From NCBI GenBank assembly GCA_022823775.1, contig JAJEHI010000135.1, forward strand, positions 62,001-126,000: 64,000 nt of DNA, given 5' to 3'. This DNA comes from Defluviicoccus sp. (GTDB lineage Bacteria > Pseudomonadota > Alphaproteobacteria > MPNO01). Shown here in pieces: positions 1-64,000 of the stretch (its first letter is position 1; every line of letters begins with the position of its first letter). Below the pieces are notes generated by a model. The model was given only the letters and a program-made list of their open reading frames with translations. It made no database searches and had not been told where the DNA came from. The position numbers and the translations under genes were made by a program.

Positions 1-2033
1 TGGAGGCCCTCAGGCCGTTTCGTCAGCATGTGCTGGCACGAGACCGCGCGCGCTATGTCGGCGAGCCGGTGGCGGCGGTGTTCGCCGAGACCCCTTATGT
101 CGCCGAGGACGCGGCCGAGCTCGTCGAGGTGGAATACGACCCGCTGCCGCCCGTAACCCAAGCCGACGGGGAGCCCGGCGAGTTCGCGTCCGGTGTCGGC
201 ACCGAAGCCACGCTGCTCACCCATACCTACGGCGATGCGGAGGCCGGGTTCGCGAATGCCCATGCCGTCGTCTCCCTCGACCTCCGGACCGGGCGTCATT
301 CCGGCGTTCCGATGGAGACGAGGGGCGCGATCGGTGTCTACGACGCCGAGAGCGGCCGGCTGGAGCTCCACGGCGCGGCCAAGGTCCCGCACCGCAACAA
401 GGAAACCCTGATCCGCATGCTGGGGCTGGCGCCCGAGCAGGTCCATCTGTTCGAGAGCCATGTCGGCGGCGGATTCGGGATCCGCGGCGAGCTCTATCCC
501 GAGGACCTGCTGGTGCTGCTGGCCGCGCGGCGTTTCGCACGCCCGGTCAAGTGGATCGAGGATCGCCAGGAGCACCTGATGGCGGCCAACCAGGGCCGCG
601 AGCAGCGCCACAGGGCACGCCTCGCCGTCGACGAGGAGGGCCGCATTCTCGCCCTGGAGACCGAGATCTGGCACGACCAGGGCGCCTATCTCAGGACCCA
701 CGGCGTAAGCGTGCCCAACCGATCGATGTGCTCGCTGCCCGGTCTCTACCGCGTGCCGGCGTTCCGGGCGTCCTGCCACGTGCGGCTGACCAACAAGGCG
801 CCCGCCGCGACCTACCGCGCGCCGGGACGGTTCGAATCGAGTTTCGTCCGCGAGCGGCTGATGGACGCCGCGGCGCATCGCCTCGGTATCGATCCGGTCG
901 AGATCCGCCGGCGCAACCTGATCGCCCCGCACGAATTGCCCTATACCGTCGCCTACGACGAGCCCTATGCCGAGACGCTTCCCCTCGACAGCGGCGACTA
1001 CCCCCTTCTGCTGCGGAGGGCGCTCGAGGCGGTCGGCTGGGACGAGCTCCGGGCCGATCTCGCGCGGCGCCGAAACGCGGGCGAGCTGGTGGGCGCCGGC
1101 ATCGCGACGTTCCTCGAGGAGAGCGGCCGCGGCCCCTCCGACGGCGCGAGGATCGCGGTGGACGGGGACGGTCGGGTCGAGGTCGTCACCGGCGGCGCCT
1201 CCGTCGGGCAGGGTTTCGCGACCGCGATGGCGCAGATATGCGCCGCGACCCTCGGCGTCGACTATGGCGGCATCGCGGTCGTGCACGGGCAGACCGACCG
1301 GATTCCCTACGGCATCGGGGCGCATGCCGCCCGCGCGACGGTGATGACGGGAAGCGCCGTGCACGCGACAGCGCTCGCCGTACGTGGCAAGGCGCTCGCG
1401 GCGGCGTCCGAGCTGCTGCAAACGCCGGCCGAACGCCTGACGATCCGCGGCGGGATCGTGCAGGCGGAGGCCGGCGGCCCGTCGGTCTCGCTCGGCGAGA
1501 TCGTGCGGGCGCTCGGCGCCGACGCGCTTGCCGCGGAGGAGTTCTACGAAACCTCGCAATGCACCTTCCCCTACGGCGCCCACGTCGCGGTCTGCCGCGT
1601 CGATGCCGGCACCGGCGCGGTCACGGTCGAGCGATTCATGATCGCCTACGATGTCGGGCGAGCGGTCAACGCCGCGACGCTCAGGGGCCAGCTGGTCGGC
1701 GGCTGCGTCCAGGGGATCGGCGGCGCGCTTTACGAGGAGTTCGTATATGACGAGGCTGGCCAGCCGCTCGCCGTCAGCTTCGCTGACTACCTGCTGCCGA
1801 CCGTCGCGGAAATCCCCGCCATCGAGTGCTTGGTGACCGAGGATGCGCCGAGCCCGCGCAACCCGCTCGGCATCAAGGGCGGCGGCGAGGGCGGCATCAA
1901 CGGCGTCGGCGCGGCGATCGCGGGCGCGGTCGACGAGGCCATCGGCATGCCGGGCGCGATCGACCGCACGCCGATTGTGCCGGAGAGGGTGCTCGCCCTC
2001 CTGCGCGGCAAGACTTCGCAACCTTCACCATGA
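1..2033 (+). CDS. Molybdenum hydroxylase large subunit (CoxL/XdhB type), 5' end cut by window
   Basis: This is the molybdopterin-binding subunit of a xanthine dehydrogenase/CO dehydrogenase-family hydroxylase, which would hydroxylate an aromatic, purine-like or aldehyde carbon using water. The frame is open to base 3 and enters at RYVGEPVAAV, normally about 90 residues in, so roughly that much is missing. Visible marks are the cofactor motif GGGFG followed by LYPEDLLVLLAARR, and the C-terminal IKGGGEGGING carrying the family's catalytic Glu. The substrate loop reads TYRAPGR, not the AYxCSFR of true CO dehydrogenase, so CO oxidation is unlikely. The stop TGA lies next to the ribosome binding site of the enoyl-CoA hydratase, so the two are co-transcribed. 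The small FeS and FAD subunits are not in view and may lie upstream. Substrate unknown. Confidence 0.9.
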   Translation, partial: EALRPFRQHVLARDRARYVGEPVAAVFAETPYVAEDAAELVEVEYDPLPPVTQADGEPGEFASGVGTEATLLTHTYGDAEAGFANAHAVVSLDLRTGRHSGVPMETRGAIGVYDAESGRLELHGAAKVPHRNKETLIRMLGLAPEQVHLFESHVGGGFGIRGELYPEDLLVLLAARRFARPVKWIEDRQEHLMAANQGREQRHRARLAVDEEGRILALETEIWHDQGAYLRTHGVSVPNRSMCSLPGLYRVPAFRASCHVRLTNKAPAATYRAPGRFESSFVRERLMDAAAHRLGIDPVEIRRRNLIAPHELPYTVAYDEPYAETLPLDSGDYPLLLRRALEAVGWDELRADLARRRNAGELVGAGIATFLEESGRGPSDGARIAVDGDGRVEVVTGGASVGQGFATAMAQICAATLGVDYGGIAVVHGQTDRIPYGIGAHAARATVMTGSAVHATALAVRGKALAAASELLQTPAERLTIRGGIVQAEAGGPSVSLGEIVRALGADALAAEEFYETSQCTFPYGAHVAVCRVDAGTGAVTVERFMIAYDVGRAVNAATLRGQLVGGCVQGIGGALYEEFVYDEAGQPLAVSFADYLLPTVAEIPAIECLVTEDAPSPRNPLGIKGGGEGGINGVGAAIAGAVDEAIGMPGAIDRTPIVPERVLALLRGKTSQPSP

Positions 2034-2043
2034 GGAGCATCCA

Positions 2044-2865
2044 GTGATCGACGAGGGAAAGGACGTCATCGAGGGCCACGACTTCAAGGCGCTCAAGGTC
2101 GCGATCGACGAGGACGGGATCATGACCATCACGCTCGCGCGGCCCGAGCGCCTGAACGCCTTCAACGACGACATGCGGGCCGAGTTCCTGTGGCTCACCC
2201 GCCGCATCGAGGCCAATTCCGGCATCCGGGTCATCGTGATCGACGCCGAGGGCGAGCGCGCGTTCTGCGCCGGCGCCGACGTGAGCTGGTTCGAGAACGA
2301 CTGGCCGACCGAGCGCTTCCGCGTCGAATACCGCTGGGTGCACGATTTCTTCGACCTCCTGGAGCGTATCGAGATCCCGGTCATCTGCGCCGCCCAGGGG
2401 GTGTGCGCCTGCGGCGGGCTGGAGCTCGCGATGTCCTGCGATTTCCGGATCGCCGCCGAGGACGCGCGCTTCGGCTTCACCGAGGCCAATATCAACCTGA
2501 TCCCGGGCTCGGGCGGCTGCTCGCGGCTAGTCAACCTGATCGGCCCGGGCTGGGCCAAGGAGCTGGTGATGGCCGGCACCTTCATCGACGCCGAGCAGGC
2601 GCGGAGCATCGGGCTGGTGACCCGCGTGGTTCCGGTCGCCGAGCTCCAGGACGCCGCGATGGAGCTTGCCCGCAAGCTGGTCGCCAAAGCGCCGCTCGCG
2701 ATGGGCCTCGCCAAGACGATCATGAACACCTGCGACTCGATCGACACCGCCTCGGGCCGCATCCTCGAACGGATCGGGCAGTCCGTCCTGATCCGCACCG
2801 AGGACCACAAGGAGGGCATCCGCGCGTTCCGGGAGAAGCGCCCCGCGGAATATAGCGGGCGTTAG
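2044..2865 (+). CDS. Enoyl-CoA hydratase/isomerase family protein
   Basis: Crotonase-fold protein of 273 residues, expected to hydrate, isomerise or cleave an acyl-CoA in the cytosol. The oxyanion-hole segments FCAGAD and CGGLELAMSCD are present, and a Glu sits in TEANINLIPGSGG at the usual catalytic position. I chose the GTG at 2044 because AGGAG ends 6 bases before it; the longer ORF in the track has no such signal and runs back into the preceding Mo-hydroxylase gene. It follows that gene by about 10 bases, suggesting a product that enters CoA-thioester degradation. It converges with the COG4091-like gene, leaving only 5 bases between stops. Exact substrate unknown. Confidence 0.87.
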   Translation: MIDEGKDVIEGHDFKALKVAIDEDGIMTITLARPERLNAFNDDMRAEFLWLTRRIEANSGIRVIVIDAEGERAFCAGADVSWFENDWPTERFRVEYRWVHDFFDLLERIEIPVICAAQGVCACGGLELAMSCDFRIAAEDARFGFTEANINLIPGSGGCSRLVNLIGPGWAKELVMAGTFIDAEQARSIGLVTRVVPVAELQDAAMELARKLVAKAPLAMGLAKTIMNTCDSIDTASGRILERIGQSVLIRTEDHKEGIRAFREKRPAEYSGR

Positions 2866-2870
2866 GCGCG

Positions 2871-4232
2871 CTACTCCGCCGCCTGGAGCAGCGCGGGACG
2901 GTAGAGCTCTTCCATCTCCCGGCGCAGGCGGATGGCGGGTTGCGCGGGATCGGCCGCGACGTCGGACCATCGGACCAGCCCGCCCCGGGCAACCGGGTGT
3001 TGGAGCCGCACCCCGTGGGTCAGCCCCATCGGCAAAGCGCCGTCCGCCAGCGATCGCGCCGCCGGCATGAGCCGCCCCGAAACGGTGTAGCCGCCCTCGC
3101 CGTCTAGCGTCTCGCCCGCCTTGAGATCCCGCTTGGCGACCGCGACCGCATCCGCCCGCCAATCGACGGGTACGCCGGTCGGCTCGCCGCGTAGCGCGAC
3201 GCTGGCGACGCTGACGCCGAGTTCGAGCCCGATCAGGTGCCAGCGCTTGTACATTGCCGCATAGCGGCCGCTGTCGTCCGTCCGGACGCCGTACTCGCTG
3301 AAGCAGCGCGCGACGTACTCGCTGTCCGCCTCGAAGACGACGAACACGCCGAACCGGATGTCGTAATCGAGCGGGGTGCCATCCCGCTCCAGCGACGACA
3401 CGACCTCGACCTGCCCCTTGCGGTGCAACGCGCCGCCGTCGGATTTCGGACGGCAGACATCGGGCAGCGCATCGATGCTGGCCGGCGGGTAGGCGAGCCC
3501 GTCCGGCGCGGCCGCGAGTCCGGTGGCGTTGGCGACCGCCGTGCTCTCGATCGCCGGTTTGCTGCCGTCGAGAAAGGAGGTGAACATCTTCGGGTTGAGG
3601 CCGCCGAGCGCGGCCTGTTCCGGGGTCAGCCCGTAGCCGTCCCAGACATTGTCCGGGGTGTAGAACTGGAACTCCGGCAGCCACTTGTGTCCGCGCCCCG
3701 CCGCGACCACCTCGAAGCCGCAGGTCCGCGCCCAGTCGACGAGGTCGCAGATCAGCGCCGGCTGGTCGCCATAGGCGAGCGAGTAGACGATGCCGGCTTC
3801 GCGCGCCTTCCGCGCCAGCAGGGGCCCCGCCAGCGCATCCGCCTCGACATTGACCATGACGATCGACTTACCGGTCTCGCAGGCCAGCAGGACGTGGCGG
3901 ACGCCCGCCAGGGGATCGCCGGTGGAATCGACGACCAGATCGACCGGACCCTCGCGGAACACGGCCTCGACATCGTCGGTTATCCAGGTCCCGCCGGAGC
4001 AGAGCGCGGCATCGAAATCCGTTGCCGAATATCGCTCGGCGGGCCAGCCGATACGCGCCAGGTTTTCGCCCGCGCCCGCCGGGTTCAGGTCGGCGATGAC
4101 GGGGACGTGAACGCCCGGCGTTCGGACCGCCTGGGCGAGGAACATCGAGGCGAACTTGCCGCAGCCGAGGATCCCCACGCGGACCGGATTTTCCTCGGCT
4201 TGCCGCTCCCGGAGGAGCCGGTGAAGGTTCAC
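2871..4232 (-). CDS. COG4091-like NAD(P)-dependent oxidoreductase with C-terminal SAF domain
   Basis: Protein of 453 residues. The N-terminus VRVGILGCGKFASMF is a Rossmann dinucleotide-binding motif and the first 200 residues resemble homoserine dehydrogenase/Gfo-Idh folds. The last 100 residues (AVAKRDLKAGETLDGEGGYT) match the SAF domain. This is the architecture of the predicted homoserine-dehydrogenase-like COG4091 group, whose members act on varied sugar acids or amino acids; the reaction here is not known. I chose GTG at 4232 because it makes a GTGA overlap with the stop of the phytanoyl-CoA dioxygenase-like gene, implying translational coupling. The two probably act on the same metabolite. 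The 612-residue ORF in the track merely extends into a shadow frame. Confidence 0.85.
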   Translation of the reverse strand: MNLHRLLRERQAEENPVRVGILGCGKFASMFLAQAVRTPGVHVPVIADLNPAGAGENLARIGWPAERYSATDFDAALCSGGTWITDDVEAVFREGPVDLVVDSTGDPLAGVRHVLLACETGKSIVMVNVEADALAGPLLARKAREAGIVYSLAYGDQPALICDLVDWARTCGFEVVAAGRGHKWLPEFQFYTPDNVWDGYGLTPEQAALGGLNPKMFTSFLDGSKPAIESTAVANATGLAAAPDGLAYPPASIDALPDVCRPKSDGGALHRKGQVEVVSSLERDGTPLDYDIRFGVFVVFEADSEYVARCFSEYGVRTDDSGRYAAMYKRWHLIGLELGVSVASVALRGEPTGVPVDWRADAVAVAKRDLKAGETLDGEGGYTVSGRLMPAARSLADGALPMGLTHGVRLQHPVARGGLVRWSDVAADPAQPAIRLRREMEELYRPALLQAAE

Positions 4233-5032
4233 GCCGCCCGTTCCGACGAATCCGGGATCGGCGCCGTCAGGCAGTCGTCCGGCAGCGCCTCGATGGGGGC
4301 GAAGTCGCGGTGGGCGATCCACTCGGGCCGCTTGAAGCGCCGGATGTGGTTGTCGACGTGGCAGAGAGACAGATAGACGACGGTCCGGCCCCAGGGCGAC
4401 AGGTTGGGCGACGACGCGTGCACGATGTTGCCGTGAAACATCAGCACGCTGCCGGCCCTGCCCTTGGCCGAGAAGATGCCGCCTTGCTCCGCCAGTTCCG
4501 TGACGGTGGCCTTGTCCAGCGTCCAGAGCGGGTAGCTGGTCGTCATGAGGTCGTGACCCGCCTCGTAGACGCCGCCCCGGTGCGAGCCCGGGATGATCCA
4601 GAGAGGGCCGTTGAACTCGGTCACGTCGTCGACGAACAACGCGATGTTCATCGCCCGCGCCTCCGGCATCAGGTCGTCGCGCGACCACGTGCCGTAATCC
4701 TGGTGCCACTGCCAGACATCGCCGTCGAAGGCGACCTTGGCGTTCACCTTGTACTGGTGCATGTAGACCGGCCCGTCCAGCAGTTGCATGACCGGCCCGA
4801 TCAGGCGCGGATGGCGGCCGAGGCGGCGAAACGCCTCATGGTAACAGTGGGCCGCGAAGGCGGTGCGCGGGGAAACGCCGTCTTTCTCCCGCACCACCTC
4901 CTCCCGGTCCATGGCGTACACTTCGCCCGCCGCCTTCCTGAGCACTTCCGCCTCCCCGGCGGAGAACAGGCCGGGCAGCATGAGGTAGCCGGTGTCGTGG
5001 AACCGGTCGATCTGGTCGTCAGTCAGCTTCAT
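4229..5032 (-). CDS. Phytanoyl-CoA dioxygenase (PhyH) family protein
   Basis: Predicted Fe(II)/2-oxoglutarate oxygenase of 267 residues. The HxD pair is in QWHQDYG (about residue 118) and a distal His in NIVHASSPN, followed by an Arg some ten residues on, giving the standard facial triad and 2-oxoglutarate site. Such enzymes hydroxylate small substrates or acyl-CoAs. The ATG at 5032 (MKLTDDQ) is preferred over the upstream methionine at 5059 because the fold normally begins around LTDDQIDRFHDTGY. The stop overlaps the start of the COG4091-like gene by 4 bases. A 14-base perfect palindrome lies just upstream. It is separated from hmgA by 115 bases, so it may have its own promoter. Confidence 0.87.
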   Translation of the reverse strand: MKLTDDQIDRFHDTGYLMLPGLFSAGEAEVLRKAAGEVYAMDREEVVREKDGVSPRTAFAAHCYHEAFRRLGRHPRLIGPVMQLLDGPVYMHQYKVNAKVAFDGDVWQWHQDYGTWSRDDLMPEARAMNIALFVDDVTEFNGPLWIIPGSHRGGVYEAGHDLMTTSYPLWTLDKATVTELAEQGGIFSAKGRAGSVLMFHGNIVHASSPNLSPWGRTVVYLSLCHVDNHIRRFKRPEWIAHRDFAPIEALPDDCLTAPIPDSSERAA

Positions 5033-5046
5033 GGTCGTGCGCCTTG

Positions 5047-5060
5047 CGTGTCCGGACACG
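5047..5060. promoter_or_regulatory. 14-base perfect palindrome upstream of the PhyH-like gene
   Basis: CGTGTCCGGACACG reads identically on both strands and sits 15 to 28 bases upstream of the PhyH-like start codon, in the only sizeable gap (115 bases) of the hmgA/PhyH cluster. Size and place fit an operator for a dimeric repressor, or a small hairpin in the leader. No regulator gene is nearby; function is inferred. Confidence 0.35.
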
Positions 5061-5147
5061 ATGGAAAAAGGCTAACCGGAGCCGGTGCGCCGATCAACGC
5101 TCGGGGCACGGCGTGCCTCGTATCGTCAGGATGACGGGTGGAGGGGG

Positions 5148-6464
5148 TCAGGAACCCGAATTCGGGTCGAACGCCTTGGGCAGGCCCTGCCAGCAATCCT
5201 GATAGTCGCGCTGGCGCGCGGGCGTCTCCAGCGCGAAAGCGGTCGGCCGGCAGACGTAGCGGGTCTCGAACATGAAGGCCATCGTATCGCCGAGATATTG
5301 CGGCGCGAGCTCGGCGGCGATCGCCTTGGCGTTCGCGTCCGAATCCGGCCCGTGCGGCGCGAATGCGTTGTGAAGGCTTGCCCCGCCCGGAACGAAGCCT
5401 TCTTCCTTGGCGTCGTAGCGGCCGTAGACCAGCCCCATGAACTCGCTCATCGCGTTGCGGTGGAACCAGGGCGGGCGGAACGTGTCCTCCGCCACCATCC
5501 AGCGCGGAGGGAAGATCACGAAGTCGACATTGGCCGTCCCCGGAAGGTCCGAGGGCGATGTCAGCACGGTGTAGATCGACGGGTCCGGGTGGTCGAAGCT
5601 CACCGTCCCGATCGCGTTGAAGGCCGAGAGGTCGTATTTGTAGGGGACGTAGTTGCCGTGCCATGCGACCACGTCCAGCGGCGAACGGTCGACCGGCGCG
5701 GCCCAGAGATTGCCCTGGAACTTGGTGACGATCTCGAACTCGCCCTCGCGGTCCTCGTAGCGTGCGACCGGAGCGCGGAAGTCGCGCGGATTCGCGAGGC
5801 CGTTGGCGCCGATCGGCCCGCGTTCCGGCAGGCGGAAGGCGCCGCCGTAGTTCTCGCACACATAGCCCCGGCTCGGGCCGTCGGGCAGTTCGACGCGGAA
5901 GCGGATGCCGCGCTGGACGACGGCGATCTCGCCCGGCGCGGCCAGGATCGCCCCCAACTCCGTGGCGATGACGAGCCGCCCCTGCTGCGGGACGATCAGC
6001 AACTCGCCGTCGGCGTTGGCGAAGAACCGGTTCTCCATCGAACGGCCGGCGCAATAGACATGCGCCGCCATGCCCGCCTGCGCCCCGAGATCGCCCGCCG
6101 CGACGATCGTCGCGAGCCCGTCGACGAAGTCGCCTGCGCCGTCCCCCACAGGCAGCGGGTCCCAGCGCATCTGGTCGGGCGGGCATTCCGCCTCGTGGAT
6201 CGGCGCGGTGCGCAACAGCCCGTTGTCGATGCGGGAATGCCGTCCCTGGCGGACCGACGGGCGGATCCGGTAGAGCCAGCTCCGCCGGTTGTAGTCCTGC
6301 GGAGCGGTGAAGGCGGTTCCGCTCAACTGCTCGGCGTAAAGGCCGAACGGCACCTTCTGGGGCGAGTTGCGCCCGACGGGAAGCGCGCCCGGGATCGCCT
6401 CGCTTTCGAACGCGTTGGCGAACCCGGTCTGGTATTCGAACGTGGTGGCGGCGAGCGTATCCAT
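5148..6464 (-). CDS. hmgA: Homogentisate 1,2-dioxygenase
   Basis: Cytosolic Fe(II) enzyme that opens the ring of homogentisate to maleylacetoacetate in tyrosine/phenylacetate catabolism. Conservation is family-wide: [19 protein letters not shown] at the start, the ligand block [16 protein letters not shown] (His and Glu) and [12 protein letters not shown] (third His). I prefer the ATG at 6464 (MDTLAATTF), preceded by GCGGAG at good spacing, giving 438 residues, close to the family norm. An upstream ATG at 6491 lies 1 base after the SDR stop and is the alternative. It follows the SDR in one operon. The partners maleylacetoacetate isomerase and fumarylacetoacetase are not adjacent, although a FAH-family gene lies at 49780. 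Confidence 0.96.
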
Positions 6465-6492
6465 GGCTTGCTCCGCGTCTTCCGGGCGCATC

Positions 6493-7281
6493 CTACCCGA
6501 AATTCAGACCGCCATCGGCCTCCAATATCTGTCCCGTGATGTAGGACGCCTCGTCGGAGCAGATGAAGAGGATCGGCTTGGCGAGGTCCTCGAGCCGCGT
6601 CGAGCGCTTGACCACCTGCATCTCGACGAACTTCTCGAACATCTCGGGCGGCACCGACGGCCGGGGTATGCCGGTATCCGTAACCCCCGGCCAGAAGGTG
6701 TTGACGGTGACGTTCCAGGGTCCCAGCTCGCGCGCCATCGACCGGGTCATGCCGATGACGGCCGACTTCGACGTCACGTAGTGGAGATAGTTGGGCGGGC
6801 CCGATTTCACCGTGCCCGAGGTGACGTTGATTATCCGCCCCCAGCCGGCCTCCCGCATGGCGGGCACGACCGCGCGGGCGCAGAAGAAGGCGCCGGTGAT
6901 GTTGACGTCCATCGCGCTCTTCCATTCGTCGACGGGAAGTTCCCAGAACGGCGCCATGGTGATGCGGGAGAAGACGGCCGCGTTGTTGATCAGAATGTCG
7001 ATCCGCCCGAACGCCGAAAGCGCGGCTTCGGCCATCGACCCCGAGGCGGCCTCGTCCGCCACGTCGGTCTCGACGCCGAGCGCGCGGCCGCCCCCGGTCT
7101 CGATCTCCGCCTGGACCCGGGCCGCGTTGGCTCCGTTTATGTCGGCGACCACCGGGATCGCGCCCTGGGCGGCGAAATGATGCGCGAAGCCGCGCCCGAT
7201 CCCCTGGCCGCCGCCGGTGACGATCACGACGCGGTCCTTCAGGCTCTCGTATGACGCGCTCTTGTCGACGACGATGTCCAT
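6493..7281 (-). CDS. Short-chain dehydrogenase/reductase (FabG-like)
   Basis: Classical SDR of 262 residues with the nucleotide motif TGGGQGIG, the NNAAVFS structural motif and the active site YVTSK (Tyr-x3-Lys). Such proteins oxidise an alcohol or reduce a ketone with NAD(P). The N-terminal extension [16 protein letters not shown] before the Rossmann strand is slightly long, so the true start could be internal. It is the first gene of the minus-strand group that continues into hmgA (29 bases between this stop and the chosen hmgA start). It is divergent from the cupin gene, with about 100 bases between them. Substrate not predictable; the neighbourhood suggests an aromatic-pathway alcohol or keto acid. 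Confidence 0.85.
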
Positions 7282-7379
7282 CCCGTCCCCCGTTTTCCCG
7301 GATCGTTGCGGACAGACTGCCCGAATTGCCGGGCTAGGTTAATATGGGAGCGTCAACGCGGCTCACGGAGGAGGCGCAA

Positions 7380-7958
7380 ATGCTGCCGGCGATGCAGGAT
7401 TTCATCGCGAAGATGCGCGGTCTTTACGAGACCGCCGGGGACGACGCCGAGCGGTTCGAGAAGGCGCGGCCCTATCTGCAGGAACTGCTGGACGATCCCG
7501 AACTGAGGAAGCGGGCCGAAACATGGCCGTCGCGCAACGATCCCGAAAACGGCCATTACGAGAACCTGCTGTTCTACGAGGATTCGGATTACGGCTTCGT
7601 TCTCAACGCGCTCATCAAGGAGCCGGGCGAGGGGACGCCGGTCCATGACCACGGCGAAGTGTGGACCGTCTACGGCGTTCTCAAGGGCGGCGAGACCGTC
7701 CACCGCTACAGGCGGGTTTCTGGCGCCGGCGGAGAGGACGGGCTGGAAATGGTCGGAGACCACAAGGTCTCCCCGGGCTATATCGACTTCGTCCCGCCGG
7801 GCGAGATCCACGCCGAATATAACGGCCCCGCGCGCACCGTCGGCATCATCCTGCGAAGCGGCAATGTCGGCACCAACCCGCAGACCTGGTACGACCTGGA
7901 GACCGGCGAGCGGGAGCGGCGCTTCGGCCCGAAGCAGGTCCCCTACGCGCTGGACTGA
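7380..7958 (+). CDS. Cupin protein resembling cysteine-dioxygenase-type thiol dioxygenases
   Basis: Single-domain cupin of 192 residues. The metal motif PVHDHGEVWTVYGVLKGG supplies two His and a possible Glu, and PGEIHAEYN supplies the third His, as in cysteine/3-mercaptopropionate dioxygenase-like proteins. I chose ATG 7380 because GGAGGAGG stands directly before it; the ORF start at 7344 has no ribosome binding site. Divergent from the SDR-hmgA operon, so it may share control with it. Whether it oxidises a thiol or another small acid cannot be told from the sequence. Confidence 0.8.
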   Translation: MLPAMQDFIAKMRGLYETAGDDAERFEKARPYLQELLDDPELRKRAETWPSRNDPENGHYENLLFYEDSDYGFVLNALIKEPGEGTPVHDHGEVWTVYGVLKGGETVHRYRRVSGAGGEDGLEMVGDHKVSPGYIDFVPPGEIHAEYNGPARTVGIILRSGNVGTNPQTWYDLETGERERRFGPKQVPYALD

Positions 7959-8083
7959 GCCGGAAAAATTACTTCGAACCGCAAGCAGCGGCGGGTTGCG
8001 CTATCGCGCCGGCGATGCGAGGCTTGCCGGAGCGGCGCGCGGCGACGGGCGCCCGAACCGCGACCAGTCAGGAGAGGCATGAC

Positions 8084-9130
8084 ATGGCAACAACCGGGAT
8101 TCGTATAGGGCGCGGGGTCATCCTCTCCGCGGCCGCGCTCGCCATCGCGGCGGGCAGCGCATCGGCGCAGATGTACGACGGGAAGACGATCAGAATCATC
8201 ATCCCGTACGGGCCGGGCGGCACTTATGACAAGTACGGGCAGACCTTCTCGGACCACCTGGCCAAGCATATTCCGGGCAATCCGACCGTCATCGTACAGC
8301 ACATGCCGGGCGCGGGCGGCTCCAAGGCGATGAACTGGTTCGCCAACGCGGCACCCAAGGACAACGCCCACCTGATCGTTCCGCTCGACAACTCGGTCGT
8401 GAACCAGCTGATGCGGCCGAAAAAGATGCGCTACGACGCGCGCCAGTTCAACTGGATCGGCTCCAGCAACCAGACCAACATGGTGATGGTCTCGCGCACC
8501 GATATCGGCGTGAACAGTTGGGAGGACATGAAGAAGGTCCAGATGATCTGCTCGACCAGCGGCCAGGGCTCGACCGGCTATATCGTGCCGAAGCTCGCCT
8601 CGTCGCTGCTCGGCTTCAAGATCAAGATGGTGACCGGCTACAAGGGCTCGTCGCGCAGCATCCTCGCGGTCGAGCAGGGCGAGACCAACTGCGCGTCGTT
8701 CAACTGGCTCGCCTGGAGCTCCAAGGTCCCGCAATGGTTCAAGCCCGACAAGGACGGCAAGCAGTTCGCCAAGGCGGTGCTGCAGGTGGGCATCTTCCGC
8801 GATCCCGACCTGCCGGCCGACGTGCCGATGCTGGGCGACCTGGTGAAGGACAAGATGGACAAGGCGGTCGTCAACTTCATCGCCGTCGCGGGCATCCTCG
8901 GGCGCGGGCTCGCGCTGCACCCGGGGGCCTCCAAGGACGCGGTCAAGACGCTGCAGATGGCGTATGACAAGATGAACGCCGACAGTACCTTCGCGTCCGA
9001 CCTCCAGAGGCGGAGGCTGCGCCTGATGGCGTCTTCCGGCGTCGACATTCAGAAGGCCGTGGCGCAAGCCGTGACCGACGCCTCGCCCGAGGTCGTCGCG
9101 CGCGCGCGGAAGCTGATCTACGAGATGTAG
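8084..9130 (+). CDS. TctC/Bug-family periplasmic substrate-binding protein
   Basis: Extracytoplasmic solute receptor of 348 residues of the tripartite tricarboxylate transporter type, binding carboxylates or aromatic acids in the periplasm. It starts with a Sec signal peptide (GVILSAAALAIAAGSASAQ, cleavage after ASA or SAQ). The mature start KTIRIIIPYGPGGTYDKYGQ carries the family's conserved glycine-rich ligand loop, followed by IVQHMPGAGG. ATG 8084 is preceded by GGAGAGG. No tctA or tctB membrane genes are in the window, so it must use a distant transporter or act as a sensor. A strong intrinsic terminator follows. Confidence 0.88.
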   Translation: MATTGIRIGRGVILSAAALAIAAGSASAQMYDGKTIRIIIPYGPGGTYDKYGQTFSDHLAKHIPGNPTVIVQHMPGAGGSKAMNWFANAAPKDNAHLIVPLDNSVVNQLMRPKKMRYDARQFNWIGSSNQTNMVMVSRTDIGVNSWEDMKKVQMICSTSGQGSTGYIVPKLASSLLGFKIKMVTGYKGSSRSILAVEQGETNCASFNWLAWSSKVPQWFKPDKDGKQFAKAVLQVGIFRDPDLPADVPMLGDLVKDKMDKAVVNFIAVAGILGRGLALHPGASKDAVKTLQMAYDKMNADSTFASDLQRRRLRLMASSGVDIQKAVAQAVTDASPEVVARARKLIYEM

Positions 9131-9152
9131 CGTACAGTCCGAGTCTTTCGGC

Positions 9153-9184
9153 AAGGGCCGGCGCGGCTTTGCGCCGGCCCTTTT
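9153..9184 (+). terminator. Rho-independent terminator after the TctC-like gene
   Basis: A perfect 10-bp stem (GGGCCGGCGC / GCGCCGGCCC) with a 6-base loop is followed by TTTT, and the stem extends by two A-T pairs. It begins 24 bases after the TAG stop of the binding-protein gene. Confidence 0.85.
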
Positions 9185-9237
9185 GCTTGGCACGGCCGGT
9201 CGCCACGGACGCCCATTCTTCATGCGGTGCCACCCGG

Positions 9238-9345
9238 GAGGCCTCCCCCTAGCCCTCTCCCCGCTGGGGAGAGGGGACCCGCTCACCGCTTCCTCGTTAC
9301 CTTCTCCCCTCCCGCTCGCGGGAGGGGCCGGGGGAGGGTGGCGAG
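9238..9345. repeat. Tandem pair of GC-rich palindromes between convergent genes
   Basis: There are two perfect 10-bp hairpins, at 9253-9275 (CCCTCTCCCC with loop GCT) and 9306-9327 (CCCCTCCCGC with loop TC), inside a CCTCCCCCTAGCCC...GGGGGAGGGTGG frame. This looks like the dispersed intergenic palindromes common in GC-rich proteobacteria. It sits between the convergent TctC-like and CoxL-like genes. No coding frame here is credible. Confidence 0.6.
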
Positions 9346-9381
9346 CCGGCGCACTTCCCGCAACGTCGAAGTACGGGCGGG

Positions 9382-11745
9382 CTACTCCGCCGGATCGAAT
9401 GCCGCGCGGACGTCCTGCCAGCGGATCGGCAGAGTGTTGAACTCGACGCCGAAGGGCTTCAGCGCGTCGGTTACCGCGTTGGCGATCACCACCGGAGGCG
9501 CAATCGCGCCGCCTTCGCCGAGGCCCTTCACGCCGAGCGGGTTGAGCGGGGTCGGGGTTTCCATGTGGACGACCTCGATCGGCGGGGTCTCGGCGGCGGT
9601 CGGCAGCAGGTAATCGGCGAAACTTCCGGTGAGCAACTGCCCGGCCTCGTCGTATTCGATCGATTCGTACAGCGCGCCGCCGAGACCCTGCACCAGCCCG
9701 CCCTTGACCTGCCCGTCCGCGAGGCCCGGATTGACCAGCCGGCCGGCGTCGTGCACCTCGACATAGCGCTCCACCAGGACCCGCCCCGTATCGGGCTCGA
9801 CTTCCACGATGGCGGCGTTGGACGCATAGGCCCAGGTGACGGTCGGCGGCTCGTAATAGGACGTGGCCTCCAGCCCCGCCTCGCTTCCTTCCGGCCGGCG
9901 CGACAGCCAGCCCGGCGCGGCGGCGGCCGCCACCTCGCGCAGCGTCACCGACATCTCGGGCACGCCCTTCACCGCGACCTTGCCGTCGCGCAACTCCAGG
10001 TCGGCCTCGCTGGCTTCCAGCAGAGCGGCGGCGACCGCGAGCACCTTCGCCTTCACCTTGTCGCTGGCATCGCCGATCGCCGCCGACGAGGTCACGGTGC
10101 TCCGGCTCGCGATCGAGCCGTATCCCATCGTCAGGGTCGAGGTGTCGGCAAGCAGCACGACCACGTCCTCGATCGGCACCTTCCAGGCGTCCGCCGTCAC
10201 CTGGGCGAACACCGTCTCGTGCCCCTGGCCGATCGGGCAGGCGCCGGTCGACACCACGATCTTGCCGGACGCGTCGACTTTCACCGTCGCCCCCTCGAAC
10301 GGGCCCACGCCAGTCCCCTCGGTGTAGCAACCGAGCCCGAGCCCGAGATAGCGGCCCTCCGCGCGCGCCTTGTCCTGCCGCTCCCGGAACGCTTCGACGC
10401 CACCGATTTCCTCGATCGCGCGCCGCAGCGACGCCGGATAGTCGCCGCTGTCGTATGTCATCGGCACGCCGTCGCGATAGGGGAGGCCCACTTCGTAAGG
10501 CATACGTTCCGGGCCGATCATGTTGCGCAGCCGGACCTCGGCGGGTTCCATGCCGAGCGTGTCGGCGACGATGTCCATCAGCCGTTCGGTGACCTGCACC
10601 GCCTCGGGCCGGCCGGCGCCGCGATAGGGCGCGTTGGGGGTCTTGTTGGTGACGACGACCGCGGTGCCTCCCGCGAAATTGTCCACGTGATAGGGACCCA
10701 GCAGGTGGGCGGTGGTGTTGTAGGCGACGCCCGCGCCGACCGGCGAGTAGGCGCCCGAATCGACGATGAAGTCGTCGCGGAAAGCGAGGATCCGCCCCGT
10801 GTCGTCGAACCCGATCTCGGCATCGTGGATGTTGTCGCGCGAATGGGCGGCGTTGAGGATGTGCTCGTGCCGGTCCTCCACCCAGCGCACCGGGCGGCCG
10901 ATCCGGCGGGCGAGATACGGGATAATCAGGTCTTCCGGGTAGACGTGCCCCTTGCCGCCGAACCCGCCGCCGACATCGGGGGCCAGCACCCGGATCTTCT
11001 CCTCCGCCATGCCCAGCGCGAAGGCGAGCTCCTTCCTGACCCAGTGGACCACCTGGGTCGACGACCAGACGGTGAGCGAGTCCGTTCGCCGGTCGTATTC
11101 GGCCGCCACCCCCCGGCATTCGAGCGGCATCGCGGCATAGCGATGATGCCGGAAACGCCGCCTGACCCGGTGCGGCGCGGCCGCCATCGCGGCGGCCACG
11201 TCGCCCTTTTCGACGTAGAGTTCGGCGACCGCGTTGGTGCCGATATCCGGATGGACGATTTCCGCGCCGGGTGACGCCGCCGCTTCAGGGTCGACGACTG
11301 CCGCGAGAGGCTCGAACTCCGCGTCGATAGCCTCGACCGCGTCCTCCGCGGCGTACCGGCTGTCGGCGCAGACCACGGCGAAAGCCTCGCCGACATAGCG
11401 CACTCGGTCGCTCGCCATGAGGTTCTGCGGCGGCAGCGTAATCCGGTGGTCGACCCGATCCGCCCACCCCTTGGGCGCGGTGACCTGCATGCCGCCGATG
11501 GGCGGCATCTCCCCAGCCAGCTCGGCGCCGCCGAGCGCGAACGCCGCGCCGGGTTCGTCCATCGCCCGGGCGAAATCCACCGAAACGATCCTCGCATGGG
11601 CGAGCTGGCTTCGCGCGAAGGCGGCGTGGACCATCCCGGGCAGGACGAGGTCCGCGACATAGGACCCGTCGCCCAGCAGGAGGCGCCTGTCCTCGCGCCG
11701 GGGAACGGAGCGCCCGATATAGCCGTCGGGGGAAGGGGCGGTCAT
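9382..11745 (-). CDS. Molybdenum hydroxylase large (molybdopterin) subunit, form II CoxL-like
   Basis: Catalytic subunit of 787 residues of a three-subunit Mo hydroxylase. It has the N-terminal a/b hammerhead (IGRSVPRREDRRLLLGDGSY), the cofactor motif APDVGGGFGGKGH, the loop YRGAGRPE and the C-terminal VKGLGEGGAI carrying the catalytic Glu. The YRGAGR loop marks form II enzymes, not bona fide CO dehydrogenase. ATG 11745 overlaps the TGA of the 2Fe-2S gene (ATGA), so translation is coupled. It is the last gene of a six-gene operon that begins with an ABC importer, suggesting that the importer supplies the substrate, probably an N-heteroaromatic or aromatic acid (inference). Confidence 0.93.
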   Translation of the reverse strand: MTAPSPDGYIGRSVPRREDRRLLLGDGSYVADLVLPGMVHAAFARSQLAHARIVSVDFARAMDEPGAAFALGGAELAGEMPPIGGMQVTAPKGWADRVDHRITLPPQNLMASDRVRYVGEAFAVVCADSRYAAEDAVEAIDAEFEPLAAVVDPEAAASPGAEIVHPDIGTNAVAELYVEKGDVAAAMAAAPHRVRRRFRHHRYAAMPLECRGVAAEYDRRTDSLTVWSSTQVVHWVRKELAFALGMAEEKIRVLAPDVGGGFGGKGHVYPEDLIIPYLARRIGRPVRWVEDRHEHILNAAHSRDNIHDAEIGFDDTGRILAFRDDFIVDSGAYSPVGAGVAYNTTAHLLGPYHVDNFAGGTAVVVTNKTPNAPYRGAGRPEAVQVTERLMDIVADTLGMEPAEVRLRNMIGPERMPYEVGLPYRDGVPMTYDSGDYPASLRRAIEEIGGVEAFRERQDKARAEGRYLGLGLGCYTEGTGVGPFEGATVKVDASGKIVVSTGACPIGQGHETVFAQVTADAWKVPIEDVVVLLADTSTLTMGYGSIASRSTVTSSAAIGDASDKVKAKVLAVAAALLEASEADLELRDGKVAVKGVPEMSVTLREVAAAAAPGWLSRRPEGSEAGLEATSYYEPPTVTWAYASNAAIVEVEPDTGRVLVERYVEVHDAGRLVNPGLADGQVKGGLVQGLGGALYESIEYDEAGQLLTGSFADYLLPTAAETPPIEVVHMETPTPLNPLGVKGLGEGGAIAPPVVIANAVTDALKPFGVEFNTLPIRWQDVRAAFDPAE

Positions 11746-12218
11746 CGTTCGCCTCCGCTGGCGTATTCCGCCACCGCGTGGACGATGCCCTCGTAACCCG
11801 TGCATCGGCAGAGCACGGCGGCCATGCCCGAGCGGATTTCGGCTTCCGTCAGGTTCGGACGGTGGCGCACGAGGTCGAGCGCGGTCATCAGCATACCCGG
11901 CGTGCAGAAGCCGCATTGCAGCGCGCGGTGCTTGGAGAAAAGCTGCTGCAACCGGTGCAGCGTCTCGCCATCGGCAAGCCCCTCCACGGTGTCGATCTCG
12001 GCCCCGTCCGCCTGCACCGCCAACATCAGGCAGGACCGCGCCGCCTCGCCGTCGACATGCACGGTGCACGCGCCGCAAATGCCGTGTTCGCAGCCTACAT
12101 GTGTGCCGGTGAGGCCGAGCGTCTCGCGGAGAAAGTCGCTGAGCAGCATTCGCGGCTCGGCCTCTCCCGTCCGGGCCTCCCCGTTGACCGTCACGGTGAC
12201 GCTGCGTTTTGCGGTCAT
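11742..12218 (-). CDS. Mo hydroxylase small subunit with two [2Fe-2S] clusters (CoxS-like)
   Basis: Protein of 158 residues that carries electrons from the Mo site to FAD. The plant-ferredoxin-type cluster is in GCEHGICGACTVHVDG (with SCLML); the second, all-helical cluster is in QCGFCTPGML and CRCTGYEGIV. All eight Cys are present. It overlaps the FAD-subunit gene upstream and the large-subunit gene downstream by ATGA, giving fixed stoichiometry. Length is typical for the family. Confidence 0.95.
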   Translation of the reverse strand: MTAKRSVTVTVNGEARTGEAEPRMLLSDFLRETLGLTGTHVGCEHGICGACTVHVDGEAARSCLMLAVQADGAEIDTVEGLADGETLHRLQQLFSKHRALQCGFCTPGMLMTALDLVRHRPNLTEAEIRSGMAAVLCRCTGYEGIVHAVAEYASGGER

Positions 12219-13087
12219 GCGGCGACTCCCGCGCGGGTGTGGGCGGCGTTCAACGCGCGCCGCGCCATCGCGGCGGCGAGCTGGCGCCGATAGGCCGCGC
12301 TCGCATGGACGTCGTCGTGCGGGTCGGACGAAGCGGCGACGGCGTCGCAGGCGGCCTCTATCGCTTCGGTTTCGCAGGCGCTGTCGAGCAGGATCTCCTC
12401 GGCATTCCGGAAGCGCAGCGGGGCGGGGCCCAGGCCGCAGGCGGCGATCCGGGCATCGGTTACGCGGCCGTTCGTCAGCGCGATCTGCGCCGCGACGCCC
12501 GCGAGCGCGAAGTCGCCGTCGCGGCGGCTGATCTCGGCGAAGGCCGCGCCGGCGCCGCTCGGGATCCTGGGGAATTCGACCGCGACAAGCATCTCGTCCG
12601 GCTCCAGCGCCGTGGTCAGCACGTCGACGAAGAACCCCCCGGCTGCGATCCGGCGTTCGCCCCTGCGCGATCGGCAGACCATCGTCGCGTCCAGCGCGGC
12701 CGCGACCGCCGGGTCTTCCGCCGCGGGGTCGGCATTCGCGATGCTGCCCCCGACGGTGCCGCGCGTGCGGATAGGCAAATGGGCGACATACCGGGTCGCC
12801 TCGTGGAGCAGCGGCACCGCGCGCGCGACGTCTTCCGAGACCTCGATTTCGCGCTGGCGCGTCATCGCGCCGATGACGACTCGGTCGCCCTGGTCGTCGA
12901 TTCCGGCCAGCTCCGCCACGCCGTTTATGTCGATCAGCACGCTCGGCCGCGCGAGACGGAAGTTGAGCGCCGGCACCAGGCTCTGCCCGCCGGCGAGGAT
13001 TCGCGCGTCGGGTCCGCTGTCGGCCAAGAGGTCGAGGGCCTCGTCGAGGCCCTGCGGCGCGCGGTAGTCGAAACGGGGCGGTTTCAC
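12215..13087 (-). CDS. Mo hydroxylase FAD-binding medium subunit (CoxM-like)
   Basis: FAD subunit of 290 residues that passes electrons to a quinone, NAD or other acceptor. FAD-binding segments AGGQSLVPALNFRLARP (near residue 36) and RGTVGGSIANADPAAE (near residue 112) are clear. It starts at GTG 13087, 13 bases after the permease stop, and overlaps the 2Fe-2S gene by 4 bases. The medium-small-large order matches the cox operon. Confidence 0.93.
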   Translation of the reverse strand: MKPPRFDYRAPQGLDEALDLLADSGPDARILAGGQSLVPALNFRLARPSVLIDINGVAELAGIDDQGDRVVIGAMTRQREIEVSEDVARAVPLLHEATRYVAHLPIRTRGTVGGSIANADPAAEDPAVAAALDATMVCRSRRGERRIAAGGFFVDVLTTALEPDEMLVAVEFPRIPSGAGAAFAEISRRDGDFALAGVAAQIALTNGRVTDARIAACGLGPAPLRFRNAEEILLDSACETEAIEAACDAVAASSDPHDDVHASAAYRRQLAAAMARRALNAAHTRAGVAA

Positions 13088-13100
13088 GGCCGGCGTCCGG

Positions 13101-13898
13101 TCACAACTGCTGCCCGACGTCCCAGCGGATCACCAGCTTTTCCAGGAGCACGATCAGCGCATAGAGGATCACGCCGACGACGCTCAGGACGAAGATCGCG
13201 GCCATCAGCATCGGCGTGTCGACATTGCCTTCCGAAAAGACGATCAGGTAGCCGAGCCCTTCCTGCGCGGTCACGAATTCGGCGACGATAATGCCAATCA
13301 CCGCGAAGGTGATGCCGATCTTGAGCCCCGAGAAGATATAGGGCAGCGCCGTCGGGAACTCGATCTTGGAGAAGATGGTCCAGCGGCTCGCGCTGAACGA
13401 GCGCGCCATGCGGATCATCACCGGGTCGGTGCTCTGGATCCCGGCGAAGGTGTTGACCACCATCGGGAAGAACGCGATCACGAAGGCAAGCAGCACCCGC
13501 GATGTCATGCCGAGCCCGAACCAGACGATGAACAGCGGCGCGAGCGCCACCTTGGGCACGACCTGGAAGGCGATCACAAGCGGGTAGACCCCGACGCGAA
13601 ACAGGCGCGAGAATGCGAGCATGATGCCGAGGCCCACGCCGACCGCGACGGCAAGCAGGAAACCGTAGATGCATTGCACCGTCGTCGGCCAGGTGTGCTG
13701 CAAGAGCAGGTCGTGGCGCTCCACCATCACGTCGAAGATCCGGGTCGGCGTCGGCAGGATCGCCTCCGGAATCTTCAACACCACCACGATCACCTGCCAG
13801 AGCACCAGGATGGCGATCGAGATCGCCGTGGCTGGGGCTAGGGTGACCGCCTGGCTGGTGATCTGCGCGGCGACGCCGCCTTCGTCCGTCCGTGCCAT
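13101..13898 (-). CDS. ABC transporter permease, NitT/TauT (SsuC) family
   Basis: Inner-membrane permease of 265 residues with about six hydrophobic segments. The binding-protein-dependent EAA loop reads EFPTALPYIFSGLKIGI near residue 190 and docks the ATPase. Three bases separate its ATG from the ATPase stop. Together with the ATPase and the Tat-type binding protein it forms a complete nitrate/sulfonate/taurine-family importer. The transporter genes lie directly upstream of the Mo-hydroxylase genes in one transcription unit. Confidence 0.92.
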   Translation of the reverse strand: MARTDEGGVAAQITSQAVTLAPATAISIAILVLWQVIVVVLKIPEAILPTPTRIFDVMVERHDLLLQHTWPTTVQCIYGFLLAVAVGVGLGIMLAFSRLFRVGVYPLVIAFQVVPKVALAPLFIVWFGLGMTSRVLLAFVIAFFPMVVNTFAGIQSTDPVMIRMARSFSASRWTIFSKIEFPTALPYIFSGLKIGITFAVIGIIVAEFVTAQEGLGYLIVFSEGNVDTPMLMAAIFVLSVVGVILYALIVLLEKLVIRWDVGQQL

Positions 13899-13901
13899 GG
13901 C

Positions 13902-14666
13902 CTAACCCTCGATCGCTTCGCGAAGCTCGGCGACATAGACATTGAACGCCGGCGTTTCCTCGATCTCCAGCGTGCGCGGACGGGGAAGCTCGATGTCCAC
14001 GATCTTGCTGATCACCGCGGGGCGGGGCGACATTACGAAGACGCGGTCGGACAGGAATACCGCCTCGCGGATCGAGTGGGTGACGAACAGTACCGTCTTC
14101 TGGAACTCCTGCCAGATCCTGAGCAGCTCCTGGTTCATCGCGTCCCGGGTAATCGCGTCGAGCGCGCTGAAAGGCTCGTCCATCAGCAGCAGGCTCGGGT
14201 TGTGGATCAGCGCGCGGCAGATCGCCACCCGCTGCTGCATGCCGCCCGACAGCTCGCTTGGGAAATTATCGGCGAATCCGTCGAGTCCCGTCATCTCCAG
14301 GAGCGCCGCGGCCCCGTCCTGGTAATCGGCGATGCGCAGCCCAAGGCTCTCGATCGGAAACAGCACGTTCTTCTCGATCGTCCGCCACGGCATCAGTACC
14401 GGCGACTGGAAAACCACGCCGGTATCGCGCCGCGGCCCGGTGACTTCCTCCCGATCGATTGCGATCGAGCCCCCGCTGATCGGCAACAGCCCGCCGACCG
14501 CCATCAGCAATGTCGACTTGCCGCAACCGCTCGGCCCCAGGATCGACACGAACTCGCCCTCGTGGACGGCCATGTCGACATTGCGGATGGCTTCGATCTC
14601 CTCGCGGCGCGTCTGGTAGATCTTGCGCAGCGAGACGATCTGGACGTGGATTGAATTTTCGGCCAT
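13902..14666 (-). CDS. ABC transporter ATP-binding protein, NitT/TauT (SsuB) family
   Basis: ATPase of 254 residues with Walker A GPSGCGKSTLL, Q-loop VFQSPVLMPWRT, signature LSGGMQQRVAI, Walker B LLLMDEPFSALD and H-loop FVTHS. All catalytic parts are intact. It powers import through the adjacent permease. An 11-bp hairpin stands between the binding-protein stop and this start, which probably lowers ATPase/permease expression relative to the binding protein. Confidence 0.93.
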   Translation of the reverse strand: MAENSIHVQIVSLRKIYQTRREEIEAIRNVDMAVHEGEFVSILGPSGCGKSTLLMAVGGLLPISGGSIAIDREEVTGPRRDTGVVFQSPVLMPWRTIEKNVLFPIESLGLRIADYQDGAAALLEMTGLDGFADNFPSELSGGMQQRVAICRALIHNPSLLLMDEPFSALDAITRDAMNQELLRIWQEFQKTVLFVTHSIREAVFLSDRVFVMSPRPAVISKIVDIELPRPRTLEIEETPAFNVYVAELREAIEG

Positions 14667-14676
14667 GAGCTCCCTT

Positions 14677-14704
14677 CCCGGCCCGCCCCGAAGGGCGGGC
14701 CGGG
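14677..14704 (-). promoter_or_regulatory. Intercistronic hairpin after the binding-protein gene
   Basis: CCGGCCCGCCC pairs perfectly with GGGCGGGCCGG around a 4-base loop, in the gap between the binding protein (stop at 14755) and the ATPase (start 14666). There is no T-run, so it is more likely an mRNA-stability or partial-attenuation structure, which is common after binding-protein genes of ABC operons. Confidence 0.55.
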
Positions 14705-14754
14705 GCCGGTTCGCTAGCTATTCCCGATCCGACGGGGCGCCGTTCAGGCGCTCG

Positions 14755-15858
14755 TCACCCCTTGCTCGGATCGAACTTGGAGTTGATCTTGACCGCCGTC
14801 TCGTACTCGCTCGCCGACATCTTGATGTTGCCCGCGAACTTGTTGGTGAAGAGCTTTTCGACCGGCGGGACGTTCTTGGCTTCCATGTACTTGATGACCA
14901 CGTCGCGGGTGCGCGTCTGGTCGTCGGGCAGCATATAGCCGAGCCCGTGATCCTTCACCGCCGGACCCAGCGACAGCGCGTTCGTGTTGCCCGCTTGGGT
15001 CAGCAACAGGTTCCGGTCGCGCGTTTTCAACTCCGGTTTGGCCTCGATCATCGTGTCGAGCGCCTTGCCCGCGTCGAGGATCTGAAGCTTGAGCCCCTCC
15101 ATCGCGCCGTCGACCATCGCCTGAACCAGATCGGGCTCGTTCTTGATCATGTCGGAGCGGGTGATCAGCCCGAGATCGAGGGTCTGAAGGCCGAAATCGG
15201 CATAGAGGAAGTGGACCGACGGTGTCTTCTGCTCCAGCGTCGCTGCGTTGGACACGTAATAGCTGCCGGTGCACTCGGCCTGCTTATTGACCACCGTCGA
15301 GATCAGCTTGCTCGGATGCACGATGATCTGCTTGACCTTGGACTTGTCGATCCCGGCGGCCCGCGTGAAACCCGGGAGCATCACCGTGTCGCCGGACGCC
15401 GCCGCCTGGACGAGGCGCTTGCCTTCGAGATCCTTCACGGTCTTGATGCCGGAATCGCTCCGGCACGAGATTGCGATCGGGCTGCGCTGCAGCTTGGCGC
15501 CAATGCCGACCACGTCCAGCCCCTTGGAGACGCCGTTGACCATCACGCCGTAGCTTGCCTCGCCGAACATCGACTTTCCGGCCGAGATCGTCTTGCACGA
15601 CGCCCCCGAGCCGTAGCCGCGGGAGATCGCGACATCGAGGCCGCGGTTCTTCCAGTAAATCTTCTGAGCCGCAAACTCGAAAGAATGCCCGCCGACGAAC
15701 AGCCAGGGCAGCATGAATGTGACCTTGCGCATCTTGGACGCGCCGGCCTCCCGGATGAACGCGGGCGCCGTGCCGGTCGCCAGGATCAGGCCGAGGCCGG
15801 TCGTGCTCGCAAGGAACGACCGTCTGGTCGGGGCCTTCCCAATCTTCTTGTCCTTCAC
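14755..15858 (-). CDS. Tat-exported ABC substrate-binding protein (NMT1/TauA-like)
   Basis: Periplasmic binding protein of 367 residues. The N-terminus APTRRSFLASTTGLGLILA is a twin-arginine signal, so it is exported folded. The mature part has the SsuA/NMT1 layout (TFMLPWLFVGGHSFEFAAQK, then the SPIAISCRSDSGIKTVKDLEGK domain boundary). GTG 15858 is chosen because AGGAGG precedes it with 7-base spacing. It is the first gene of the ABC/Mo-hydroxylase operon; the ligand is presumably the hydroxylase substrate or its precursor. Divergent from the cupin gene at 15997. Confidence 0.9.
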   Translation of the reverse strand: MKDKKIGKAPTRRSFLASTTGLGLILATGTAPAFIREAGASKMRKVTFMLPWLFVGGHSFEFAAQKIYWKNRGLDVAISRGYGSGASCKTISAGKSMFGEASYGVMVNGVSKGLDVVGIGAKLQRSPIAISCRSDSGIKTVKDLEGKRLVQAAASGDTVMLPGFTRAAGIDKSKVKQIIVHPSKLISTVVNKQAECTGSYYVSNAATLEQKTPSVHFLYADFGLQTLDLGLITRSDMIKNEPDLVQAMVDGAMEGLKLQILDAGKALDTMIEAKPELKTRDRNLLLTQAGNTNALSLGPAVKDHGLGYMLPDDQTRTRDVVIKYMEAKNVPPVEKLFTNKFAGNIKMSASEYETAVKINSKFDPSKG

Positions 15859-15996
15859 GATATTGCCTCCTCTGTTTCCGTCCCGCCAAGACGGTATCAA
15901 CGGTCCGCGGCCGGTACAACCTCGTCCGGGCATTGTCCGCCCGCGCCGCCGGTGCCATCATCCGGGCAGCTTGGCCAGGACTGCGAGGAGCTTCCG

Positions 15997-16530
15997 ATGA
16001 CGATTGCCCGGCACGAACGCCCGCCCGAGCTCGCGGGCGTCCCGTTGAACGAGATCGCCGAGCGCTACACCCGTGCCTTCCGGGAGATCGTGCCCGACTG
16101 GGAGGCCTTCGAGGATGCGAAGATCGAAGGGTACAAGCGGGCCCAGCACCGCTTCATCGGCCCCGGCGGTTCGGGCAAGCATCACGATACCGAGGCGATC
16201 CCGGCGCGCGGCTTCACGCTCTCCATCATGTATGTGGAGCCGGGCCAGGGGAATGCGGCCCACACGCACGAGGTGGAGGAAATCTTCTTCGTGCTCCAGG
16301 GCCATCTCACCGTGTTCTTCGACGACGAAAACACCGGCGAGCGGATCGAGAAACGGCTCGGGCCGTGGGAATGCGCCGCCTGCCCGCCCGGCGTCGTCCA
16401 CGGCTATATCAACGACAGCCTGGAGCCCGTCTATTTCCAGGTCATGCTCGGACGCGGCAGGCCGGAAACCATGGGCTATTCCGACGACGAACTCTTCCAG
16501 CGACGCGACGCCCACCTGAAAAGCGCCTGA
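15997..16530 (+). CDS. Cupin-domain protein
   Basis: Small single cupin of 177 residues. Metal ligands are AAHTHEVEEIFFVLQGHLTVFF (His-x-His-x4-Glu) and PPGVVHGYIN (third His), so a metal site is likely. The ATG follows CGAGGAG by 6 bases. It is 4 bases upstream of the second Mo-hydroxylase large subunit, so they are co-transcribed; in that setting it may act on the hydroxylated product as a dioxygenase or isomerase (inference). Divergent from the ABC/Mo operon, with 138 bases between. Confidence 0.82.
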   Translation: MTIARHERPPELAGVPLNEIAERYTRAFREIVPDWEAFEDAKIEGYKRAQHRFIGPGGSGKHHDTEAIPARGFTLSIMYVEPGQGNAAHTHEVEEIFFVLQGHLTVFFDDENTGERIEKRLGPWECAACPPGVVHGYINDSLEPVYFQVMLGRGRPETMGYSDDELFQRRDAHLKSA

Positions 16531-16534
16531 ACCG

Positions 16535-18859
16535 TTGCGAGCCATAGGAGAGCGGGTCCGCCGCATCGAGGATCCGGCGCTGCTGCGCGGGCGCGGGCAG
16601 TTCGTCGACGACATTCATATCCCGGGAACGTTGCACGCCGCTTTCGTGCGCAGCCCCCATCCGCACGCCCGGATCGCGGGCTTCGACACCGCGGCGGCCT
16701 CGCGCCTGGAAGGGGTACGCGCGGTCTATCTCGGCGAGGATCTCCGCTCCCATATTGCGCAGCCGCGCATGCCGCTCGGCTTCAAGGACGACCGGCTGCC
16801 CGACGATGTCACGCCGTTCGTGCTCGCCGACCGCGAGGTAAGCCATGTCGGCGAGGCGGTGGCCGCAATCGTCGCGGACAACCGCTACGTGGCCGAGGAT
16901 GCGGCCGCGCTGGTCGAAGTCGAGTACGAGCCCCTGCCATCCGTGGCGGGCTGCCGCGAGGCCGCGCGCGCCGGCGCCCCGCCCGTCCGGGGCGGTCGCG
17001 ACGGCAACGTGCTGCTCGAATTCGGCCAGTCCTACGGCGATTGCGACGCTGCCTTCGCCCGCGCCGCGCACATCGCGAAAGAGACCTTCGTCCAGCATCG
17101 CGGCTCCGCGCATTCGATAGAGGGCAGGGGAGCGGTCGCCCGCCACGACCCCATCGAGGACCGCACGACGATCTGGACGTCGACCCAGATGTCGCACGAG
17201 GTCCGGGCCGGGCTGGTCAGGATGCTCGAAACCGACGAGAGCCGTATCCGCGTCGTTGCGCCCGATGTCGGCGGCGGCTTCGGTTGTAAGTACCTGCTCT
17301 ACAACGAAGAGCTGGTGGTCGTGCTGGCCGCGCGACTGCTGGGGCGGCCGGTGAAATGGATCGAGGACCGGCGCGAGCACTTCACCGGCTCGATCCAGGA
17401 ACGCGAGCAGTACTGGGAGACGGAGATCGCGGTCGCGGAAGACGGCGCGATCCTCGGCATCCGGGGCACGATGCTCCAGGATCAGGGCGCCTACACGCCG
17501 CAAGGCATCAACCTCGCCTACAACGCGTCGACCTCGGTTCCCGGCGCCTACATCGTTCCAAATTACGAGCTGGCGGTGAAGGTCGTCGAGACCAACGCCG
17601 TGCCCTCGATGCCGGTACGCGGCGCGGGCTATCCCGAAGGCAACTACATCGTCGAGCGCATGCTCGACCGCGCCGCCGGGGGGCTCGGCATGGATCGCGC
17701 CGAGATCCGCCGCCGCAACCTGATCCCGGCCGAGGCCATGCCCTACGAGATGCCGCTCAAGACCCGCGCGGGAACGCCGGTCAAGGCGGACAGCGGCGAC
17801 TTCGTCAAATGCCAGGACATCGCCCTCCAGGCGGTCGACGCGGCCGGCTTCGCCGCGCGCCAGCGCGCCGCCCTCGCCGAAGGCCGCTATCTGGGGCTCG
17901 GTATCGCCAACGGGCTCAAGGGCACCGGGCGCGGGCCGTTCGAGTCGGGGATCGTCAGGATCGACCGGTCCGGTCGGGTGCGCGTCTTCACCGGCGCGCT
18001 CGCCATCGGCCAGGGGCTGAAGACCATCCTTGCCCAGATCGCGGGGGAGTCGCTCGGCGTCGCCCCGGCCGACATCGAGGTCGTCTGCGGCGATACCGGC
18101 ACCGTCGCGCTCGGGCTGGGCGGGTTCGCGAGCCGTCAGACCGTCACCGCCGGCTCGTCGGTCCACATCGCCGCGAAAGAGGTGCGGGACAAGGTGTTGA
18201 AGCTTGCCGGGCACATGCTGGAGGCGGCGCCCGAGGATCTGGAAATCGTCGACGGCATCGTCCGCGTGGCGGGCGCGCCCGATCTCTCCGTGCCGATTGC
18301 CGAGGTCGCCGAGGCCGCTTCCGGCGTTCCGGGCTATTCGCTGCCCGAGGGGGTCGAGGCCGGGCTCGAGGCAAACGTCAATTTCAAGCCGTCCGGGCTC
18401 ACCTATTCGAACGGGGTCCATGCCGTCGAGGTCGAGGTCGACGTAGAGACCGGCGCGGTCGAATTGCTGAAATACGTCGTGGTCAGCGATTGCGGGCGGA
18501 TCGTGAACCCGATGCTGGTCGACGGCCAGGTAACCGGCGGCGTGGTCCACGGGATCGGCAACGCGCTCCATGAGTGGATGGGCTACGATTCCGCCGGACA
18601 GCCGCTCACCACCACGCTCGCCGACTACGTCATGCCAACCGCGGCGGAACTCACCCGCCTCGACCTGCGTTACGAGGAGACCCTCTCTCCGATCAACCCG
18701 CTCGGCGTCAAGGGGGTCGGCGAGTGCGGCACCGTGCCGGCCGCCGCCGCCATCGTCGCCGCCGTCGAGCACGCGCTCTCGCCGTTCGGGATCGAGGTCA
18801 GCGACTATCCGATGACGCCGCCCAGGTTGAGGGCGCTGATCGACGCGGCGGGCGGCTGA
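16535..18859 (+). CDS. Stand-alone molybdenum hydroxylase large subunit
   Basis: A second full-length CoxL/XdhB-type catalytic subunit, 774 residues. It starts IGERVRRIEDPALLRGRG, with the cofactor motif VAPDVGGGFGCKY, the loop VRGAGYPEG and a C-terminal VKGVGECGTV. In that last motif the usual Gly after the catalytic Glu is Cys, a small deviation. TTG 16535 is the only start upstream of the conserved N-terminus; it lacks a good ribosome binding site and may rely on coupling to the cupin stop 4 bases before. No own FeS or FAD subunit gene is adjacent, so it may borrow them from the divergent operon or work with another partner. Confidence 0.9.
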   Translation: MRAIGERVRRIEDPALLRGRGQFVDDIHIPGTLHAAFVRSPHPHARIAGFDTAAASRLEGVRAVYLGEDLRSHIAQPRMPLGFKDDRLPDDVTPFVLADREVSHVGEAVAAIVADNRYVAEDAAALVEVEYEPLPSVAGCREAARAGAPPVRGGRDGNVLLEFGQSYGDCDAAFARAAHIAKETFVQHRGSAHSIEGRGAVARHDPIEDRTTIWTSTQMSHEVRAGLVRMLETDESRIRVVAPDVGGGFGCKYLLYNEELVVVLAARLLGRPVKWIEDRREHFTGSIQEREQYWETEIAVAEDGAILGIRGTMLQDQGAYTPQGINLAYNASTSVPGAYIVPNYELAVKVVETNAVPSMPVRGAGYPEGNYIVERMLDRAAGGLGMDRAEIRRRNLIPAEAMPYEMPLKTRAGTPVKADSGDFVKCQDIALQAVDAAGFAARQRAALAEGRYLGLGIANGLKGTGRGPFESGIVRIDRSGRVRVFTGALAIGQGLKTILAQIAGESLGVAPADIEVVCGDTGTVALGLGGFASRQTVTAGSSVHIAAKEVRDKVLKLAGHMLEAAPEDLEIVDGIVRVAGAPDLSVPIAEVAEAASGVPGYSLPEGVEAGLEANVNFKPSGLTYSNGVHAVEVEVDVETGAVELLKYVVVSDCGRIVNPMLVDGQVTGGVVHGIGNALHEWMGYDSAGQPLTTTLADYVMPTAAELTRLDLRYEETLSPINPLGVKGVGECGTVPAAAAIVAAVEHALSPFGIEVSDYPMTPPRLRALIDAAGG

Positions 18860-18882
18860 CAGTTCGAGCGGGAGGAAGAACC

Positions 18883-19395
18883 GTGCCGAGACTTCCGGGC
18901 GCCTTGGCGGTTGCCGTCGCGGCGGGCGTGTTCGCGCTTCTTCCGGTCTCCTCGCCGCAGGCCCAGCAGCACGGCGCCGGGATGCACAAGCTCGGTGAAT
19001 TGACAGTCGAGTCGCCTTGGGCGCGGGCGAGCGCCGGTGCGGCGAGGGCGGGTGCGGCCTATCTCAAAATCGTCAATGCCGGAGCGGAGAATGATCGGCT
19101 GATCGGCGTTTCCGCGCCGGTCGCGGAACGTGTCGAGTTGCATACCCACACGATCAGCGAAGGCGTGATGCGTATGCGGAAGGTGGACGCGGTCCCGGTT
19201 CCCGGCGGCAAGTCGGCCGAACTGACACCGGGCGGCCACCATGTGATGCTGATCGGGTTGCGCGCGCCGCTGAAGGAAGGCGAGATGTTCCCGCTGACGC
19301 TCACCTTCGACAAGGCGGGGACGATGACCGTGACCGTGGCCGTGGGCTCAATCGCCGCGCGCGGCCCCGGCATGAAGCACCGCGACCGCAAGTGA
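18883..19395 (+). CDS. PCu(A)C copper chaperone
   Basis: Periplasmic protein of 170 residues, usually delivering Cu(I) to the CuA site of cytochrome oxidase. It has a signal peptide (ALAVAVAAGVFALLPVSS) and the family copper-binding pattern: His/Met in ELHTHTISEGVMRMRKV and His/Met in PGGHHVMLIGL. GTG 18883 follows GGAGGAAGAA. It lies 23 bases after the Mo-hydroxylase gene on the same strand. Its stop is 8 bases from that of the convergent CoA-transferase. Confidence 0.9.
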   Translation: MPRLPGALAVAVAAGVFALLPVSSPQAQQHGAGMHKLGELTVESPWARASAGAARAGAAYLKIVNAGAENDRLIGVSAPVAERVELHTHTISEGVMRMRKVDAVPVPGGKSAELTPGGHHVMLIGLRAPLKEGEMFPLTLTFDKAGTMTVTVAVGSIAARGPGMKHRDRK

Positions 19396-19403
19396 GCAGG
19401 GCT

Positions 19404-20606
19404 TCAGCCGGCCTCCGGCTTCCGCCGATACACCACCCCGGCTTCCGCGAGGCGTGAGACCTCCGCCTCGTCGTAGCCGAGTTCCTCCAGGATCGCCGCG
19501 TTGTCGGCCCCGAGCCAGGGCGCGTTCGAGCGGATTTCGGCTGGAGTCTCCGTGAACCGGGCCGCCGGCCGGGGTTGCCGCACCGGGCCGAGCTCCGGGT
19601 CTTCCCGCACTTCGACGATTCCGTTCTCGATCACCTGGGCGTCCTCGATCACCTCGCCGCAGCGGAGTACCGGCGCGGCGGGGACGACCTCCCGATCGAG
19701 GCGTTCGAGGATTTCCGCCGTCGGCCACTTGGCGATCTCCTCGTTCATGATCGTGCGGCGCTCGGTCCGGTTTTGGCCGCGCGCGGCGGCGGTCTTGAAA
19801 CGCGGGTCCTCGATCAACTCCTCGCGGCCGAAGGCGCGGCACATCCCGGCCCATTCCGCGTTGGAGATGACGGCCGCGGTGATATAGCCGTCCAACGTCC
19901 TGAAGATCAGGTCGGGACCCGCCTGCTGGCGAGCCGGGTCCTGCTCGTTGTCGAGGAAGGTGAGCGGCGAGCTCGCCTCCGGCCAGAGATAGGCGACCAT
20001 GGTATCCAGCATGGCGAGCCGGACGTGCTGCCCCTTGCCGGTGCGCTCGCGCGCGAACAGCGCCGCCGTGATGGCCTGCGCCGCGGTCACCGAGGTCGTC
20101 TTGTCGGGGACGATGGTCCGCACCATGCGCGGCCGGCCGGTCTCGTTGTCGGTCTGGATGTCGCAGAGCCCGGAGAGCGCCTGGATGACGCCGTCATAGA
20201 CCCGCTGATGCGCATAGGGGCCCGTCTCGCCGAACCCGCTGATCGAAACGAAGATTATGTCGGGCCTGAGCTCGCGGACCGCGTCCTCGCCGAGCCCCAT
20301 GCGCTCGATCGCGCCCGGGCGGAAATTCTGCACCAGCACGTCGGCGGTCGCGGCGAGCCTGCGCACGATGGCGAGTCCCTCGTCGGTCTTGAGGTCGACG
20401 CAGAGCGAGCGCTTCGACCGGTTGCAGGAGAGAAACGACGCCGACATGCCGCGATGGACGACGCCATATTGCCGCATGATGTCGCCCGCGGGCGATTCGA
20501 TCTTGATCACATCTGCGCCTTGGTCGGCGAGCATCATGGTCGCCACCGGTCCGGAGACCATCGTGGTCAAGTCGAGCACGCGGATACCGTCGAGGGGGCC
20601 CGGCAA
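19404..20606 (-). CDS. CaiB/BaiF family CoA-transferase
   Basis: Family III CoA-transferase of 400 residues, moving CoA between carboxylic acids without ATP. The N-terminal GPLDGIRVLDLTTMVSGP and DQGADVIKIE are diagnostic, and the catalytic Asp is expected in LAMLDTMVAYLW. TTG 20606 is chosen because GGAGG stands 8 bases before it and no ATG fits. It is the last gene of a five-gene minus-strand group (cyclodeaminase-like, PLP enzyme, flavin enzyme, GST, this). It would activate a pathway acid for beta-oxidation-like steps. Confidence 0.92.
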   Translation of the reverse strand: MPGPLDGIRVLDLTTMVSGPVATMMLADQGADVIKIESPAGDIMRQYGVVHRGMSASFLSCNRSKRSLCVDLKTDEGLAIVRRLAATADVLVQNFRPGAIERMGLGEDAVRELRPDIIFVSISGFGETGPYAHQRVYDGVIQALSGLCDIQTDNETGRPRMVRTIVPDKTTSVTAAQAITAALFARERTGKGQHVRLAMLDTMVAYLWPEASSPLTFLDNEQDPARQQAGPDLIFRTLDGYITAAVISNAEWAGMCRAFGREELIEDPRFKTAAARGQNRTERRTIMNEEIAKWPTAEILERLDREVVPAAPVLRCGEVIEDAQVIENGIVEVREDPELGPVRQPRPAARFTETPAEIRSNAPWLGADNAAILEELGYDEAEVSRLAEAGVVYRRKPEAG

Positions 20607-20609
20607 GGT

Positions 20610-21266
20610 TCAGACCTCCGGCACGCCGCGCCCGCCATAGTTCCGCGGATAGGTCTCCGCATAGGCCGGGCGCGCTCGCATGCGGATGCGGTAGTCGCGC
20701 AGGAATTCCGGAATCGGGAGCTCATAGCGCTGGGCCGTATCGAGACACGACATGAAGAGAATGTCGGCGATGCTGATCTTGTTCCCCATCAGGAACGGAC
20801 CCGCTTCCGTTATCCTTTGTTCCATACATTTCAGCTGGTGGTCGAAATATTCGATCGCCGCGCGGACGGCGATCGGGGAGGCGCCGTATTCCTGGACCAG
20901 CTCGCCGTGGCGCCGAATGTTGTAGATCGCGTTGGCGTCCAGCTCGCTCATCGTGAAGAAGCACCATTCGAGCAGCCGAGCCCGCGCGAGCGCGTCGTTC
21001 GGCACATAGAAGTCATCCGGCACCGGAAACGTCTCGGTCATGTAGCCCATGATCGCGGCGCTCTCGGTCAGGCAGATATCGCCGTGGACGATGGCCGGGA
21101 TCTTGTGGCGCGGGTTGATCGCCAGGAATTCCGCGGTCTTGGTTTCGCCGGTGCGCGGACCGATCGGGCGGTGCTCGTAGTCGAGGTCGAGCTCTTCCGC
21201 GAGCCACAGCGTGCGGTGGGTCCGATTGGTGCCGGCGCCCCAGAGGACCAGCTTCTCCGTCGTCAT
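20610..21266 (-). CDS. Glutathione S-transferase family protein
   Basis: Cytosolic GST-fold protein of 218 residues. The thioredoxin-like N-terminal half has the cis-Pro turn HKIPAIVHG followed by the glutathione-binding LTESAAI; the helical half has the ISIADILFMS capping motif. The N-terminal site reads GTNRTHRTLW, unlike the SxCxR of zeta-class maleylacetoacetate isomerase, so a MaiA role is not supported. Its stop is 3 bases before the CoA-transferase TTG. It could open, dehalogenate or cleave a conjugated pathway intermediate. Confidence 0.86.
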   Translation of the reverse strand: MTTEKLVLWGAGTNRTHRTLWLAEELDLDYEHRPIGPRTGETKTAEFLAINPRHKIPAIVHGDICLTESAAIMGYMTETFPVPDDFYVPNDALARARLLEWCFFTMSELDANAIYNIRRHGELVQEYGASPIAVRAAIEYFDHQLKCMEQRITEAGPFLMGNKISIADILFMSCLDTAQRYELPIPEFLRDYRIRMRARPAYAETYPRNYGGRGVPEV

Positions 21267-21328
21267 GTCGCTACTCCCAGAGCGCTTGCACAGTAGAGCA
21301 AGGTCTTTCGAAATCGAAGCGGCGGAAC

Positions 21329-22261
21329 TCAACCGATCGCACGCAGGACACGGGCGATCTCCTCCGCTTCGGTGATGCCCGCGACGATGACCTGGTCGAG
21401 ACCGGCGTCGCGGTATTCTCGGATACGCGCACGCACCGCCCGTTCCGTCCCGCACGCGGCGTGGGCGGCGAGCACCTCGGGGCCGATCATCCGCTCCACC
21501 CTGGCCCAGTCCTCCGCCGCATAGGCCGCACGAAGCGCCTTCTGGTCCAGCTCGACTCCCGCCGCCTCCAGGTTGGGACCGTGATGGGCGCCGCGCAACA
21601 CGAAGCCGAGCGCCCGCTTCAACTCCGACGGGGCCTCGCCGATCCGGGTATAGACCTGCCCGTACCGTGCCGTGTCGCTCTTTCCGAGCCTTGCGATGCA
21701 CTGGCGAAGGAATGGAACCGAGACCGTCGTCGACAGCAGAACGCCGTCGGCCTCGCGGCCCGCGAGCGCCAGCATGCGCGGCCCCGACGCGGCAAGGACG
21801 ATGGGGATGTCGCGCGGCGCGTTGATCAGACCGCGGCCGCCGAGCCGGTAGATCGTGCCCTGGTGGTCCAGGGTCTCGCCCGCGTACAGGCGGCGGCAGA
21901 TCTCGATCGACTCGGCGATCCGGGACAGCGGACGCTCGGCCACGATGCCGGCGGCGTCGAGATCGCCCGGCGCGCCGACGCCGAACGAGAGCACCACCCG
22001 CCCCGGGTAGAGCTCGTCGAGCGTCGCCGCCGTCATCGCGGCGTAGACCGGGTGGATCGAGAACGGGCTCAGCGCCATCAGCGCGATCTCGAGCCTTTCG
22101 GTCGCCGCCAGCGCGGCGCCGGCCAGAGCCACCGGATCGCGCAGGAAGAGGTGTGTGGCGATCCAGAGCGTCTTGGCGCCGCCCGACTCGGCGGCGCGGG
22201 CCTGCGCCGCGATCTCGCGCGCGGGCGAAAAACAGTCGAGGGAGACGCCGAGGTCAGACAT
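21329..22261 (-). CDS. LLM-class flavin-dependent oxidoreductase
   Basis: Luciferase-like TIM barrel of 310 residues, binding FMN or F420. The start MSDLGVSLDCFSPAREIAAQARAAE, the central LSFGVGAPGDLDAAGI and the IVLAASGPRMLALAGREADG segment are typical. ATG 22261 overlaps the preceding PLP-enzyme stop by 8 bases, which supports it over the longer ORF. Probably a monooxygenase or dehydrogenase acting on the same compound as its neighbours. Confidence 0.85.
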   Translation of the reverse strand: MSDLGVSLDCFSPAREIAAQARAAESGGAKTLWIATHLFLRDPVALAGAALAATERLEIALMALSPFSIHPVYAAMTAATLDELYPGRVVLSFGVGAPGDLDAAGIVAERPLSRIAESIEICRRLYAGETLDHQGTIYRLGGRGLINAPRDIPIVLAASGPRMLALAGREADGVLLSTTVSVPFLRQCIARLGKSDTARYGQVYTRIGEAPSELKRALGFVLRGAHHGPNLEAAGVELDQKALRAAYAAEDWARVERMIGPEVLAAHAACGTERAVRARIREYRDAGLDQVIVAGITEAEEIARVLRAIG

Positions 22262-23489
22262 CGAAACCGTAATGCTCGCCCAGGACGCGGCGCAGGTCGC
22301 CGAGGTCGGCCTTGACCGCGGGTACTGGAGCGGATGGCGCCGCGCCGACATCCTTGAGCCCCGAGGCGGTGGCGATCGCGACGACCGTGTCGCCGCGCCG
22401 GATCGTCCCCGCGGCGCCCAGCCGGTCGATGGCGGCGAATGCCGCGGCCGAGGACGCCTCCACGAACAGCCCGGAATTCCGCGCGAGCGTCGCCTGCGCT
22501 CCGAGGATGGCGCTGTCGTCCAGGGCTACGGCGATCCCGTCGGTCCGGCGGAGCGCCATCAGCGCCTGCGCGGTGCTGCGCGGGATGTCGATGGAGACCG
22601 CGACGGAGCCCGCGTTCCGCTCGACGGCGGGAGGCATCGGATCGTCCGAGGAAAGCCCCGAGGAGAGCGATCCCGACACCTCCGCCGCGACCAGCCGCGG
22701 CAACCCGTCCGTCCACCCCCAGCGCCGCATCTCGTCGAATCCCTTCCACAGCCCGAACAGCGCGTCGCCGTAGCACACCGGAAGAACGCACCAGTCGGGC
22801 ACGCGCCAGTCGAGCCCTTCCGCGATTTCGTAGGCCAGCGTCTTGTATCCCTCGATGCCGATGGGGTTGCTCCCGGCCGTCGGTCCGAAGAAGGGTGAGG
22901 TCGGGAACCAGCCGAATTCCTCCACCGCCCGCGACAGGATGCGCCAGCGATCTTCCTTCTCCGCGCATTCGAGAACCATCGCACCCGTCGCCCGGATTTG
23001 CCCCACCATGGGACCCGCGGCGCCCTTGAAGGTGAGCACCACGCAGGGCAGGCCCGCGCGCGCGGCATAGGATGCGGCCGCCGCCCCGGCATTGCCGGAC
23101 GAGCTGGTGGCGATAACCGTGGCGCCGGCGGAGACCGCCCAGGAGACCGCGACGCTCGCCAGCCGGTCCTTGAAGGACCATGTCGGGTTGCGGGTCTCGT
23201 CCTTGACGAGGAGCGTTTCGCACCAGGTCGAAGAGATCGGAAGGAGCGGCGTCATTCCCTCGCCGAGGCTGACCGCCTCTCCGGCGTCCAGCGGCAGCGT
23301 GTCCGCGAAGCGCCACAACGTCCGGGGAGCCGCCGGCAGGGCATTCCGGTCGGGTGGGGTCGATTCGTCGTAGACGACGCCGAGATTCGCCGCCACCCCG
23401 TCTCTCTCGCAGGCGCCGCAGGCGCGGTCGAAACTTTCTAGCGGGTAGGAACGTCCGCATCGGATGCAGGAAAGCGACGTCGGTTTCAT
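22254..23489 (-). CDS. Threonine synthase-like PLP-dependent enzyme
   Basis: Fold-type II PLP enzyme of 411 residues. An N-terminal zinc-ribbon-like segment (CIRCGRSYPLE...CGAC) is followed by the PLP lysine in NPTWSFKDR and the phosphate loop SSSGNAGAA. It resembles threonine synthase but lies among catabolic genes, next to an ornithine-cyclodeaminase-like gene, so an amino-acid lyase or dehydratase role is more likely than threonine synthesis. Overlaps the flavin-enzyme gene by 8 bases. thrC identity not asserted. Confidence 0.83.
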   Translation of the reverse strand: MKPTSLSCIRCGRSYPLESFDRACGACERDGVAANLGVVYDESTPPDRNALPAAPRTLWRFADTLPLDAGEAVSLGEGMTPLLPISSTWCETLLVKDETRNPTWSFKDRLASVAVSWAVSAGATVIATSSSGNAGAAAASYAARAGLPCVVLTFKGAAGPMVGQIRATGAMVLECAEKEDRWRILSRAVEEFGWFPTSPFFGPTAGSNPIGIEGYKTLAYEIAEGLDWRVPDWCVLPVCYGDALFGLWKGFDEMRRWGWTDGLPRLVAAEVSGSLSSGLSSDDPMPPAVERNAGSVAVSIDIPRSTAQALMALRRTDGIAVALDDSAILGAQATLARNSGLFVEASSAAAFAAIDRLGAAGTIRRGDTVVAIATASGLKDVGAAPSAPVPAVKADLGDLRRVLGEHYGFDV

Positions 23490-23522
23490 GCCGCCTGCCC
23501 GTCCACGCCGCTCGCCCGGCGG

Positions 23523-24527
23523 TCAATCATGGTCGCCGCCCAGTTCGATGACCGTGCCGCCACCGGCATCGATCGCCCGGCGCTCGATATGCTGGGCCGT
23601 GATCAGGTCCTGGATCGGCAGGCCGATCGACTTGTAATAGGTGATTTCGTCATCGGTTTCCCGGCCCGGTCGGGCGCCCGCGACGATGTCGGAGATTCCG
23701 GCGACCTCGTCCTCGCGGATCGCGCCTTCGGCGATCGGGATGGCCAGGTCCCCCGCGTTGGCGAGACTGTCGGCAGGGCTGTCGATGACGAGTTTATCCG
23801 CCCGGACGACCGTCTCGGTATCGACTTCGCGGGCCGTCGCCTGGTTGGCGCCCGCCGCGGCGACGAAGGTTCCCGGACGGAGGTCGCGGCCGAGAACGAC
23901 CGGTTCCGACGATGTCGTTGCCGCGACGACGATATCGGCCTCGCCGAGCGCTTCCGACGTCGAACCGGCGAGCGCCACGTCATCCGGCATGTCGGGCTGG
24001 GCCCCGATCCAGTCCGCGAAGGCGCGGGCGCGGGACTCGCTCCTGCCCGCGATCAGCACGCGCCCCAGGTCGTGGGTGCGCGCGAGCGCCTGAAGCTGGT
24101 TGCGGGCGACGCGCCCGGCGCCGACGACCGCCACGACGCGGGAATCGGCACGCGCGAGACGGCGCGCTGCGGCCCCGGTTCCGGCCCCGGTCCGCAGATC
24201 CGTCAAATAGCCCCCCTCCATGACCGTGCGGGGATGCCCTGTCTCTCCGTCGAACAGCGTCACGATCGCCGACATCCGGGCGACGCCGCGTTCGGTATTG
24301 CCGAAGAAGTCGGAGACGACCTTGACGCCGTACCCCTCGCCGTTCTTGAGGAACGACGGGTTGAAGATAGCGACGCCGGGCGGCGTTTCGGACACCACGA
24401 AGCTTCGCAATCCCTCGACGCTTTCGCCGGAAGCGAGCCGGGCGAACGCCTCCTCCTGGATCGGGATCGCCGCATCCATGTCGATCAACGACCGGACATC
24501 GTTCTCGGTCAGGATTCGAAGCCGCAC
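23523..24527 (-). CDS. Ornithine cyclodeaminase/mu-crystallin family protein
   Basis: NAD(P)-dependent protein of 334 residues. The substrate-side Lys lies in YGVKVVSDFFGN, the Rossmann motif in VAVVGAGRVARNQLQAL, and the conserved Asp in VIDSPADSLANAGDL. Members act as ornithine cyclodeaminase, alanine dehydrogenase or imino-acid reductase. GTG 24527 is chosen because GGGAGGG stands before it; a weaker GTG at 24548 is upstream. First gene of a five-gene group, divergent from the hydantoinase-like gene with 91 bases between. Confidence 0.86.
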   Translation of the reverse strand: MRLRILTENDVRSLIDMDAAIPIQEEAFARLASGESVEGLRSFVVSETPPGVAIFNPSFLKNGEGYGVKVVSDFFGNTERGVARMSAIVTLFDGETGHPRTVMEGGYLTDLRTGAGTGAAARRLARADSRVVAVVGAGRVARNQLQALARTHDLGRVLIAGRSESRARAFADWIGAQPDMPDDVALAGSTSEALGEADIVVAATTSSEPVVLGRDLRPGTFVAAAGANQATAREVDTETVVRADKLVIDSPADSLANAGDLAIPIAEGAIREDEVAGISDIVAGARPGRETDDEITYYKSIGLPIQDLITAQHIERRAIDAGGGTVIELGGDHD

Positions 24528-24618
24528 CGCCGACCCTCCCCGGTTCACTGATAGGAGCGGGGCGGTTCCGGGTCAACGCGGGTCCGATATGGCATAGTCG
24601 CGCCCGAAGGAGAAAGGC

Positions 24619-25977
24619 TTGGCGCTGCTCGCGATACACAACGCACGGCTCGTAACCGAGACGTGGGAACGGCCGGGCGGCATCGTCGTCGGCGATGACG
24701 GTCGAATCGAGGCGCTGGTCGACGCGGACGTTCGGCCCGATGCGGAAACCGTCGTCGATGCGCGGGGGCGACTCCTCTTTCCGGGCTTCATCGACGCGCA
24801 TGTGCACATGCGCGATCCCGGCTATCCGCACAAGGAGACTTTCGCCACCGGTACGCTTGCCGCGGCGTGCGGCGGGGTAACGACCGTAATGTGCATGCCG
24901 AACGCCGATCCGCCGGCCGATTCCGCCCGGGGGATCGAGGCCATGCGCGCCGCCGGGGAGGGGAGGAGCCTGGTGGATTTCACGATCCAGGCCGGGGTTA
25001 CGCAGGATAACATCGCCGATATTCCGGCCCTCTGGAATGCTGGGGTGTCATCCTTCGAGGCGTTGCTGTCGGATGCCCCGGCATCGATGCTGCTGGACAG
25101 CGACGGCCTGATCCGGGCGGCGGAAGCGGTTGCCGCTTGCGGCGGGGTGATCGGAGTCTATACGGGCGACCGGGCACTGGTCGAGGCCGCTCTCGACAGG
25201 CTCGCCGGCCGCACCGATTTCGCGGCGTTCGCCGAAGCGCGCGCGCCGCTCGGCGAAGCCATGGGGCTCGCCCGTCTGATCGAGGCCGCGCGCGCGACCA
25301 GGGCCCGGATCGTGGCGCGCCAGGTCTCCACGGCCCGCGGCTTCGCGACGATCGAGGCTGCTCGACGGGGCGATCCATCGCTTTCCATCGCCGTTGAGGT
25401 GACGCCCCATCACTTCCGTCTCGACACGGGCGCGGTCGACCGGCATGGGCCGTTCGCCCTGATGGTGCCCCCGCTGCGCGCGCCCCACGACCGTCAGGCT
25501 TCCCGCAAGGCTCTCGCGTCGAACGCGGCCGACTTCGTCGGGTCCGACCACGCGCCGCACGCGATGGAAGAAAAGAGCCGCTCCACCCCTTGGGAGGTCC
25601 CGGGCGGCACTCCCGGGCTCGATACCATCGTTCCGGCGACGGTCGATCTCGCCGCGTCGGGGGAAATTCCCTGGACCCGCGTCGCCGCCGTATTGTCCTC
25701 CGTGCCTGCGCGGCTGTTCGGGATCGGCCACCGCAAGGGCCGGCTCGCCGTGGGAACCGACGGCGATCTGGTGCTTATCGACCCCGAGCTTACGAAGACC
25801 GTCGATGCCGGTTCGATTCGTTCCCGCGCCGGGCGCTCGCCTTTCGAAGGAATGACGCTCACCGGCTGGCCGGTGCTTACGGTTTTGCGCGGCCGCGTGA
25901 TCGCGCAAGACGGGCGTTATGCCGGGGGCGAGCCAAGTGGGCGCTGGCTGCCGCGCGGCGAGGTCGACTGGAGCTGA
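24619..25977 (+). CDS. Dihydroorotase/hydantoinase-family amidohydrolase, atypical active site
   Basis: Amidohydrolase of 452 residues. The first metal motif is complete (GFIDAHVHMRDPG), as are TPHHF and the catalytic Asp motif GSDHAPH. The lysine usually carboxylated in hydantoinases and allantoinases (SFKxF) is Glu here (GVSSFEALLSD), and the HVSTA histidine is Gln (RQVSTA), so the binuclear site is incomplete. TTG 24619 follows AAGGAGAAAGG. Only 3 bases precede the racemase-like gene, recalling hydantoinase/racemase pairs. Ring hydrolysis is possible with one metal, but the reaction is uncertain. Confidence 0.82.
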   Translation: MALLAIHNARLVTETWERPGGIVVGDDGRIEALVDADVRPDAETVVDARGRLLFPGFIDAHVHMRDPGYPHKETFATGTLAAACGGVTTVMCMPNADPPADSARGIEAMRAAGEGRSLVDFTIQAGVTQDNIADIPALWNAGVSSFEALLSDAPASMLLDSDGLIRAAEAVAACGGVIGVYTGDRALVEAALDRLAGRTDFAAFAEARAPLGEAMGLARLIEAARATRARIVARQVSTARGFATIEAARRGDPSLSIAVEVTPHHFRLDTGAVDRHGPFALMVPPLRAPHDRQASRKALASNAADFVGSDHAPHAMEEKSRSTPWEVPGGTPGLDTIVPATVDLAASGEIPWTRVAAVLSSVPARLFGIGHRKGRLAVGTDGDLVLIDPELTKTVDAGSIRSRAGRSPFEGMTLTGWPVLTVLRGRVIAQDGRYAGGEPSGRWLPRGEVDWS

Positions 25978-25980
25978 GCG

Positions 25981-26694
25981 ATGTTCGGAGAAGCGGGGCG
26001 GATCGGGCTCATCGTGCCGGCCAACAACGGCGTGCTGGAACCGGAACTGTGGTCGGTCCTGCCCGACGGCGTCGCGCTCTACGCCACCCGGATCCTGGCG
26101 CGCGGCGAACTGACACCCCAGGCCGTGCACGCGATGGAGCAAAATGTCGACCGCGCGGTGGACGAGCTGGCGGCGACCGGGGTCGACGTGATCGTCTACG
26201 CCGACATGGTGACGACCTTCATCATGGAACCCGGGTGGAACGAGGCGCGCACCCGGGAAATCGCCGTGCGCACCGGCTGTGCCTGCATTTCCGCCTGGAC
26301 GGCGCTGCGCGATGCGCTGGCGCATCTGGGCATCGAGCGTTTCGCCCTGGGGACGCCCTATCCCGCGGCGATCCACGCGTTCGCGCCGCCGTTCTTCACG
26401 GAGCGCGGGTTCTCCATTGCCGACGACGCCACGCTCGACATCCGGGAGATGGCCGAGGTCCCTCGGGTCGATGCCGGGCGGCTTCGCGGCCTGGTGACCG
26501 GGCTCGACTTCGCCGATGCGGATGCCGTGGTGCTGCTCGCCACCGACCTGCCTACCTTCGAATCGCTCGAAGACCTTGCCGCGATGGCCGGGCGGGCGGT
26601 GCTGAGCTCTAACCAGACGATTCTCTGGTCGGCGCTGCGGACCGTCGGCAACGACGCGGCGATCCGCTCCCTGGGGCCGCTGTTCCGGGACTGA
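25981..26694 (+). CDS. Asp/Glu racemase-superfamily protein (maleate isomerase-like) lacking both Cys
   Basis: Protein of 237 residues with the maleate cis-trans isomerase/arylmalonate decarboxylase layout: GRIGLIVPANNGVLEPE at the start and SSNQTILWSALR near the end. Where the catalytic Cys residues normally stand it has VIVYADMVTT and VVLLATDLPT; its only Cys are in TGCACISA. Cofactor-free racemase chemistry by two thiols is therefore unlikely. Directly follows the hydantoinase-like gene. A hairpin lies beyond the stop. Confidence 0.78.
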   Translation: MFGEAGRIGLIVPANNGVLEPELWSVLPDGVALYATRILARGELTPQAVHAMEQNVDRAVDELAATGVDVIVYADMVTTFIMEPGWNEARTREIAVRTGCACISAWTALRDALAHLGIERFALGTPYPAAIHAFAPPFFTERGFSIADDATLDIREMAEVPRVDAGRLRGLVTGLDFADADAVVLLATDLPTFESLEDLAAMAGRAVLSSNQTILWSALRTVGNDAAIRSLGPLFRD

Positions 26695-26706
26695 AGCGGC
26701 AGGAGA

Positions 26707-26730
26707 CGCCGGGCCGAACCCGGCCCGGCG
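26707..26730. terminator. Hairpin between convergent genes
   Basis: CGCCGGGCCG pairs perfectly with CGGCCCGGCG around AACC, 13 bases after the racemase-like stop and 25 bases from the convergent binding-protein stop. There is no clear T-run on either strand; it is a likely bidirectional transcription end. Confidence 0.55.
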
Positions 26731-26754
26731 CCACTCAATCCCCGCGGGCGTCCC

Positions 26755-27744
26755 CTATTTGAGGATCAGCCCGTGCTTGTCCCTGGCGGGAACCTTGTCG
26801 ATCACGCCACGCTTCTGGGCCATTTCAAGGAACGCCCATTGCGCGTCGATCACCTTCTCGTTCCAGTTCGTCAGGAACACCCGCTTCTCCGACAACAGGC
26901 GGCGATACACGTCGGCCTGCGCCTGGTTCTTCACGGCGGCGAGCTTGCCGTACTTCTTCACCGCGGCGGCGAGATTCTTGGGGTCGCGCAGCCATTCCCA
27001 GGACTCGTGGGAAGCCGCGACGAAGCGCTTGGCCCGGTCAGGATCCTCCTCGACCCAGCTCCGCCACGCGACGATCGGCGCCGACCAGACCACCGGGTAG
27101 CCGGTCTTCTTCTTCCAATACGCGTTCGCCGAGAAAATCGAGCGGTACTTGTCCGGTTGGGCCAAAGCCGCGACGGTCAACGAGGAGATGTTGAACATCG
27201 AATCGACCTTGCCGCTCTCCAGGAACTTGAACAGCGCCGGAGCGGCGGCCTGCACGAAATCGGTGTCCTTGAGGACATCGACACTGTAGGCGTCGATCAG
27301 GGCGGCCCGGGTCGCCTTGAACGCGCCCGCGCCGGTCGACCAGCTCGAGAACTTCTTGCCGCGAAGGTCGGGGACCGCCTTGAACGGGGTCTCGTTGCGG
27401 ACCATCACCTCCTGCATCACCGTGAGCCCGCCGCCGATGACGACCCAGTCGAGCCCCTTGTTGATGCGGGCGATCGCCGCTGTCCCGGGATAGTAAGTGA
27501 CCATGCACTCCTTCGCCGGCAGGCCCGCGACGTGTCCGCGGAACGGCCGGGCGTCGATGGTCAGGTCGATCCCGTGTTTGGCGTAGATCCCCGCATCCTT
27601 GGCGCCGAACGCGCTGAGGACGAAGACGCTGTTTCTCGGAACCGTGGTGGTCACGGGCTTGAGGGCCTGGGCGAGCGCGGGAGCCGAGACCGCGATGGCC
27701 GCAAGAACGGAGAAGCCTCCGAGCAGCAAAGGCTTTTTGAACAT
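26755..27744 (-). CDS. ABC-type substrate-binding protein (NMT1/TauA-like), orphan
   Basis: Periplasmic binding protein of 329 residues. A Sec signal peptide (PLLLGGFSVLAAIAVSAPALAQA) precedes a two-lobe NMT1-like body with AGIYAKHGIDLTI, GGGLTVMQEVMV and VPDLRGKKFSSWST. ATG 27744 is preceded by GGGAGG at 6 bases; the 774-residue ORF in the track is a shadow beyond that. No permease or ATPase gene accompanies it. Divergent from the amidohydrolase with 204 bases between, so the pair may serve one substrate. Confidence 0.87.
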   Translation of the reverse strand: MFKKPLLLGGFSVLAAIAVSAPALAQALKPVTTTVPRNSVFVLSAFGAKDAGIYAKHGIDLTIDARPFRGHVAGLPAKECMVTYYPGTAAIARINKGLDWVVIGGGLTVMQEVMVRNETPFKAVPDLRGKKFSSWSTGAGAFKATRAALIDAYSVDVLKDTDFVQAAAPALFKFLESGKVDSMFNISSLTVAALAQPDKYRSIFSANAYWKKKTGYPVVWSAPIVAWRSWVEEDPDRAKRFVAASHESWEWLRDPKNLAAAVKKYGKLAAVKNQAQADVYRRLLSEKRVFLTNWNEKVIDAQWAFLEMAQKRGVIDKVPARDKHGLILK

Positions 27745-27866
27745 CTGATTCCTCCCTTCGATTTGTCCGGCGGCCCGCCTTGCCGGTCTCGGGAGGCGAA
27801 CCGGTGCGCTCATGCTGGGTGGGGGCGGTGCAACTGTCAAGTCGCGCGAAGTGCCGGGTCCGCTCC

Positions 27867-27895
27867 TTGGCACGGTTCCGGCCCCCCGCCATAAT
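27867..27895 (+). promoter_or_regulatory. Sigma70-like promoter for the amidohydrolase
   Basis: TTGGCA, then exactly 17 bases, then CATAAT, ending 53 bases before the amidohydrolase ATG in a 204-base divergent gap. Matches are 4 of 6 at -35 and 5 of 6 at -10. A very similar block around a CATAAT recurs upstream of the binding-protein gene at 52948. Confidence 0.5.
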
Positions 27896-27948
27896 GACCG
27901 CGGGCCGCGCGCGGCACCCGCGGCGCGGCGGAAAGCGGGGGGATCGGC

Positions 27949-28953
27949 ATGAAGCTCGACATCTACAACCACATCTTTCCGGTCAAATATTTCGAGCGGA
28001 TGCAGGAGGTCATCCCCAACAAGGGGCCGATCAAGCGCTGGCTCAACATCCCCGTCCTCTACGACGTCGAAGCGCGGCTTCGGATGATGGACGGCTTCGG
28101 CGAGTATCAGCAGATCCTGTCGAACTCGATGCCGCCCATCGAGTTCATCGCCGGACCCGACCGGACGCCGGAGCTCGCGCGGCTCGCCAACGACGGTATG
28201 GCGGAGCTCTGCCAACGCTATCCCGACCGCTTTCCGAGCTTCATCGCCTCGCTGCCGATGAACAACATGGACGCGACGGTCAAGGAGATCGACCGCGCCA
28301 TCGTCGAGCTCGATGCCTGCGGCGTGCAGATTTTCAGCCACGTCAACAACCGGCCGCTCGACGAGCCCGAGTTCTACCCCCTGTTCGAGAAAATGGCCGG
28401 GCACGACCTGCCGATCTGGCTGCATCCGGCGCGCGCCGCCAATCACCCGGACTATCTCACGGAAGACAAGTCGAAGTACGAGATCTGGTGGACCTTCGGC
28501 TGGCCCTACGAGACCTCCACGGCAATGGCCCGGATCGTGTTCTCGGGCATTTTCGACAAGCTGCCCGGCATCAAGATCATCTCGCACCATCTGGGCGCGA
28601 TGATTCCCTATTTCGAAGGCCGCGTCGGACCCGGCTGGGACCAACTCGGCACGCGGACGGCGGACGAGGACTACGAAGCGCTGCTGGCCTCGATGAAGAA
28701 GCGCCCCGTCGACTATTTCAAGATGTTCTACGCCGATACCGCGACCTTCGGCTCCGATGCCGCGACCGATTGCGGGCTCGCGTTCTTTGGCGTCGACAAG
28801 TGCCTGTTCGCGTCCGATTGCCCGTTCGATCCCGAGGGCGGACCGATGTATATCCGCGAGACCATCCGCATCCTCGACAATCTCGGGGTCACCGACGCGG
28901 AGCGCGACGCGCTTTATCTCGACAACGCGAAGAAGCTCCTGAAGCTCAACTGA
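27949..28953 (+). CDS. Amidohydrolase 2 (ACMSD/resorcylate-decarboxylase-like) family protein
   Basis: TIM-barrel metal enzyme of 334 residues. Conserved parts are WLHPARAANHP, IISHHLGAMIPYFEGR and the Asp motif FASDCPFDPEGG. The N-terminal metal motif, usually His-x-His, reads DIYNHIFP, so one His is replaced by Tyr. Family members decarboxylate or hydrolyse aromatic acids (ACMSD, gamma-resorcylate decarboxylase) or lactones. No good ribosome binding site beyond GGGGGATCGG. Divergent from the orphan binding protein. Confidence 0.85.
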   Translation: MKLDIYNHIFPVKYFERMQEVIPNKGPIKRWLNIPVLYDVEARLRMMDGFGEYQQILSNSMPPIEFIAGPDRTPELARLANDGMAELCQRYPDRFPSFIASLPMNNMDATVKEIDRAIVELDACGVQIFSHVNNRPLDEPEFYPLFEKMAGHDLPIWLHPARAANHPDYLTEDKSKYEIWWTFGWPYETSTAMARIVFSGIFDKLPGIKIISHHLGAMIPYFEGRVGPGWDQLGTRTADEDYEALLASMKKRPVDYFKMFYADTATFGSDAATDCGLAFFGVDKCLFASDCPFDPEGGPMYIRETIRILDNLGVTDAERDALYLDNAKKLLKLN

Positions 28954-28987
28954 AGGGCCGGCGCGGGCCCGCCACGAGTTTTCGATT

Positions 28988-29905
28988 TTGGCCGGTCTCC
29001 TCGCCGATCCGGTCCGGCGGCGCGGGCTGATCGGGGTCGCGCTCGCGGTCGGCGCCACTCTCACCTTCACGGCGTCCACGGTGGGAGCGGTATTCTCCTA
29101 CGAGGGCGGCGGCGAGCCGCTTGCCGCCATCAGCTCGCGCTATATCGGCGCGATGCTGGTCTTCATACCGCTGCTCCATTTCTCCGGCATCGGCTTCGCC
29201 TTGCCACGCCGCGAGCGCGCGATCTCGCTTGCCCTCGGGGCGCTCGCCGCGGTTCAGGCCTATTGCCTCTACAACTCCATAGCCCACATCGCGGTGGGTC
29301 TTACCTTCGCCATCTTCTACATCTACCCGATCCTGGTCGCCCTGATCGCCATCGCCTTCCGTCAGGACCGCATCACGCCGGCGATCGTCGTCGGGCTGGC
29401 GGTCGCCTTTGCCGGACTGATGCTGGTCTTCGACGTTTCCGGCGAAGGGTCCAATCTCTGGGGCTCTCTGCTTGCCATCGGGGCGGCGATATCGTGGTCC
29501 ATCATCACGGTGGGCAGCAGCGGGGTCATGCGGACCCAGGATCCCCGCCTGTTCACGTTTTACCTGCAGCTTTCGGCGGGGCTGATCTATCTGGCGATCT
29601 GCCTGGTCGTCGGCGACGTCGACCTGCCCCGGACGGCGAAGGGCTGGGCCGGACTGATCTCGCTGCCGTTGTTCTACGCCGTATCCACGCTCGGTTTCTT
29701 CGGCGCCATTGCGATGATCGGCTCGATCCGCGCCGCGCTGCTGATGAACCTGGAGCCCGTGTTCACCATCGCCGCCGGGTTCCTGATCCTGGGCCAGGTC
29801 CTCACGCCGCTCCAGCTCGCCGGCGCCGCGCTGGTGATCGGCGCCGTGCTCGCGGTCCGGATCGAGAAAGTGCGCCCGGCCCCGCGGGGCCCGGACCCGT
29901 CCTAA
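28988..29905 (+). CDS. EamA/DMT-family transporter
   Basis: Inner-membrane protein of 305 residues with about ten hydrophobic segments in two EamA repeats (IGVALAVGATLTFTAS..., then WGSLLAIGAAISWSIITVGS). The second ends with ALLMNLEPVFTIAAGFLILGQ, a hallmark of the drug/metabolite exporters. It starts at TTG 28988, since no ATG or good ribosome binding site fits better. The stop codon overlaps the stop of the convergent enoyl-CoA hydratase (29902-29905). The exported compound is unknown. Confidence 0.87.
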   Translation: MAGLLADPVRRRGLIGVALAVGATLTFTASTVGAVFSYEGGGEPLAAISSRYIGAMLVFIPLLHFSGIGFALPRRERAISLALGALAAVQAYCLYNSIAHIAVGLTFAIFYIYPILVALIAIAFRQDRITPAIVVGLAVAFAGLMLVFDVSGEGSNLWGSLLAIGAAISWSIITVGSSGVMRTQDPRLFTFYLQLSAGLIYLAICLVVGDVDLPRTAKGWAGLISLPLFYAVSTLGFFGAIAMIGSIRAALLMNLEPVFTIAAGFLILGQVLTPLQLAGAALVIGAVLAVRIEKVRPAPRGPDPS

Positions 29906-30684
29906 TCGCGCTCGAACTTCGCTTCGCGCCTGTCCAGAAAGGCCTCCATACCGGTGCGGGCATCGCCGCTGGTCTGGGTGAGCGCGGAGGCCACCGACTC
30001 GGTGAACAGCCCCTCCTGCTTCGGCATGTCGGCGATGCGGCCGATCGCCCCGAGCACCATCGCATTCACCATCGGCGCGTTTTCCGCGATGGTCTCCGCG
30101 AGTTCGACGGCCTTGTCGAACGCGTCGCCCTCTTCCACCAGATAGTGCGAGAGGCCGAGCGCCTGGCCTTCCTCGGCCAAGACACGGCGCCCCGTCAGCA
30201 TCATCTCCGTCGTGCGGCCGGCGCCGATGATACGCGTCACGCGCACCGTCGCCCCGCCGCCCACGAAGATGCCGCGCCGTCCTTCGGGAAGCTGGTAAAT
30301 CGCGCTCGGCTCGGCGACGCGAACATGTGTGGCCGAAGCGATTTCGAGCCCGCCGCCCATCACCGCGCCCTTCATCGCGGTGACCACGGGAAGCCCGCCG
30401 AGTTCCACCATGTCGAGCGTCCGGTGCCAGTAGCGCGAGGTCTCGAAGGACTCGACCGGGTCGCGTTCCTTGTGCTCCGACAGGTCGAGCCCGGCACAGA
30501 AATGCCGACCTTCGCCGCACAGAACCACCGCGCGGGCTTCGCCCGGAGGAGACTGGAAGAAACGGTTCAGAGCCTCGATCAGCCGGGTGTTGACCGCGTT
30601 TCCCTTCTCCGGCCGATCGAGCGTGAGAATCGCCACCCTTTCCCGCAATTCGAACCGCAAGACGTCGCTTTCGAACTTCGCCAC
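29902..30684 (-). CDS. Enoyl-CoA hydratase/isomerase family protein
   Basis: Crotonase-fold protein of 260 residues. Oxyanion-hole segments are HFCAGLDLSEH and MGGGLEIASATHV; the region QLPEGRRGIFVGGGA holds a Glu at the usual position. It starts at GTG 30684 and is divergent from the HSD10-like dehydrogenase with 91 bases between, so the two may supply consecutive beta-oxidation steps (hydration, then 3-hydroxyacyl-CoA oxidation). Its stop overlaps that of the convergent EamA gene. Confidence 0.88.
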   Translation of the reverse strand: MAKFESDVLRFELRERVAILTLDRPEKGNAVNTRLIEALNRFFQSPPGEARAVVLCGEGRHFCAGLDLSEHKERDPVESFETSRYWHRTLDMVELGGLPVVTAMKGAVMGGGLEIASATHVRVAEPSAIYQLPEGRRGIFVGGGATVRVTRIIGAGRTTEMMLTGRRVLAEEGQALGLSHYLVEEGDAFDKAVELAETIAENAPMVNAMVLGAIGRIADMPKQEGLFTESVASALTQTSGDARTGMEAFLDRREAKFERD

Positions 30685-30775
30685 CCTAGAATTGACCCCG
30701 CTGATGTTTCGCGCCAGCTATAGGGGCCGGGGCTGGCGGTGTAAACTGACGGCGCCACGGGTCAGGGGGACAGGT

Positions 30776-31537
30776 ATGGATATCGCGGGCATTTCGGCTT
30801 TGGTCACCGGTGGCGCTTCCGGACTCGGCGCGGCAAGCGCGCGCCGTCTCGCCGATCTGGGAGCGAAGGTCGGAATCGTCGACCTCAACGGCGAAGGCGC
30901 GCAAGCGGTCGGCGCCGAAATCGGCGGAACCGGTGTCGGCTGCGACGTCACCAGCCCGGATGCGGTGGAAGGTGCGCTTGCCGAGATTTCCGACGCCGTG
31001 GGCGTGCCCCGGGTCGTGGTGAACTGCGCCGGTATCGGCGTCGCGGGGCGCATCGTCGGGCGCGGCGGACCGATGCCGCTCGAGGAATTCACCCGCGTGG
31101 TCGAAATCAACCTGTTCGGCAGCTTCAACGTGATGAGGCTCGCCGTTGCCGCGATGTCCGGTCTCGAACCGACCGAAACCGGCGAGCGCGGCGTCGTCGT
31201 CAACACCGCCTCGGTCGCCGCCTACGACGGGCAGGTCGGCCAGGCGGCCTACGCCGCCTCGAAGGGCGCCATCGCCTCGATGACGCTGCCCGCGGCGCGC
31301 GAATTCGCCCGTATGGGCGTGCGCGTGATGACCATCGCGCCGGGTATCCTGTTGACGCCGATGTTCGACGGCGTGCCGGAGGCCGCGCGCGAAGGGTTGC
31401 TTTCGATCACCCAGTTCCCGCCCAGGCTGGGCGCGCCGGAAGAATACGCCCAGCTCGTTCAGCAAATCGTGGAAAATCCCCTGCTCAACGGCGAGACGAT
31501 CCGTCTCGACGGCGCGGTCCGACTGCCGCCGAGATAG
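30776..31537 (+). CDS. 3-hydroxyacyl-CoA dehydrogenase type 2-like SDR (HSD10-like)
   Basis: SDR of 253 residues. Cofactor motif TGGASGLGAASARRL with Asp in VGIVDLNGEG (NAD preference), NCAGIGVAG, catalytic Ser in NTASVAAYDG and YAASK. The segment GQAAYAASKGAIASMTLPAAREFA and the early TGGASGLG are characteristic of type 2 hydroxyacyl-CoA dehydrogenases. ATG 30776 fits the fold start; the ORF start in the track at 30470 lies inside the opposite-strand hydratase. Followed by a VOC protein 15 bases on. Confidence 0.86.
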   Translation: MDIAGISALVTGGASGLGAASARRLADLGAKVGIVDLNGEGAQAVGAEIGGTGVGCDVTSPDAVEGALAEISDAVGVPRVVVNCAGIGVAGRIVGRGGPMPLEEFTRVVEINLFGSFNVMRLAVAAMSGLEPTETGERGVVVNTASVAAYDGQVGQAAYAASKGAIASMTLPAAREFARMGVRVMTIAPGILLTPMFDGVPEAAREGLLSITQFPPRLGAPEEYAQLVQQIVENPLLNGETIRLDGAVRLPPR

Positions 31538-31552
31538 GGAAGGGAGGCCAAG

Positions 31553-31999
31553 ATGGCGGAACCCCGGAAAAAGGCCCGCGTGATGGGCATCAACCACGTG
31601 GTGCTCGAAGTCGACGACCTGGACGAGGCGTTGGCGTTCTACGGGGCCATATTCGAATTCGAGCTACGCGGGCGCGGCGAGACCAATGCCTTTATCGACA
31701 TGGGCGACCAGTTCATCCAGTTGACCTTGCAGAAAGGCGGCTCGCCCGACGTCAAGCGCCATTTCGGGCTGGTGGTGGACGACCGCAGCACGGTTCGCGC
31801 CGCGCTTGAAGAGCTCGGGGCCGAGACGATCGGCTCCCGCCTCAATTTCCGCGATCCGTGGGGCAACCGGGTCGAGGTCGTGCCCTACGACAACATCCAG
31901 TTTACCAAGGCCGAGCCGGTCCTCCGCGGAATGGGCCTGGACAGTCTGGAAAAGACGCCCTCGGCGATGGAGGAGCTCGCGAAGAAAGGGCTGGCATAG
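31553..31999 (+). CDS. VOC-family (glyoxalase/extradiol dioxygenase fold) protein
   Basis: Protein of 148 residues with the paired beta-alpha-beta-beta-beta fold. Candidate metal ligands are His in INHVVLEV and Glu in RVEVVPYDN; FRDPWGNRVE is a signature turn of the fold. Family members isomerise, cleave or sequester small molecules; function cannot be specified. Preceded by GGGAGG and co-transcribed with the HSD10-like gene. Confidence 0.82.
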   Translation: MAEPRKKARVMGINHVVLEVDDLDEALAFYGAIFEFELRGRGETNAFIDMGDQFIQLTLQKGGSPDVKRHFGLVVDDRSTVRAALEELGAETIGSRLNFRDPWGNRVEVVPYDNIQFTKAEPVLRGMGLDSLEKTPSAMEELAKKGLA

Positions 32000-32026
32000 C
32001 GCGGGGCGCGGCCCCAGCGGATATCG

Positions 32027-32117
32027 TCCCTCGATACGGCGCTGGCGCGCCTACTCGGCATGAGGAATCGAAAGACAACCCTCATCCTGAGTAGCGGCGA
32101 AGCCGCGTATCGAAGGA
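32027..32117. repeat. Imperfect long inverted repeat between convergent genes
   Basis: The left arm (CCCTCGATACGGCG...CTACTCGGCATGAGG) is mirrored by the right arm (CCTCATCCTGAGTAG...CGTATCGAAGGA), spaced by about 14 bases. It resembles a dispersed repeat often found in alphaproteobacteria as CCTTCGATACG...CTCAGGATGAGG. It lies between the VOC gene (+) and the luciferase-like gene (-) and would form a long hairpin that may end transcription both ways. Confidence 0.6.
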
Positions 32118-32132
32118 TCGGTCGTCCCTCCT

Positions 32133-33191
32133 CTACAGGTCCCGCACATGCGGCAGGACCTCCTTCCCGAAGATCTCCAGCGAGCGCATGATTTCCGCCT
32201 GAGGCAGAGAGCCGAAATCGACCAGCATGCCGATCTGCGTGATGCCGATGTCCGCCAGCACCTCGATCCGCTCGATCGCCTGATCCGGCCCGCCCATCAG
32301 GACCCGTCCCGGAAAGTACGACTCGAAAGTGAACTTGCGCTGGCCCGCATCGCGTTGCTCGTAGCCCTTGTAGGCGACCGGATCGGCCGGGCGGCGGGTG
32401 GCTTCGAGCCCGGCGGTCGCATACTCGCTCATCGCCGTATGTACGGCCGCTTCGAGCCCGGCGTCGTCGCCCTCGGCAAGGAAATGGGCGTGGTAGACGC
32501 AGCAGACCTCGTGGTCCTCGATCCCACGGCCCGACCGCGTTAGCGCGTCGCGGTACCACCCGATCCGCTCCACCGCGATGTCGTGGTCGACATGGTAGGC
32601 GACGTAAAGGAGGTTGTGCCCCTCTTTGGCGGTCCATTCGAAGCTCTCGGGCGACAGGAGGCAGGCGACCCAGATCGGCGGGTGGGGTTTCTGATAGACG
32701 GGCGGCAGGATCGGAAGGCCGCTCATGGCGGGCCGAAAGCCGCCCCCGAACTCGAGCGTCGGGTCGGACCACGCCTTGCGGATCAAGGCCACGCCCTCCT
32801 CGACCCGCTCCCGACTCTCCTTCATCGGCACTCCGAAGGCATCGAACTCGTCGCGGATGAAGCCCCGCCCGACGCCGAAATCGAAGCGTCCCTTGGAAAG
32901 CTGGTCGAGAGTGGCGGCCTGCTCGGCCACACGAACGGGGTCGTTCAGCGGCAGGATCGTCGCCCCGGTTCCGAGCCGGATGCGCTCGGTCCGTCCCGCC
33001 AGATAAGAGAGGAACGCGTAGTTCGCCGGCAGCAGACCGCCGTGTCGGACGAAGTGATGCTCCACCATCCATGCGTAATCGATGCCGATCCGGTCGGCGT
33101 AGACGACCTGCTCGACCATGTTGTGGTAATGGGTATGGGCGTCGCGGGTCTCGGGGAGATATGTCGGCAGGTAGAACAGGCCGAATTTCAT
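32133..33191 (-). CDS. LLM-class flavin-dependent monooxygenase
   Basis: Luciferase-like protein of 352 residues. It has MKFGLFYLPTYLPE at the start, WMVEHHFVRHGGLLPA, RLGTGATILPLNDPVRVAEQ and RFDFGVGRG, all typical of FMN-dependent bacterial luciferase-like enzymes. ATG 33191 follows GGAGAAG. Unpaired with a flavin reductase here. Divergent from the deaminase with 101 bases between. Substrate unknown. Confidence 0.88.
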   Translation of the reverse strand: MKFGLFYLPTYLPETRDAHTHYHNMVEQVVYADRIGIDYAWMVEHHFVRHGGLLPANYAFLSYLAGRTERIRLGTGATILPLNDPVRVAEQAATLDQLSKGRFDFGVGRGFIRDEFDAFGVPMKESRERVEEGVALIRKAWSDPTLEFGGGFRPAMSGLPILPPVYQKPHPPIWVACLLSPESFEWTAKEGHNLLYVAYHVDHDIAVERIGWYRDALTRSGRGIEDHEVCCVYHAHFLAEGDDAGLEAAVHTAMSEYATAGLEATRRPADPVAYKGYEQRDAGQRKFTFESYFPGRVLMGGPDQAIERIEVLADIGITQIGMLVDFGSLPQAEIMRSLEIFGKEVLPHVRDL

Positions 33192-33292
33192 CTACGGCTT
33201 CTCCGAGGAGGTAAACGCGGCGTCCGGACAGTTTGGTGCGGCCGGGTCCGACGGTGCAAGCGGCCCGGCGCGTTACAGGGAGGAAGCGGGCG

Positions 33293-33742
33293 ATGGGCGA
33301 AGAGGAATTGTTGAGAAGGGCCTTCGAGGCGGCGCGACGGGCGGCGGCGAACGGCAATCCGCCCTTCGGATCGGTGCTGGCGAATGCGGCGGGCGAGATC
33401 GTTCTCGAAGCCGAGAACGACATGCTCACGACCGGCGACGTTACCGGCCACGCCGAGATCAACCTGGTACGCGAAGCGTGTCGGAAGTTCGGTCCCGCGC
33501 TCGGCGGCTATACGCTCTATACGAGCTGCGAGCCCTGCGCGATGTGCGCGGTCGCCGCCTACTGGTCGGGGCTCGACCGCATCGTGTTCGGGCTTTCGCA
33601 TCCGAGGCTGGTCGAAATCCGAGGCGAGGGCGGGCCGCCGATGATGAACCTCCGCTGCCAGGAGGTCGCCGGGCGCGGCGTTCGCGACATGGCGGTCGCC
33701 GGCCCGATGCTGGAGGACGAGGCGGCGGCGCTTTTCGCATAG
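33293..33742 (+). CDS. Nucleoside/base deaminase (cytidine deaminase-like, guanine-deaminase type)
   Basis: Zinc deaminase of 149 residues. Ligands are His in TGHAEINLV (with the catalytic Glu) and two Cys in SCEPCAMC; NPPFGSVLAN is the usual N-terminal motif. ATG 33293 has GGGAGGAA before it; the ORF start at 33233 has not. TadA-like enzymes of this size deaminate guanine, cytosine or related bases. It ends 11 bases from the convergent bicupin gene. Confidence 0.88.
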   Translation: MGEEELLRRAFEAARRAAANGNPPFGSVLANAAGEIVLEAENDMLTTGDVTGHAEINLVREACRKFGPALGGYTLYTSCEPCAMCAVAAYWSGLDRIVFGLSHPRLVEIRGEGGPPMMNLRCQEVAGRGVRDMAVAGPMLEDEAAALFA

Positions 33743-33753
33743 CGCCGGGCGCT

Positions 33754-34773
33754 TCAACCGTCGCTCGGATGGATGGCGTATTCGCCGGTTTCCATCAGCC
33801 GGGCGACGGAACGGCCGGCCTCCGTCATCGAAAGGTCGGCGCGGGTTTCCAGCAACCATGCCTGGTAGGGCACCGCCACGTCCTCCTCGGCGCCGTGGTG
33901 GGCGATGCCTTTCGGCGTCCAGGCGACCGTGCCGGGTACGGTCAACCCGCCATAGGCGCCGGGCCCGCCGGCATAGACGATGATCTCGTCGTAATCCGCG
34001 TTGCAGTGGATCGGCGGACGATCGCTGCGCCGCGAGCTGAGGTGATAGAACAGGCACCGTCCCGCCGCATCGTCGATCAGTCGTCCCGGCGGGATGCCTC
34101 CGAAGGCGACGCCCAGCCCCTTCGCGCTCTCGATATTGAACCGGCGAACCGACGCCGCTCCGCGCGGGGCCTGTCCGCCCAGCGGATCGAACTTGTAGAA
34201 ATAGGACGTCGTTCCGCCGCGGTGGCGGACCAGGACCTCGTAGTCGCCCGGCGTCGCATCGGCGAACGGGACCGGCTCGTCGACGTCCAGCGCCGTGTTG
34301 AGCACCGCGCTTGGATCGGGGGCGACGGCCAGCGCGCCCTCGCATGCCGCTGTCAGCGCTAAAACCGGGTCTCCGATCCCGACATAGCGCCAGGCCACCG
34401 CGCGGGGAACCAGAACGAAATCCCCGTACCTGACATCCATCGCGCCGAAATCGGTTTCGAGGCGCGCGTTGCCGGAGACGACATAGTGGACTTCATCGGC
34501 GACAACGTTGCGGATCGCGAAATCCATCGCCGCCGCGTGCCTGGTGGCCTCCAGGACGATCCCGTCTCCCCGGAGGATCGCCACCGGAAACGAGCGCGCG
34601 TCCGGAGGGAATAGTTCGGCGATGTCGAAGCGCCGCGGCGCGTATTCGCCTTCGATCCGCGTGTAGGACGGCGAATACCCGGCCCGCGGCACGTTGGTTC
34701 GCGCGCCAGCGAACCCCTCGCGCGTGTAGCTGTAGAGATGCGCGGCGGGCTTTCGTCCGAGGTCTCCACCCAT
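33754..34773 (-). CDS. Homogentisate-dioxygenase-like bicupin protein
   Basis: Protein of 339 residues that looks like a distant, shorter relative of HmgA. A possible iron site is IHCNADYDEIIVYAGGPG (His, then Asp/Glu six to seven residues on) with AHHGAEED (His), matching HRNxxSE and PHGPD of HmgA. The start MGGDLGRKPAAHLYSYTREGF differs from true HmgA. ATG 34773 has GGGAG before it. Last of a four-gene operon after CoA ligase, enoyl-CoA hydratase and Rieske oxygenase, so it may open the ring of their product (inference). Confidence 0.72.
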   Translation of the reverse strand: MGGDLGRKPAAHLYSYTREGFAGARTNVPRAGYSPSYTRIEGEYAPRRFDIAELFPPDARSFPVAILRGDGIVLEATRHAAAMDFAIRNVVADEVHYVVSGNARLETDFGAMDVRYGDFVLVPRAVAWRYVGIGDPVLALTAACEGALAVAPDPSAVLNTALDVDEPVPFADATPGDYEVLVRHRGGTTSYFYKFDPLGGQAPRGAASVRRFNIESAKGLGVAFGGIPPGRLIDDAAGRCLFYHLSSRRSDRPPIHCNADYDEIIVYAGGPGAYGGLTVPGTVAWTPKGIAHHGAEEDVAVPYQAWLLETRADLSMTEAGRSVARLMETGEYAIHPSDG

Positions 34774-34797
34774 CGTTTTCTCCCGGTTCCCGGAAAA

Positions 34798-35814
34798 TCA
34801 GGGCGCGGCGCGGTTTTCGTCGGCGAGCAGCCCGTCGACCACCTGGCGGGCGAGAATCGTACCGCCGTCGATGCCCACGTCCACCGTGCGAATTCCGCTC
34901 GTATCTGCCTCTATCGAGGCCTGCTGCGCCTCGAGGATCGCGCGGTCCTCCTCGAAGATGTCGCAGACGACCCGATGCCACCATTCGCCGAATTCGCCGT
35001 CGGTCCGCCGGAAGTTGCGCGAAACCGCCCAGAAATAGTTGGTCGTGCCGTCGGTCTCCGGCGTCAGGCAATCGAGGACGAAAAACCGCACCCCCGCATT
35101 CGGGTCGTTGTTGCCCGGCGGCACCGCCCGCACCTCGACATGCACGTAGCAGGGCGGCTGGAAGTGGACCAGCTGGTAGCGGTCGATATTGGCGTCGCTC
35201 CCGGCCGCCGCCGCGAAGAAAGGCGGTGGCGGGATGTCGCGCATGACGCGGTCGACGAACACCTCGTTCTCCTCGCGGCGCGACTCGATCGGGGTTTCCG
35301 CGACCGCTTCATTTCCGATGCTGGACGTATGCACATAGGTCTCGTGCGACAGGTCGATCAGGTTGTCGACCAGAAGCTGATAATGCGCCTTGACGTGGAG
35401 GCGGTCCCGAAACGGCACCCACCCGTTCTCGTCCAGCCCGGGCATTGCCGGGAGGAGCTCCGTGTCCGCATTCTCCGGCTTGCCCATCCAGACCCAGATC
35501 CAGCCGTATTTCTCGATCGCCGGATAGGTCCGTACCGCGGCGCGGCGGGGCACCCGATCCTGGCCCGGAACGGCCACGCACCTGCCCTCCGCGTCATAAG
35601 CGAAGCCGTGATAGCCGCAAACCAGCCGGTCTCCGACGAGCTTCCCTTTGGACAACGGCAGGCGGCGGTGAATGCAGCGATCGACCAGCGCGCGCGGGGT
35701 ACCGTCCCCGCTGCGGAAGAAGACAATGGGCTCGCCGCATACCGTGCGGGCGATCGGCACGCGGCCGATCTCCGATGCCGTGGCGGCGACGTACCAAGCC
35801 TCCTTGACGAACAT
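34798..35814 (-). CDS. Rieske non-heme iron oxygenase, vanillate O-demethylase oxygenase-like
   Basis: Oxygenase subunit of 338 residues. The Rieske cluster is CIHRRLPLSKG with CGYHGF (Cys-x-His ... Cys-x2-His); the mononuclear iron site is DNLIDLSHETYVH. Overall it fits the VanA/toluate-type single-component family, which O-demethylates or hydroxylates aromatic acids. ATG 35814 (MFVKEAWYVAA) has GGGAG at 6 bases and matches the VanA start; the ORF start 27 bases upstream is less likely. No ferredoxin-reductase partner (VanB) is nearby. Confidence 0.9.
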   Translation of the reverse strand: MFVKEAWYVAATASEIGRVPIARTVCGEPIVFFRSGDGTPRALVDRCIHRRLPLSKGKLVGDRLVCGYHGFAYDAEGRCVAVPGQDRVPRRAAVRTYPAIEKYGWIWVWMGKPENADTELLPAMPGLDENGWVPFRDRLHVKAHYQLLVDNLIDLSHETYVHTSSIGNEAVAETPIESRREENEVFVDRVMRDIPPPPFFAAAAGSDANIDRYQLVHFQPPCYVHVEVRAVPPGNNDPNAGVRFFVLDCLTPETDGTTNYFWAVSRNFRRTDGEFGEWWHRVVCDIFEEDRAILEAQQASIEADTSGIRTVDVGIDGGTILARQVVDGLLADENRAAP

Positions 35815-35857
35815 GGGGCGCTCCCTCTCCGACATGCCCATGGTGGCACCGAGGGGG

Positions 35858-36655
35858 CTATTCGTCGACTGTCCAGCGCGCCTTGCGTCGTTCCAGAAAG
35901 GCGCCGATGCCTTCCTGCGCGGCGTCCGACATCCGGGTCTTCACGTTCCAGCCAAGCCCGGTCTCGAAACGCGCTGGGTCCGGCCCATGGCCGAGATCGG
36001 CGATCAGGGCCTTGGTGCCCGCGATCGCTTCCGGCGACGCCGCCAGCGCCAGTCGGCAATGCGCCTCCACGCGGTCATCGAGATCGGCGGTGTCCTCGGC
36101 GACCTCGTGTATCAAGCCCGCGCGCGCCGCGATATCTGCGTCGAAGACGACCGCTCCGGTCGCCAGATAGCGAAACCAGCCGGCGCCGACTTTCGGCAGC
36201 AGGAAACCGGCGATGATTCCGGGGGCGAGGCCGATCCGCACCTCCGACAGGCAGAATCTCGTCTCCCTCTCGGCGATGGCGACATCGCAGCAGGCGACGA
36301 GGCCCAGCGCGCCCGCCATCGCCGCGCCGTGCAGTCGGCCGACGATCGTCTTGGGACAGTTCGCGGCCGCTATGTAGACCCGTTGAAGGCGTCGGGAATC
36401 GCGGGCGACCTCATCCTCGGTCGCGCCCCTGGTATCGCGCATCCAGTTGAGGTCGCCGCCGGAGCAGAACACCTTGCCGTTGCCGCGGAGCACGATGGCC
36501 CGAACGGTGTCGTCGCCGCCGAGGCGTTCGAGGGCGGAGAGCAGCTCTTCCATCATGTCCGGGTTTATCGCGTTGCGTCGCTCCGGGCGGTTCAGCGCGA
36601 CGGTCGCGATACCGCGCGGATCGGTTTCAACGTCGATGGTCTTGTACGGCTGCAC
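35858..36655 (-). CDS. Enoyl-CoA hydratase family protein
   Basis: Crotonase of 265 residues. Oxyanion motifs are FCSGGDLNWM and AGALGLVACCD; SEVRIGLAPGIIAGFLLPKVG replaces the usual PGxGG and resembles methylglutaconyl-CoA hydratases. GTG 36655 has GGGAG 6 bases upstream. Sits 15 bases after the CoA ligase and 43 before the Rieske gene. With the ligase it could shorten an aromatic acyl side chain, as Fcs/Ech do for ferulate; this is a hypothesis. Confidence 0.88.
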   Translation of the reverse strand: MQPYKTIDVETDPRGIATVALNRPERRNAINPDMMEELLSALERLGGDDTVRAIVLRGNGKVFCSGGDLNWMRDTRGATEDEVARDSRRLQRVYIAAANCPKTIVGRLHGAAMAGALGLVACCDVAIAERETRFCLSEVRIGLAPGIIAGFLLPKVGAGWFRYLATGAVVFDADIAARAGLIHEVAEDTADLDDRVEAHCRLALAASPEAIAGTKALIADLGHGPDPARFETGLGWNVKTRMSDAAQEGIGAFLERRKARWTVDE

Positions 36656-36670
36656 GGCACGCTCCCGCGT

Positions 36671-38242
36671 TCAATCGGGGATCCGGAGACGCCCCTTGAT
36701 CACCTTCCGGGTCGGGGTGAGCGGCAACTCGTCCACCAGGACGAGGCGTTCCGGCCACTTGAGCTTGGCGATCCGCTCGCTGTCCAGCCATGCGATAAGG
36801 TCGCCGAGCTCGGGCGCGGTGCCGTCCCGGGGAATCGCGAAGCAGCACGAGCGTTCGCCGAGAACTGGATCCGGCATCGGGACGATCGCCGACTGGACTA
36901 TGTCGGGGTGGCGGTCGATCGCTTCCTCGACATCGGCCGGGTTGATCTTGACGCCGCCGCGGTTGATCAGGTCCTTCTCGCGGCCGGTGATCGAGACCGC
37001 GCCGGTTTCGTCGATCTCCGCCCGGTCGCCGGTGCGGAACCAGCCGTCGCCGGTAAACGAGGCCGCGTTGGCTTCGTCGTTCCTGTAGTAGCCGCCGAAC
37101 ACGGAAGTCCCGCGGATCTGGAGCTCGCCTTCCTCGCCGGCGGGCAGGGGGTTGCCGTCCGCGTCGCAGACCCTGGCTTCGTTCCCCGGGCTCGGCCGCC
37201 CGCAGCCCCACGCGGCCCGTTCGATGTCCTCATAGGGCCGCGTGAACATGCCGCACTGGCATTCCGTCATCCCCCAGAGCTGTGCGACGCGGCCGTTCCC
37301 GAACGCCTCCTGCGCCTTTCGATAGAACGCGGGCGCGGCCTTCGCCCCCGAAACGACGCAGTAATGGACCGGGGCGAGGGTCTCTCTGTCGAGCATTCCC
37401 GCCTCGAGGCATGAGGCGATATGAGCGGGTGCCGCGAAGATGTGGCTTGGCCGGAATTCCCGGATGGCCTGGACCAACGCCGGCGGGCTGAACGCCGGCA
37501 GCAATGCCGTCGCGCCGCCTCCGTAAAGCGTGAGATGGAAGGAGTAGAGGCCGAACAGATGGGTAAAGGGCGCGGCGGACAGCATGATCGACCCGGGCCC
37601 CATCTGCTTTTCGCTGCAGTTGAGGCGGGCGTTGGCGAGGAACCGGCGATAATCGGTGAGAACCGCTTTCGGGCTCGACGACGTGCCCGATGTGAACAAC
37701 ATCGCATAGGGATCGCCGGCGGCGGGCGGCGGGTCCAACGCGGCGCCCGGACATGCGACGTCTTCGAACGCCAGTGTACCCTCCGGTGCCGGACCGCCCA
37801 CGGCCACGACATGCGCGAGAGAGGGCAGGTCCGACCGGAGCCTTGCGAGTTCGGCGGCCGGTTGCCTGTCGCCTGCGGCCGTCGCCGCGAACGCCGCTTT
37901 GGCGTCGGCATGACGGATCGCGTCGGCGGCCTCGCGCGGCCCGTAGGGCATATGGATGGTGCTGGTCACCGCTCCGAGGCGGGCGCAGGCGAGAATTGCA
38001 TACAGGAAAGCCGGCAGGTTGGGGAGCTGCGCCGCGACCACGTCGCCCCGCCCGATGCCGAGCGCGGCAAGCCCGCCGGCCAGCGCATCCACACGCTCTG
38101 AGAGCGTCCGCCAATCGACGACCTCGCCGGCGGTGAGAATCGCCGGCGCGTCGCCCCGGTCCCGCACGCAGCGTTCCAGCAGGCTGGTCAGCGTGTCGTC
38201 GGTCCAGAATTCGGACCCGGCAGCGGTGCTGGTCTGCGGCAT
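36671..38242 (-). CDS. AMP-forming acyl-CoA ligase
   Basis: Adenylate-forming enzyme of 523 residues, activating a carboxylic acid with ATP and CoA. The phosphate loop is AMLFTSGTSSSPKAVLT; core motifs include GGYYRND and WFRTGDRAEID; the hinge is GREKDLINRGG and the catalytic C-terminal Lys is in TRKVIKG. All parts are intact. ATG 38242 is preferred; TTG 38251 is possible, and neither has a good ribosome binding site. First gene of the ligase/hydratase/Rieske/bicupin operon, just downstream of tRNA-Glu on the same strand. Substrate probably an aromatic or branched acid. Confidence 0.9.
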   Translation of the reverse strand: MPQTSTAAGSEFWTDDTLTSLLERCVRDRGDAPAILTAGEVVDWRTLSERVDALAGGLAALGIGRGDVVAAQLPNLPAFLYAILACARLGAVTSTIHMPYGPREAADAIRHADAKAAFAATAAGDRQPAAELARLRSDLPSLAHVVAVGGPAPEGTLAFEDVACPGAALDPPPAAGDPYAMLFTSGTSSSPKAVLTDYRRFLANARLNCSEKQMGPGSIMLSAAPFTHLFGLYSFHLTLYGGGATALLPAFSPPALVQAIREFRPSHIFAAPAHIASCLEAGMLDRETLAPVHYCVVSGAKAAPAFYRKAQEAFGNGRVAQLWGMTECQCGMFTRPYEDIERAAWGCGRPSPGNEARVCDADGNPLPAGEEGELQIRGTSVFGGYYRNDEANAASFTGDGWFRTGDRAEIDETGAVSITGREKDLINRGGVKINPADVEEAIDRHPDIVQSAIVPMPDPVLGERSCCFAIPRDGTAPELGDLIAWLDSERIAKLKWPERLVLVDELPLTPTRKVIKGRLRIPD

Positions 38243-38263
38243 GTCGGGCAACCGGGAGAGTTA

Positions 38264-38339
38264 TGGCGACCCCAACGGGAGTCGAACCCGTGTCTTCAGC
38301 GTGAAAGGCTGATGTCCTAGGCCTCTAGACGATGGGGTC
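38264..38339 (-). tRNA. tRNA-Glu (anticodon UUC)
   Basis: Read on the minus strand it folds into a full cloverleaf: a 7-bp acceptor GACCCCA/TGGGGTC, an anticodon stem TCAGC/GCTGA around CTTTCAC (anticodon TTC), a T arm with GGTTCGACTCC, and an encoded 3' CCA after discriminator G. Length 76 bases. It lies between DUF2062 and the CoA-ligase gene, in the block with recJ, glpX and hom. Confidence 0.96.
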
Positions 38340-38373
38340 GTGGCGCGATTGGTAGCCGCCGAGATGGCGGAAA

Positions 38374-39096
38374 TCAACCGCTACCTCGCCCGGTGCCGCT
38401 TTCGCGCGGCGGTTCCGGGTAGGGACGGCCGGTCTGCATGGGGTCCCGCGGATCGCGGCCGTAGCGCCGCCGGGCGATAAGGCGGCGCCGCGCCACGACC
38501 AGCTTCAGCGACCAGACATAGCCTATCCAGGCGGCGGCAACCGCGTAGGGCGGGCAGCCCACCAGCATCGCGAGCCCCCACCCCGCGACGGTGGCAATGC
38601 CTTCGAGAAAGATGGCGATGCCTTCGTGAAACATGTCCGGGATCCAGCTCGCGCCCGGCAGGTAGTCGGTCGCCGGGTCCGCCTCGATACTGGCGTCCCG
38701 GTGCTCGATGAAGCCGCCATAGCCGGTGAGGTCGTCCCATCGCCCGAGAACCAGCTGCCCGGTCACGTAGAACATGTAATAGGCCGGCAGCACGGTCGCG
38801 AAATTGGTCACCCAGGTCCATGCCATCGCGTGGATCACGTTGAAGTCCCAGCGCGGCGCGAAGCGGCGGACCGCCAGCCAGTGCGCCAGTACGAACATCA
38901 TTTGGATGCCCACGGTCGGCGTCATCGCCCAGAACAGCCCGACCGCCACGCCGCGGGCGGTGTATTGCGGCGGATGCCGGCTGCGCTTTACGGGAACCAC
39001 GAAACGGTATCGCAGCCAGCGGCCGAACCGGACCAGACCGTTGCGGCGCCGATAGGGCTGTGTCCCGGCCGCAGGCAAGCTCCGCCCCTCCGTCAT
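38374..39096 (-). CDS. DUF2062 domain membrane protein
   Basis: Protein of 240 residues with a basic N-terminus and three to four hydrophobic segments. The start of the domain, RHPPQYTARGVAVGLFWAMTPTVGIQMM, is the DUF2062 hallmark (charged segment followed by G-x-x-G-P/T-x-G). Function unknown in the family. ATG 39096 has GAGG immediately upstream, so spacing is poor. It follows recJ by 37 bases, probably in the same unit. Confidence 0.82.
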   Translation of the reverse strand: MTEGRSLPAAGTQPYRRRNGLVRFGRWLRYRFVVPVKRSRHPPQYTARGVAVGLFWAMTPTVGIQMMFVLAHWLAVRRFAPRWDFNVIHAMAWTWVTNFATVLPAYYMFYVTGQLVLGRWDDLTGYGGFIEHRDASIEADPATDYLPGASWIPDMFHEGIAIFLEGIATVAGWGLAMLVGCPPYAVAAAWIGYVWSLKLVVARRRLIARRRYGRDPRDPMQTGRPYPEPPRESGTGRGSG

Positions 39097-39133
39097 CCTC
39101 GCCGGCTCGACCGGCGGGTCTCCACCTGCCGCA

Positions 39134-40933
39134 TCACGGCCTCGCCGCGTCCTCGATCACCAACTCGACCGCATCCCGGCCGCGCCACCGATCCGCCTTG
39201 AGGTGCCCGGCGAGGTGGAGCGGGCTGCCCCAGTTCTCCAGCAATGCCTTGCCAAGCGCGGTGTCCGCGGCACGGAACGCCACTCCCTTGAGCCGGGGGC
39301 CGCCGTCCGCGCCGGCGAGGAAACAGCGGACGTGATCGGTGCCGACCACATCGGCGCGCGCCACCGTGACCCGCGGGAGAGCGAAGCGCGGCCGCGGGTT
39401 GCCGGCGCCAAACGGACCGACCGCTTCGAGCGCGCCGACGATATTTGCGGTGGCGCCTTTCGGCGTCAAGGCGCCGTCGATGGCGAGGCCCGCCGCGGGA
39501 ATCCGGTAGTTCAACTGCCGCGCGATGTGCTCGTCGAGGAAGGATTTGAGCTCGCCGATCCGTTCGGTCGCGACCGAAAACCCCGCCGCCATGGCGTGAC
39601 CGCCCCCGGCGATCAACAGCCCTTCCTGGCGGGCCGCGATTACCGCCGAGCCCAGTGCCGCCCCTCGTATCGACCGGCCCGAGCCCTTGGCGGTTGCGCC
39701 TTCGATCGCCAGCACGCAGGCGGGACGGTCGAAACGTTCGCGCAGCCGCGACGCCACGATTCCGATCACGCCCGGATGCCAGCCCCGCTCCGCGACCAGG
39801 ATTAGCGGTTCCTTCGCCGCGTCCGTTTCCGCGTTCTGCGCCTCGGCGAGCTCCGTCGCACGGTCGAGCACCTCGGCCTCGATCTCCCGCCGTTCCCGGT
39901 TGTAGCGGTCGAGCCGCGCCGCGATGTCGCCGATTTCGGTCGGATCGTCTATGGAGAGCAGCCGTGCCCCCAGCCCCGATTCGCCGACCCGACCGCCGGC
40001 ATTGACCCTGGGGCCGAGCACGAAGCCCGCGTGGTAGGCGCCCGGGCGTTCGTCCAGTCCCGCGATGTCGGCGAGAGCGGCGATCCCCGGGTTGTCGCGG
40101 CGCGCCATGACCTTCAGACCCTGGGCCACCAGCGCGCGGTTGATGCCCGTGAGCGGCACCACGTCGCAGATCGTCCCGAGAGCCACCAGGTCGAGCCAGG
40201 CCATGAGGTTCGGTTCGGAATGCCCCTCGCCGTACCACCATGCGTCCCTGAGCGCCCGGTTGACCGCGACAGCGAACAGGAACGTAACCCCGACGGCGGC
40301 GAGCTGGCGGCAATCGTTGTCCTCGTCGAGCCGATTCGGGTTGACAACCGCGACAGCCTCCGGGAGCCCCGCCTCGGCGACATGGTGGTCGAGCACGACG
40401 ATATCGATTCCCAGAGCCGCGGCCTCGGCGAGCGGCTCATGCGCGGTCGTCCCGCAATCCACCGTAATCACGACGGAGACGCCCTCCGCCCGAAGCGCGC
40501 GGAGGCCGCCGATATTGGGTCCGTACCCTTCCGACATCCGGTCGGGAACATAGACCGCGAGATCGTGTCCGATGGAGGAGAAGAAGCGGACCAGCAACGC
40601 CGCCGAGGTGGCCCCGTCGACATCGTAGTCGGCGAACACCCCGATCCGTTCTCCGTCGTTGACCGCGCGCACGATACGCTCGCAGGCGCGGTCCATGTCA
40701 CGCAGGGAAGACGGGTCGGGAAGCGCCGCCCGCAGGGTGGGATTCAGGAAATCGTCGACTTCTTCGATGGCGACGCCTCGCCCCGAAAGGACGCGCGCGA
40801 CGATCTCCGGCAGCCCGTTCGCCTCCGCGATGGCAAGCGCGTGCCTGTCCTCGGTCGTTCGCGGATACCAGCGCTTTCCGGTGATCGACCGCGCGACATC
40901 GAGATAGGCGGGGTCCGCTGTCGCCTCGATCAT
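39134..40933 (-). CDS. recJ: Single-stranded-DNA-specific exonuclease RecJ
   Basis: 5'-3' ssDNA exonuclease of 599 residues used in recombination and mismatch/base-excision repair. DHH-family motifs are present: ADYDVDGATSAALL (motif I), TVDCGTTAHEP (motif II) and IVVLDHHVAE (DHH). The DHHA1 domain carries GGHAMAAGF. The C-terminal OB-like part is also recognisable. Length matches bacterial RecJ. ATG 40933 has GGAGG. Follows glpX by 31 bases. Confidence 0.96.
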   Translation of the reverse strand: MIEATADPAYLDVARSITGKRWYPRTTEDRHALAIAEANGLPEIVARVLSGRGVAIEEVDDFLNPTLRAALPDPSSLRDMDRACERIVRAVNDGERIGVFADYDVDGATSAALLVRFFSSIGHDLAVYVPDRMSEGYGPNIGGLRALRAEGVSVVITVDCGTTAHEPLAEAAALGIDIVVLDHHVAEAGLPEAVAVVNPNRLDEDNDCRQLAAVGVTFLFAVAVNRALRDAWWYGEGHSEPNLMAWLDLVALGTICDVVPLTGINRALVAQGLKVMARRDNPGIAALADIAGLDERPGAYHAGFVLGPRVNAGGRVGESGLGARLLSIDDPTEIGDIAARLDRYNRERREIEAEVLDRATELAEAQNAETDAAKEPLILVAERGWHPGVIGIVASRLRERFDRPACVLAIEGATAKGSGRSIRGAALGSAVIAARQEGLLIAGGGHAMAAGFSVATERIGELKSFLDEHIARQLNYRIPAAGLAIDGALTPKGATANIVGALEAVGPFGAGNPRPRFALPRVTVARADVVGTDHVRCFLAGADGGPRLKGVAFRAADTALGKALLENWGSPLHLAGHLKADRWRGRDAVELVIEDAARP

Positions 40934-40964
40934 CGGGATCCTCCGCCCCGGCGGCGCAACCGAC

Positions 40965-41957
40965 TCAGCCTCCGGCGTGGTCGAGGCCGGTCTTGCGCTC
41001 CAGGTTGTGGTGCGCCTCCACCAGCCGCACGGTGCCGGTTTTCGAGCGCATGACCATCGAATGGGTGTAGGCCCGGCCGGCTTCGCGCCGCACGCCGCGC
41101 AGCATGGTGCCGTTGGTCACGCCGGTGGCGGCGAACATCACGTCCCCGTTCGCCATATCCAGGAGCCCGTATTTGCGGTCGAGGTCGACGATCCCGCAAT
41201 TGGCGGCACGGCCGCGCTCCTCGTCGTTGCGGAAGATCAGCCGGCCCTGCATCTGGCCGCCGATGCACCTCAGCGCGGCGGCGGCCAGCACGCCCTCCGG
41301 AGCTCCGCCCGAGCCCAGATAGATGTCGACGCCGCTTTCCGGCTGCGATGTCGCGATGACGCCGGAGACGTCGCCGTCGGTGATCAGCATGATCCGCGCG
41401 CCCGATTCCCGCACCTCGGCGATCAGCTCCTCGTGGCGCGGCCGGTCGAGAATGCAGGCGACGAGGTCGGAGACCTCCACGCCCTTGGCTTTCGCGAGGC
41501 TCTCGAGGTTCGCCGCCGGGCTTTCGTCGAGGTCGACCACGCCGTCGGGCAGCCCGCCGCCGACGGCGATCTTGTCCATGTAAACGTCGGGCGCGTTGAG
41601 AAACCCGTCTTCCTCGGCCATGGCGATGACGGCCAGCGCGTTGGTCAGACCCTTGGCGGTGATCGTGGTGCCTTCGAGGGGATCCAGCGCGATGTCGATC
41701 TTGGGCCCGCCGCCCGCGCCGACCTTCTCGCCGATATAGAGCATCGGCGCTTCGTCGCGCTCGCCCTCGCCGATCACCACCGTGCCGTCTATGGCAAGGC
41801 TGTTGAGCGCCGCGCGCATCGCATCGACCGCGACTTGATCGGCGGCCCGCTCGTCCCCGCGACCCATCAGCCGCGATGCGGCGAGTGCCGCCGCCTCGGT
41901 CACCCTGACCGCCTCGAGCGCAAGGTTTCGGTCCATTTTCGAGGCGGGTTCGGTCAT
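40965..41957 (-). CDS. glpX: Class II fructose-1,6-bisphosphatase
   Basis: Gluconeogenic phosphatase of 330 residues, hydrolysing fructose-1,6-bisphosphate (in some bacteria also sedoheptulose-1,7-bisphosphate). Diagnostic segments are GEGERDEAPMLYIGE, ALDPLEGTT, VYMDKIAVGGGLP and YLGSGGAPEGVLAAAALR. ATG 41957 follows AAAGGAG. Lies between hom and recJ, a frequent alphaproteobacterial order. Confidence 0.96.
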   Translation of the reverse strand: MTEPASKMDRNLALEAVRVTEAAALAASRLMGRGDERAADQVAVDAMRAALNSLAIDGTVVIGEGERDEAPMLYIGEKVGAGGGPKIDIALDPLEGTTITAKGLTNALAVIAMAEEDGFLNAPDVYMDKIAVGGGLPDGVVDLDESPAANLESLAKAKGVEVSDLVACILDRPRHEELIAEVRESGARIMLITDGDVSGVIATSQPESGVDIYLGSGGAPEGVLAAAALRCIGGQMQGRLIFRNDEERGRAANCGIVDLDRKYGLLDMANGDVMFAATGVTNGTMLRGVRREAGRAYTHSMVMRSKTGTVRLVEAHHNLERKTGLDHAGG

Positions 41958-41977
41958 GATCCGACTCCTTTCGCGCG

Positions 41978-43273
41978 TCAGCTTATCAACGATTCGATCC
42001 GAATCATGCGCGGAGGCTGCACCACGCTCCCGAGCGTCTCGATCCGCGCGAGCGCCCGCGCCATCGCGGCCTCTTCGGTCTCGTGGGTGGTGAGCACGAC
42101 CGGCACCGCTTCGCCCGGCGCGCGGCCGCGCTGGATCATCGATTCCATCGAAATCTCCTCGTCGCGGAGCGCGGCAGCCACATCGGCGATGACGCCCGGC
42201 CGGTCGAGCACCATCAACCGCAGGTAATAGGGGCCGGCATGTCGGTCCATCGCCGCGGTCCCGGGCGGGGCGAGCCTGGCGGCCGGAACCGCGAAGACCG
42301 GCAGCCGGAGGCCGCGCGCCAGATCGACCAGATCGGCGACAACCGCGGACGCGGTCGGGCCAGCCCCCGCGCCGCGCCCTTCGAAGACCGCCGTCCCCAC
42401 GCTGTCCCCCTCGGCGACGACCGCGTTGAACACGCCCTCCACGCCGGCCAGCGGCGCGGTTTCGGGAATCATGCAGGGGTGGACCCGCTGCTCGATACCG
42501 TGCCCGGTGCGCCGGGCGATGCCGAGCAGCTTGATCCGGTAGCCGAGCTCGTCGGCGAAGACGATGTCGTCGGCCGATACATGGCGGATGCCCTCGACAT
42601 GCACGCCGTCGAAGTCGATCTCGGTGCCGAAACCGAGCGCGGTCAGGATCGCGAGCTTGTGCGCCGCGTCGATGCCGTCGATGTCAAAAGCGGGGTCGGC
42701 CTCGGCATAGCCCAGGGCCTGCGCGTCGGCGAGAACCTCGTCGAACGGCCGGCCGGTCTCGCGCATCTGGGTCAGGATGTAGTTGCAGGTCCCGTTGAGG
42801 ATCCCGTATATCGCCGAAATCCGGTTGGCGGCGAGTCCTTCCCGCAACGCCTTGACGATCGGAATGCCGCCCGCGACGGCCGCCTCGTAGCCGAGGGTCC
42901 GTCCGGTCTCCTCGGCCTGTCTCGCGAGGCGGGTGCCGTGCCTCGCGAGCAGCGCCTTGTTGGCGGTGACGATGTCGCGTCCGGCGTCGAGCGCGGCCTC
43001 GCATGCCGCCTTCGCGATCCCGTCCTCCCCGCCGATCAGCTCGACGAATACATCCGCGTCCGCATTGCGCGCCATATCGACCGCATCGTCGAACCAGGCG
43101 ACGCCGTCAAGATCGAGGCCCCGGTCCCGGGTCCTGTCCCGCGCCGACACGGCGACCACTCTGATCGGGCGTCCCGCGCGGCCCGCGAGCGTTTCGGCCT
43201 GCTCCCTGAGCAGGGCGAATACGCCAGCGCCGACCGTGCCGAGTCCGGCGAGCGCGACGCCGAGCGGTGCCAT
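41978..43273 (-). CDS. hom: Homoserine dehydrogenase
   Basis: Enzyme of 431 residues reducing aspartate semialdehyde to homoserine for threonine, methionine and isoleucine. NAD(P) motif GVALAGLGTVGAGV, catalytic block GILNGTCNYILTQM and ADPAFDIDGIDAAHKLAILT. The C-terminal ACT domain (YYLRLMVLDRPGVIADVAAAL) suggests feedback control by threonine. ATG 43273 overlaps the aminotransferase stop by one base (TGATG). Confidence 0.97.
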   Translation of the reverse strand: MAPLGVALAGLGTVGAGVFALLREQAETLAGRAGRPIRVVAVSARDRTRDRGLDLDGVAWFDDAVDMARNADADVFVELIGGEDGIAKAACEAALDAGRDIVTANKALLARHGTRLARQAEETGRTLGYEAAVAGGIPIVKALREGLAANRISAIYGILNGTCNYILTQMRETGRPFDEVLADAQALGYAEADPAFDIDGIDAAHKLAILTALGFGTEIDFDGVHVEGIRHVSADDIVFADELGYRIKLLGIARRTGHGIEQRVHPCMIPETAPLAGVEGVFNAVVAEGDSVGTAVFEGRGAGAGPTASAVVADLVDLARGLRLPVFAVPAARLAPPGTAAMDRHAGPYYLRLMVLDRPGVIADVAAALRDEEISMESMIQRGRAPGEAVPVVLTTHETEEAAMARALARIETLGSVVQPPRMIRIESLIS

Positions 43274-44508
43274 CAGGCTTGGACCGTCTGCTTCGGCGCC
43301 GAGACGAGCCGGTCGGTATCGGCCAGGAAGCGGCGGACGTTGCGTGCCGCCTGGCGGATACGGTGCCGGTTCTCGACCAGCGCGATCCGCACGTAGCCTT
43401 CGCCATATTCTCCGAATCCGACGCCCGGAGAGACGGCCACCTTCGCCTCCTCCAGCAGGAGCTTGGAAAATCCGAGCGATCCGATGTTGGAAAACCGGGG
43501 CGGAATCGGCGCCCAGGCGAACATGGTGGCGCCCGGCGGCGGGATCTCCCATCCCGCGGCGCTGAAGCTTTCCACCAGCACGTCCCGCCGCCGGCGATAG
43601 AGTGCGCGGGTTTCCTCGATGCACTCCTGCGGGCCGTTGAGCGCCGCCACCGCGGCGACCTGGACCGGGGTGAAGGCGCCGTAATCGAGATAGGACTTCA
43701 CCCGTGCCAGCGCCTCGATCAGCCTGCTGTTGCCGACGGCGAAGCCGATGCGCCAGCCCGGCATCGAATAGGTCTTGCTGAGCGATGTGAACTCGACGGC
43801 GATGTCGACCGCGCCCGGCACCTGCAGGATGGAGGGCGGCGGGTTGTGGTCAAAGTAAATCTCGGCATAGGCCAGGTCCGAGATCACGTATATGCCGCGC
43901 GACTTGCAAAAATCCACGACCTCCTCGTAGAACCCGAGATCCACGGTGTGCGCGGTCGGGTTGGCCGGGAAGTTGAGAATCACGGCAAGAGGCGCGGGCA
44001 CGCTGTAGCGCGCCGCACGCTCGATTTCCGACAGGAAATCGATGCCGGGACCCACCGGAACATGACGCAGCGCGCCGCCCGCGATGATGAATCCATAGGC
44101 ATGGATCGGATAGGACGGGTTGGGCACGATGACCACGTCGCCGGGGCTGGTAATCGCCATCGCGAGGTTGGCGAACCCTTCCTTGGAGCCCAGGGTCGCG
44201 ATGGCCTCCCGCTCGGGGTCGATCGTCACCCCGAAGCGGCGCTCGTAATAGGCCGCGATCGCGCGCCTGAGCCCGCGAATGCCGCGCGAGTTGGAATATC
44301 GGTGGGTCTTCGGATCCTGCACCGCCTCGACCAGTTTGGCGACGACGTGGGGCGGCGAAGGGGCGTCCGGGTTGCCCATGCCGAAATCGATGATGTCTTC
44401 GCCGGCCGCACGCGCAGCAGCCTTCATCGCGTTCACCTCGGCGAACACGTAGGGCGGCAGACGCTTGATCCGGTAGAATTCCTGGTCGCTTTCGGGCGTT
44501 CCGTTCAT
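43273..44508 (-). CDS. Class I aminotransferase (AlaC / LL-diaminopimelate aminotransferase-like)
   Basis: PLP aminotransferase of 411 residues. It has IKRLPPYVFAEVN and DFGMGNPDAPSPPHVV at the start, NFPANPT for substrate binding and the Schiff-base Lys in SLSKTYSMPGWRIGF. This group includes alanine transaminase AlaC and diaminopimelate aminotransferase; adjacency to hom favours amino-acid synthesis. ATG 44508 gives the normal N-terminus; the longer ORF is spurious. Overlaps hom by 1 base. Confidence 0.92.
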   Translation of the reverse strand: MNGTPESDQEFYRIKRLPPYVFAEVNAMKAAARAAGEDIIDFGMGNPDAPSPPHVVAKLVEAVQDPKTHRYSNSRGIRGLRRAIAAYYERRFGVTIDPEREAIATLGSKEGFANLAMAITSPGDVVIVPNPSYPIHAYGFIIAGGALRHVPVGPGIDFLSEIERAARYSVPAPLAVILNFPANPTAHTVDLGFYEEVVDFCKSRGIYVISDLAYAEIYFDHNPPPSILQVPGAVDIAVEFTSLSKTYSMPGWRIGFAVGNSRLIEALARVKSYLDYGAFTPVQVAAVAALNGPQECIEETRALYRRRRDVLVESFSAAGWEIPPPGATMFAWAPIPPRFSNIGSLGFSKLLLEEAKVAVSPGVGFGEYGEGYVRIALVENRHRIRQAARNVRRFLADTDRLVSAPKQTVQA

Positions 44509-44539
44509 GGGCCTGCCGGTATCCCGTTCCTCTCCGGAT

Positions 44540-44556
44540 CCGCCCGCTTCGGGCGG
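44540..44556. other. Short perfect hairpin upstream of the aminotransferase
   Basis: CCGCCCG pairs with CGGGCGG around CTT, in the 205-base gap between the frameshifted SulP gene and the aminotransferase (both minus strand). No T-run follows on the minus strand. It could be a leader structure. Nothing else in this gap is supportable as a gene. Confidence 0.35.
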
Positions 44557-44713
44557 TTCCTTCGTCGGCGGCGAAACTGCATGGTTTGGCGTGCGCTGAC
44601 AACCCGGCGCGGCGTTCCGGATTGCCTTTCGACCGTCCGACATGCTGCCGAAAAACGCGCTGCAGCGGGGCGCGACGCCGCGGTTCCGTTCCGGCGTCAG
44701 GAGCGGAACGCCG

Positions 44714-46269
44714 TTACAGGAGGGACCAGGCAAGGTCCCTGGCTTCCTTCTCGGTTTCGACGATCCGGTCGTCGGGGATCCGGTCGAGCACATCGAACGC
44801 AAAAAGGGGTCCGTGGATTCGGTCGTTGATGCCGCAGACGACGATCTCGGTGCGGGTCTGCTTGGCGCGATCGATGACCTGGGCCAGCAGGTGAGCGGCG
44901 CTGTCGTCGACGTGGGTCGCTCTGGAAAGGTCGAATATCACGACGTCGTGGTCGCGGATGTCTGCGCCGATCAAGGCGATCAGCTTTCGCGAGGACGACA
45001 CCGTGAAGGAGCCGCGAAAAGCCACCAGCCCTATTCGCGCGGTGAAATCGTCAGGTGCCTCCGCGCTGAAGGTTCTGTCGAGAAGCGGCGTCGAGATAAC
45101 GCTGTCGAGTTCGAGCGATTCCAGTTGCGCGGCGTTCACGATATTGGCGGCGATAACCCCGAACATGATCGCGAAGACCGGATCCACGAAGATTGTCACG
45201 GCCATGACCAGCAGCATGACCGTGGAATATCTCGGGTCCATCCGGGGGATCTTCCGCAGGAACGAGAACTCGATCATCCGCCAGCCGACGAGCATGACGA
45301 TCGCGGACAGCGCGGCCAGCGGCAGCGCGGCCACGTGGGGGCCGAGGCGCAGAATGAGCGCCGCGACGATGACAAGACAGACGATGCCGGCGACGACGGT
45401 TTTGCCGCCGAAGCGGCGCGCCGTCATGGTCGCGATGGTCGCCCCCCCGGGCATGACCCCGGCGATTCCCGCCGCAAGATTTCCCAGGCCGACGCCGAAC
45501 AGCTCGCGGTTCGGATTGTGCCGGGAACCGGTGAAGGTATCGGCGATCAGCGACCACATCAGGGTGTAGACGGAGCTGATCAGGGCGATCAGCACCGCCG
45601 GTCCCACCGCTTTCGGCAGGAAGTCGAGCGACGGAAGCTCGATCACCGGGATCGGCAAACCGACCGGGACGGGGCCCAGCTGATGGATGTCGGGTATGAA
45701 GAGCGCACCGATCCACCCGATCCCGACTGCGGCGAGCGGCGCGGGGATGAATCTGCCTATACGGGTCGGCCACAGGAAGATCAGGGCCAGGCAAAAGACT
45801 GCAAGGGCGAGGTCGCTTGTGCCGAGGTGAAACAGCTTCTCGGCCTGCGTCCAGAGGAGCAACACGCCGATCCCCGACATGAACCCGGTGAGTACGATGT
45901 GCGGCATGTAGGAGACGTAGCGGCCGACGCCCGCGAGCCCGAGCACGATCTGGATGGCGCCGGCCATGACAATGACGACCGCGAGTTCCGGCAGCGTCAT
46001 CTCATTGCCCATGACAGCGTCGCGGTGACCACCGCGAGCACCGCGCTCGGTCCGCTCACCATCGCTCGCGTGCCGCCGCAGACGGCCGCAATGATCCCGA
46101 CGATGACGCCGCACCACAGTCCGGCAAGGGGTCCCATGCCGGAGATGACGCCGAGTGCCATGGCGGTCGGCACGTAGGATGCCACGAGGATGATGCCGGC
46201 CTTCAGGTCCGCCCAACCGGTCTCGCGGGCGTAGGGAGGCCGTTTTTCGTTCCGCAGACTATTCAGCAT
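44714..46269 (-). pseudogene. SulP-family anion transporter with STAS domain, split by a -1 frameshift
   Basis: Two reading frames together make one SulP transporter. The first (from ATG 46269) carries DLKAGIILVASYVPTAMALG and GGTRAMVSGPSAVLAVVTATL, then stops at 45997. The second continues from about 46010 with PELAVVIVMAGAIQIVLGL and runs through the remaining membrane segments to a C-terminal STAS domain (VVIFDLSRATHVDDSAAH). The frames join if one base was lost near 46010-46030. No homopolymer there suggests a trivial sequencing error, and the internal ATG has no ribosome binding site. Family members move sulfate, bicarbonate or dicarboxylates. Probably a disrupted gene, or an assembly error. 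Confidence 0.8.
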
Positions 46270-46375
46270 GTTCGGGACTCTCCCGCGGTCCGCGTCCGGC
46301 GGCCGATCCGCCTCGAATGTTAGTGCATGGACGGTTTCCCGGCCAAGCTGGCCGGTCGGTGTCGGCGACGGATAT

Positions 46376-47023
46376 TCAACGCTTGCGTGCCGCCAGAGCG
46401 ACCGCTTCGTCGGCAAGTCGTGCGATTTCGTCGAACCTGGATGCCCGAACGAGAGCGGGACTGACGATCCAGCTCCCGCCGCATGCGAGGACATTGGGCA
46501 GCGCCAGATAACTTCCGAGGTTGTCCGGACCGATGCCGCCGGTCGGCACGAACCGGATGGAGCCGTACGGTCCCGACAGAGCTTTCAGGAACGACACGCC
46601 GCCGCTGGCCTCGGCGGGGAAGAACTTGACCGCCTCGAGGCCGAAGCCCATCGCCTGTTCGACGCCCGTCGGGTTGTTGATGCCGGGCAGGATGGGCATG
46701 CCCGTCTCCACGCACGCCTCCACGACCGCGGGATTGAAGCCGGGCGTGACGACAAATTGGCTGCCGGCTTCACGGGCCAATTCCACCTGTTCGGTGTCGA
46801 GAACGGTCCCCGCGCCCACCAGCATTTCCGGAAATCGCTCCCGCACGATCCCGATGGAAGCCGCCGCCGCCTCCGATCGGAACGTGATCTCCGCCACGGG
46901 CAGGCCGCCCGCCATCAGCGCCTTCGCGAGAGGCGCGGCGGCGGCGCTCGTCTCCAGTTCCACGACGGGCAAGACCCTCGCCTCGCCGAGCCGCGTCAGA
47001 ACGTTCGATGGATTATCGGTCAT
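46376..47023 (-). CDS. eda: 2-dehydro-3-deoxy-phosphogluconate (KDPG) / KHG aldolase
   Basis: Class I aldolase of 215 residues cleaving KDPG to pyruvate and glyceraldehyde-3-phosphate. Motifs: LPVVELE, the catalytic Glu in VAEITFRSEAA, GAGTVLDTEQ, and the Schiff-base Lys in VKFFPAEASGG with PTGGI binding phosphate. ATG 47023; the 497-residue ORF in the track merely extends upstream. Follows a KDG-kinase-like gene by 53 bases, giving a two-step 2-keto-3-deoxygluconate route. Confidence 0.93.
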   Translation of the reverse strand: MTDNPSNVLTRLGEARVLPVVELETSAAAAPLAKALMAGGLPVAEITFRSEAAAASIGIVRERFPEMLVGAGTVLDTEQVELAREAGSQFVVTPGFNPAVVEACVETGMPILPGINNPTGVEQAMGFGLEAVKFFPAEASGGVSFLKALSGPYGSIRFVPTGGIGPDNLGSYLALPNVLACGGSWIVSPALVRASRFDEIARLADEAVALAARKR

Positions 47024-47076
47024 GGTTCCCGATCCGACCCCGATTTGCGCGGCGACGGACGCAGCCGAACAAACGC

Positions 47077-47979
47077 TTAGTTGCGCGCAATCAACGCTCC
47101 CGGGGCACCGACCACCCGGGAGGCGATATCGTGTCCGGCCAGAAGGCATCGCCTTTCGTCTTCGCCGCGAAGCAATGCCGCCAGGTAGCCGCCGTTGAAA
47201 CTGTCTCCCGCTGCGGTCGTGTCGACGACGTCGGAAGCCGGGGCGAATTCGGGATGCGCGTCGCGGGCGAGAAATGGCGACACCGGGCCGCGCGCCCCCC
47301 GCTTGATGGCGCACGCGCGCCAACCCGTAGCTGCGAACCGTGCGATTACGGCCTCCTCGCCGGCGTCGCCGAACAGGGCGATCTCGTCGTCGAGCGAGGG
47401 CAGAGCGATGTCGGCGATCTCCCACATTTCGCATATCGAGCGGCACGCGGTCGCCGCATTCTCCCAGAGTTGCGGCCGGTAGTTGGAATCGAAGGCGACA
47501 TGGCACGCTTCGCGCCCGCGCAGGTCGCGCAAGTGAGCGATGAGGCGCTTGCGGGCCGAAGGTTGCAGGACGGCCAGCGTTATGCCCGACAGATAGACGA
47601 TGCTCGCCGCCGGCAGGGCGGCAGGGGTTTCGCTCGATGAGAACAGGCGGCGTGCCGCAGAGTCGTTGCGCCAGTAGTGAAAGCTGCGTTCGCCCGACTC
47701 GTCCGTCGACACGGCATAGATGCCGATATTCCGCTCCTCGTCCGATCCGACTTGCGAAACATCGATACCCTCGTCCTTCGCAGCGCTCAGGAACGCCCGC
47801 GAGAGGGGATCGCGGCCGACGCGCGTGCAATACCCGACGCGGGCCGACGGACCGAATTCCCGAGCGCAATAGACCGCCGTGTTGAAAGTGTCGCCCGCGA
47901 ACCCGACGCGGAAGCCGGCCGCCGGTTCTTGCCGGATCTCGGCCATGACTTCCCCGATGGAGAGCAGGTGAAGTTTCAA
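47077..47979 (-). CDS. kdgK: PfkB-family sugar kinase, probable 2-keto-3-deoxygluconate kinase
   Basis: Ribokinase-fold kinase of about 300 residues. GFAGDTFNTAVYCARE near the N-terminus and the C-terminal DTTAAGDSFNGGYLAALL (PfkB signature with catalytic Asp) are clear. Placement directly before eda suggests it phosphorylates KDG to KDPG. The start is uncertain: TTG 47979 gives the family N-terminus LKLHLLSIGEVM; GTG 48036 would add 19 residues. Neither has a strong ribosome binding site. Confidence 0.85.
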   Translation of the reverse strand: MKLHLLSIGEVMAEIRQEPAAGFRVGFAGDTFNTAVYCAREFGPSARVGYCTRVGRDPLSRAFLSAAKDEGIDVSQVGSDEERNIGIYAVSTDESGERSFHYWRNDSAARRLFSSSETPAALPAASIVYLSGITLAVLQPSARKRLIAHLRDLRGREACHVAFDSNYRPQLWENAATACRSICEMWEIADIALPSLDDEIALFGDAGEEAVIARFAATGWRACAIKRGARGPVSPFLARDAHPEFAPASDVVDTTAAGDSFNGGYLAALLRGEDERRCLLAGHDIASRVVGAPGALIARN

Positions 47980-48176
47980 GGATCCGGTGCGGCCGGAGCC
48001 ATGCGCGGCCTCCGATGCTTCGACAGGCGACCGCACGCCAGCGTCGCCCGCCGGTCGGGAGAGCCGCTGTAACCCGGCTTCAAACGGGCATCCCGGTCGG
48101 CTGCGTGCTCAAAGGCGACCTCCGGCCGGTCGTCCGGCAAAGCCCGCGTCAGGACCGTCTCGGACCGGATCGCGTC

Positions 48177-48470
48177 TCAGGCGTCGACCACGTCGAAATG
48201 GCGAATGCTGGGCGGATCCGCGAGGGCCTTCATGAGCCGGTCGCTGGTACCCCTCTCCCGTTGCCAGGCCAGATATTTCTCGTATTGCTCGTGGGAATCC
48301 CACGTCTCTACAACCGCGACGCTATCGGCGTCGTCGGTGTTCTGCAGCACGTCGACGCCTGTACAGCCTTCATAGGCGCGTGTGTCCGTCAGGATCGACT
48401 TGAGGAGCGCAACCAATTCGTTCCCGGTACCGGGTTTTGCCCTGACTTCGAGAATCACCCTTACGGCCAT
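48177..48470 (-). CDS. Antibiotic biosynthesis monooxygenase (ABM) domain protein
   Basis: Small dimeric alpha+beta-barrel protein of 97 residues. RVILEVRAKPGTGNELVALLK and VAVVETWDSHEQYEKYLAW are typical of the ABM/YgiN quinol-monooxygenase fold, which needs no metal or flavin. GAGG precedes the ATG. Its substrate is unknown. The 140 bases up to the sugar-kinase ORF hold no supported gene. Confidence 0.8.
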   Translation of the reverse strand: MAVRVILEVRAKPGTGNELVALLKSILTDTRAYEGCTGVDVLQNTDDADSVAVVETWDSHEQYEKYLAWQRERGTSDRLMKALADPPSIRHFDVVDA

Positions 48471-48740
48471 TTCGAGACCTCACTTTCCATCTGTATGACC
48501 AGCAACACCGGCGGTTCGTCGTGCCCCGCCACTCATGCGTCAATCGGTTCTCCGCCGACGGCGCAGAACCCTGCGTCCCCTGCGATATCCGGCGGCGGAG
48601 GCCAAGAGCTCGGGCTGCCACGACGGGCAGATTGACGGTCGGATCGTCGCCGACCCGGGAAATGAAAGCAAGCGCGGTATACCTGCATGGGACAATCTGT
48701 CCGTCGTTCCGTCGGCAGACGCGCCGCTCGGGGACGCAAA

Positions 48741-48780
48741 CCCCGGTCCGGTTCGCCGGTAACCCGAGAAACCGGACCGG
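48741..48780. other. 12-bp perfect inverted repeat in a gene-free 338-base gap
   Basis: CCCGGTCCGGTT and AACCGGACCGGG flank a 16-base loop, 29 bases downstream of the lipoprotein stop (minus strand). It could end that transcript, although no U-run follows on that strand. The rest of 48471-48808 shows no credible coding frame: its ORFs are arginine-rich shadows. Confidence 0.45.
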
Positions 48781-48808
48781 GCTCAAGGGAGGGTTTTTCC
48801 GCGGACTT

Positions 48809-49168
48809 CTAACGGGGTTTCGCGGCCGGTCCGCCTGGGGGCGGGTCGAGTTCTTCGCTCTGACGCGGGATCGTTTCGCTCGAATAGCGGGCGTTCTTGC
48901 GGTCCGCGACCAGGCCTTCGGCCATCCTCGAGCGGATCTCGTCCCAATCGGGCGCCGGGGCGGAGGGTGCGGCGGCAGGCTTCGCGTCCGCCGAACCGGA
49001 GGTCTTGTCGTCCGATCCCGAGAGCCAGTTCGTCGCGCCGCAGGCACCGAGCAGCGACGCCAGCGCGACCAGCCCGGCGGCGGTGAAGAGTCGTGTTCTC
49101 AATCGCCTATTCCATCGAAGCGATGCCCGAAGCGCGCGATTCCGTATGGTAGGGCCGGCGATGGGCAT
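48809..49168 (-). CDS. Small predicted lipoprotein
   Basis: About 119 residues, unrecognised. A hydrophobic stretch RLFTAAGLVALASLLGAC ends in a lipobox (LLGAC), so a lipidated, membrane-anchored periplasmic protein is likely. The mature part is short and rich in Ala, Pro and Ser, with an acidic DWDEIRSRMAEGLVADRKNARYSSE segment. ATG 49168 gives a long n-region; a TTG at 49102 giving a shorter one is possible. Divergent from the pentapeptide-repeat gene by 75 bases. Confidence 0.6.
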   Translation of the reverse strand: MPIAGPTIRNRALRASLRWNRRLRTRLFTAAGLVALASLLGACGATNWLSGSDDKTSGSADAKPAAAPSAPAPDWDEIRSRMAEGLVADRKNARYSSETIPRQSEELDPPPGGPAAKPR

Positions 49169-49243
49169 AATCAAACGTGTGCCCGCCGCCGGGTAGCCGG
49201 CAGGGTTGCATTCCGGGCATCGAATCGACACCGTGCGGCGGCG

Positions 49244-49753
49244 ATGGCGAAGCGAGTCGAAGAAGACGCATTCCGTGGACGCTTCGAGCGCCATCTGAGC
49301 TGGGTGCTGAGCGCCGGCAAGGGGGGTGAGCGGGGCGATTTCCGGGGTCTGCACCTCGACGGGACCAACCTGCACGGCTTCACGCTGCACGGGGCCGCGT
49401 TCGAGAGAGCGAGCCTGCGCCGGGCGGAGCTCAGGCGTGCCCAGTTGCAGGAGGCCGATCTGACGGGTGCCGATCTCGGCGGCGCGCTCCTGCACGATGC
49501 CGTGCTGGCCGGCGCCTCGTTGCGCGGGGCGCGGCTAACCGAAGCCGAGCTGGTCAGGGCCGATCTCACCGGAGCCGACTTGTCGGACGCCGACCTGGTG
49601 GGCGCCGACCTTCTTGGCGCGGTGCTCGACGACGCCAATCTCGACGGCGCCGACCTGACGTCGGTGCTGAGCCTCGAACCCCGCCAGATTCTCGGCGCTC
49701 GCTTCACCGCGCGGACGCGCCTGCCGAAAGGGTTGACGCCTCCGGTAGACTAA
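49244..49753 (+). CDS. Pentapeptide-repeat protein
   Basis: Protein of 169 residues. From about residue 37 to 140 it is built of five-residue A(D/N)LxG repeats (ADLTGADLGG, ADLSDADLVGADLLG), which fold into a right-handed square helix. A short charged N-terminus (MAKRVEEDAFRGRFERHLSW) precedes it. No signal peptide. Some family members mimic DNA and protect gyrase, but nothing here shows that role. The start ATG 49244 lacks a ribosome binding site. Confidence 0.82.
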   Translation: MAKRVEEDAFRGRFERHLSWVLSAGKGGERGDFRGLHLDGTNLHGFTLHGAAFERASLRRAELRRAQLQEADLTGADLGGALLHDAVLAGASLRGARLTEAELVRADLTGADLSDADLVGADLLGAVLDDANLDGADLTSVLSLEPRQILGARFTARTRLPKGLTPPVD

Positions 49754-49779
49754 AAGGTCGCGTCGGCTCCACGCGGCGG

Positions 49780-50469
49780 TCACACGATATCGATCGTCAG
49801 ACTGCCGATGCCCTCGATCTCGCCGACCAGCCGATCGCCCCGCCCCACCTTGCCGGGCCCCTTGGGCGTACCCGTGAAGATGAGGTCGCCGGGCTCCAGC
49901 CGGCTCAGCGCCGACAGCCGCGCGACGATTTCGGCGACCGGCCAGATCAGATCGGACAGGTCGCCGCGCTGACGCTCCGCCCCGTTGATCGACAGCGCGA
50001 TGGCACCGCTCGCCGGATGGCCGATCTCCGCCGCCGGTGCGAGATCGCTCATCGGCGATGCGCCGTCGAAGCTCTTGCAGAGATCCCACGAATGCTGGTC
50101 GGCGATGCAGGCATGCATGATGTCGCGCCGGATCATGTCGAAGCCGACCGCGTAACCGAATACGTGGTCGAGCGCGGTCTCGCGCGGGATGTCGGCACCG
50201 CCCTTGCCGATCGCCGCGACCATTTCGACCTCCGGTTCGAGCCGCTCCGTCCCCGGCGGGAAGGGCAGGGATGCACCGTCGGGGATCACCGAGTCGGCCG
50301 GCTTGAGGGAAACGCCCGGCTTCGACCCGCCGGCGCCGCCGAGACCCGTTTCCGCGGCGTGGGCCGCGTAGTTGCGCCCGATCGTATAGATCCGGCGAAC
50401 CGGAAAGCGGAGATCGCTGCCCGCGATCCCCACCGTCGCGGGTTCTACAACGGGTATCGCGTAGCTCAT
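49780..50469 (-). CDS. Fumarylacetoacetate hydrolase (FAH) family protein
   Basis: Hydrolase/isomerase-fold protein of 229 residues. It has YTIGRNYAAHAAE near the N-terminus, metal ligands in LEPEVEMVAAIGKGG (Glu-x-Glu) and an Asp in GFDMIRRDI. KSFDGASPMSDLAPA and GDLIFTGTPKGPGKV are typical of fumarylpyruvate/acylpyruvate hydrolases. ATG 50469 follows GGGGAG. It ends a three-gene operon (Fe-S protein, adenylate-forming pseudoenzyme, this). It may finish an aromatic ring-cleavage pathway such as that starting with HmgA or the bicupin (inference). Confidence 0.88.
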   Translation of the reverse strand: MSYAIPVVEPATVGIAGSDLRFPVRRIYTIGRNYAAHAAETGLGGAGGSKPGVSLKPADSVIPDGASLPFPPGTERLEPEVEMVAAIGKGGADIPRETALDHVFGYAVGFDMIRRDIMHACIADQHSWDLCKSFDGASPMSDLAPAAEIGHPASGAIALSINGAERQRGDLSDLIWPVAEIVARLSALSRLEPGDLIFTGTPKGPGKVGRGDRLVGEIEGIGSLTIDIV

Positions 50470-50491
50470 CGCCGACTTCTCCCCGCTCCGG

Positions 50492-51925
50492 TCAGGCCTT
50501 GCCCAATAGGGCGACCGCGCCGTCCTCGCCGATCCTCGCCCGGATACCGGTTCGCCACCAGCGGTCGCCGGTAAAGGCGCTCCGGTTCGCCGCCTCGTCG
50601 TCGAGATAGGAGGGCGCGAGGTTCGGGCCGCGCAGCTCCAACGCGCCTTCCCCGGCCGCGCCCACGATTTCGTCGTTTCCCGCGACAAGGCGAAGCGACA
50701 TGCCGGGCGCCGGCTCCAGCGTCTCGGGCGCCTCGGGAGAAGCGGCGAGCGCGAGCTGCGCTTCCGGTACGATCCACACGCGGCAACCCGCGTCCGCCGC
50801 GAGCGTCAGGCGGACGCCCGGCAGCGGGGCTCCGACGGCGACCGTCGGTCCGGCGTCCCGTCCGCACAAAGCGGCACCCGAAAAAAGGGCGAGGTTGATG
50901 GCGACGACGGCATGGTGCGGATCGCGCGAAGCGACCGCGATGCGATCCTCCGCCGAGAGCCCGAAACGCGCTACGGCCCAGTCGGCTCCGGCGAGGAGGG
51001 TATGCGCGTTGTGCACGACGGCGCGCGGCGACTCCCCGTCCGGTCCCGCGAACAGGACCGCCGACGGATCGCCCGCCACGGCGTCCCCGTCCCACGGTCC
51101 GGAGAACGGCCCCATCGAGTCTTCGATGGGAGCGACGGTCTCGAGCGCAGGCGGTCGCGGCTCCGGCAACCCGCCGCGGCGGGTAATCAGCACCCGGGCG
51201 GAGACCTTTTCGAGGCAGCGGGCGAGCGCCGTTTCCGCCAGCCCGTCCGGCAGCGGAGACAGCACCGCGCTAGAAAGCGATGCAGCGGCGTAGGCCAGCA
51301 GCAGAGAGGCCGGCGACCCATCGTCGATGGCGATCGCGTCTCCCCGCCCGACGCCGCGTTCCGTCAAGCCGCTGGCGAGCGACAGCGACCGTTCGAGTGC
51401 CGCACTCCAGTCGAGCGTCGTTCCTCCGGCGTCGAGAGCGAGGTCGTCCCCGTTCTCCTCAGCCAGCGCGCGCAGCCGGTTCGCAGGCGTCGCCGATCCC
51501 CAGCGTCCGGTCCGGATGTGACGGCCCGCCTCGCCGGAATCGAATTTGAGAACCGAGCGGAGCGCCATCGCCCGCTCGTCGAGACTTGCGCGCTCTTCCA
51601 CGTGAACGAAGCGTTCCGCCCGGTAGCGCCGTCCGCCGCCGAGCTCGTAGAGCCGATGATAATGGTGGCGCCGGAACTTGCGATGCTCCAGAAGCAGCCG
51701 GATATGCGTGACCTGCTCCCGGGTCAGCCCGATCCGCTCCGCGATCTGGACATCGGCGAGACCGGCACCGTCGCGTTGCGCCTCGATCTGCTCCCAGTCC
51801 AGCCTCCGGATGGGGTCGCCGATGCGGACCTGGACGTTATGGCTGAGATCCCAGATCGTCTCTCCGTAAGCCTCGACCATCTCCTCGGTCAGGCCCATCT
51901 GGTCCCGGTTCAGGCCGCGCGTCAT
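50492..51925 (-). CDS. Degenerate adenylate-forming protein fused to an HTH-like N-terminal domain
   Basis: Protein of 477 residues in two parts. Residues 1-130 (LTEEMVEAYGETIWDL..., then the HTH-like ADVQIAERIGLTREQVTHIR, then a basic FRRHHYHRLYELGGG) resemble nothing I can name. Residues 145-477 follow the acyl-CoA-ligase N-domain, but the phosphate loop TSGTTGxPKG has become FAGPDGESPRA, the TGD motif is TGI (WWRTGIRARIG), and the chain ends at LLGKA where the hinge and catalytic C-domain should begin. Adenylation is therefore very unlikely. ATG directly abuts the stop of the Fe-S protein (TAGATG). A binding or regulatory role is plausible. Confidence 0.75.
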   Translation of the reverse strand: MTRGLNRDQMGLTEEMVEAYGETIWDLSHNVQVRIGDPIRRLDWEQIEAQRDGAGLADVQIAERIGLTREQVTHIRLLLEHRKFRRHHYHRLYELGGGRRYRAERFVHVEERASLDERAMALRSVLKFDSGEAGRHIRTGRWGSATPANRLRALAEENGDDLALDAGGTTLDWSAALERSLSLASGLTERGVGRGDAIAIDDGSPASLLLAYAAASLSSAVLSPLPDGLAETALARCLEKVSARVLITRRGGLPEPRPPALETVAPIEDSMGPFSGPWDGDAVAGDPSAVLFAGPDGESPRAVVHNAHTLLAGADWAVARFGLSAEDRIAVASRDPHHAVVAINLALFSGAALCGRDAGPTVAVGAPLPGVRLTLAADAGCRVWIVPEAQLALAASPEAPETLEPAPGMSLRLVAGNDEIVGAAGEGALELRGPNLAPSYLDDEAANRSAFTGDRWWRTGIRARIGEDGAVALLGKA

Positions 51926-52837
51926 CTACTCGCCGTCGTCGTCGGCATACTCGAAACGGCGTATCGGGTCCGCCTGCGGCGCCTGGGTCGCGATCGGGCA
52001 GACCCGCATACATTCGAAACATTGGGCGAGCAGACCGCCGGAGCCGACCGACATCTTGTACCAGAGTATCTTGTTGTCGGCGTCGAACAGCGCATCCTCG
52101 CGCTCGACCGAATCCCGCGCCTCCACCGCGTCCGCGATCATCGACGGGACGGCCTCGAATTGCTGGGTCATCTCCGCGCAGGCCGCCATGTCGTAGCGCA
52201 TGACTGCCTGGTTGCCGTCGTCGTCGATTTCGCCCGACAGGCATTGCACGGGGCAGAATTTCATGCACGGCGTTTGTCCGGTCTTGCGGTAAAGGCTGAC
52301 GCAGGACGGCGCAGGGCAGGGGTTTTCCTTCATCGGCTCGTCGGGCGGGAGCTCGAGCTCGGTGAACACCGATGCGAAATACATGTAGCCGAAGTCCGGG
52401 TGCAGCAGGATGTCGCCCGCGAAGGAGCGTGCCCCGATTCCGGCGACCTCGGCATGCAGCTTGATGCTCTGCAAGGGTACCCGGGGGCCCGCTTCGACGT
52501 CCATGTCGGGCGGACAGTAGATCGAGCGGATGCCGAACCTGTTCTCGATGAAGAACGCGCAGCCATAGGCGATGGTGTAGGCACGGGTCTCGGTGCTGCC
52601 GAAATAGCCGAGCGCCTTGGCGGGCAGCGCCCACGCGCCCTGGGTCTGGCCGCCGACGCCGAGCGCGATGACGGATTTCACCTTCGGCATGAGGTCGGTC
52701 GGACGGTGGCCCGGCGGCGCGATGCGTTCCAGCGTCTCCAGGTCGGCGACGCCCGCGGCAAGCGCCCCCTTGCGCTTGCAATAGGCGAGAATCTCCTCTT
52801 TCGCAGCCGCTGGATCGATTCCCTCGCGTCTCGCCAC
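51926..52837 (-). CDS. QueG/reductive-dehalogenase-like protein with two [4Fe-4S] clusters
   Basis: Protein of 303 residues. Eight Cys in cluster-like spacing are visible: ENPCPAPSC, TPCMKFCPVQC and LAQCFECMRVCP. The middle (VKSVIALGVGG, AYTIAYGCAFFIENRFG, KLHAEVAGIGA) matches epoxyqueuosine reductase and reductive dehalogenases, which use a corrinoid next to the clusters. No Tat signal, so cytosolic. GTG 52837 is chosen for GGGAGGG upstream. First gene of the operon; it is not beside tRNA-modification genes, so a catabolic reductase is as likely as QueG. Confidence 0.78.
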   Translation of the reverse strand: MARREGIDPAAAKEEILAYCKRKGALAAGVADLETLERIAPPGHRPTDLMPKVKSVIALGVGGQTQGAWALPAKALGYFGSTETRAYTIAYGCAFFIENRFGIRSIYCPPDMDVEAGPRVPLQSIKLHAEVAGIGARSFAGDILLHPDFGYMYFASVFTELELPPDEPMKENPCPAPSCVSLYRKTGQTPCMKFCPVQCLSGEIDDDGNQAVMRYDMAACAEMTQQFEAVPSMIADAVEARDSVEREDALFDADNKILWYKMSVGSGGLLAQCFECMRVCPIATQAPQADPIRRFEYADDDGE

Positions 52838-52947
52838 CGAACCCTCCCTTTCGTGCGGCGGGCGCCATAATAGTCGCGGGCCGAGCGTTGCGCACGTCCC
52901 GGCGAAAAGGCACTCTCCCGGCCGGTTACCCTTGGCGGAGAGGCAGC
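52838..52947. promoter_or_regulatory. Divergent promoter region, Fe-S operon / binding-protein gene
   Basis: This gap of 110 bases separates the Fe-S operon (-) from the dihydroxyphthalate-decarboxylase-like gene (+). It holds CGCCATAAT followed by a CGCGGGCCG, nearly the same block as in the amidohydrolase promoter at 27888. A -35 box is not clear in either direction. Confidence 0.35.
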
Positions 52948-53943
52948 ATGGCAAACATCCACCTGACGCTCGCGATGGACGAGTACGACCACACCCGCGA
53001 CCTTCTACAGGGCAAGGTCGCCGCCGAGGGGATCGACCTGACCTGGCTCAACCTCGACGTCGAGGAGATCTTCTATCGTTTCGCGAGTGCCTGGGAATGG
53101 GACGTTTCCGAACTTTCCTTCGCCAAGTACTGCTCGATCGTGTCGCAACCGAATCCGCCGATCACCGGGATCCCGGTCTTTGTCTCGCGGGTTTTCCGGC
53201 ACTCGGCCTGGTACGTCGCCGCCGATGGGCCGGTGAAGGAGGTCGCGGACCTCGCCGACAAGCGGATAGGCATCCCCGAATGGTCCCAGACCGCTACTGT
53301 CTATGCCCGGGGCTGGCTCGCCGAGGATGCCGGAATTCCGCTTGAGAAGGTCGACTGGGTACAGGCCGGGGTCAACGAACCGGGTCGGGTCGAGCTCGCC
53401 CACCTCAAGCTTCCCGACGGGATCCGGTACCGTCAGGTACCCGACCGGTCGCTCACCGAAATGCTTCTCGCGGGCGATATCGACGCGCTGATTTCCGCCC
53501 GTCCGCCCAAGGCGTTCCTCGGCGGCGATACCCGGATCGAGCGGCTGATCCCCGACTACCGGGCGCAGGAGCAGGACTATTTCAAACGGACCGGCATCTA
53601 CCCGATCATGCACACCGTCGCGATCCGGCGGGACACCTACGAGAAGCATCCCTGGATCGCGATGAACCTGCTGAACGGTTTCGAAGCGGCCAAGAAGCGG
53701 AGCGTCGCCAGGCTGACCAGCGTCACCCATTCCCAGATCCCGGTGCCGTGGATCTACGACATGGTCCCGGAACTCGGCGGCGACATCTTCCCCGGCGGCG
53801 ATTACTGGCCTTACGGGATCGAGCCCAACCGGCCGACCATCGAGGCGTTTCTGAGGTTCTGCTACGATCAGGGCCTCTGCCATCGCAAGATGGAACCGGA
53901 AGACCTCTACCCCGAGGAGGTGCAGTCGGTCTTCCGCGTTTGA
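52948..53943 (+). CDS. 4,5-dihydroxyphthalate decarboxylase-like / substrate-binding-fold protein
   Basis: Protein of 331 residues with a periplasmic-binding-protein-II fold but no signal peptide (MANIHLTLAMDEYDHTRDLLQGK), so cytosolic. It resembles the group annotated as 4,5-dihydroxyphthalate decarboxylase, whose members share LSFAKYCSI and the GIPEWSQTATVYARGWL hinge. ATG 52948 has GGAGAGG. If the group name is right it decarboxylates a dihydroxy-aromatic diacid; otherwise it binds one. Divergent from the Fe-S operon. Confidence 0.75.
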   Translation: MANIHLTLAMDEYDHTRDLLQGKVAAEGIDLTWLNLDVEEIFYRFASAWEWDVSELSFAKYCSIVSQPNPPITGIPVFVSRVFRHSAWYVAADGPVKEVADLADKRIGIPEWSQTATVYARGWLAEDAGIPLEKVDWVQAGVNEPGRVELAHLKLPDGIRYRQVPDRSLTEMLLAGDIDALISARPPKAFLGGDTRIERLIPDYRAQEQDYFKRTGIYPIMHTVAIRRDTYEKHPWIAMNLLNGFEAAKKRSVARLTSVTHSQIPVPWIYDMVPELGGDIFPGGDYWPYGIEPNRPTIEAFLRFCYDQGLCHRKMEPEDLYPEEVQSVFRV

Positions 53944-54007
53944 CCTCGGGTGCGCGTGCTCTATGGTGCGGCCCATTCCCCATCCACTGTCCAGATCGAG
54001 AGGCGCC

Positions 54008-54559
54008 ATGAAACGGAGTCGGCTGGTGGGTGCGATCGCCATCCTCCTGGGAGCAGCGCTCATGACCACCGAAGCGGCCTCGGCCGATCCAGAGAACACG
54101 CTTTACATGGACCTCGAACACGGCCGCGTGGTCATCGAGATGCGCCCGGATCTCGCGCCCAAACATGTCGGGCAGATCAAGCGGCTCGCCCGGTCCGGGT
54201 TCTACGACGGGGTCGTGTTCCACCGCGTGATCGACGGGTTCATGGCCCAGGGCGGCGACCCGACGGGGACGGGAACCGGTGGGTCGGGCACCAATTTGCC
54301 GGCTGAGTTTTCGAACGAGCCCCATGTGCGGGGCGTGACCTCGATGGCCCGCACTCAGGACCCGAACAGCGCAGACAGCCAGTTCTTCATCATGTTCGCG
54401 CCCGCGCCCCATCTCGATGGGCAGTACACGGTCTGGGGCAAGGTGACCGAGGGGATGGAGTTCGTCGACAAGCTCAAGCGGGGCGACAGCCGACGCGGCG
54501 GCATGGTCTCCGACCCCGACAAGATCGTCCGCATGCGGATCGCCAAGGACGCGGAGTAG
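54008..54559 (+). CDS. Periplasmic peptidyl-prolyl cis-trans isomerase (cyclophilin)
   Basis: Protein of 183 residues. A signal peptide (LVGAIAILLGAALMTTEAASA) is followed by the cyclophilin core: YDGVVFHRVIDGFMAQGGDPTGTG (catalytic Arg) and SADSQFFIMFAPAPHLDGQYTVWG. PpiA-like; assists folding of exported proteins. ATG 54008 follows GAGAGG. A short gap leads to the MFS gene. Confidence 0.93.
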   Translation: MKRSRLVGAIAILLGAALMTTEAASADPENTLYMDLEHGRVVIEMRPDLAPKHVGQIKRLARSGFYDGVVFHRVIDGFMAQGGDPTGTGTGGSGTNLPAEFSNEPHVRGVTSMARTQDPNSADSQFFIMFAPAPHLDGQYTVWGKVTEGMEFVDKLKRGDSRRGGMVSDPDKIVRMRIAKDAE

Positions 54560-54590
54560 GCGAACCGGACGCCGCCCGGAGCGGCGGACC

Positions 54591-55811
54591 ATGAGCGCGA
54601 CGGCCTCGCGGGCGCTTTCCGGCCAGCGCACCGTCGTCTCGCTGATCAGCACGGGCCATTGCTACAGCCATTTGAGCTCGGTGGCGGTAGCGCCGCTGTT
54701 CCCGGCGCTGCGCGAGGCGTTCGACGTGAGCTTTATCGCGCTGGGCGCGCTGATGACGGTCTTTTCGGTGGCAACCAGCGTGGCCCAGATCCCGGTCGGT
54801 CTGATGGTCGACCGTTACGGGGGGCGGCTGGTCCTGGTAATCGGCCTGATCCTCCTCGGCGGAAGCTTTGCCCTCGCGGGCGGCGCCGATGCCTATTGGC
54901 AGGTGATGCTGCTCATGGTTTTCGCCGGCCTGGGGAACAGCGTGTTTCACCCGGCCGACCTCTCGATCCTCGCGCGTCGCGTGGATCCGGCGTGGCTCGG
55001 GCGCACGGTCAGTCTGCACAGCTTCGTCGGCTATGTCGGCTGGGCCATCGCGCCGATGTCGATCGCCGGCCTGCAGGCGGCGTTCGGTTGGCGCGGCGCC
55101 ATGATCGGGGCCGGCATCGTGGGCCTCGCCGTCGCCGCGGCGATCCAGTGGCGGAGGACCGCCTTCGACGAAGAGCCCGATGCGGCGGAAGACGAATCGA
55201 CCTCGCGAGGGGAGCGCTTCGATATCCGGGCCCGGCTGATGGCAATGGCGGACGGTCCGATGATCCGGATCTTCCTGTTCTTCGCTTTCACGTCCATGAC
55301 GATCGGCGGTATCGCGGCGTTCCTGGCGATCGCGATGATGCAGCTGTTCGGCGCGGATCAGGCCAGCGGCAACCTTTCCCTGACGGTCTTCATGGTCGCA
55401 ATGGCCTGCGCGGTGCTCTTCGGCGGTGTGCTGGCCGACCGGATCACCGCGCATGACAGGGTGGCGGCGTGGACCGTGGCCGGTGCCGCCGCGGCGCTCG
55501 TGCTTCTCTCGCTGGCGCTGGGGGGCTTGACCGCCGGACTGGCGGCGGTCGCCGCGGCCGGTTTCCTGCTCGGCGTATCGAGCCCGTCGCGCGATTTGAT
55601 CGTACGCGCCTCCGCCCCCGCCGAGTCGCTCGGGCTCGCCTTCGGCTTCACCTCCACGGGGCTCAGCATCGGTTTCGCGCTCGGGCCGGTCGCGGTCGGC
55701 GGGCTGATGGATCTGGGCCGGCCCGACCTCGCCATACTGGTGCTCGCGGCGGTCAGCGGGTTTGCCGCTCTCGCGCTGGCCGCGCGGCGGAGGACGGCGC
55801 CGGCGCGATGA
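54591..55811 (+). CDS. Major facilitator superfamily transporter
   Basis: Membrane protein of 406 residues with about twelve helices. The loop 2-3 motif is PVGLMVDRYGGR; the second half mirrors it (LFGGVLADRITAHDR). A cytosolic loop around residue 200 is acidic (DEEPDAAEDESTSRG). The substrate is unknown; fosmidomycin-resistance-like or metabolite export is possible. Its stop overlaps the MATE start by ATGA, so the two exporters are co-translated. Confidence 0.88.
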   Translation: MSATASRALSGQRTVVSLISTGHCYSHLSSVAVAPLFPALREAFDVSFIALGALMTVFSVATSVAQIPVGLMVDRYGGRLVLVIGLILLGGSFALAGGADAYWQVMLLMVFAGLGNSVFHPADLSILARRVDPAWLGRTVSLHSFVGYVGWAIAPMSIAGLQAAFGWRGAMIGAGIVGLAVAAAIQWRRTAFDEEPDAAEDESTSRGERFDIRARLMAMADGPMIRIFLFFAFTSMTIGGIAAFLAIAMMQLFGADQASGNLSLTVFMVAMACAVLFGGVLADRITAHDRVAAWTVAGAAAALVLLSLALGGLTAGLAAVAAAGFLLGVSSPSRDLIVRASAPAESLGLAFGFTSTGLSIGFALGPVAVGGLMDLGRPDLAILVLAAVSGFAALALAARRRTAPAR

Positions 55812-57127
55812 TCGCGGGCTCCGCGGAGCATCATCGCGCGGTCTGGCGCCTCTCGGTCCCGATCATCCTGTCCAACGTATCGGTGCCGCTGCTCGGCGCG
55901 GTGGACACCGCCGTGGTCGGCCACCTGCCCGAACCCCACCATCTCGGAGCGGTCGCGCTCGGCAGCATGGTGTTCAACTTCATCTACTGGGGGTTCGGCT
56001 TTCTCCGGATGGGAACGGCGGGGTTGACCGCCCAGGCGCACGGCGCGGGAAATGCGGACGAGGTGCGAGCCGCGGTTGTCCGCGCGCTGATCGTCGCGGG
56101 CGCGATAGCCTTCGTCACGCTCGCCGCCCAGACTCTGATCGTCGCCGTCGTCTTCGATCTCGTGGAGGCCAGTGCCGATGTCGAAGACTCCGCCCGGACC
56201 TATGTGCTGACCCGGATCTGGGGCGCGCCCGCCGCGCTTTCCATATACGTCATCCTCGGCTGGTTCCTGGGCCAGCAGAACACGCGGGCGACGCTCTACG
56301 TCCAGCTCTGGATGAACGGCCTCAACATCGTCCTGGACGTTCTCTTCGTCGTCGGGTTCGGATGGGGGGTGTTCGGGGTCGCCCTGGCGACCGTGATCGC
56401 CGAATTCGCCGGCCTCGCCCTCGCGCTCTGGCTGATGCGGGAGGCGTTGCGCGGGATCGCGGGCCGGCTCGACTGGGATCGCGTGCGGTCGCGCCGCCGG
56501 ATGCGCATGACCCTCGGCCTGAACGCAGACATCTTCGTACGCACCGTATGCCTGGTGTTCGCCTTTGCGTATTTCACCGCCCAGGGCGCGCGTCTGGGCG
56601 ATGTTGTGCTTGCCGCCAACGCGGTTCTGATGAACTTCCAGATCTTCATGGCGCACGGGCTCGACGGCTTCGCCCACGCGGCCCAGGCGATGGTCGGGCG
56701 CGCGGTCGGCGCGGCCGATCGGGCGGAGCTCCGGGCGGCGATCAGGGTCTCTTCGTTCTGGGCGATCGTGACCGCGGGGGCTTTGGTGCTGGCGTACGCT
56801 GTCGCCGGAGAGGGGATCGTGGCGCTTCTTACCGGCATCGAGGAAGTACGGTCCGCCGCCGGCGACTATCTCGTCTGGTCGGTCGCGATGCCCGCTTTGT
56901 CGGTCGCGGCGTTCCAGCTCGACGGCATCTTCCTCGGCGCTACGCTGGGACGCCAGATGCGCAACATGATGATCGTCTCGGTGGCGGTCTATCTCGTCCT
57001 TTGCGCGGTCGTGATCCCGCTCTGGGGCAATCACGGCCTGTGGTTCGCCTTCGCCGCCTTCATGGCGCTGCGCGGGATCACGCTCGGCGCCGCCTACCCG
57101 GCGGTGGGGAGGACGATCCCGCACTGA
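55808..57127 (+). CDS. MATE/DinF-family efflux transporter
   Basis: Membrane protein of 439 residues with about twelve helices. The N-terminal PIILSNVSVPLLGAVDTAVVGHL and GFGFLRMGTAGLTAQAHGAG are strongly DinF-like. Uses a Na+ or H+ gradient to export cationic or amphipathic compounds. ATG 55808 overlaps the MFS stop. An 858-residue minus-strand ORF covering this gene is a shadow. Confidence 0.92.
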   Translation: MIAGSAEHHRAVWRLSVPIILSNVSVPLLGAVDTAVVGHLPEPHHLGAVALGSMVFNFIYWGFGFLRMGTAGLTAQAHGAGNADEVRAAVVRALIVAGAIAFVTLAAQTLIVAVVFDLVEASADVEDSARTYVLTRIWGAPAALSIYVILGWFLGQQNTRATLYVQLWMNGLNIVLDVLFVVGFGWGVFGVALATVIAEFAGLALALWLMREALRGIAGRLDWDRVRSRRRMRMTLGLNADIFVRTVCLVFAFAYFTAQGARLGDVVLAANAVLMNFQIFMAHGLDGFAHAAQAMVGRAVGAADRAELRAAIRVSSFWAIVTAGALVLAYAVAGEGIVALLTGIEEVRSAAGDYLVWSVAMPALSVAAFQLDGIFLGATLGRQMRNMMIVSVAVYLVLCAVVIPLWGNHGLWFAFAAFMALRGITLGAAYPAVGRTIPH

Positions 57128-57193
57128 CCCGCCTTGTTGGCGCATCGGCTGGCGGCTAAGCTCTCGCCGCTTCGGACAGGCTGGGAGGGTATC

Positions 57194-57853
57194 GTGTCGG
57201 ACGACCTCGACATTTACGAAAAGCAGGGCTTCGGCAACCGCATCGGGTTCGGCGAGAAGCCGGCGCTTATCGTCATCGACTTCATCAACGCGTTCAACGA
57301 CCCCGAAATGTTCGGCGGCGGCAGCATCCAGTCGGCGATCGACCATACCGAGGATCTCCTGGGGCTCGCGCGCCATCTCGACCTGCCGGTCGCGTTCACC
57401 TCCCATGCCTACGCGGCCGACCGCAGCGAGGATGGCATTTTCAACATGAAGTCGCCGGGGCTGAGCAAGCTCCTCCCCAACACCCATGCGACCGCCGTCG
57501 TCGACCAGCTCTCGCCGCGCCCGGGCGAACGCGTAATCAGCAAGCTCTACCCGTCCGGCTTCTTCGCCACCGACCTCGCCAACTGGCTCGCCAAGAGGGG
57601 CGTCGACACCGCCATCGTCACCGGCTGCACGACCAGCGGCTGCGTGCGGGCGACGGTGGTGGACGCCATGGGGTACGGATTCCGGCCGATCGTCCCGGCC
57701 GAATGCTCGGGCGACCGCGCCCAGGGTCCGCACGAGGCGAACCTGTTCGACATGGACCAGAAATACGCCGACGTCATGCCGCTCGCCGAAGTCCGGAAGG
57801 CCCTCGAAGAGCTTGCGCCCGAACAGGCCAGAACGGCGCACGCGGCGGAATAG
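57194..57853 (+). CDS. Cysteine hydrolase, N-carbamoylsarcosine amidase / maleamate amidase-like
   Basis: Isochorismatase-superfamily amidohydrolase of 219 residues. The triad is visible: Asp in LIVIDFINAF, Lys in VISKLYPSGF and Cys in GCTTSGCVRATV. The segment VPAECSGDRAQGPHEANLFDM is typical of the maleamate/N-carbamoylsarcosine group. GTG 57194 has GGGAGGG before it. It lies 22 bases before a maleate-isomerase-like gene, reproducing the NicF-NicE pair of nicotinate breakdown (maleamate to maleate to fumarate), which would suit Mo-hydroxylase substrates. Confidence 0.87.
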   Translation: MSDDLDIYEKQGFGNRIGFGEKPALIVIDFINAFNDPEMFGGGSIQSAIDHTEDLLGLARHLDLPVAFTSHAYAADRSEDGIFNMKSPGLSKLLPNTHATAVVDQLSPRPGERVISKLYPSGFFATDLANWLAKRGVDTAIVTGCTTSGCVRATVVDAMGYGFRPIVPAECSGDRAQGPHEANLFDMDQKYADVMPLAEVRKALEELAPEQARTAHAAE

Positions 57854-57875
57854 AACCGGCTCAAGAGGAAACAGA

Positions 57876-58676
57876 ATGACCGATTCCATCGGCTGGCGCG
57901 CCAACTGGGGCGTCATCGCACCGTCGACCAACACGTCGGTTCAGCCCGAGTTCGACGACATGCGTCCGCCCGGCGTGACCAACCACCACGTGCGCATCTG
58001 GATTCCGGACGAGCCGGTGCATTCGGACGAGGATTTCAACCGGCTGATGGACAATATCCGCCGTGAGTTCGACAACGCGATCCTGCGCGTGATGACCTGC
58101 AATCCCGACTACATCGTCATGGGCATGTCTGCCGAGACATTCTGGGACGGGCTCGCCAAGAGCATCGAGCTCCGCGAGCAGGTCAAGAAGCTGTCGGGCC
58201 TTGGCGTCGCCATGGGCTCGGATGCCTGTCAGGCGGCGCTCCGCTGCTACGGCGACATCAGGCGGATCGGCGTGCTCACCCCCTACTGGCCGGTCGGCGA
58301 TAAGAACGTGAAGAAGTTCTTCGAAGACTGCGGCTTCGAGGTCGTCGCCATCAAGGGTCTCAAATGCGAGAGCCCCGCCATGATCGCGCAAGTCACCGAG
58401 GACGAGCTGCGCGAGGCGCTGGTCGAGCTCGACGGGCACGATGTGGAGGCGCTGGTGCAGTGCGGCACCAACCTCGCGATGGCGCGGCTCGCCGGGGAGG
58501 CCGAGAAATGGCTCAAGAAGCCGGTGCTCGCGATCAACACCGCGACCTACTGGTATGCCATGCGGGCCAACGGCTACGACGACGCGATCGAGGGATTCGG
58601 CTCCCTGATGACCGATTTCCGCGAGCTTCCCGCGGCTTATCTGGAGAGTGTGGCGGGCGGAGCCGGGACGGCCTGA
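57876..58676 (+). CDS. Maleate cis-trans isomerase / arylmalonate decarboxylase family protein
   Basis: Asp/Glu-racemase-fold protein of 266 residues. It begins NWGVIAPSTNTSVQPEFD, as in maleate isomerases. The second catalytic Cys is in VQCGTNLAM, but the first Cys position reads MGMSAETFWDG, so it has the single-Cys arrangement of arylmalonate decarboxylase. AAGAGGAAA precedes ATG 57876. Coupled with the amidase gene; predicted to act on its diacid product. Confidence 0.82.
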   Translation: MTDSIGWRANWGVIAPSTNTSVQPEFDDMRPPGVTNHHVRIWIPDEPVHSDEDFNRLMDNIRREFDNAILRVMTCNPDYIVMGMSAETFWDGLAKSIELREQVKKLSGLGVAMGSDACQAALRCYGDIRRIGVLTPYWPVGDKNVKKFFEDCGFEVVAIKGLKCESPAMIAQVTEDELREALVELDGHDVEALVQCGTNLAMARLAGEAEKWLKKPVLAINTATYWYAMRANGYDDAIEGFGSLMTDFRELPAAYLESVAGGAGTA

Positions 58677-58684
58677 ACTTGCGC

Positions 58685-58712
58685 TTGTCCGCGCCCGATT
58701 CTCTGATAAACA
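58685..58712 (+). promoter_or_regulatory. Possible promoter for the cytochrome c gene
   Basis: TTGTCC, 16 bases, TAAACA, about 43 bases before the GTG start. The 58700-58740 stretch is markedly AT-richer than its surroundings, which supports a promoter. The -10 match is weak. Confidence 0.3.
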
Positions 58713-58754
58713 TGTAACCGAAATACAGCTTTTATCGTTCGGAGGCGACAGCAC

Positions 58755-59195
58755 GTGATCGGGATATTCCGCAGCCTGATGCTTGGGCTTTTCCTCGCCG
58801 TCGGCGCGTTCGCGGTCGATGCGGTGGTGACCGGCACGCCCGCCCAGGCGGCCGGCGACGTCAAGAAGGGCAAGAAGGTCTTCGCCAAGTGCAAGGCCTG
58901 CCACAAGACGGTCGCGGGGAAGAAGAGCGTAGGTCCCAACCTCAACGGCCTCTTCGGCCGCACTGCGGGAACGCTCGCCAAGTTCAAGTATTCGAAGGAC
59001 ATGAAGGCGGCGGGCGCCAAGGGTCTCGTGTGGAACGAGGAGACCCTGTTCACCTATCTCAAGAACCCCAAGCCGTTCGTCGGTTCCTTCATCGGCAAGA
59101 AGAAGGCCAAGACACGCATGGTCTTCAAGGGGCTGAAGAAGGAGAAGGACCGCGCGAACCTGATCGCCTACCTGAAAGAGGCGACGGCCAAGTAG
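58755..59195 (+). CDS. Class I c-type cytochrome (cytochrome c2-like)
   Basis: Periplasmic monoheme cytochrome of 146 residues. A signal peptide (LMLGLFLAVGAFAVDAVVT...QAA) is followed by CKACH heme attachment, GPNLNGLFGR and a Met ligand in TRMVFKGL. Very lysine-rich, so basic. GTG 58755 follows GGAGG. Located between the amidase/isomerase pair and the Mo-hydroxylase maturation operon; it could accept electrons from a Mo hydroxylase or serve ordinary respiration. Confidence 0.92.
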   Translation: MIGIFRSLMLGLFLAVGAFAVDAVVTGTPAQAAGDVKKGKKVFAKCKACHKTVAGKKSVGPNLNGLFGRTAGTLAKFKYSKDMKAAGAKGLVWNEETLFTYLKNPKPFVGSFIGKKKAKTRMVFKGLKKEKDRANLIAYLKEATAK

Positions 59196-59240
59196 CGCCT
59201 GCCGGGCCCGATCCGACCCGGGTCCGTTACCCTGCGGGGC

Positions 59241-60860
59241 TCACACCTCTCCCGCCCGAGCCGCAACCAACGAATCCGGCGTATCGATGTCGAGCAGGAT
59301 ACCCGGATCCGGCATCGCCACCTCGACGACGGATTCGGGGTGCTCGTCCATCAGGTGCCGCGCGCCGGCATCGCCCCCGACCTCGCGCATTTCCGCGAAG
59401 AAATCCCGGTGCCAGAGCGAGGGGTTGCCGCGTTTTCCGTCGTGCGTCGGCACGCATATGGCGGGCTCGTCCTGGGCCTCGAATGTCTCGACAAGCCGTG
59501 TCGTGTGTTCGGCGGTGACTTGCGGCATGTCTCCCAGGCAGACAAGCGCGCCCTCGGCGTCGTCCGGGATCGCCGCGAGCCCCGCCTTGAGGGACCCCGA
59601 CATGCCGGCTGCGTAGTCGGGGTTGTGAACGAACCGGACCGGCCGGCCGGAGAGCGCCGCGCGGATCCTCTTGTCCTCGTGGCCGGTGACGACCACCACC
59701 GGGGCCGCGCCCGAGGCGACGGCCGCGTCCACCGCGCGGACCACCATCGGGACACCCTCGATTTCGGCCAGCAGCTTGTTGACCTCGCCCATCCGGCGCG
59801 ATCGGCCGGCGGCGAGCACGATGCCGGCGACGCCGCTCTCTCCGGTCCCGGCGCTCGGGCTCTCGCGCGGCACAGGCCGGTTCGCCATCTGCTTGAGCAG
59901 CCCGCCCGCCCCCAGGCCCGCGATATCGGCGCCCGATACCTCGATCCCGGCCACGATCCGCTGCAGCACCCGATCGAAGCCGTGCATCCGGGGCGAGCGC
60001 GCCGAACCGGGCAAGCCCAGAACGTGCATCTCTCCCAATCTCCCAACCAGGGTCAGGTGACCGGGGTCCACCGGCATGCCGAGTCGCACGATCGTACCGC
60101 CCGCGCGGACAAGCGCCGACGGAGCCACGTCCCGCCGGTCCACGATGGCGGAGGCGCCGAGGATCAGGGCGACGTCGATACCGTACGCCCGGAAGGACTC
60201 CAGACAACCCGCCACCGCGCCCTCGTCATGGGCGACCCGTTCCGTCCGGTCGAGCGAACAGCCCAGCGGGTCCAGGCGTCCGCGCGTCGCCGCGAGGGTC
60301 TTTTCGAAGAGAGATTCCTTCAGGCCGCCCAGCTCGGTCTGGATCAGCCCGAAACGCCGCGCGGCAAAGGGCGCGACTCGAACCGGCGCCCCCGGCGCCT
60401 CGGCCGACGATACCGCGGAATCGAGGATCGCCTCGTTCACCGCGAAGGGGACGATCTTGACGACCGCCACGACGGCGCGCGGGGGCACGACCTGCCAGGG
60501 CGCGACGGTTGCGATCGTGACGGCCTCGTCGATCGCGTTGATCGCGTGGATGCGCTCGACATCAACCACCGCGAGTCCGGCGGCGGACGCGCGGAGATTG
60601 GCCCGGCCGGTGAAGGCATTGTCGACCGTGAGCCCCTCTCCGCGGAACGCCTCGGCGAGTCTGACGGCCGCCTCGTCCTCCCCCACGTCGCCGGGCTCCA
60701 GCCGCGCGGTAACGACTTCCTTCGACCCCGCGCGGGCGAGCGCCGCAACATCGTCGGCGGTGAGCCGATGCCCCTTCTTCAGGGTACGGTCCGCCAGCGT
60801 CGTCGCGTGCGCGAGCAGCGCGCCTTCGGCCTGCGCGAGAAGCGTCGAGCCGAACTTCAC
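59241..60860 (-). CDS. Molybdenum cofactor cytidylyltransferase fused to MoeA-like molybdopterin-binding domain
   Basis: Protein of 539 residues. The N-terminal 340 residues have a molybdopterin-binding (MoeA/CinA-like) layout including ALILGASAIVDRRD. The C-terminal 190 residues are a MobA/MocA nucleotidyltransferase: GIVLAAGRSRRMGEVNKLL and LVCLGDMPQVTAEH. MocA adds CMP to molybdopterin for xanthine-dehydrogenase-type enzymes. GTG 60860 overlaps the XdhC stop (GTGA). Last gene of the maturation operon, convergent with cytochrome c. Confidence 0.92.
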   Translation of the reverse strand: MKFGSTLLAQAEGALLAHATTLADRTLKKGHRLTADDVAALARAGSKEVVTARLEPGDVGEDEAAVRLAEAFRGEGLTVDNAFTGRANLRASAAGLAVVDVERIHAINAIDEAVTIATVAPWQVVPPRAVVAVVKIVPFAVNEAILDSAVSSAEAPGAPVRVAPFAARRFGLIQTELGGLKESLFEKTLAATRGRLDPLGCSLDRTERVAHDEGAVAGCLESFRAYGIDVALILGASAIVDRRDVAPSALVRAGGTIVRLGMPVDPGHLTLVGRLGEMHVLGLPGSARSPRMHGFDRVLQRIVAGIEVSGADIAGLGAGGLLKQMANRPVPRESPSAGTGESGVAGIVLAAGRSRRMGEVNKLLAEIEGVPMVVRAVDAAVASGAAPVVVVTGHEDKRIRAALSGRPVRFVHNPDYAAGMSGSLKAGLAAIPDDAEGALVCLGDMPQVTAEHTTRLVETFEAQDEPAICVPTHDGKRGNPSLWHRDFFAEMREVGGDAGARHLMDEHPESVVEVAMPDPGILLDIDTPDSLVAARAGEV

Positions 60861-61567
60861 GCGGCGACACGCTCCTTGTCGTGCAGCGCCTGGGTCACCT
60901 GGGCGAGAATGGAGACCGCGATCTCGGCCGGAGAAACGGCGCCCAGCGAAAGCCCGACGGGGCCGTGGATTCGTCCGATCTCATCCGCTGTGAACCCCGA
61001 TTCCGTAAGCCGTTCGACGCGCGCGGCGTGCGTCTTCCTGCTGCCGAGCGCACCGATATAGAACGCGTCCGAACGCAGAACGGCGGCGAGCGCCGGATCG
61101 TCGATCTTGGGGTCGTGGGTGAGCGTCACCACCGCGGTGCGCCGGTCGGGATCGAGCGGCGGCATCGCCTCGTCGGGCCATTCGTTGACCAGGGTGACGC
61201 CCGGGAACCTGTCGTCGGTCGCGAACGAGCCGCGCGGGTCGATCACCGTCACGTCATAGCCCGCCACCGACGCCATCCGCGCGAGCGGCTGGGCGATGTG
61301 GACCGCGCCGACGATGAGCAGCCGGAGCGGCGGGTTGAACACCTCGACGAACATGTCTCCGTCCGTGCCCGGAACGGTGCCCGACTTGTCGTCGCGAATG
61401 GCGTTTTCCACCGCCTGGCGCAGCCCGGTATCGACCTCGATCTCGCCCTCGTCCGCGCCGTCGAGATAGAGGATGGACTGGCCTCCGGTCTCCAGATGGG
61501 TGACCAGCGCGAATTGCCGTTTCGCCTCGCGGTCGGCGAGGACCCGTTGCAGTGTCTCCGTCTTCAT
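60857..61567 (-). CDS. XdhC/CoxI family Mo-hydroxylase maturation protein
   Basis: Protein of 236 residues that binds the molybdenum cofactor and promotes its sulfuration and insertion. The C-terminal Rossmann half is clear: LLIVGAVHIAQPLARMASVAGYDVTVIDPR and FYIGALGSRKTHAAR, then RIHGPVGLSLGAVSPAEIAVSI. It starts at ATG 61567 immediately after the stop of the small CoxI-like gene, so the usual XdhC polypeptide is split over two adjacent genes. Overlaps the MocA-like gene by 4 bases. Confidence 0.92.
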   Translation of the reverse strand: MKTETLQRVLADREAKRQFALVTHLETGGQSILYLDGADEGEIEVDTGLRQAVENAIRDDKSGTVPGTDGDMFVEVFNPPLRLLIVGAVHIAQPLARMASVAGYDVTVIDPRGSFATDDRFPGVTLVNEWPDEAMPPLDPDRRTAVVTLTHDPKIDDPALAAVLRSDAFYIGALGSRKTHAARVERLTESGFTADEIGRIHGPVGLSLGAVSPAEIAVSILAQVTQALHDKERVAA

Positions 61568-61915
61568 CTAGTCGAGCTTCTCCACATAGACATGGACCTG
61601 ACCGCCGCAGGCGAGGCCGACCTCCCAGGCGAGCTCGTTGGTCACGCCGTATTCGAGCACCTTCGGCTTGCCGGTCTCGATCACCTCTTGGGCCTCGTGG
61701 ATCACCGCGCCCTCGATGCAGCCGCCCGAGACCGAGCCCACGAAGTTCTGGCCGGAATCGATGGCGAGGTGGCTACCGACCGGCCGCGGCGAGGAACCCC
61801 ACGTCCTGATGACGGTGGCGATCGCCACGTCGCGGCCGCCCTCGCGCCAGGCGCGGGCCTCGTTGAGCACGTCGTCGTCCTTCGAAATCGCGGTCACGCC
61901 AGCATCTGCAGCCAT
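61568..61915 (-). CDS. XdhC N-terminal-domain protein (CoxI-like, short)
   Basis: Protein of 115 residues matching only the N-terminal half of XdhC: VIRTWGSSPRPVGSHLAI and FVGSVSGGCIEGAVI, then LACGGQVHVYVEKL, which holds the conserved Cys-Gly-Gly. It overlaps the coxE stop by 22 bases and abuts the next XdhC gene (TAGATG). Probably forms the functional unit with it. Confidence 0.9.
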   Translation of the reverse strand: MAADAGVTAISKDDDVLNEARAWREGGRDVAIATVIRTWGSSPRPVGSHLAIDSGQNFVGSVSGGCIEGAVIHEAQEVIETGKPKVLEYGVTNELAWEVGLACGGQVHVYVEKLD

Positions 61916-63150
61916 TTGCCCATCCCTTCCCTGCGTCGGACCGATGGCCGGCCCAGCGCTTCGATCAACTCTTCCAGGCTCTGGAGATTGTGCACCGGGC
62001 GGAACTCGTCAACAAACGGAAGCAGAGACCTGATTCCCTGCGAACGCGGCTCGAACCCCTCGAAGCGGAGCAGGGGGTTGAGCCAGATCAGCCGGCGGCA
62101 GGATTTGTGCAGCCGCTCGATCTCGCCGTGCAGGCCGCGCCCGGCGTCGCGGTCCAGCCCGTCGCTGATCAGCAGTACCACCGCGCCCTGTCCGAGGACG
62201 CGGCGCGACCAGAAGCGGTTGAATTCCTTCAGAGATTCCCCGATCCGCGTTCCGCCGGACCAGTCCTCCACCGAATCGGCGACTCGCGTCAGAGCGATGT
62301 CGATGTCGCGCTGGCGCAGATGCCGCGTGACGTTGGTCAGCCTGGTCCCGAACAGAAAGGTGTGCACCCGGTCCCGGTCGTTGGTCAGCGTGTGCATGAA
62401 GTGGAGGAACATGCGGGTATAGCGGCTCATCGAGCCGGAGATGTCGCAGACGATCACCAGCGGCGGCAGGCGCGTCGCCCGTTTTCGCCATTTGAGCGGG
62501 ATCGTCGCGCCGCCGGACCGCAGCGCCGCGCGCAATGTCGAGCGCATGTCCACCCTGATCCGTCGCTTGTCGGGCCGGAAACGCCTGGTGGGGATTTCCG
62601 CGATGGGAAGGCGCATCCGTGCGATCGCCGCTTTCGCTCGGGCGATCTCGTCCGCGCTCATGTCCTCGAAGTCCATCTCCTGCAGAAGCTCGTTGGCCGA
62701 TGCGGTCATCACCGCGTCGAGCTCGATCTCCTGGTCCCGTTCCTTCTCCTCGTCCGCGTCCGAATCGTCGTTCGGGTTGAGCGCTTCGAGCAGCCGGCGG
62801 CTCGGCGGTTCCGGCGGGGGCGCGGCGACCTCGGCCTCCGGCATGACGATGCCCATCATGCGTTCCAGGATCTTGGGGTCGCGCCAGAAAATGTGGAACG
62901 CCTGGTCGAACAAATCGTGCTGATCGCGGCGGTTGACGAAGACCGCGTGCAGCGCCCAGTAGAAATCGGAGCGGTTGGTGACGCCCACCTCCCGCACCGC
63001 GTCCACGGCGTCGAGCACCTTTCCCGTGCCCACCGGCAGCCCGGCCGAGCGCAGGATGCGGCCGAAATGCATCACGTTGGCGGCCAGCCGGCTGCCCTCC
63101 AGGCCGTCGAGCAGCGCGAAGGGACCCGGCCTGCTCTCGGCCGGGCTCAT
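61894..63150 (-). CDS. VWA-domain protein CoxE-like
   Basis: Protein of 418 residues. The C-terminal von Willebrand A domain carries the MIDAS motif VCDISGSMSRY and SGGTRIGESL. An acidic stretch (PNDDSDADEEKERDQE) near residue 126 and the LPVGTGKVLDAVDAV start are CoxE features. CoxE works with the MoxR-like ATPase CoxD in assembling the Cu/Mo active site of CO dehydrogenase; here presumably for the window's Mo hydroxylases. Overlaps coxD by ATGA. Confidence 0.92.
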   Translation of the reverse strand: MSPAESRPGPFALLDGLEGSRLAANVMHFGRILRSAGLPVGTGKVLDAVDAVREVGVTNRSDFYWALHAVFVNRRDQHDLFDQAFHIFWRDPKILERMMGIVMPEAEVAAPPPEPPSRRLLEALNPNDDSDADEEKERDQEIELDAVMTASANELLQEMDFEDMSADEIARAKAAIARMRLPIAEIPTRRFRPDKRRIRVDMRSTLRAALRSGGATIPLKWRKRATRLPPLVIVCDISGSMSRYTRMFLHFMHTLTNDRDRVHTFLFGTRLTNVTRHLRQRDIDIALTRVADSVEDWSGGTRIGESLKEFNRFWSRRVLGQGAVVLLISDGLDRDAGRGLHGEIERLHKSCRRLIWLNPLLRFEGFEPRSQGIRSLLPFVDEFRPVHNLQSLEELIEALGRPSVRRREGMGKWLQMLA

Positions 63151-64000
63151 GGCTGGATTTGCGCGAGCTGGCTCTTGACCTCGTCGAGGATCCGGGCCGC
63201 CTCGCTGCCCCGCATCTTCTCGATGTCATCCTGGTACTTGAGCAGGACGCCGAGCGTCGAATTGACGGTCTCGGGGTCGAGATCGATCTTGTCGAGCTGG
63301 ATCAGGGCGTTGGTCCAGTCGATTGTCTCGGCGACCCCGGGCAGCTTGAACAGGTCCTTGTTGCGCAGCTCCTGGACGAAGGCGACCACCTGCCGCGACA
63401 GCTCCTCGCCGGCGCCCGGCACCTTGACCTTGAGGATTTCGAGCTCGCGCGCGGCATCGGGGTAGTCCACCCAGAAATAGAAGCAGCGCCGTTTGATGGC
63501 GTCGTGTATCTCGCGCGTCCGGTTCGACGTGACGACGACGATCGGCGGCGTCGACGCGCTGACCGTCCCGATTTCCGGGATGGTCGTCTGGAAGTCCGAC
63601 AGCAGCTCCAGGAGGAAGGCCTCGAACGGCTCGTCGGTACGGTCGAGCTCGTCGATCAGCAGCACCGGCGGCATGCCCGACAGGTCGGTTTCGAGGGCCT
63701 GCAGAAGCGGGCGCTTGATCAGGAACCGCTCCGAGAAGATGCCCTCCTCGATGCGCTCGCGGTCGGTCTCGCCGGTCGCCTCGGCGATCCGGATGTCGAT
63801 CATCTGGAGGCTGTAGTTCCACTCGTAGACCGCCGAGGAAACGTCCAGCCCTTCGTAACATTGAAGGCGGATCAGCCGGCGCCCCAGCGCCTCCGACAGG
63901 ACCTTGCCGATCTCGGTCTTGCCCACGCCCGCTTCGCCTTCGAGAAACAGCGGCCGTTCCAGCTTGAGCGCCAGGAACAGCGCCGTCGCCAGAGAACGGT
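63147..64000 (-). CDS. MoxR-type AAA ATPase CoxD-like, 5' end cut by window
   Basis: The frame is open to the window end. Walker A lies in FLEGEAGVGKTEIGK (just beyond the ORF-track start), Walker B in PPVLLIDELDRTDEPFEAFLLE, and sensor 1 in IVVVTSNRTREIHDAIKRRC. About 30 residues or more at the N-terminus are missing. MoxR ATPases act as chaperones on metal-enzyme subunits together with VWA proteins. The first visible gene of the maturation operon; its stop overlaps coxE (ATGA). Confidence 0.92.
   Translation of the reverse strand, partial: RSLATALFLALKLERPLFLEGEAGVGKTEIGKVLSEALGRRLIRLQCYEGLDVSSAVYEWNYSLQMIDIRIAEATGETDRERIEEGIFSERFLIKRPLLQALETDLSGMPPVLLIDELDRTDEPFEAFLLELLSDFQTTIPEIGTVSASTPPIVVVTSNRTREIHDAIKRRCFYFWVDYPDAARELEILKVKVPGAGEELSRQVVAFVQELRNKDLFKLPGVAETIDWTNALIQLDKIDLDPETVNSTLGVLLKYQDDIEKMRGSEAARILDEVKSQLAQIQP

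Follow-up and report, generated by a model that had tools for sequence, protein, structure and literature searches.

An RdhA/QueG-class-like Fe-S protein and its constant helix-turn-helix-like neighbor at a Defluviicoccus locus with a degenerate acyl-CoA ligase

The locus described here occupies positions 49780-53943 of a 64,000-nucleotide stretch of a Defluviicoccus sp. genome, the whole of which is referred to as the window. It comprises a packed minus-strand trio of genes separated by gaps of 0 and 22 bases, which encode an Fe-S reductase-like protein (FeS), a protein with a helix-turn-helix (HTH)-like domain fused to a ligase part (HTH-ligase), and an FAH-family hydrolase (FAH), as well as a divergent gene for a 4,5-dihydroxyphthalate-decarboxylase-like protein (DHPD), as listed in Table 1. 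These coordinates agree with the layout read in a preliminary description of the DNA. The GTG start of FeS at 52837 is common to all five copies of the Defluviicoccus clade, and the longer reading from a TTG at 52954 overlaps DHPD, so that the latter start is unlikely. The four genes are real genes, since all of them are intact in five related genomes and pairwise dN/dS values between these range from 0.07 to 0.31 for FeS, FAH, and DHPD. The loci nearest to the window, which belongs to a Defluviicoccus-like genome, are L029-L032.

Table 1. Features of the locus, with positions in the window
Feature	Position	Strand	Basis
FeS protein, RdhA/QueG-class reductase-like (predicted)	51926 to ~52837	(-)	GTG start; conserved cysteines, fold match, hhalign
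HTH-ligase gene, 477 aa	50492-51925	(-)	ATG start
HTH-like domain, 125 aa, constant neighbor of FeS	51551..51925	(-)	Neighborhood and profile searches
Relic of an acyl-CoA ligase (PF00501), degenerate and shortened at the C terminus, in fusion with the HTH-like domain	50492..51550	(-)	PF00501 match
FAH-family hydrolase	49780-50469	(-)	ATG start; PF01557 match
DHPD, 4,5-dihydroxyphthalate-decarboxylase-like, periplasmic-binding fold	52948..53943	(+)	9jp7 match
Divergent FeS-DHPD intergenic region, 110 bases, candidate promoter/operator	52838..52947		Conserved 13-base block

On the basis of a predicted structure, FeS is assigned to the fold class of RdhA and QueG. Confidence in the AlphaFold model is moderate (mean pLDDT 72.5). 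A Foldseek search with it returned PceA (4ur3, E 2e-7) together with QueG and CblC, all of which are corrinoid proteins, at a TM of about 0.4 for this moderately confident model, in keeping with the Fe-S reductase-like identity proposed in the preliminary description. The Pfam search matched no family, the DUF1730 (PF08331) N-terminal domain included, and neither PF13486 nor TIGR02486 was matched by the window's FeS in the Pfam and NCBIfam searches. Eight cysteines (C179, C184, C196, C200, C225, C278, C281, and C285, numbered on window 51926-52852) are conserved in 42 sequences and are predicted to hold two [4Fe-4S] clusters. In a profile comparison with hhalign, FeS aligned well with QGa, one of a tandem of QueG-like proteins discussed below (E 4e-13), with all eight cluster cysteines in register and an insertion separating the second from the third, whereas the FeS profile matched the genome's own QueG, taken as a single sequence, weakly (probability 4). 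The fold matches and the QGa alignment together suggest that FeS binds a corrinoid and the predicted clusters.

Reductive dehalogenases such as PceA and NpRdhA, with two 4Fe-4S clusters in the C-terminal part, are the best fold matches of FeS, which nevertheless differs from them in the absence of PF13486 and TIGR02486, in a length of only ~304-308 aa, and in its pairing with an HTH-like protein. QueG resembles FeS in fold and cysteine order, although its cluster-1 spacing is CxxCxxCxxxCP rather than the Cx4C-x11-Cx3CP of FeS, and the match to the QueG model TIGR00276 is weak, reaching 24.3 bits against a cut-off of 200 bits. A true QueG is encoded on another contig of the same genome (C82 of G000), and the identification of FeS as QueG was rejected on these two grounds; the preliminary description had considered that FeS might be the sole ordinary QueG of the genome, which is not the case.

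The HTH-like domain may adopt a helix-turn-helix fold, as is weakly suggested by a match to HTH_3 at E 0.17 and by a predicted helical core. No Pfam or NCBIfam family was found for it, no fold match in the PDB reached significance, and the best of the non-significant matches were sigma region 4, LuxR-type, and KorA HTH proteins; a search of solved structures with the HTH profile gave a best E of 0.02, to a designed protein. The dN/dS of the domain across five species is 0.04-0.14.

The ligase part matches PF00501 with 57.9 bits over residues 154-254. Alignment indicates that the window copy has lost the P-loop, A5, A7/A8, and A10 motifs together with the C-terminal subdomain, and the P-loop, A5, A8 hinge, and A10 lysine are likewise all absent in L029-L032, the ligase part of the Defluviicoccus clade being shortened and motif-less but still in frame. 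Its dN/dS is 0.19-0.33, compared with 0.04-0.14 for the HTH-like domain, with zero stop codons in five species, and the constraint is thus relaxed but not absent, amounting to weak purifying selection. Elsewhere, 47 loci have the HTH-like domain fused to a ligase in which the P-loop, A5, hinge, and A10 motifs are all present; in 8 others it is a protein on its own. With all tested ligase motifs, the fused domains of these 47 relatives resemble AMP-forming acyl-CoA ligases of PF00501, from which the window copy departs by its lost motifs and subdomain. On the FeS tree, the loss in the Defluviicoccus clade is a single change, and the HTH-alone form changes state at least twice. The term pseudoenzyme, used in the preliminary description, is therefore appropriate for the Defluviicoccus clade, but the suggestion made there that the dead ligase serves in sensing cannot describe the ancestral role, because the pseudoenzyme arose late from a ligase that was complete. 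HTH-fused ligase domains without catalytic motifs also occur outside Defluviicoccus (L070, 10912-12609; L098, 1723-2988); L091, with an apparent frameshift, was left out as evidence of ligase decay.

FeS orthologues of the order to which the window belongs were aligned, and a scan of a genome collection with this alignment yielded 70 loci in Alpha-, Beta-, and Gammaproteobacteria, nearly all from metagenome-assembled genomes. The HTH gene directly follows FeS in 68 of them, and the remaining two (L085 and L092) end at contig ends; the junction was measured in 66 cases, of which 63 fall in the range from -4 to +12 bases and 18 have a 4-base overlap. Of 288 genomes of the class, 10 contain FeS, and it is these same 10, from 6 genera, that contain the HTH-like domain (Fisher p 1e-18, uncorrected for kinship). 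Among 299 genomes of the phylum, the HTH-like domain occurs in the window's own only, and the module is therefore rare. FeS and the HTH protein form the core, a two-gene unit conserved across many uncultivated bacteria, since both are kept everywhere while the ligase can be lost. The parts of the module belong to known superfamilies, and no description of this gene combination turned up in the literature library that was searched, in line with the statement of the preliminary description that no described system was known.

The other two genes of the locus have clear relatives, and the family identities first proposed for them hold. DHPD aligns over residues 3-324, nearly its full length, with the solved 4,5-dihydroxyphthalate decarboxylase 9jp7 (E 2.5e-68), from which a decarboxylase activity is predicted, and no signal peptide was seen by eye; its partner genes differ from those of the known decarboxylase. 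FAH matches PF01557 with 163.9 bits against a cut-off of 23.9, and among solved structures it matches 6j5y (E 3.5e-65) and 4maq (E 6e-58), a putative fumarylpyruvate hydrolase and a close FAA-hydrolase relative. The preliminary description had treated the four families as one system that might be linked in other genomes. That expectation holds for FeS and the HTH protein but not for the whole, since a DHPD gene is found close to the pair in 12 of 70 loci and an FAH gene in 9 of 70, one of the latter being just 30% identical; the four-gene unit was rejected as a widely conserved system. The linkage is found mostly in the window's clade and in one other alphaproteobacterial clade, and DHPD and FAH are lineage additions to the FeS-HTH pair. 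In clades with DHPD or FAH, genes for cyclophilin, MATE, isochorismatase, and Asp/Glu-racemase-like proteins are syntenic too, so part of this linkage may reflect inherited chromosome order. The window itself encodes an isochorismatase-family hydrolase followed by an Asp/Glu-racemase/arylmalonate-decarboxylase-like protein at 57134-58676, and both families keep a syntenic position close to the pair in L035, L044, L054, and L073.

The wider genomic context of FeS includes the tandem QueG-like proteins QGa and QGb, which occur in ten of 288 class genomes, with a fragment in one more, and coincide with FeS in 7 (10 and 10 of 288; Fisher p 5e-10, uncorrected for kinship). A QGa orthologue is present in about two thirds of 50 FeS-bearing genomes, and the QGa-QGb pair is missing from about a third of the genomes with FeS. 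In every locus inspected, a PaaK-like ligase lies beside QGa-QGb, and five loci (L059, L064, L066, L071, and L078) contain a ligase, QGa, QGb, the PaaK-like gene, FeS, and HTH, in this order, in one operon. In the window's genome, QGa, QGb, and the PaaK-like gene are located together on another contig (L099); positions 2759-16318 there encode a GMC oxidoreductase, an NMT1-like binding protein, the PaaK-like ligase, the two tandem QueG-like proteins, an enoyl-CoA hydratase-like protein, a CaiB-like protein, and an RdhA-like Fe-S protein. A distant second module, in which a PaaK-like gene stands opposite FeS'-FeS''-HTH', the first two being tandem paralogues of FeS, was found in L108 (4594-8276) and L109 (7694-11022), its HTH' having 110 aa and scoring 29 bits against the HTH profile. 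Other neighbors of the FeS-HTH pair include RdhA-like proteins with a ligase (7 loci), liv-type and TctC transport proteins, and acyl-CoA dehydrogenases; because the genes outside the pair vary so widely between lineages, no single pathway is fixed by them.

The FeS-DHPD intergenic region contains a near-palindromic 13-base block, AGCGTTGCGCACG, which is identical in five species and is a candidate promoter or operator. No second exact copy was found in the genome, one-mismatch copies were not above the control level, and at the QGa/QGb/PaaK locus nothing beyond chance was detected; a regulon defined by the block was rejected on these grounds. Across loci, no enrichment of upstream k-mers was convincing over background.

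The explanation we favor combines a corrinoid Fe-S reductase, a dedicated HTH partner, and acid activation, with the DHPD and FAH of the clade acting in the same pathway, and as a whole it is plausible but tentative. FeS would be a reductase that depends on a corrinoid and on [4Fe-4S] clusters and belongs structurally with RdhA and QueG, and the HTH-domain protein would be its dedicated partner, serving more probably as a docking or adaptor subunit than as a free regulator. The AMP-forming ligase that this partner carries in most lineages would activate an organic acid as a CoA ester beside the reductase. Because the fused ligase has lost catalysis in the Defluviicoccus clade, another ligase would have to activate the acid there, for example the PaaK-like one that is encoded next to the two QueG-like proteins on another contig, and the ligase relic may be retained as a structural or ligand-binding part. 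DHPD, as a decarboxylase-like protein, and FAH, as a C-C hydrolase, might process the same, probably aromatic, acid in this clade. A bolder formulation, in which FeS and the HTH protein constitute a not yet described class of corrinoid Fe-S reductase complex whose obligate, small helical subunit brings in an acyl-CoA ligase, either fused or separate, for reductive chemistry on a CoA-activated acid, is fairly unlikely to be correct in full.

The HTH-like domain could instead bind DNA, as the weak HTH_3 match and the conserved block in the divergent promoter region would allow. BirA-type bifunctional regulators join an N-terminal HTH to an adenylate-forming enzyme, and HTH-ligase resembles them in this order of domains, its DNA binding being putative, while it differs in ligase family and in its constant pairing with an Fe-S reductase-like protein. 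The main rival to the reductase-partner reading is an autoregulator of this kind, in which the HTH binds the divergent promoter, the active or dead ligase domain binds the acid, its adenylate, or its CoA ester, and the substrate of the locus acts as its switch. The helical core, the known HTH proteins among the non-significant fold matches, the identity of the near-palindromic block in five species, and the purifying selection on the relic are all consistent with such a regulator, yet we consider it somewhat unlikely. The HTH-like domain is never without FeS in the 288 genomes, which is unusual for a regulator, and its stand-alone form has no ligand domain at all. In L059, L064, and L066, moreover, another gene ends a few bases before the pair, so that no promoter lies directly upstream of it, and the block is confined to a single exact genome copy and absent from the QGa/QGb/PaaK locus.

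The four window genes might also form a single aromatic-diacid catabolic operon, in which DHPD decarboxylates, FeS reduces, and FAH hydrolyzes a C-C bond, FeS-HTH having no separate role. The order of a DHPD gene divergent from FeS-HTH-FAH is indeed intact in L029-L032, L035, L044, L046, and L073, and a divergent DHPD adjoins FeS in L051, L054, and L041 as well, but the absence of DHPD and FAH from most FeS-HTH loci and the synteny of unrelated neighbors make this quite improbable. A QueG-related enzyme that modifies tRNA or RNA and has a helical partner that binds RNA would accommodate the QueG-class fold of FeS and the small, possibly nucleic-acid-binding partner; it is highly improbable in view of the true QueG elsewhere in the genome, the low score against the QueG model, neighbors that are CoA ligases, transporters, and acyl-CoA enzymes, and a partner whose rarity in the phylum is unlike that of tRNA modification genes.

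Corrinoid reductases of the RdhA and QueG classes form a small group, and few of their substrates are known. If the reductase-partner reading is true, a conserved module in which such a protein is linked both to an HTH-like partner and to the activation of an acid would extend this group by a novel type of reaction or of assembly. The module would then also be a concrete target for work on the metabolism of acids or aromatic compounds in the alpha-, beta-, and gammaproteobacteria, mostly uncultivated, over which it is spread. Farther along the window, the minus strand at 59241-63926 carries open reading frames resembling XdhC, a MobA-like nucleotidyltransferase, a MoxR ATPase, and a VWA protein (CoxD/CoxE-like), which, as read from their translations, probably represent a molybdenum-hydroxylase maturation cluster.
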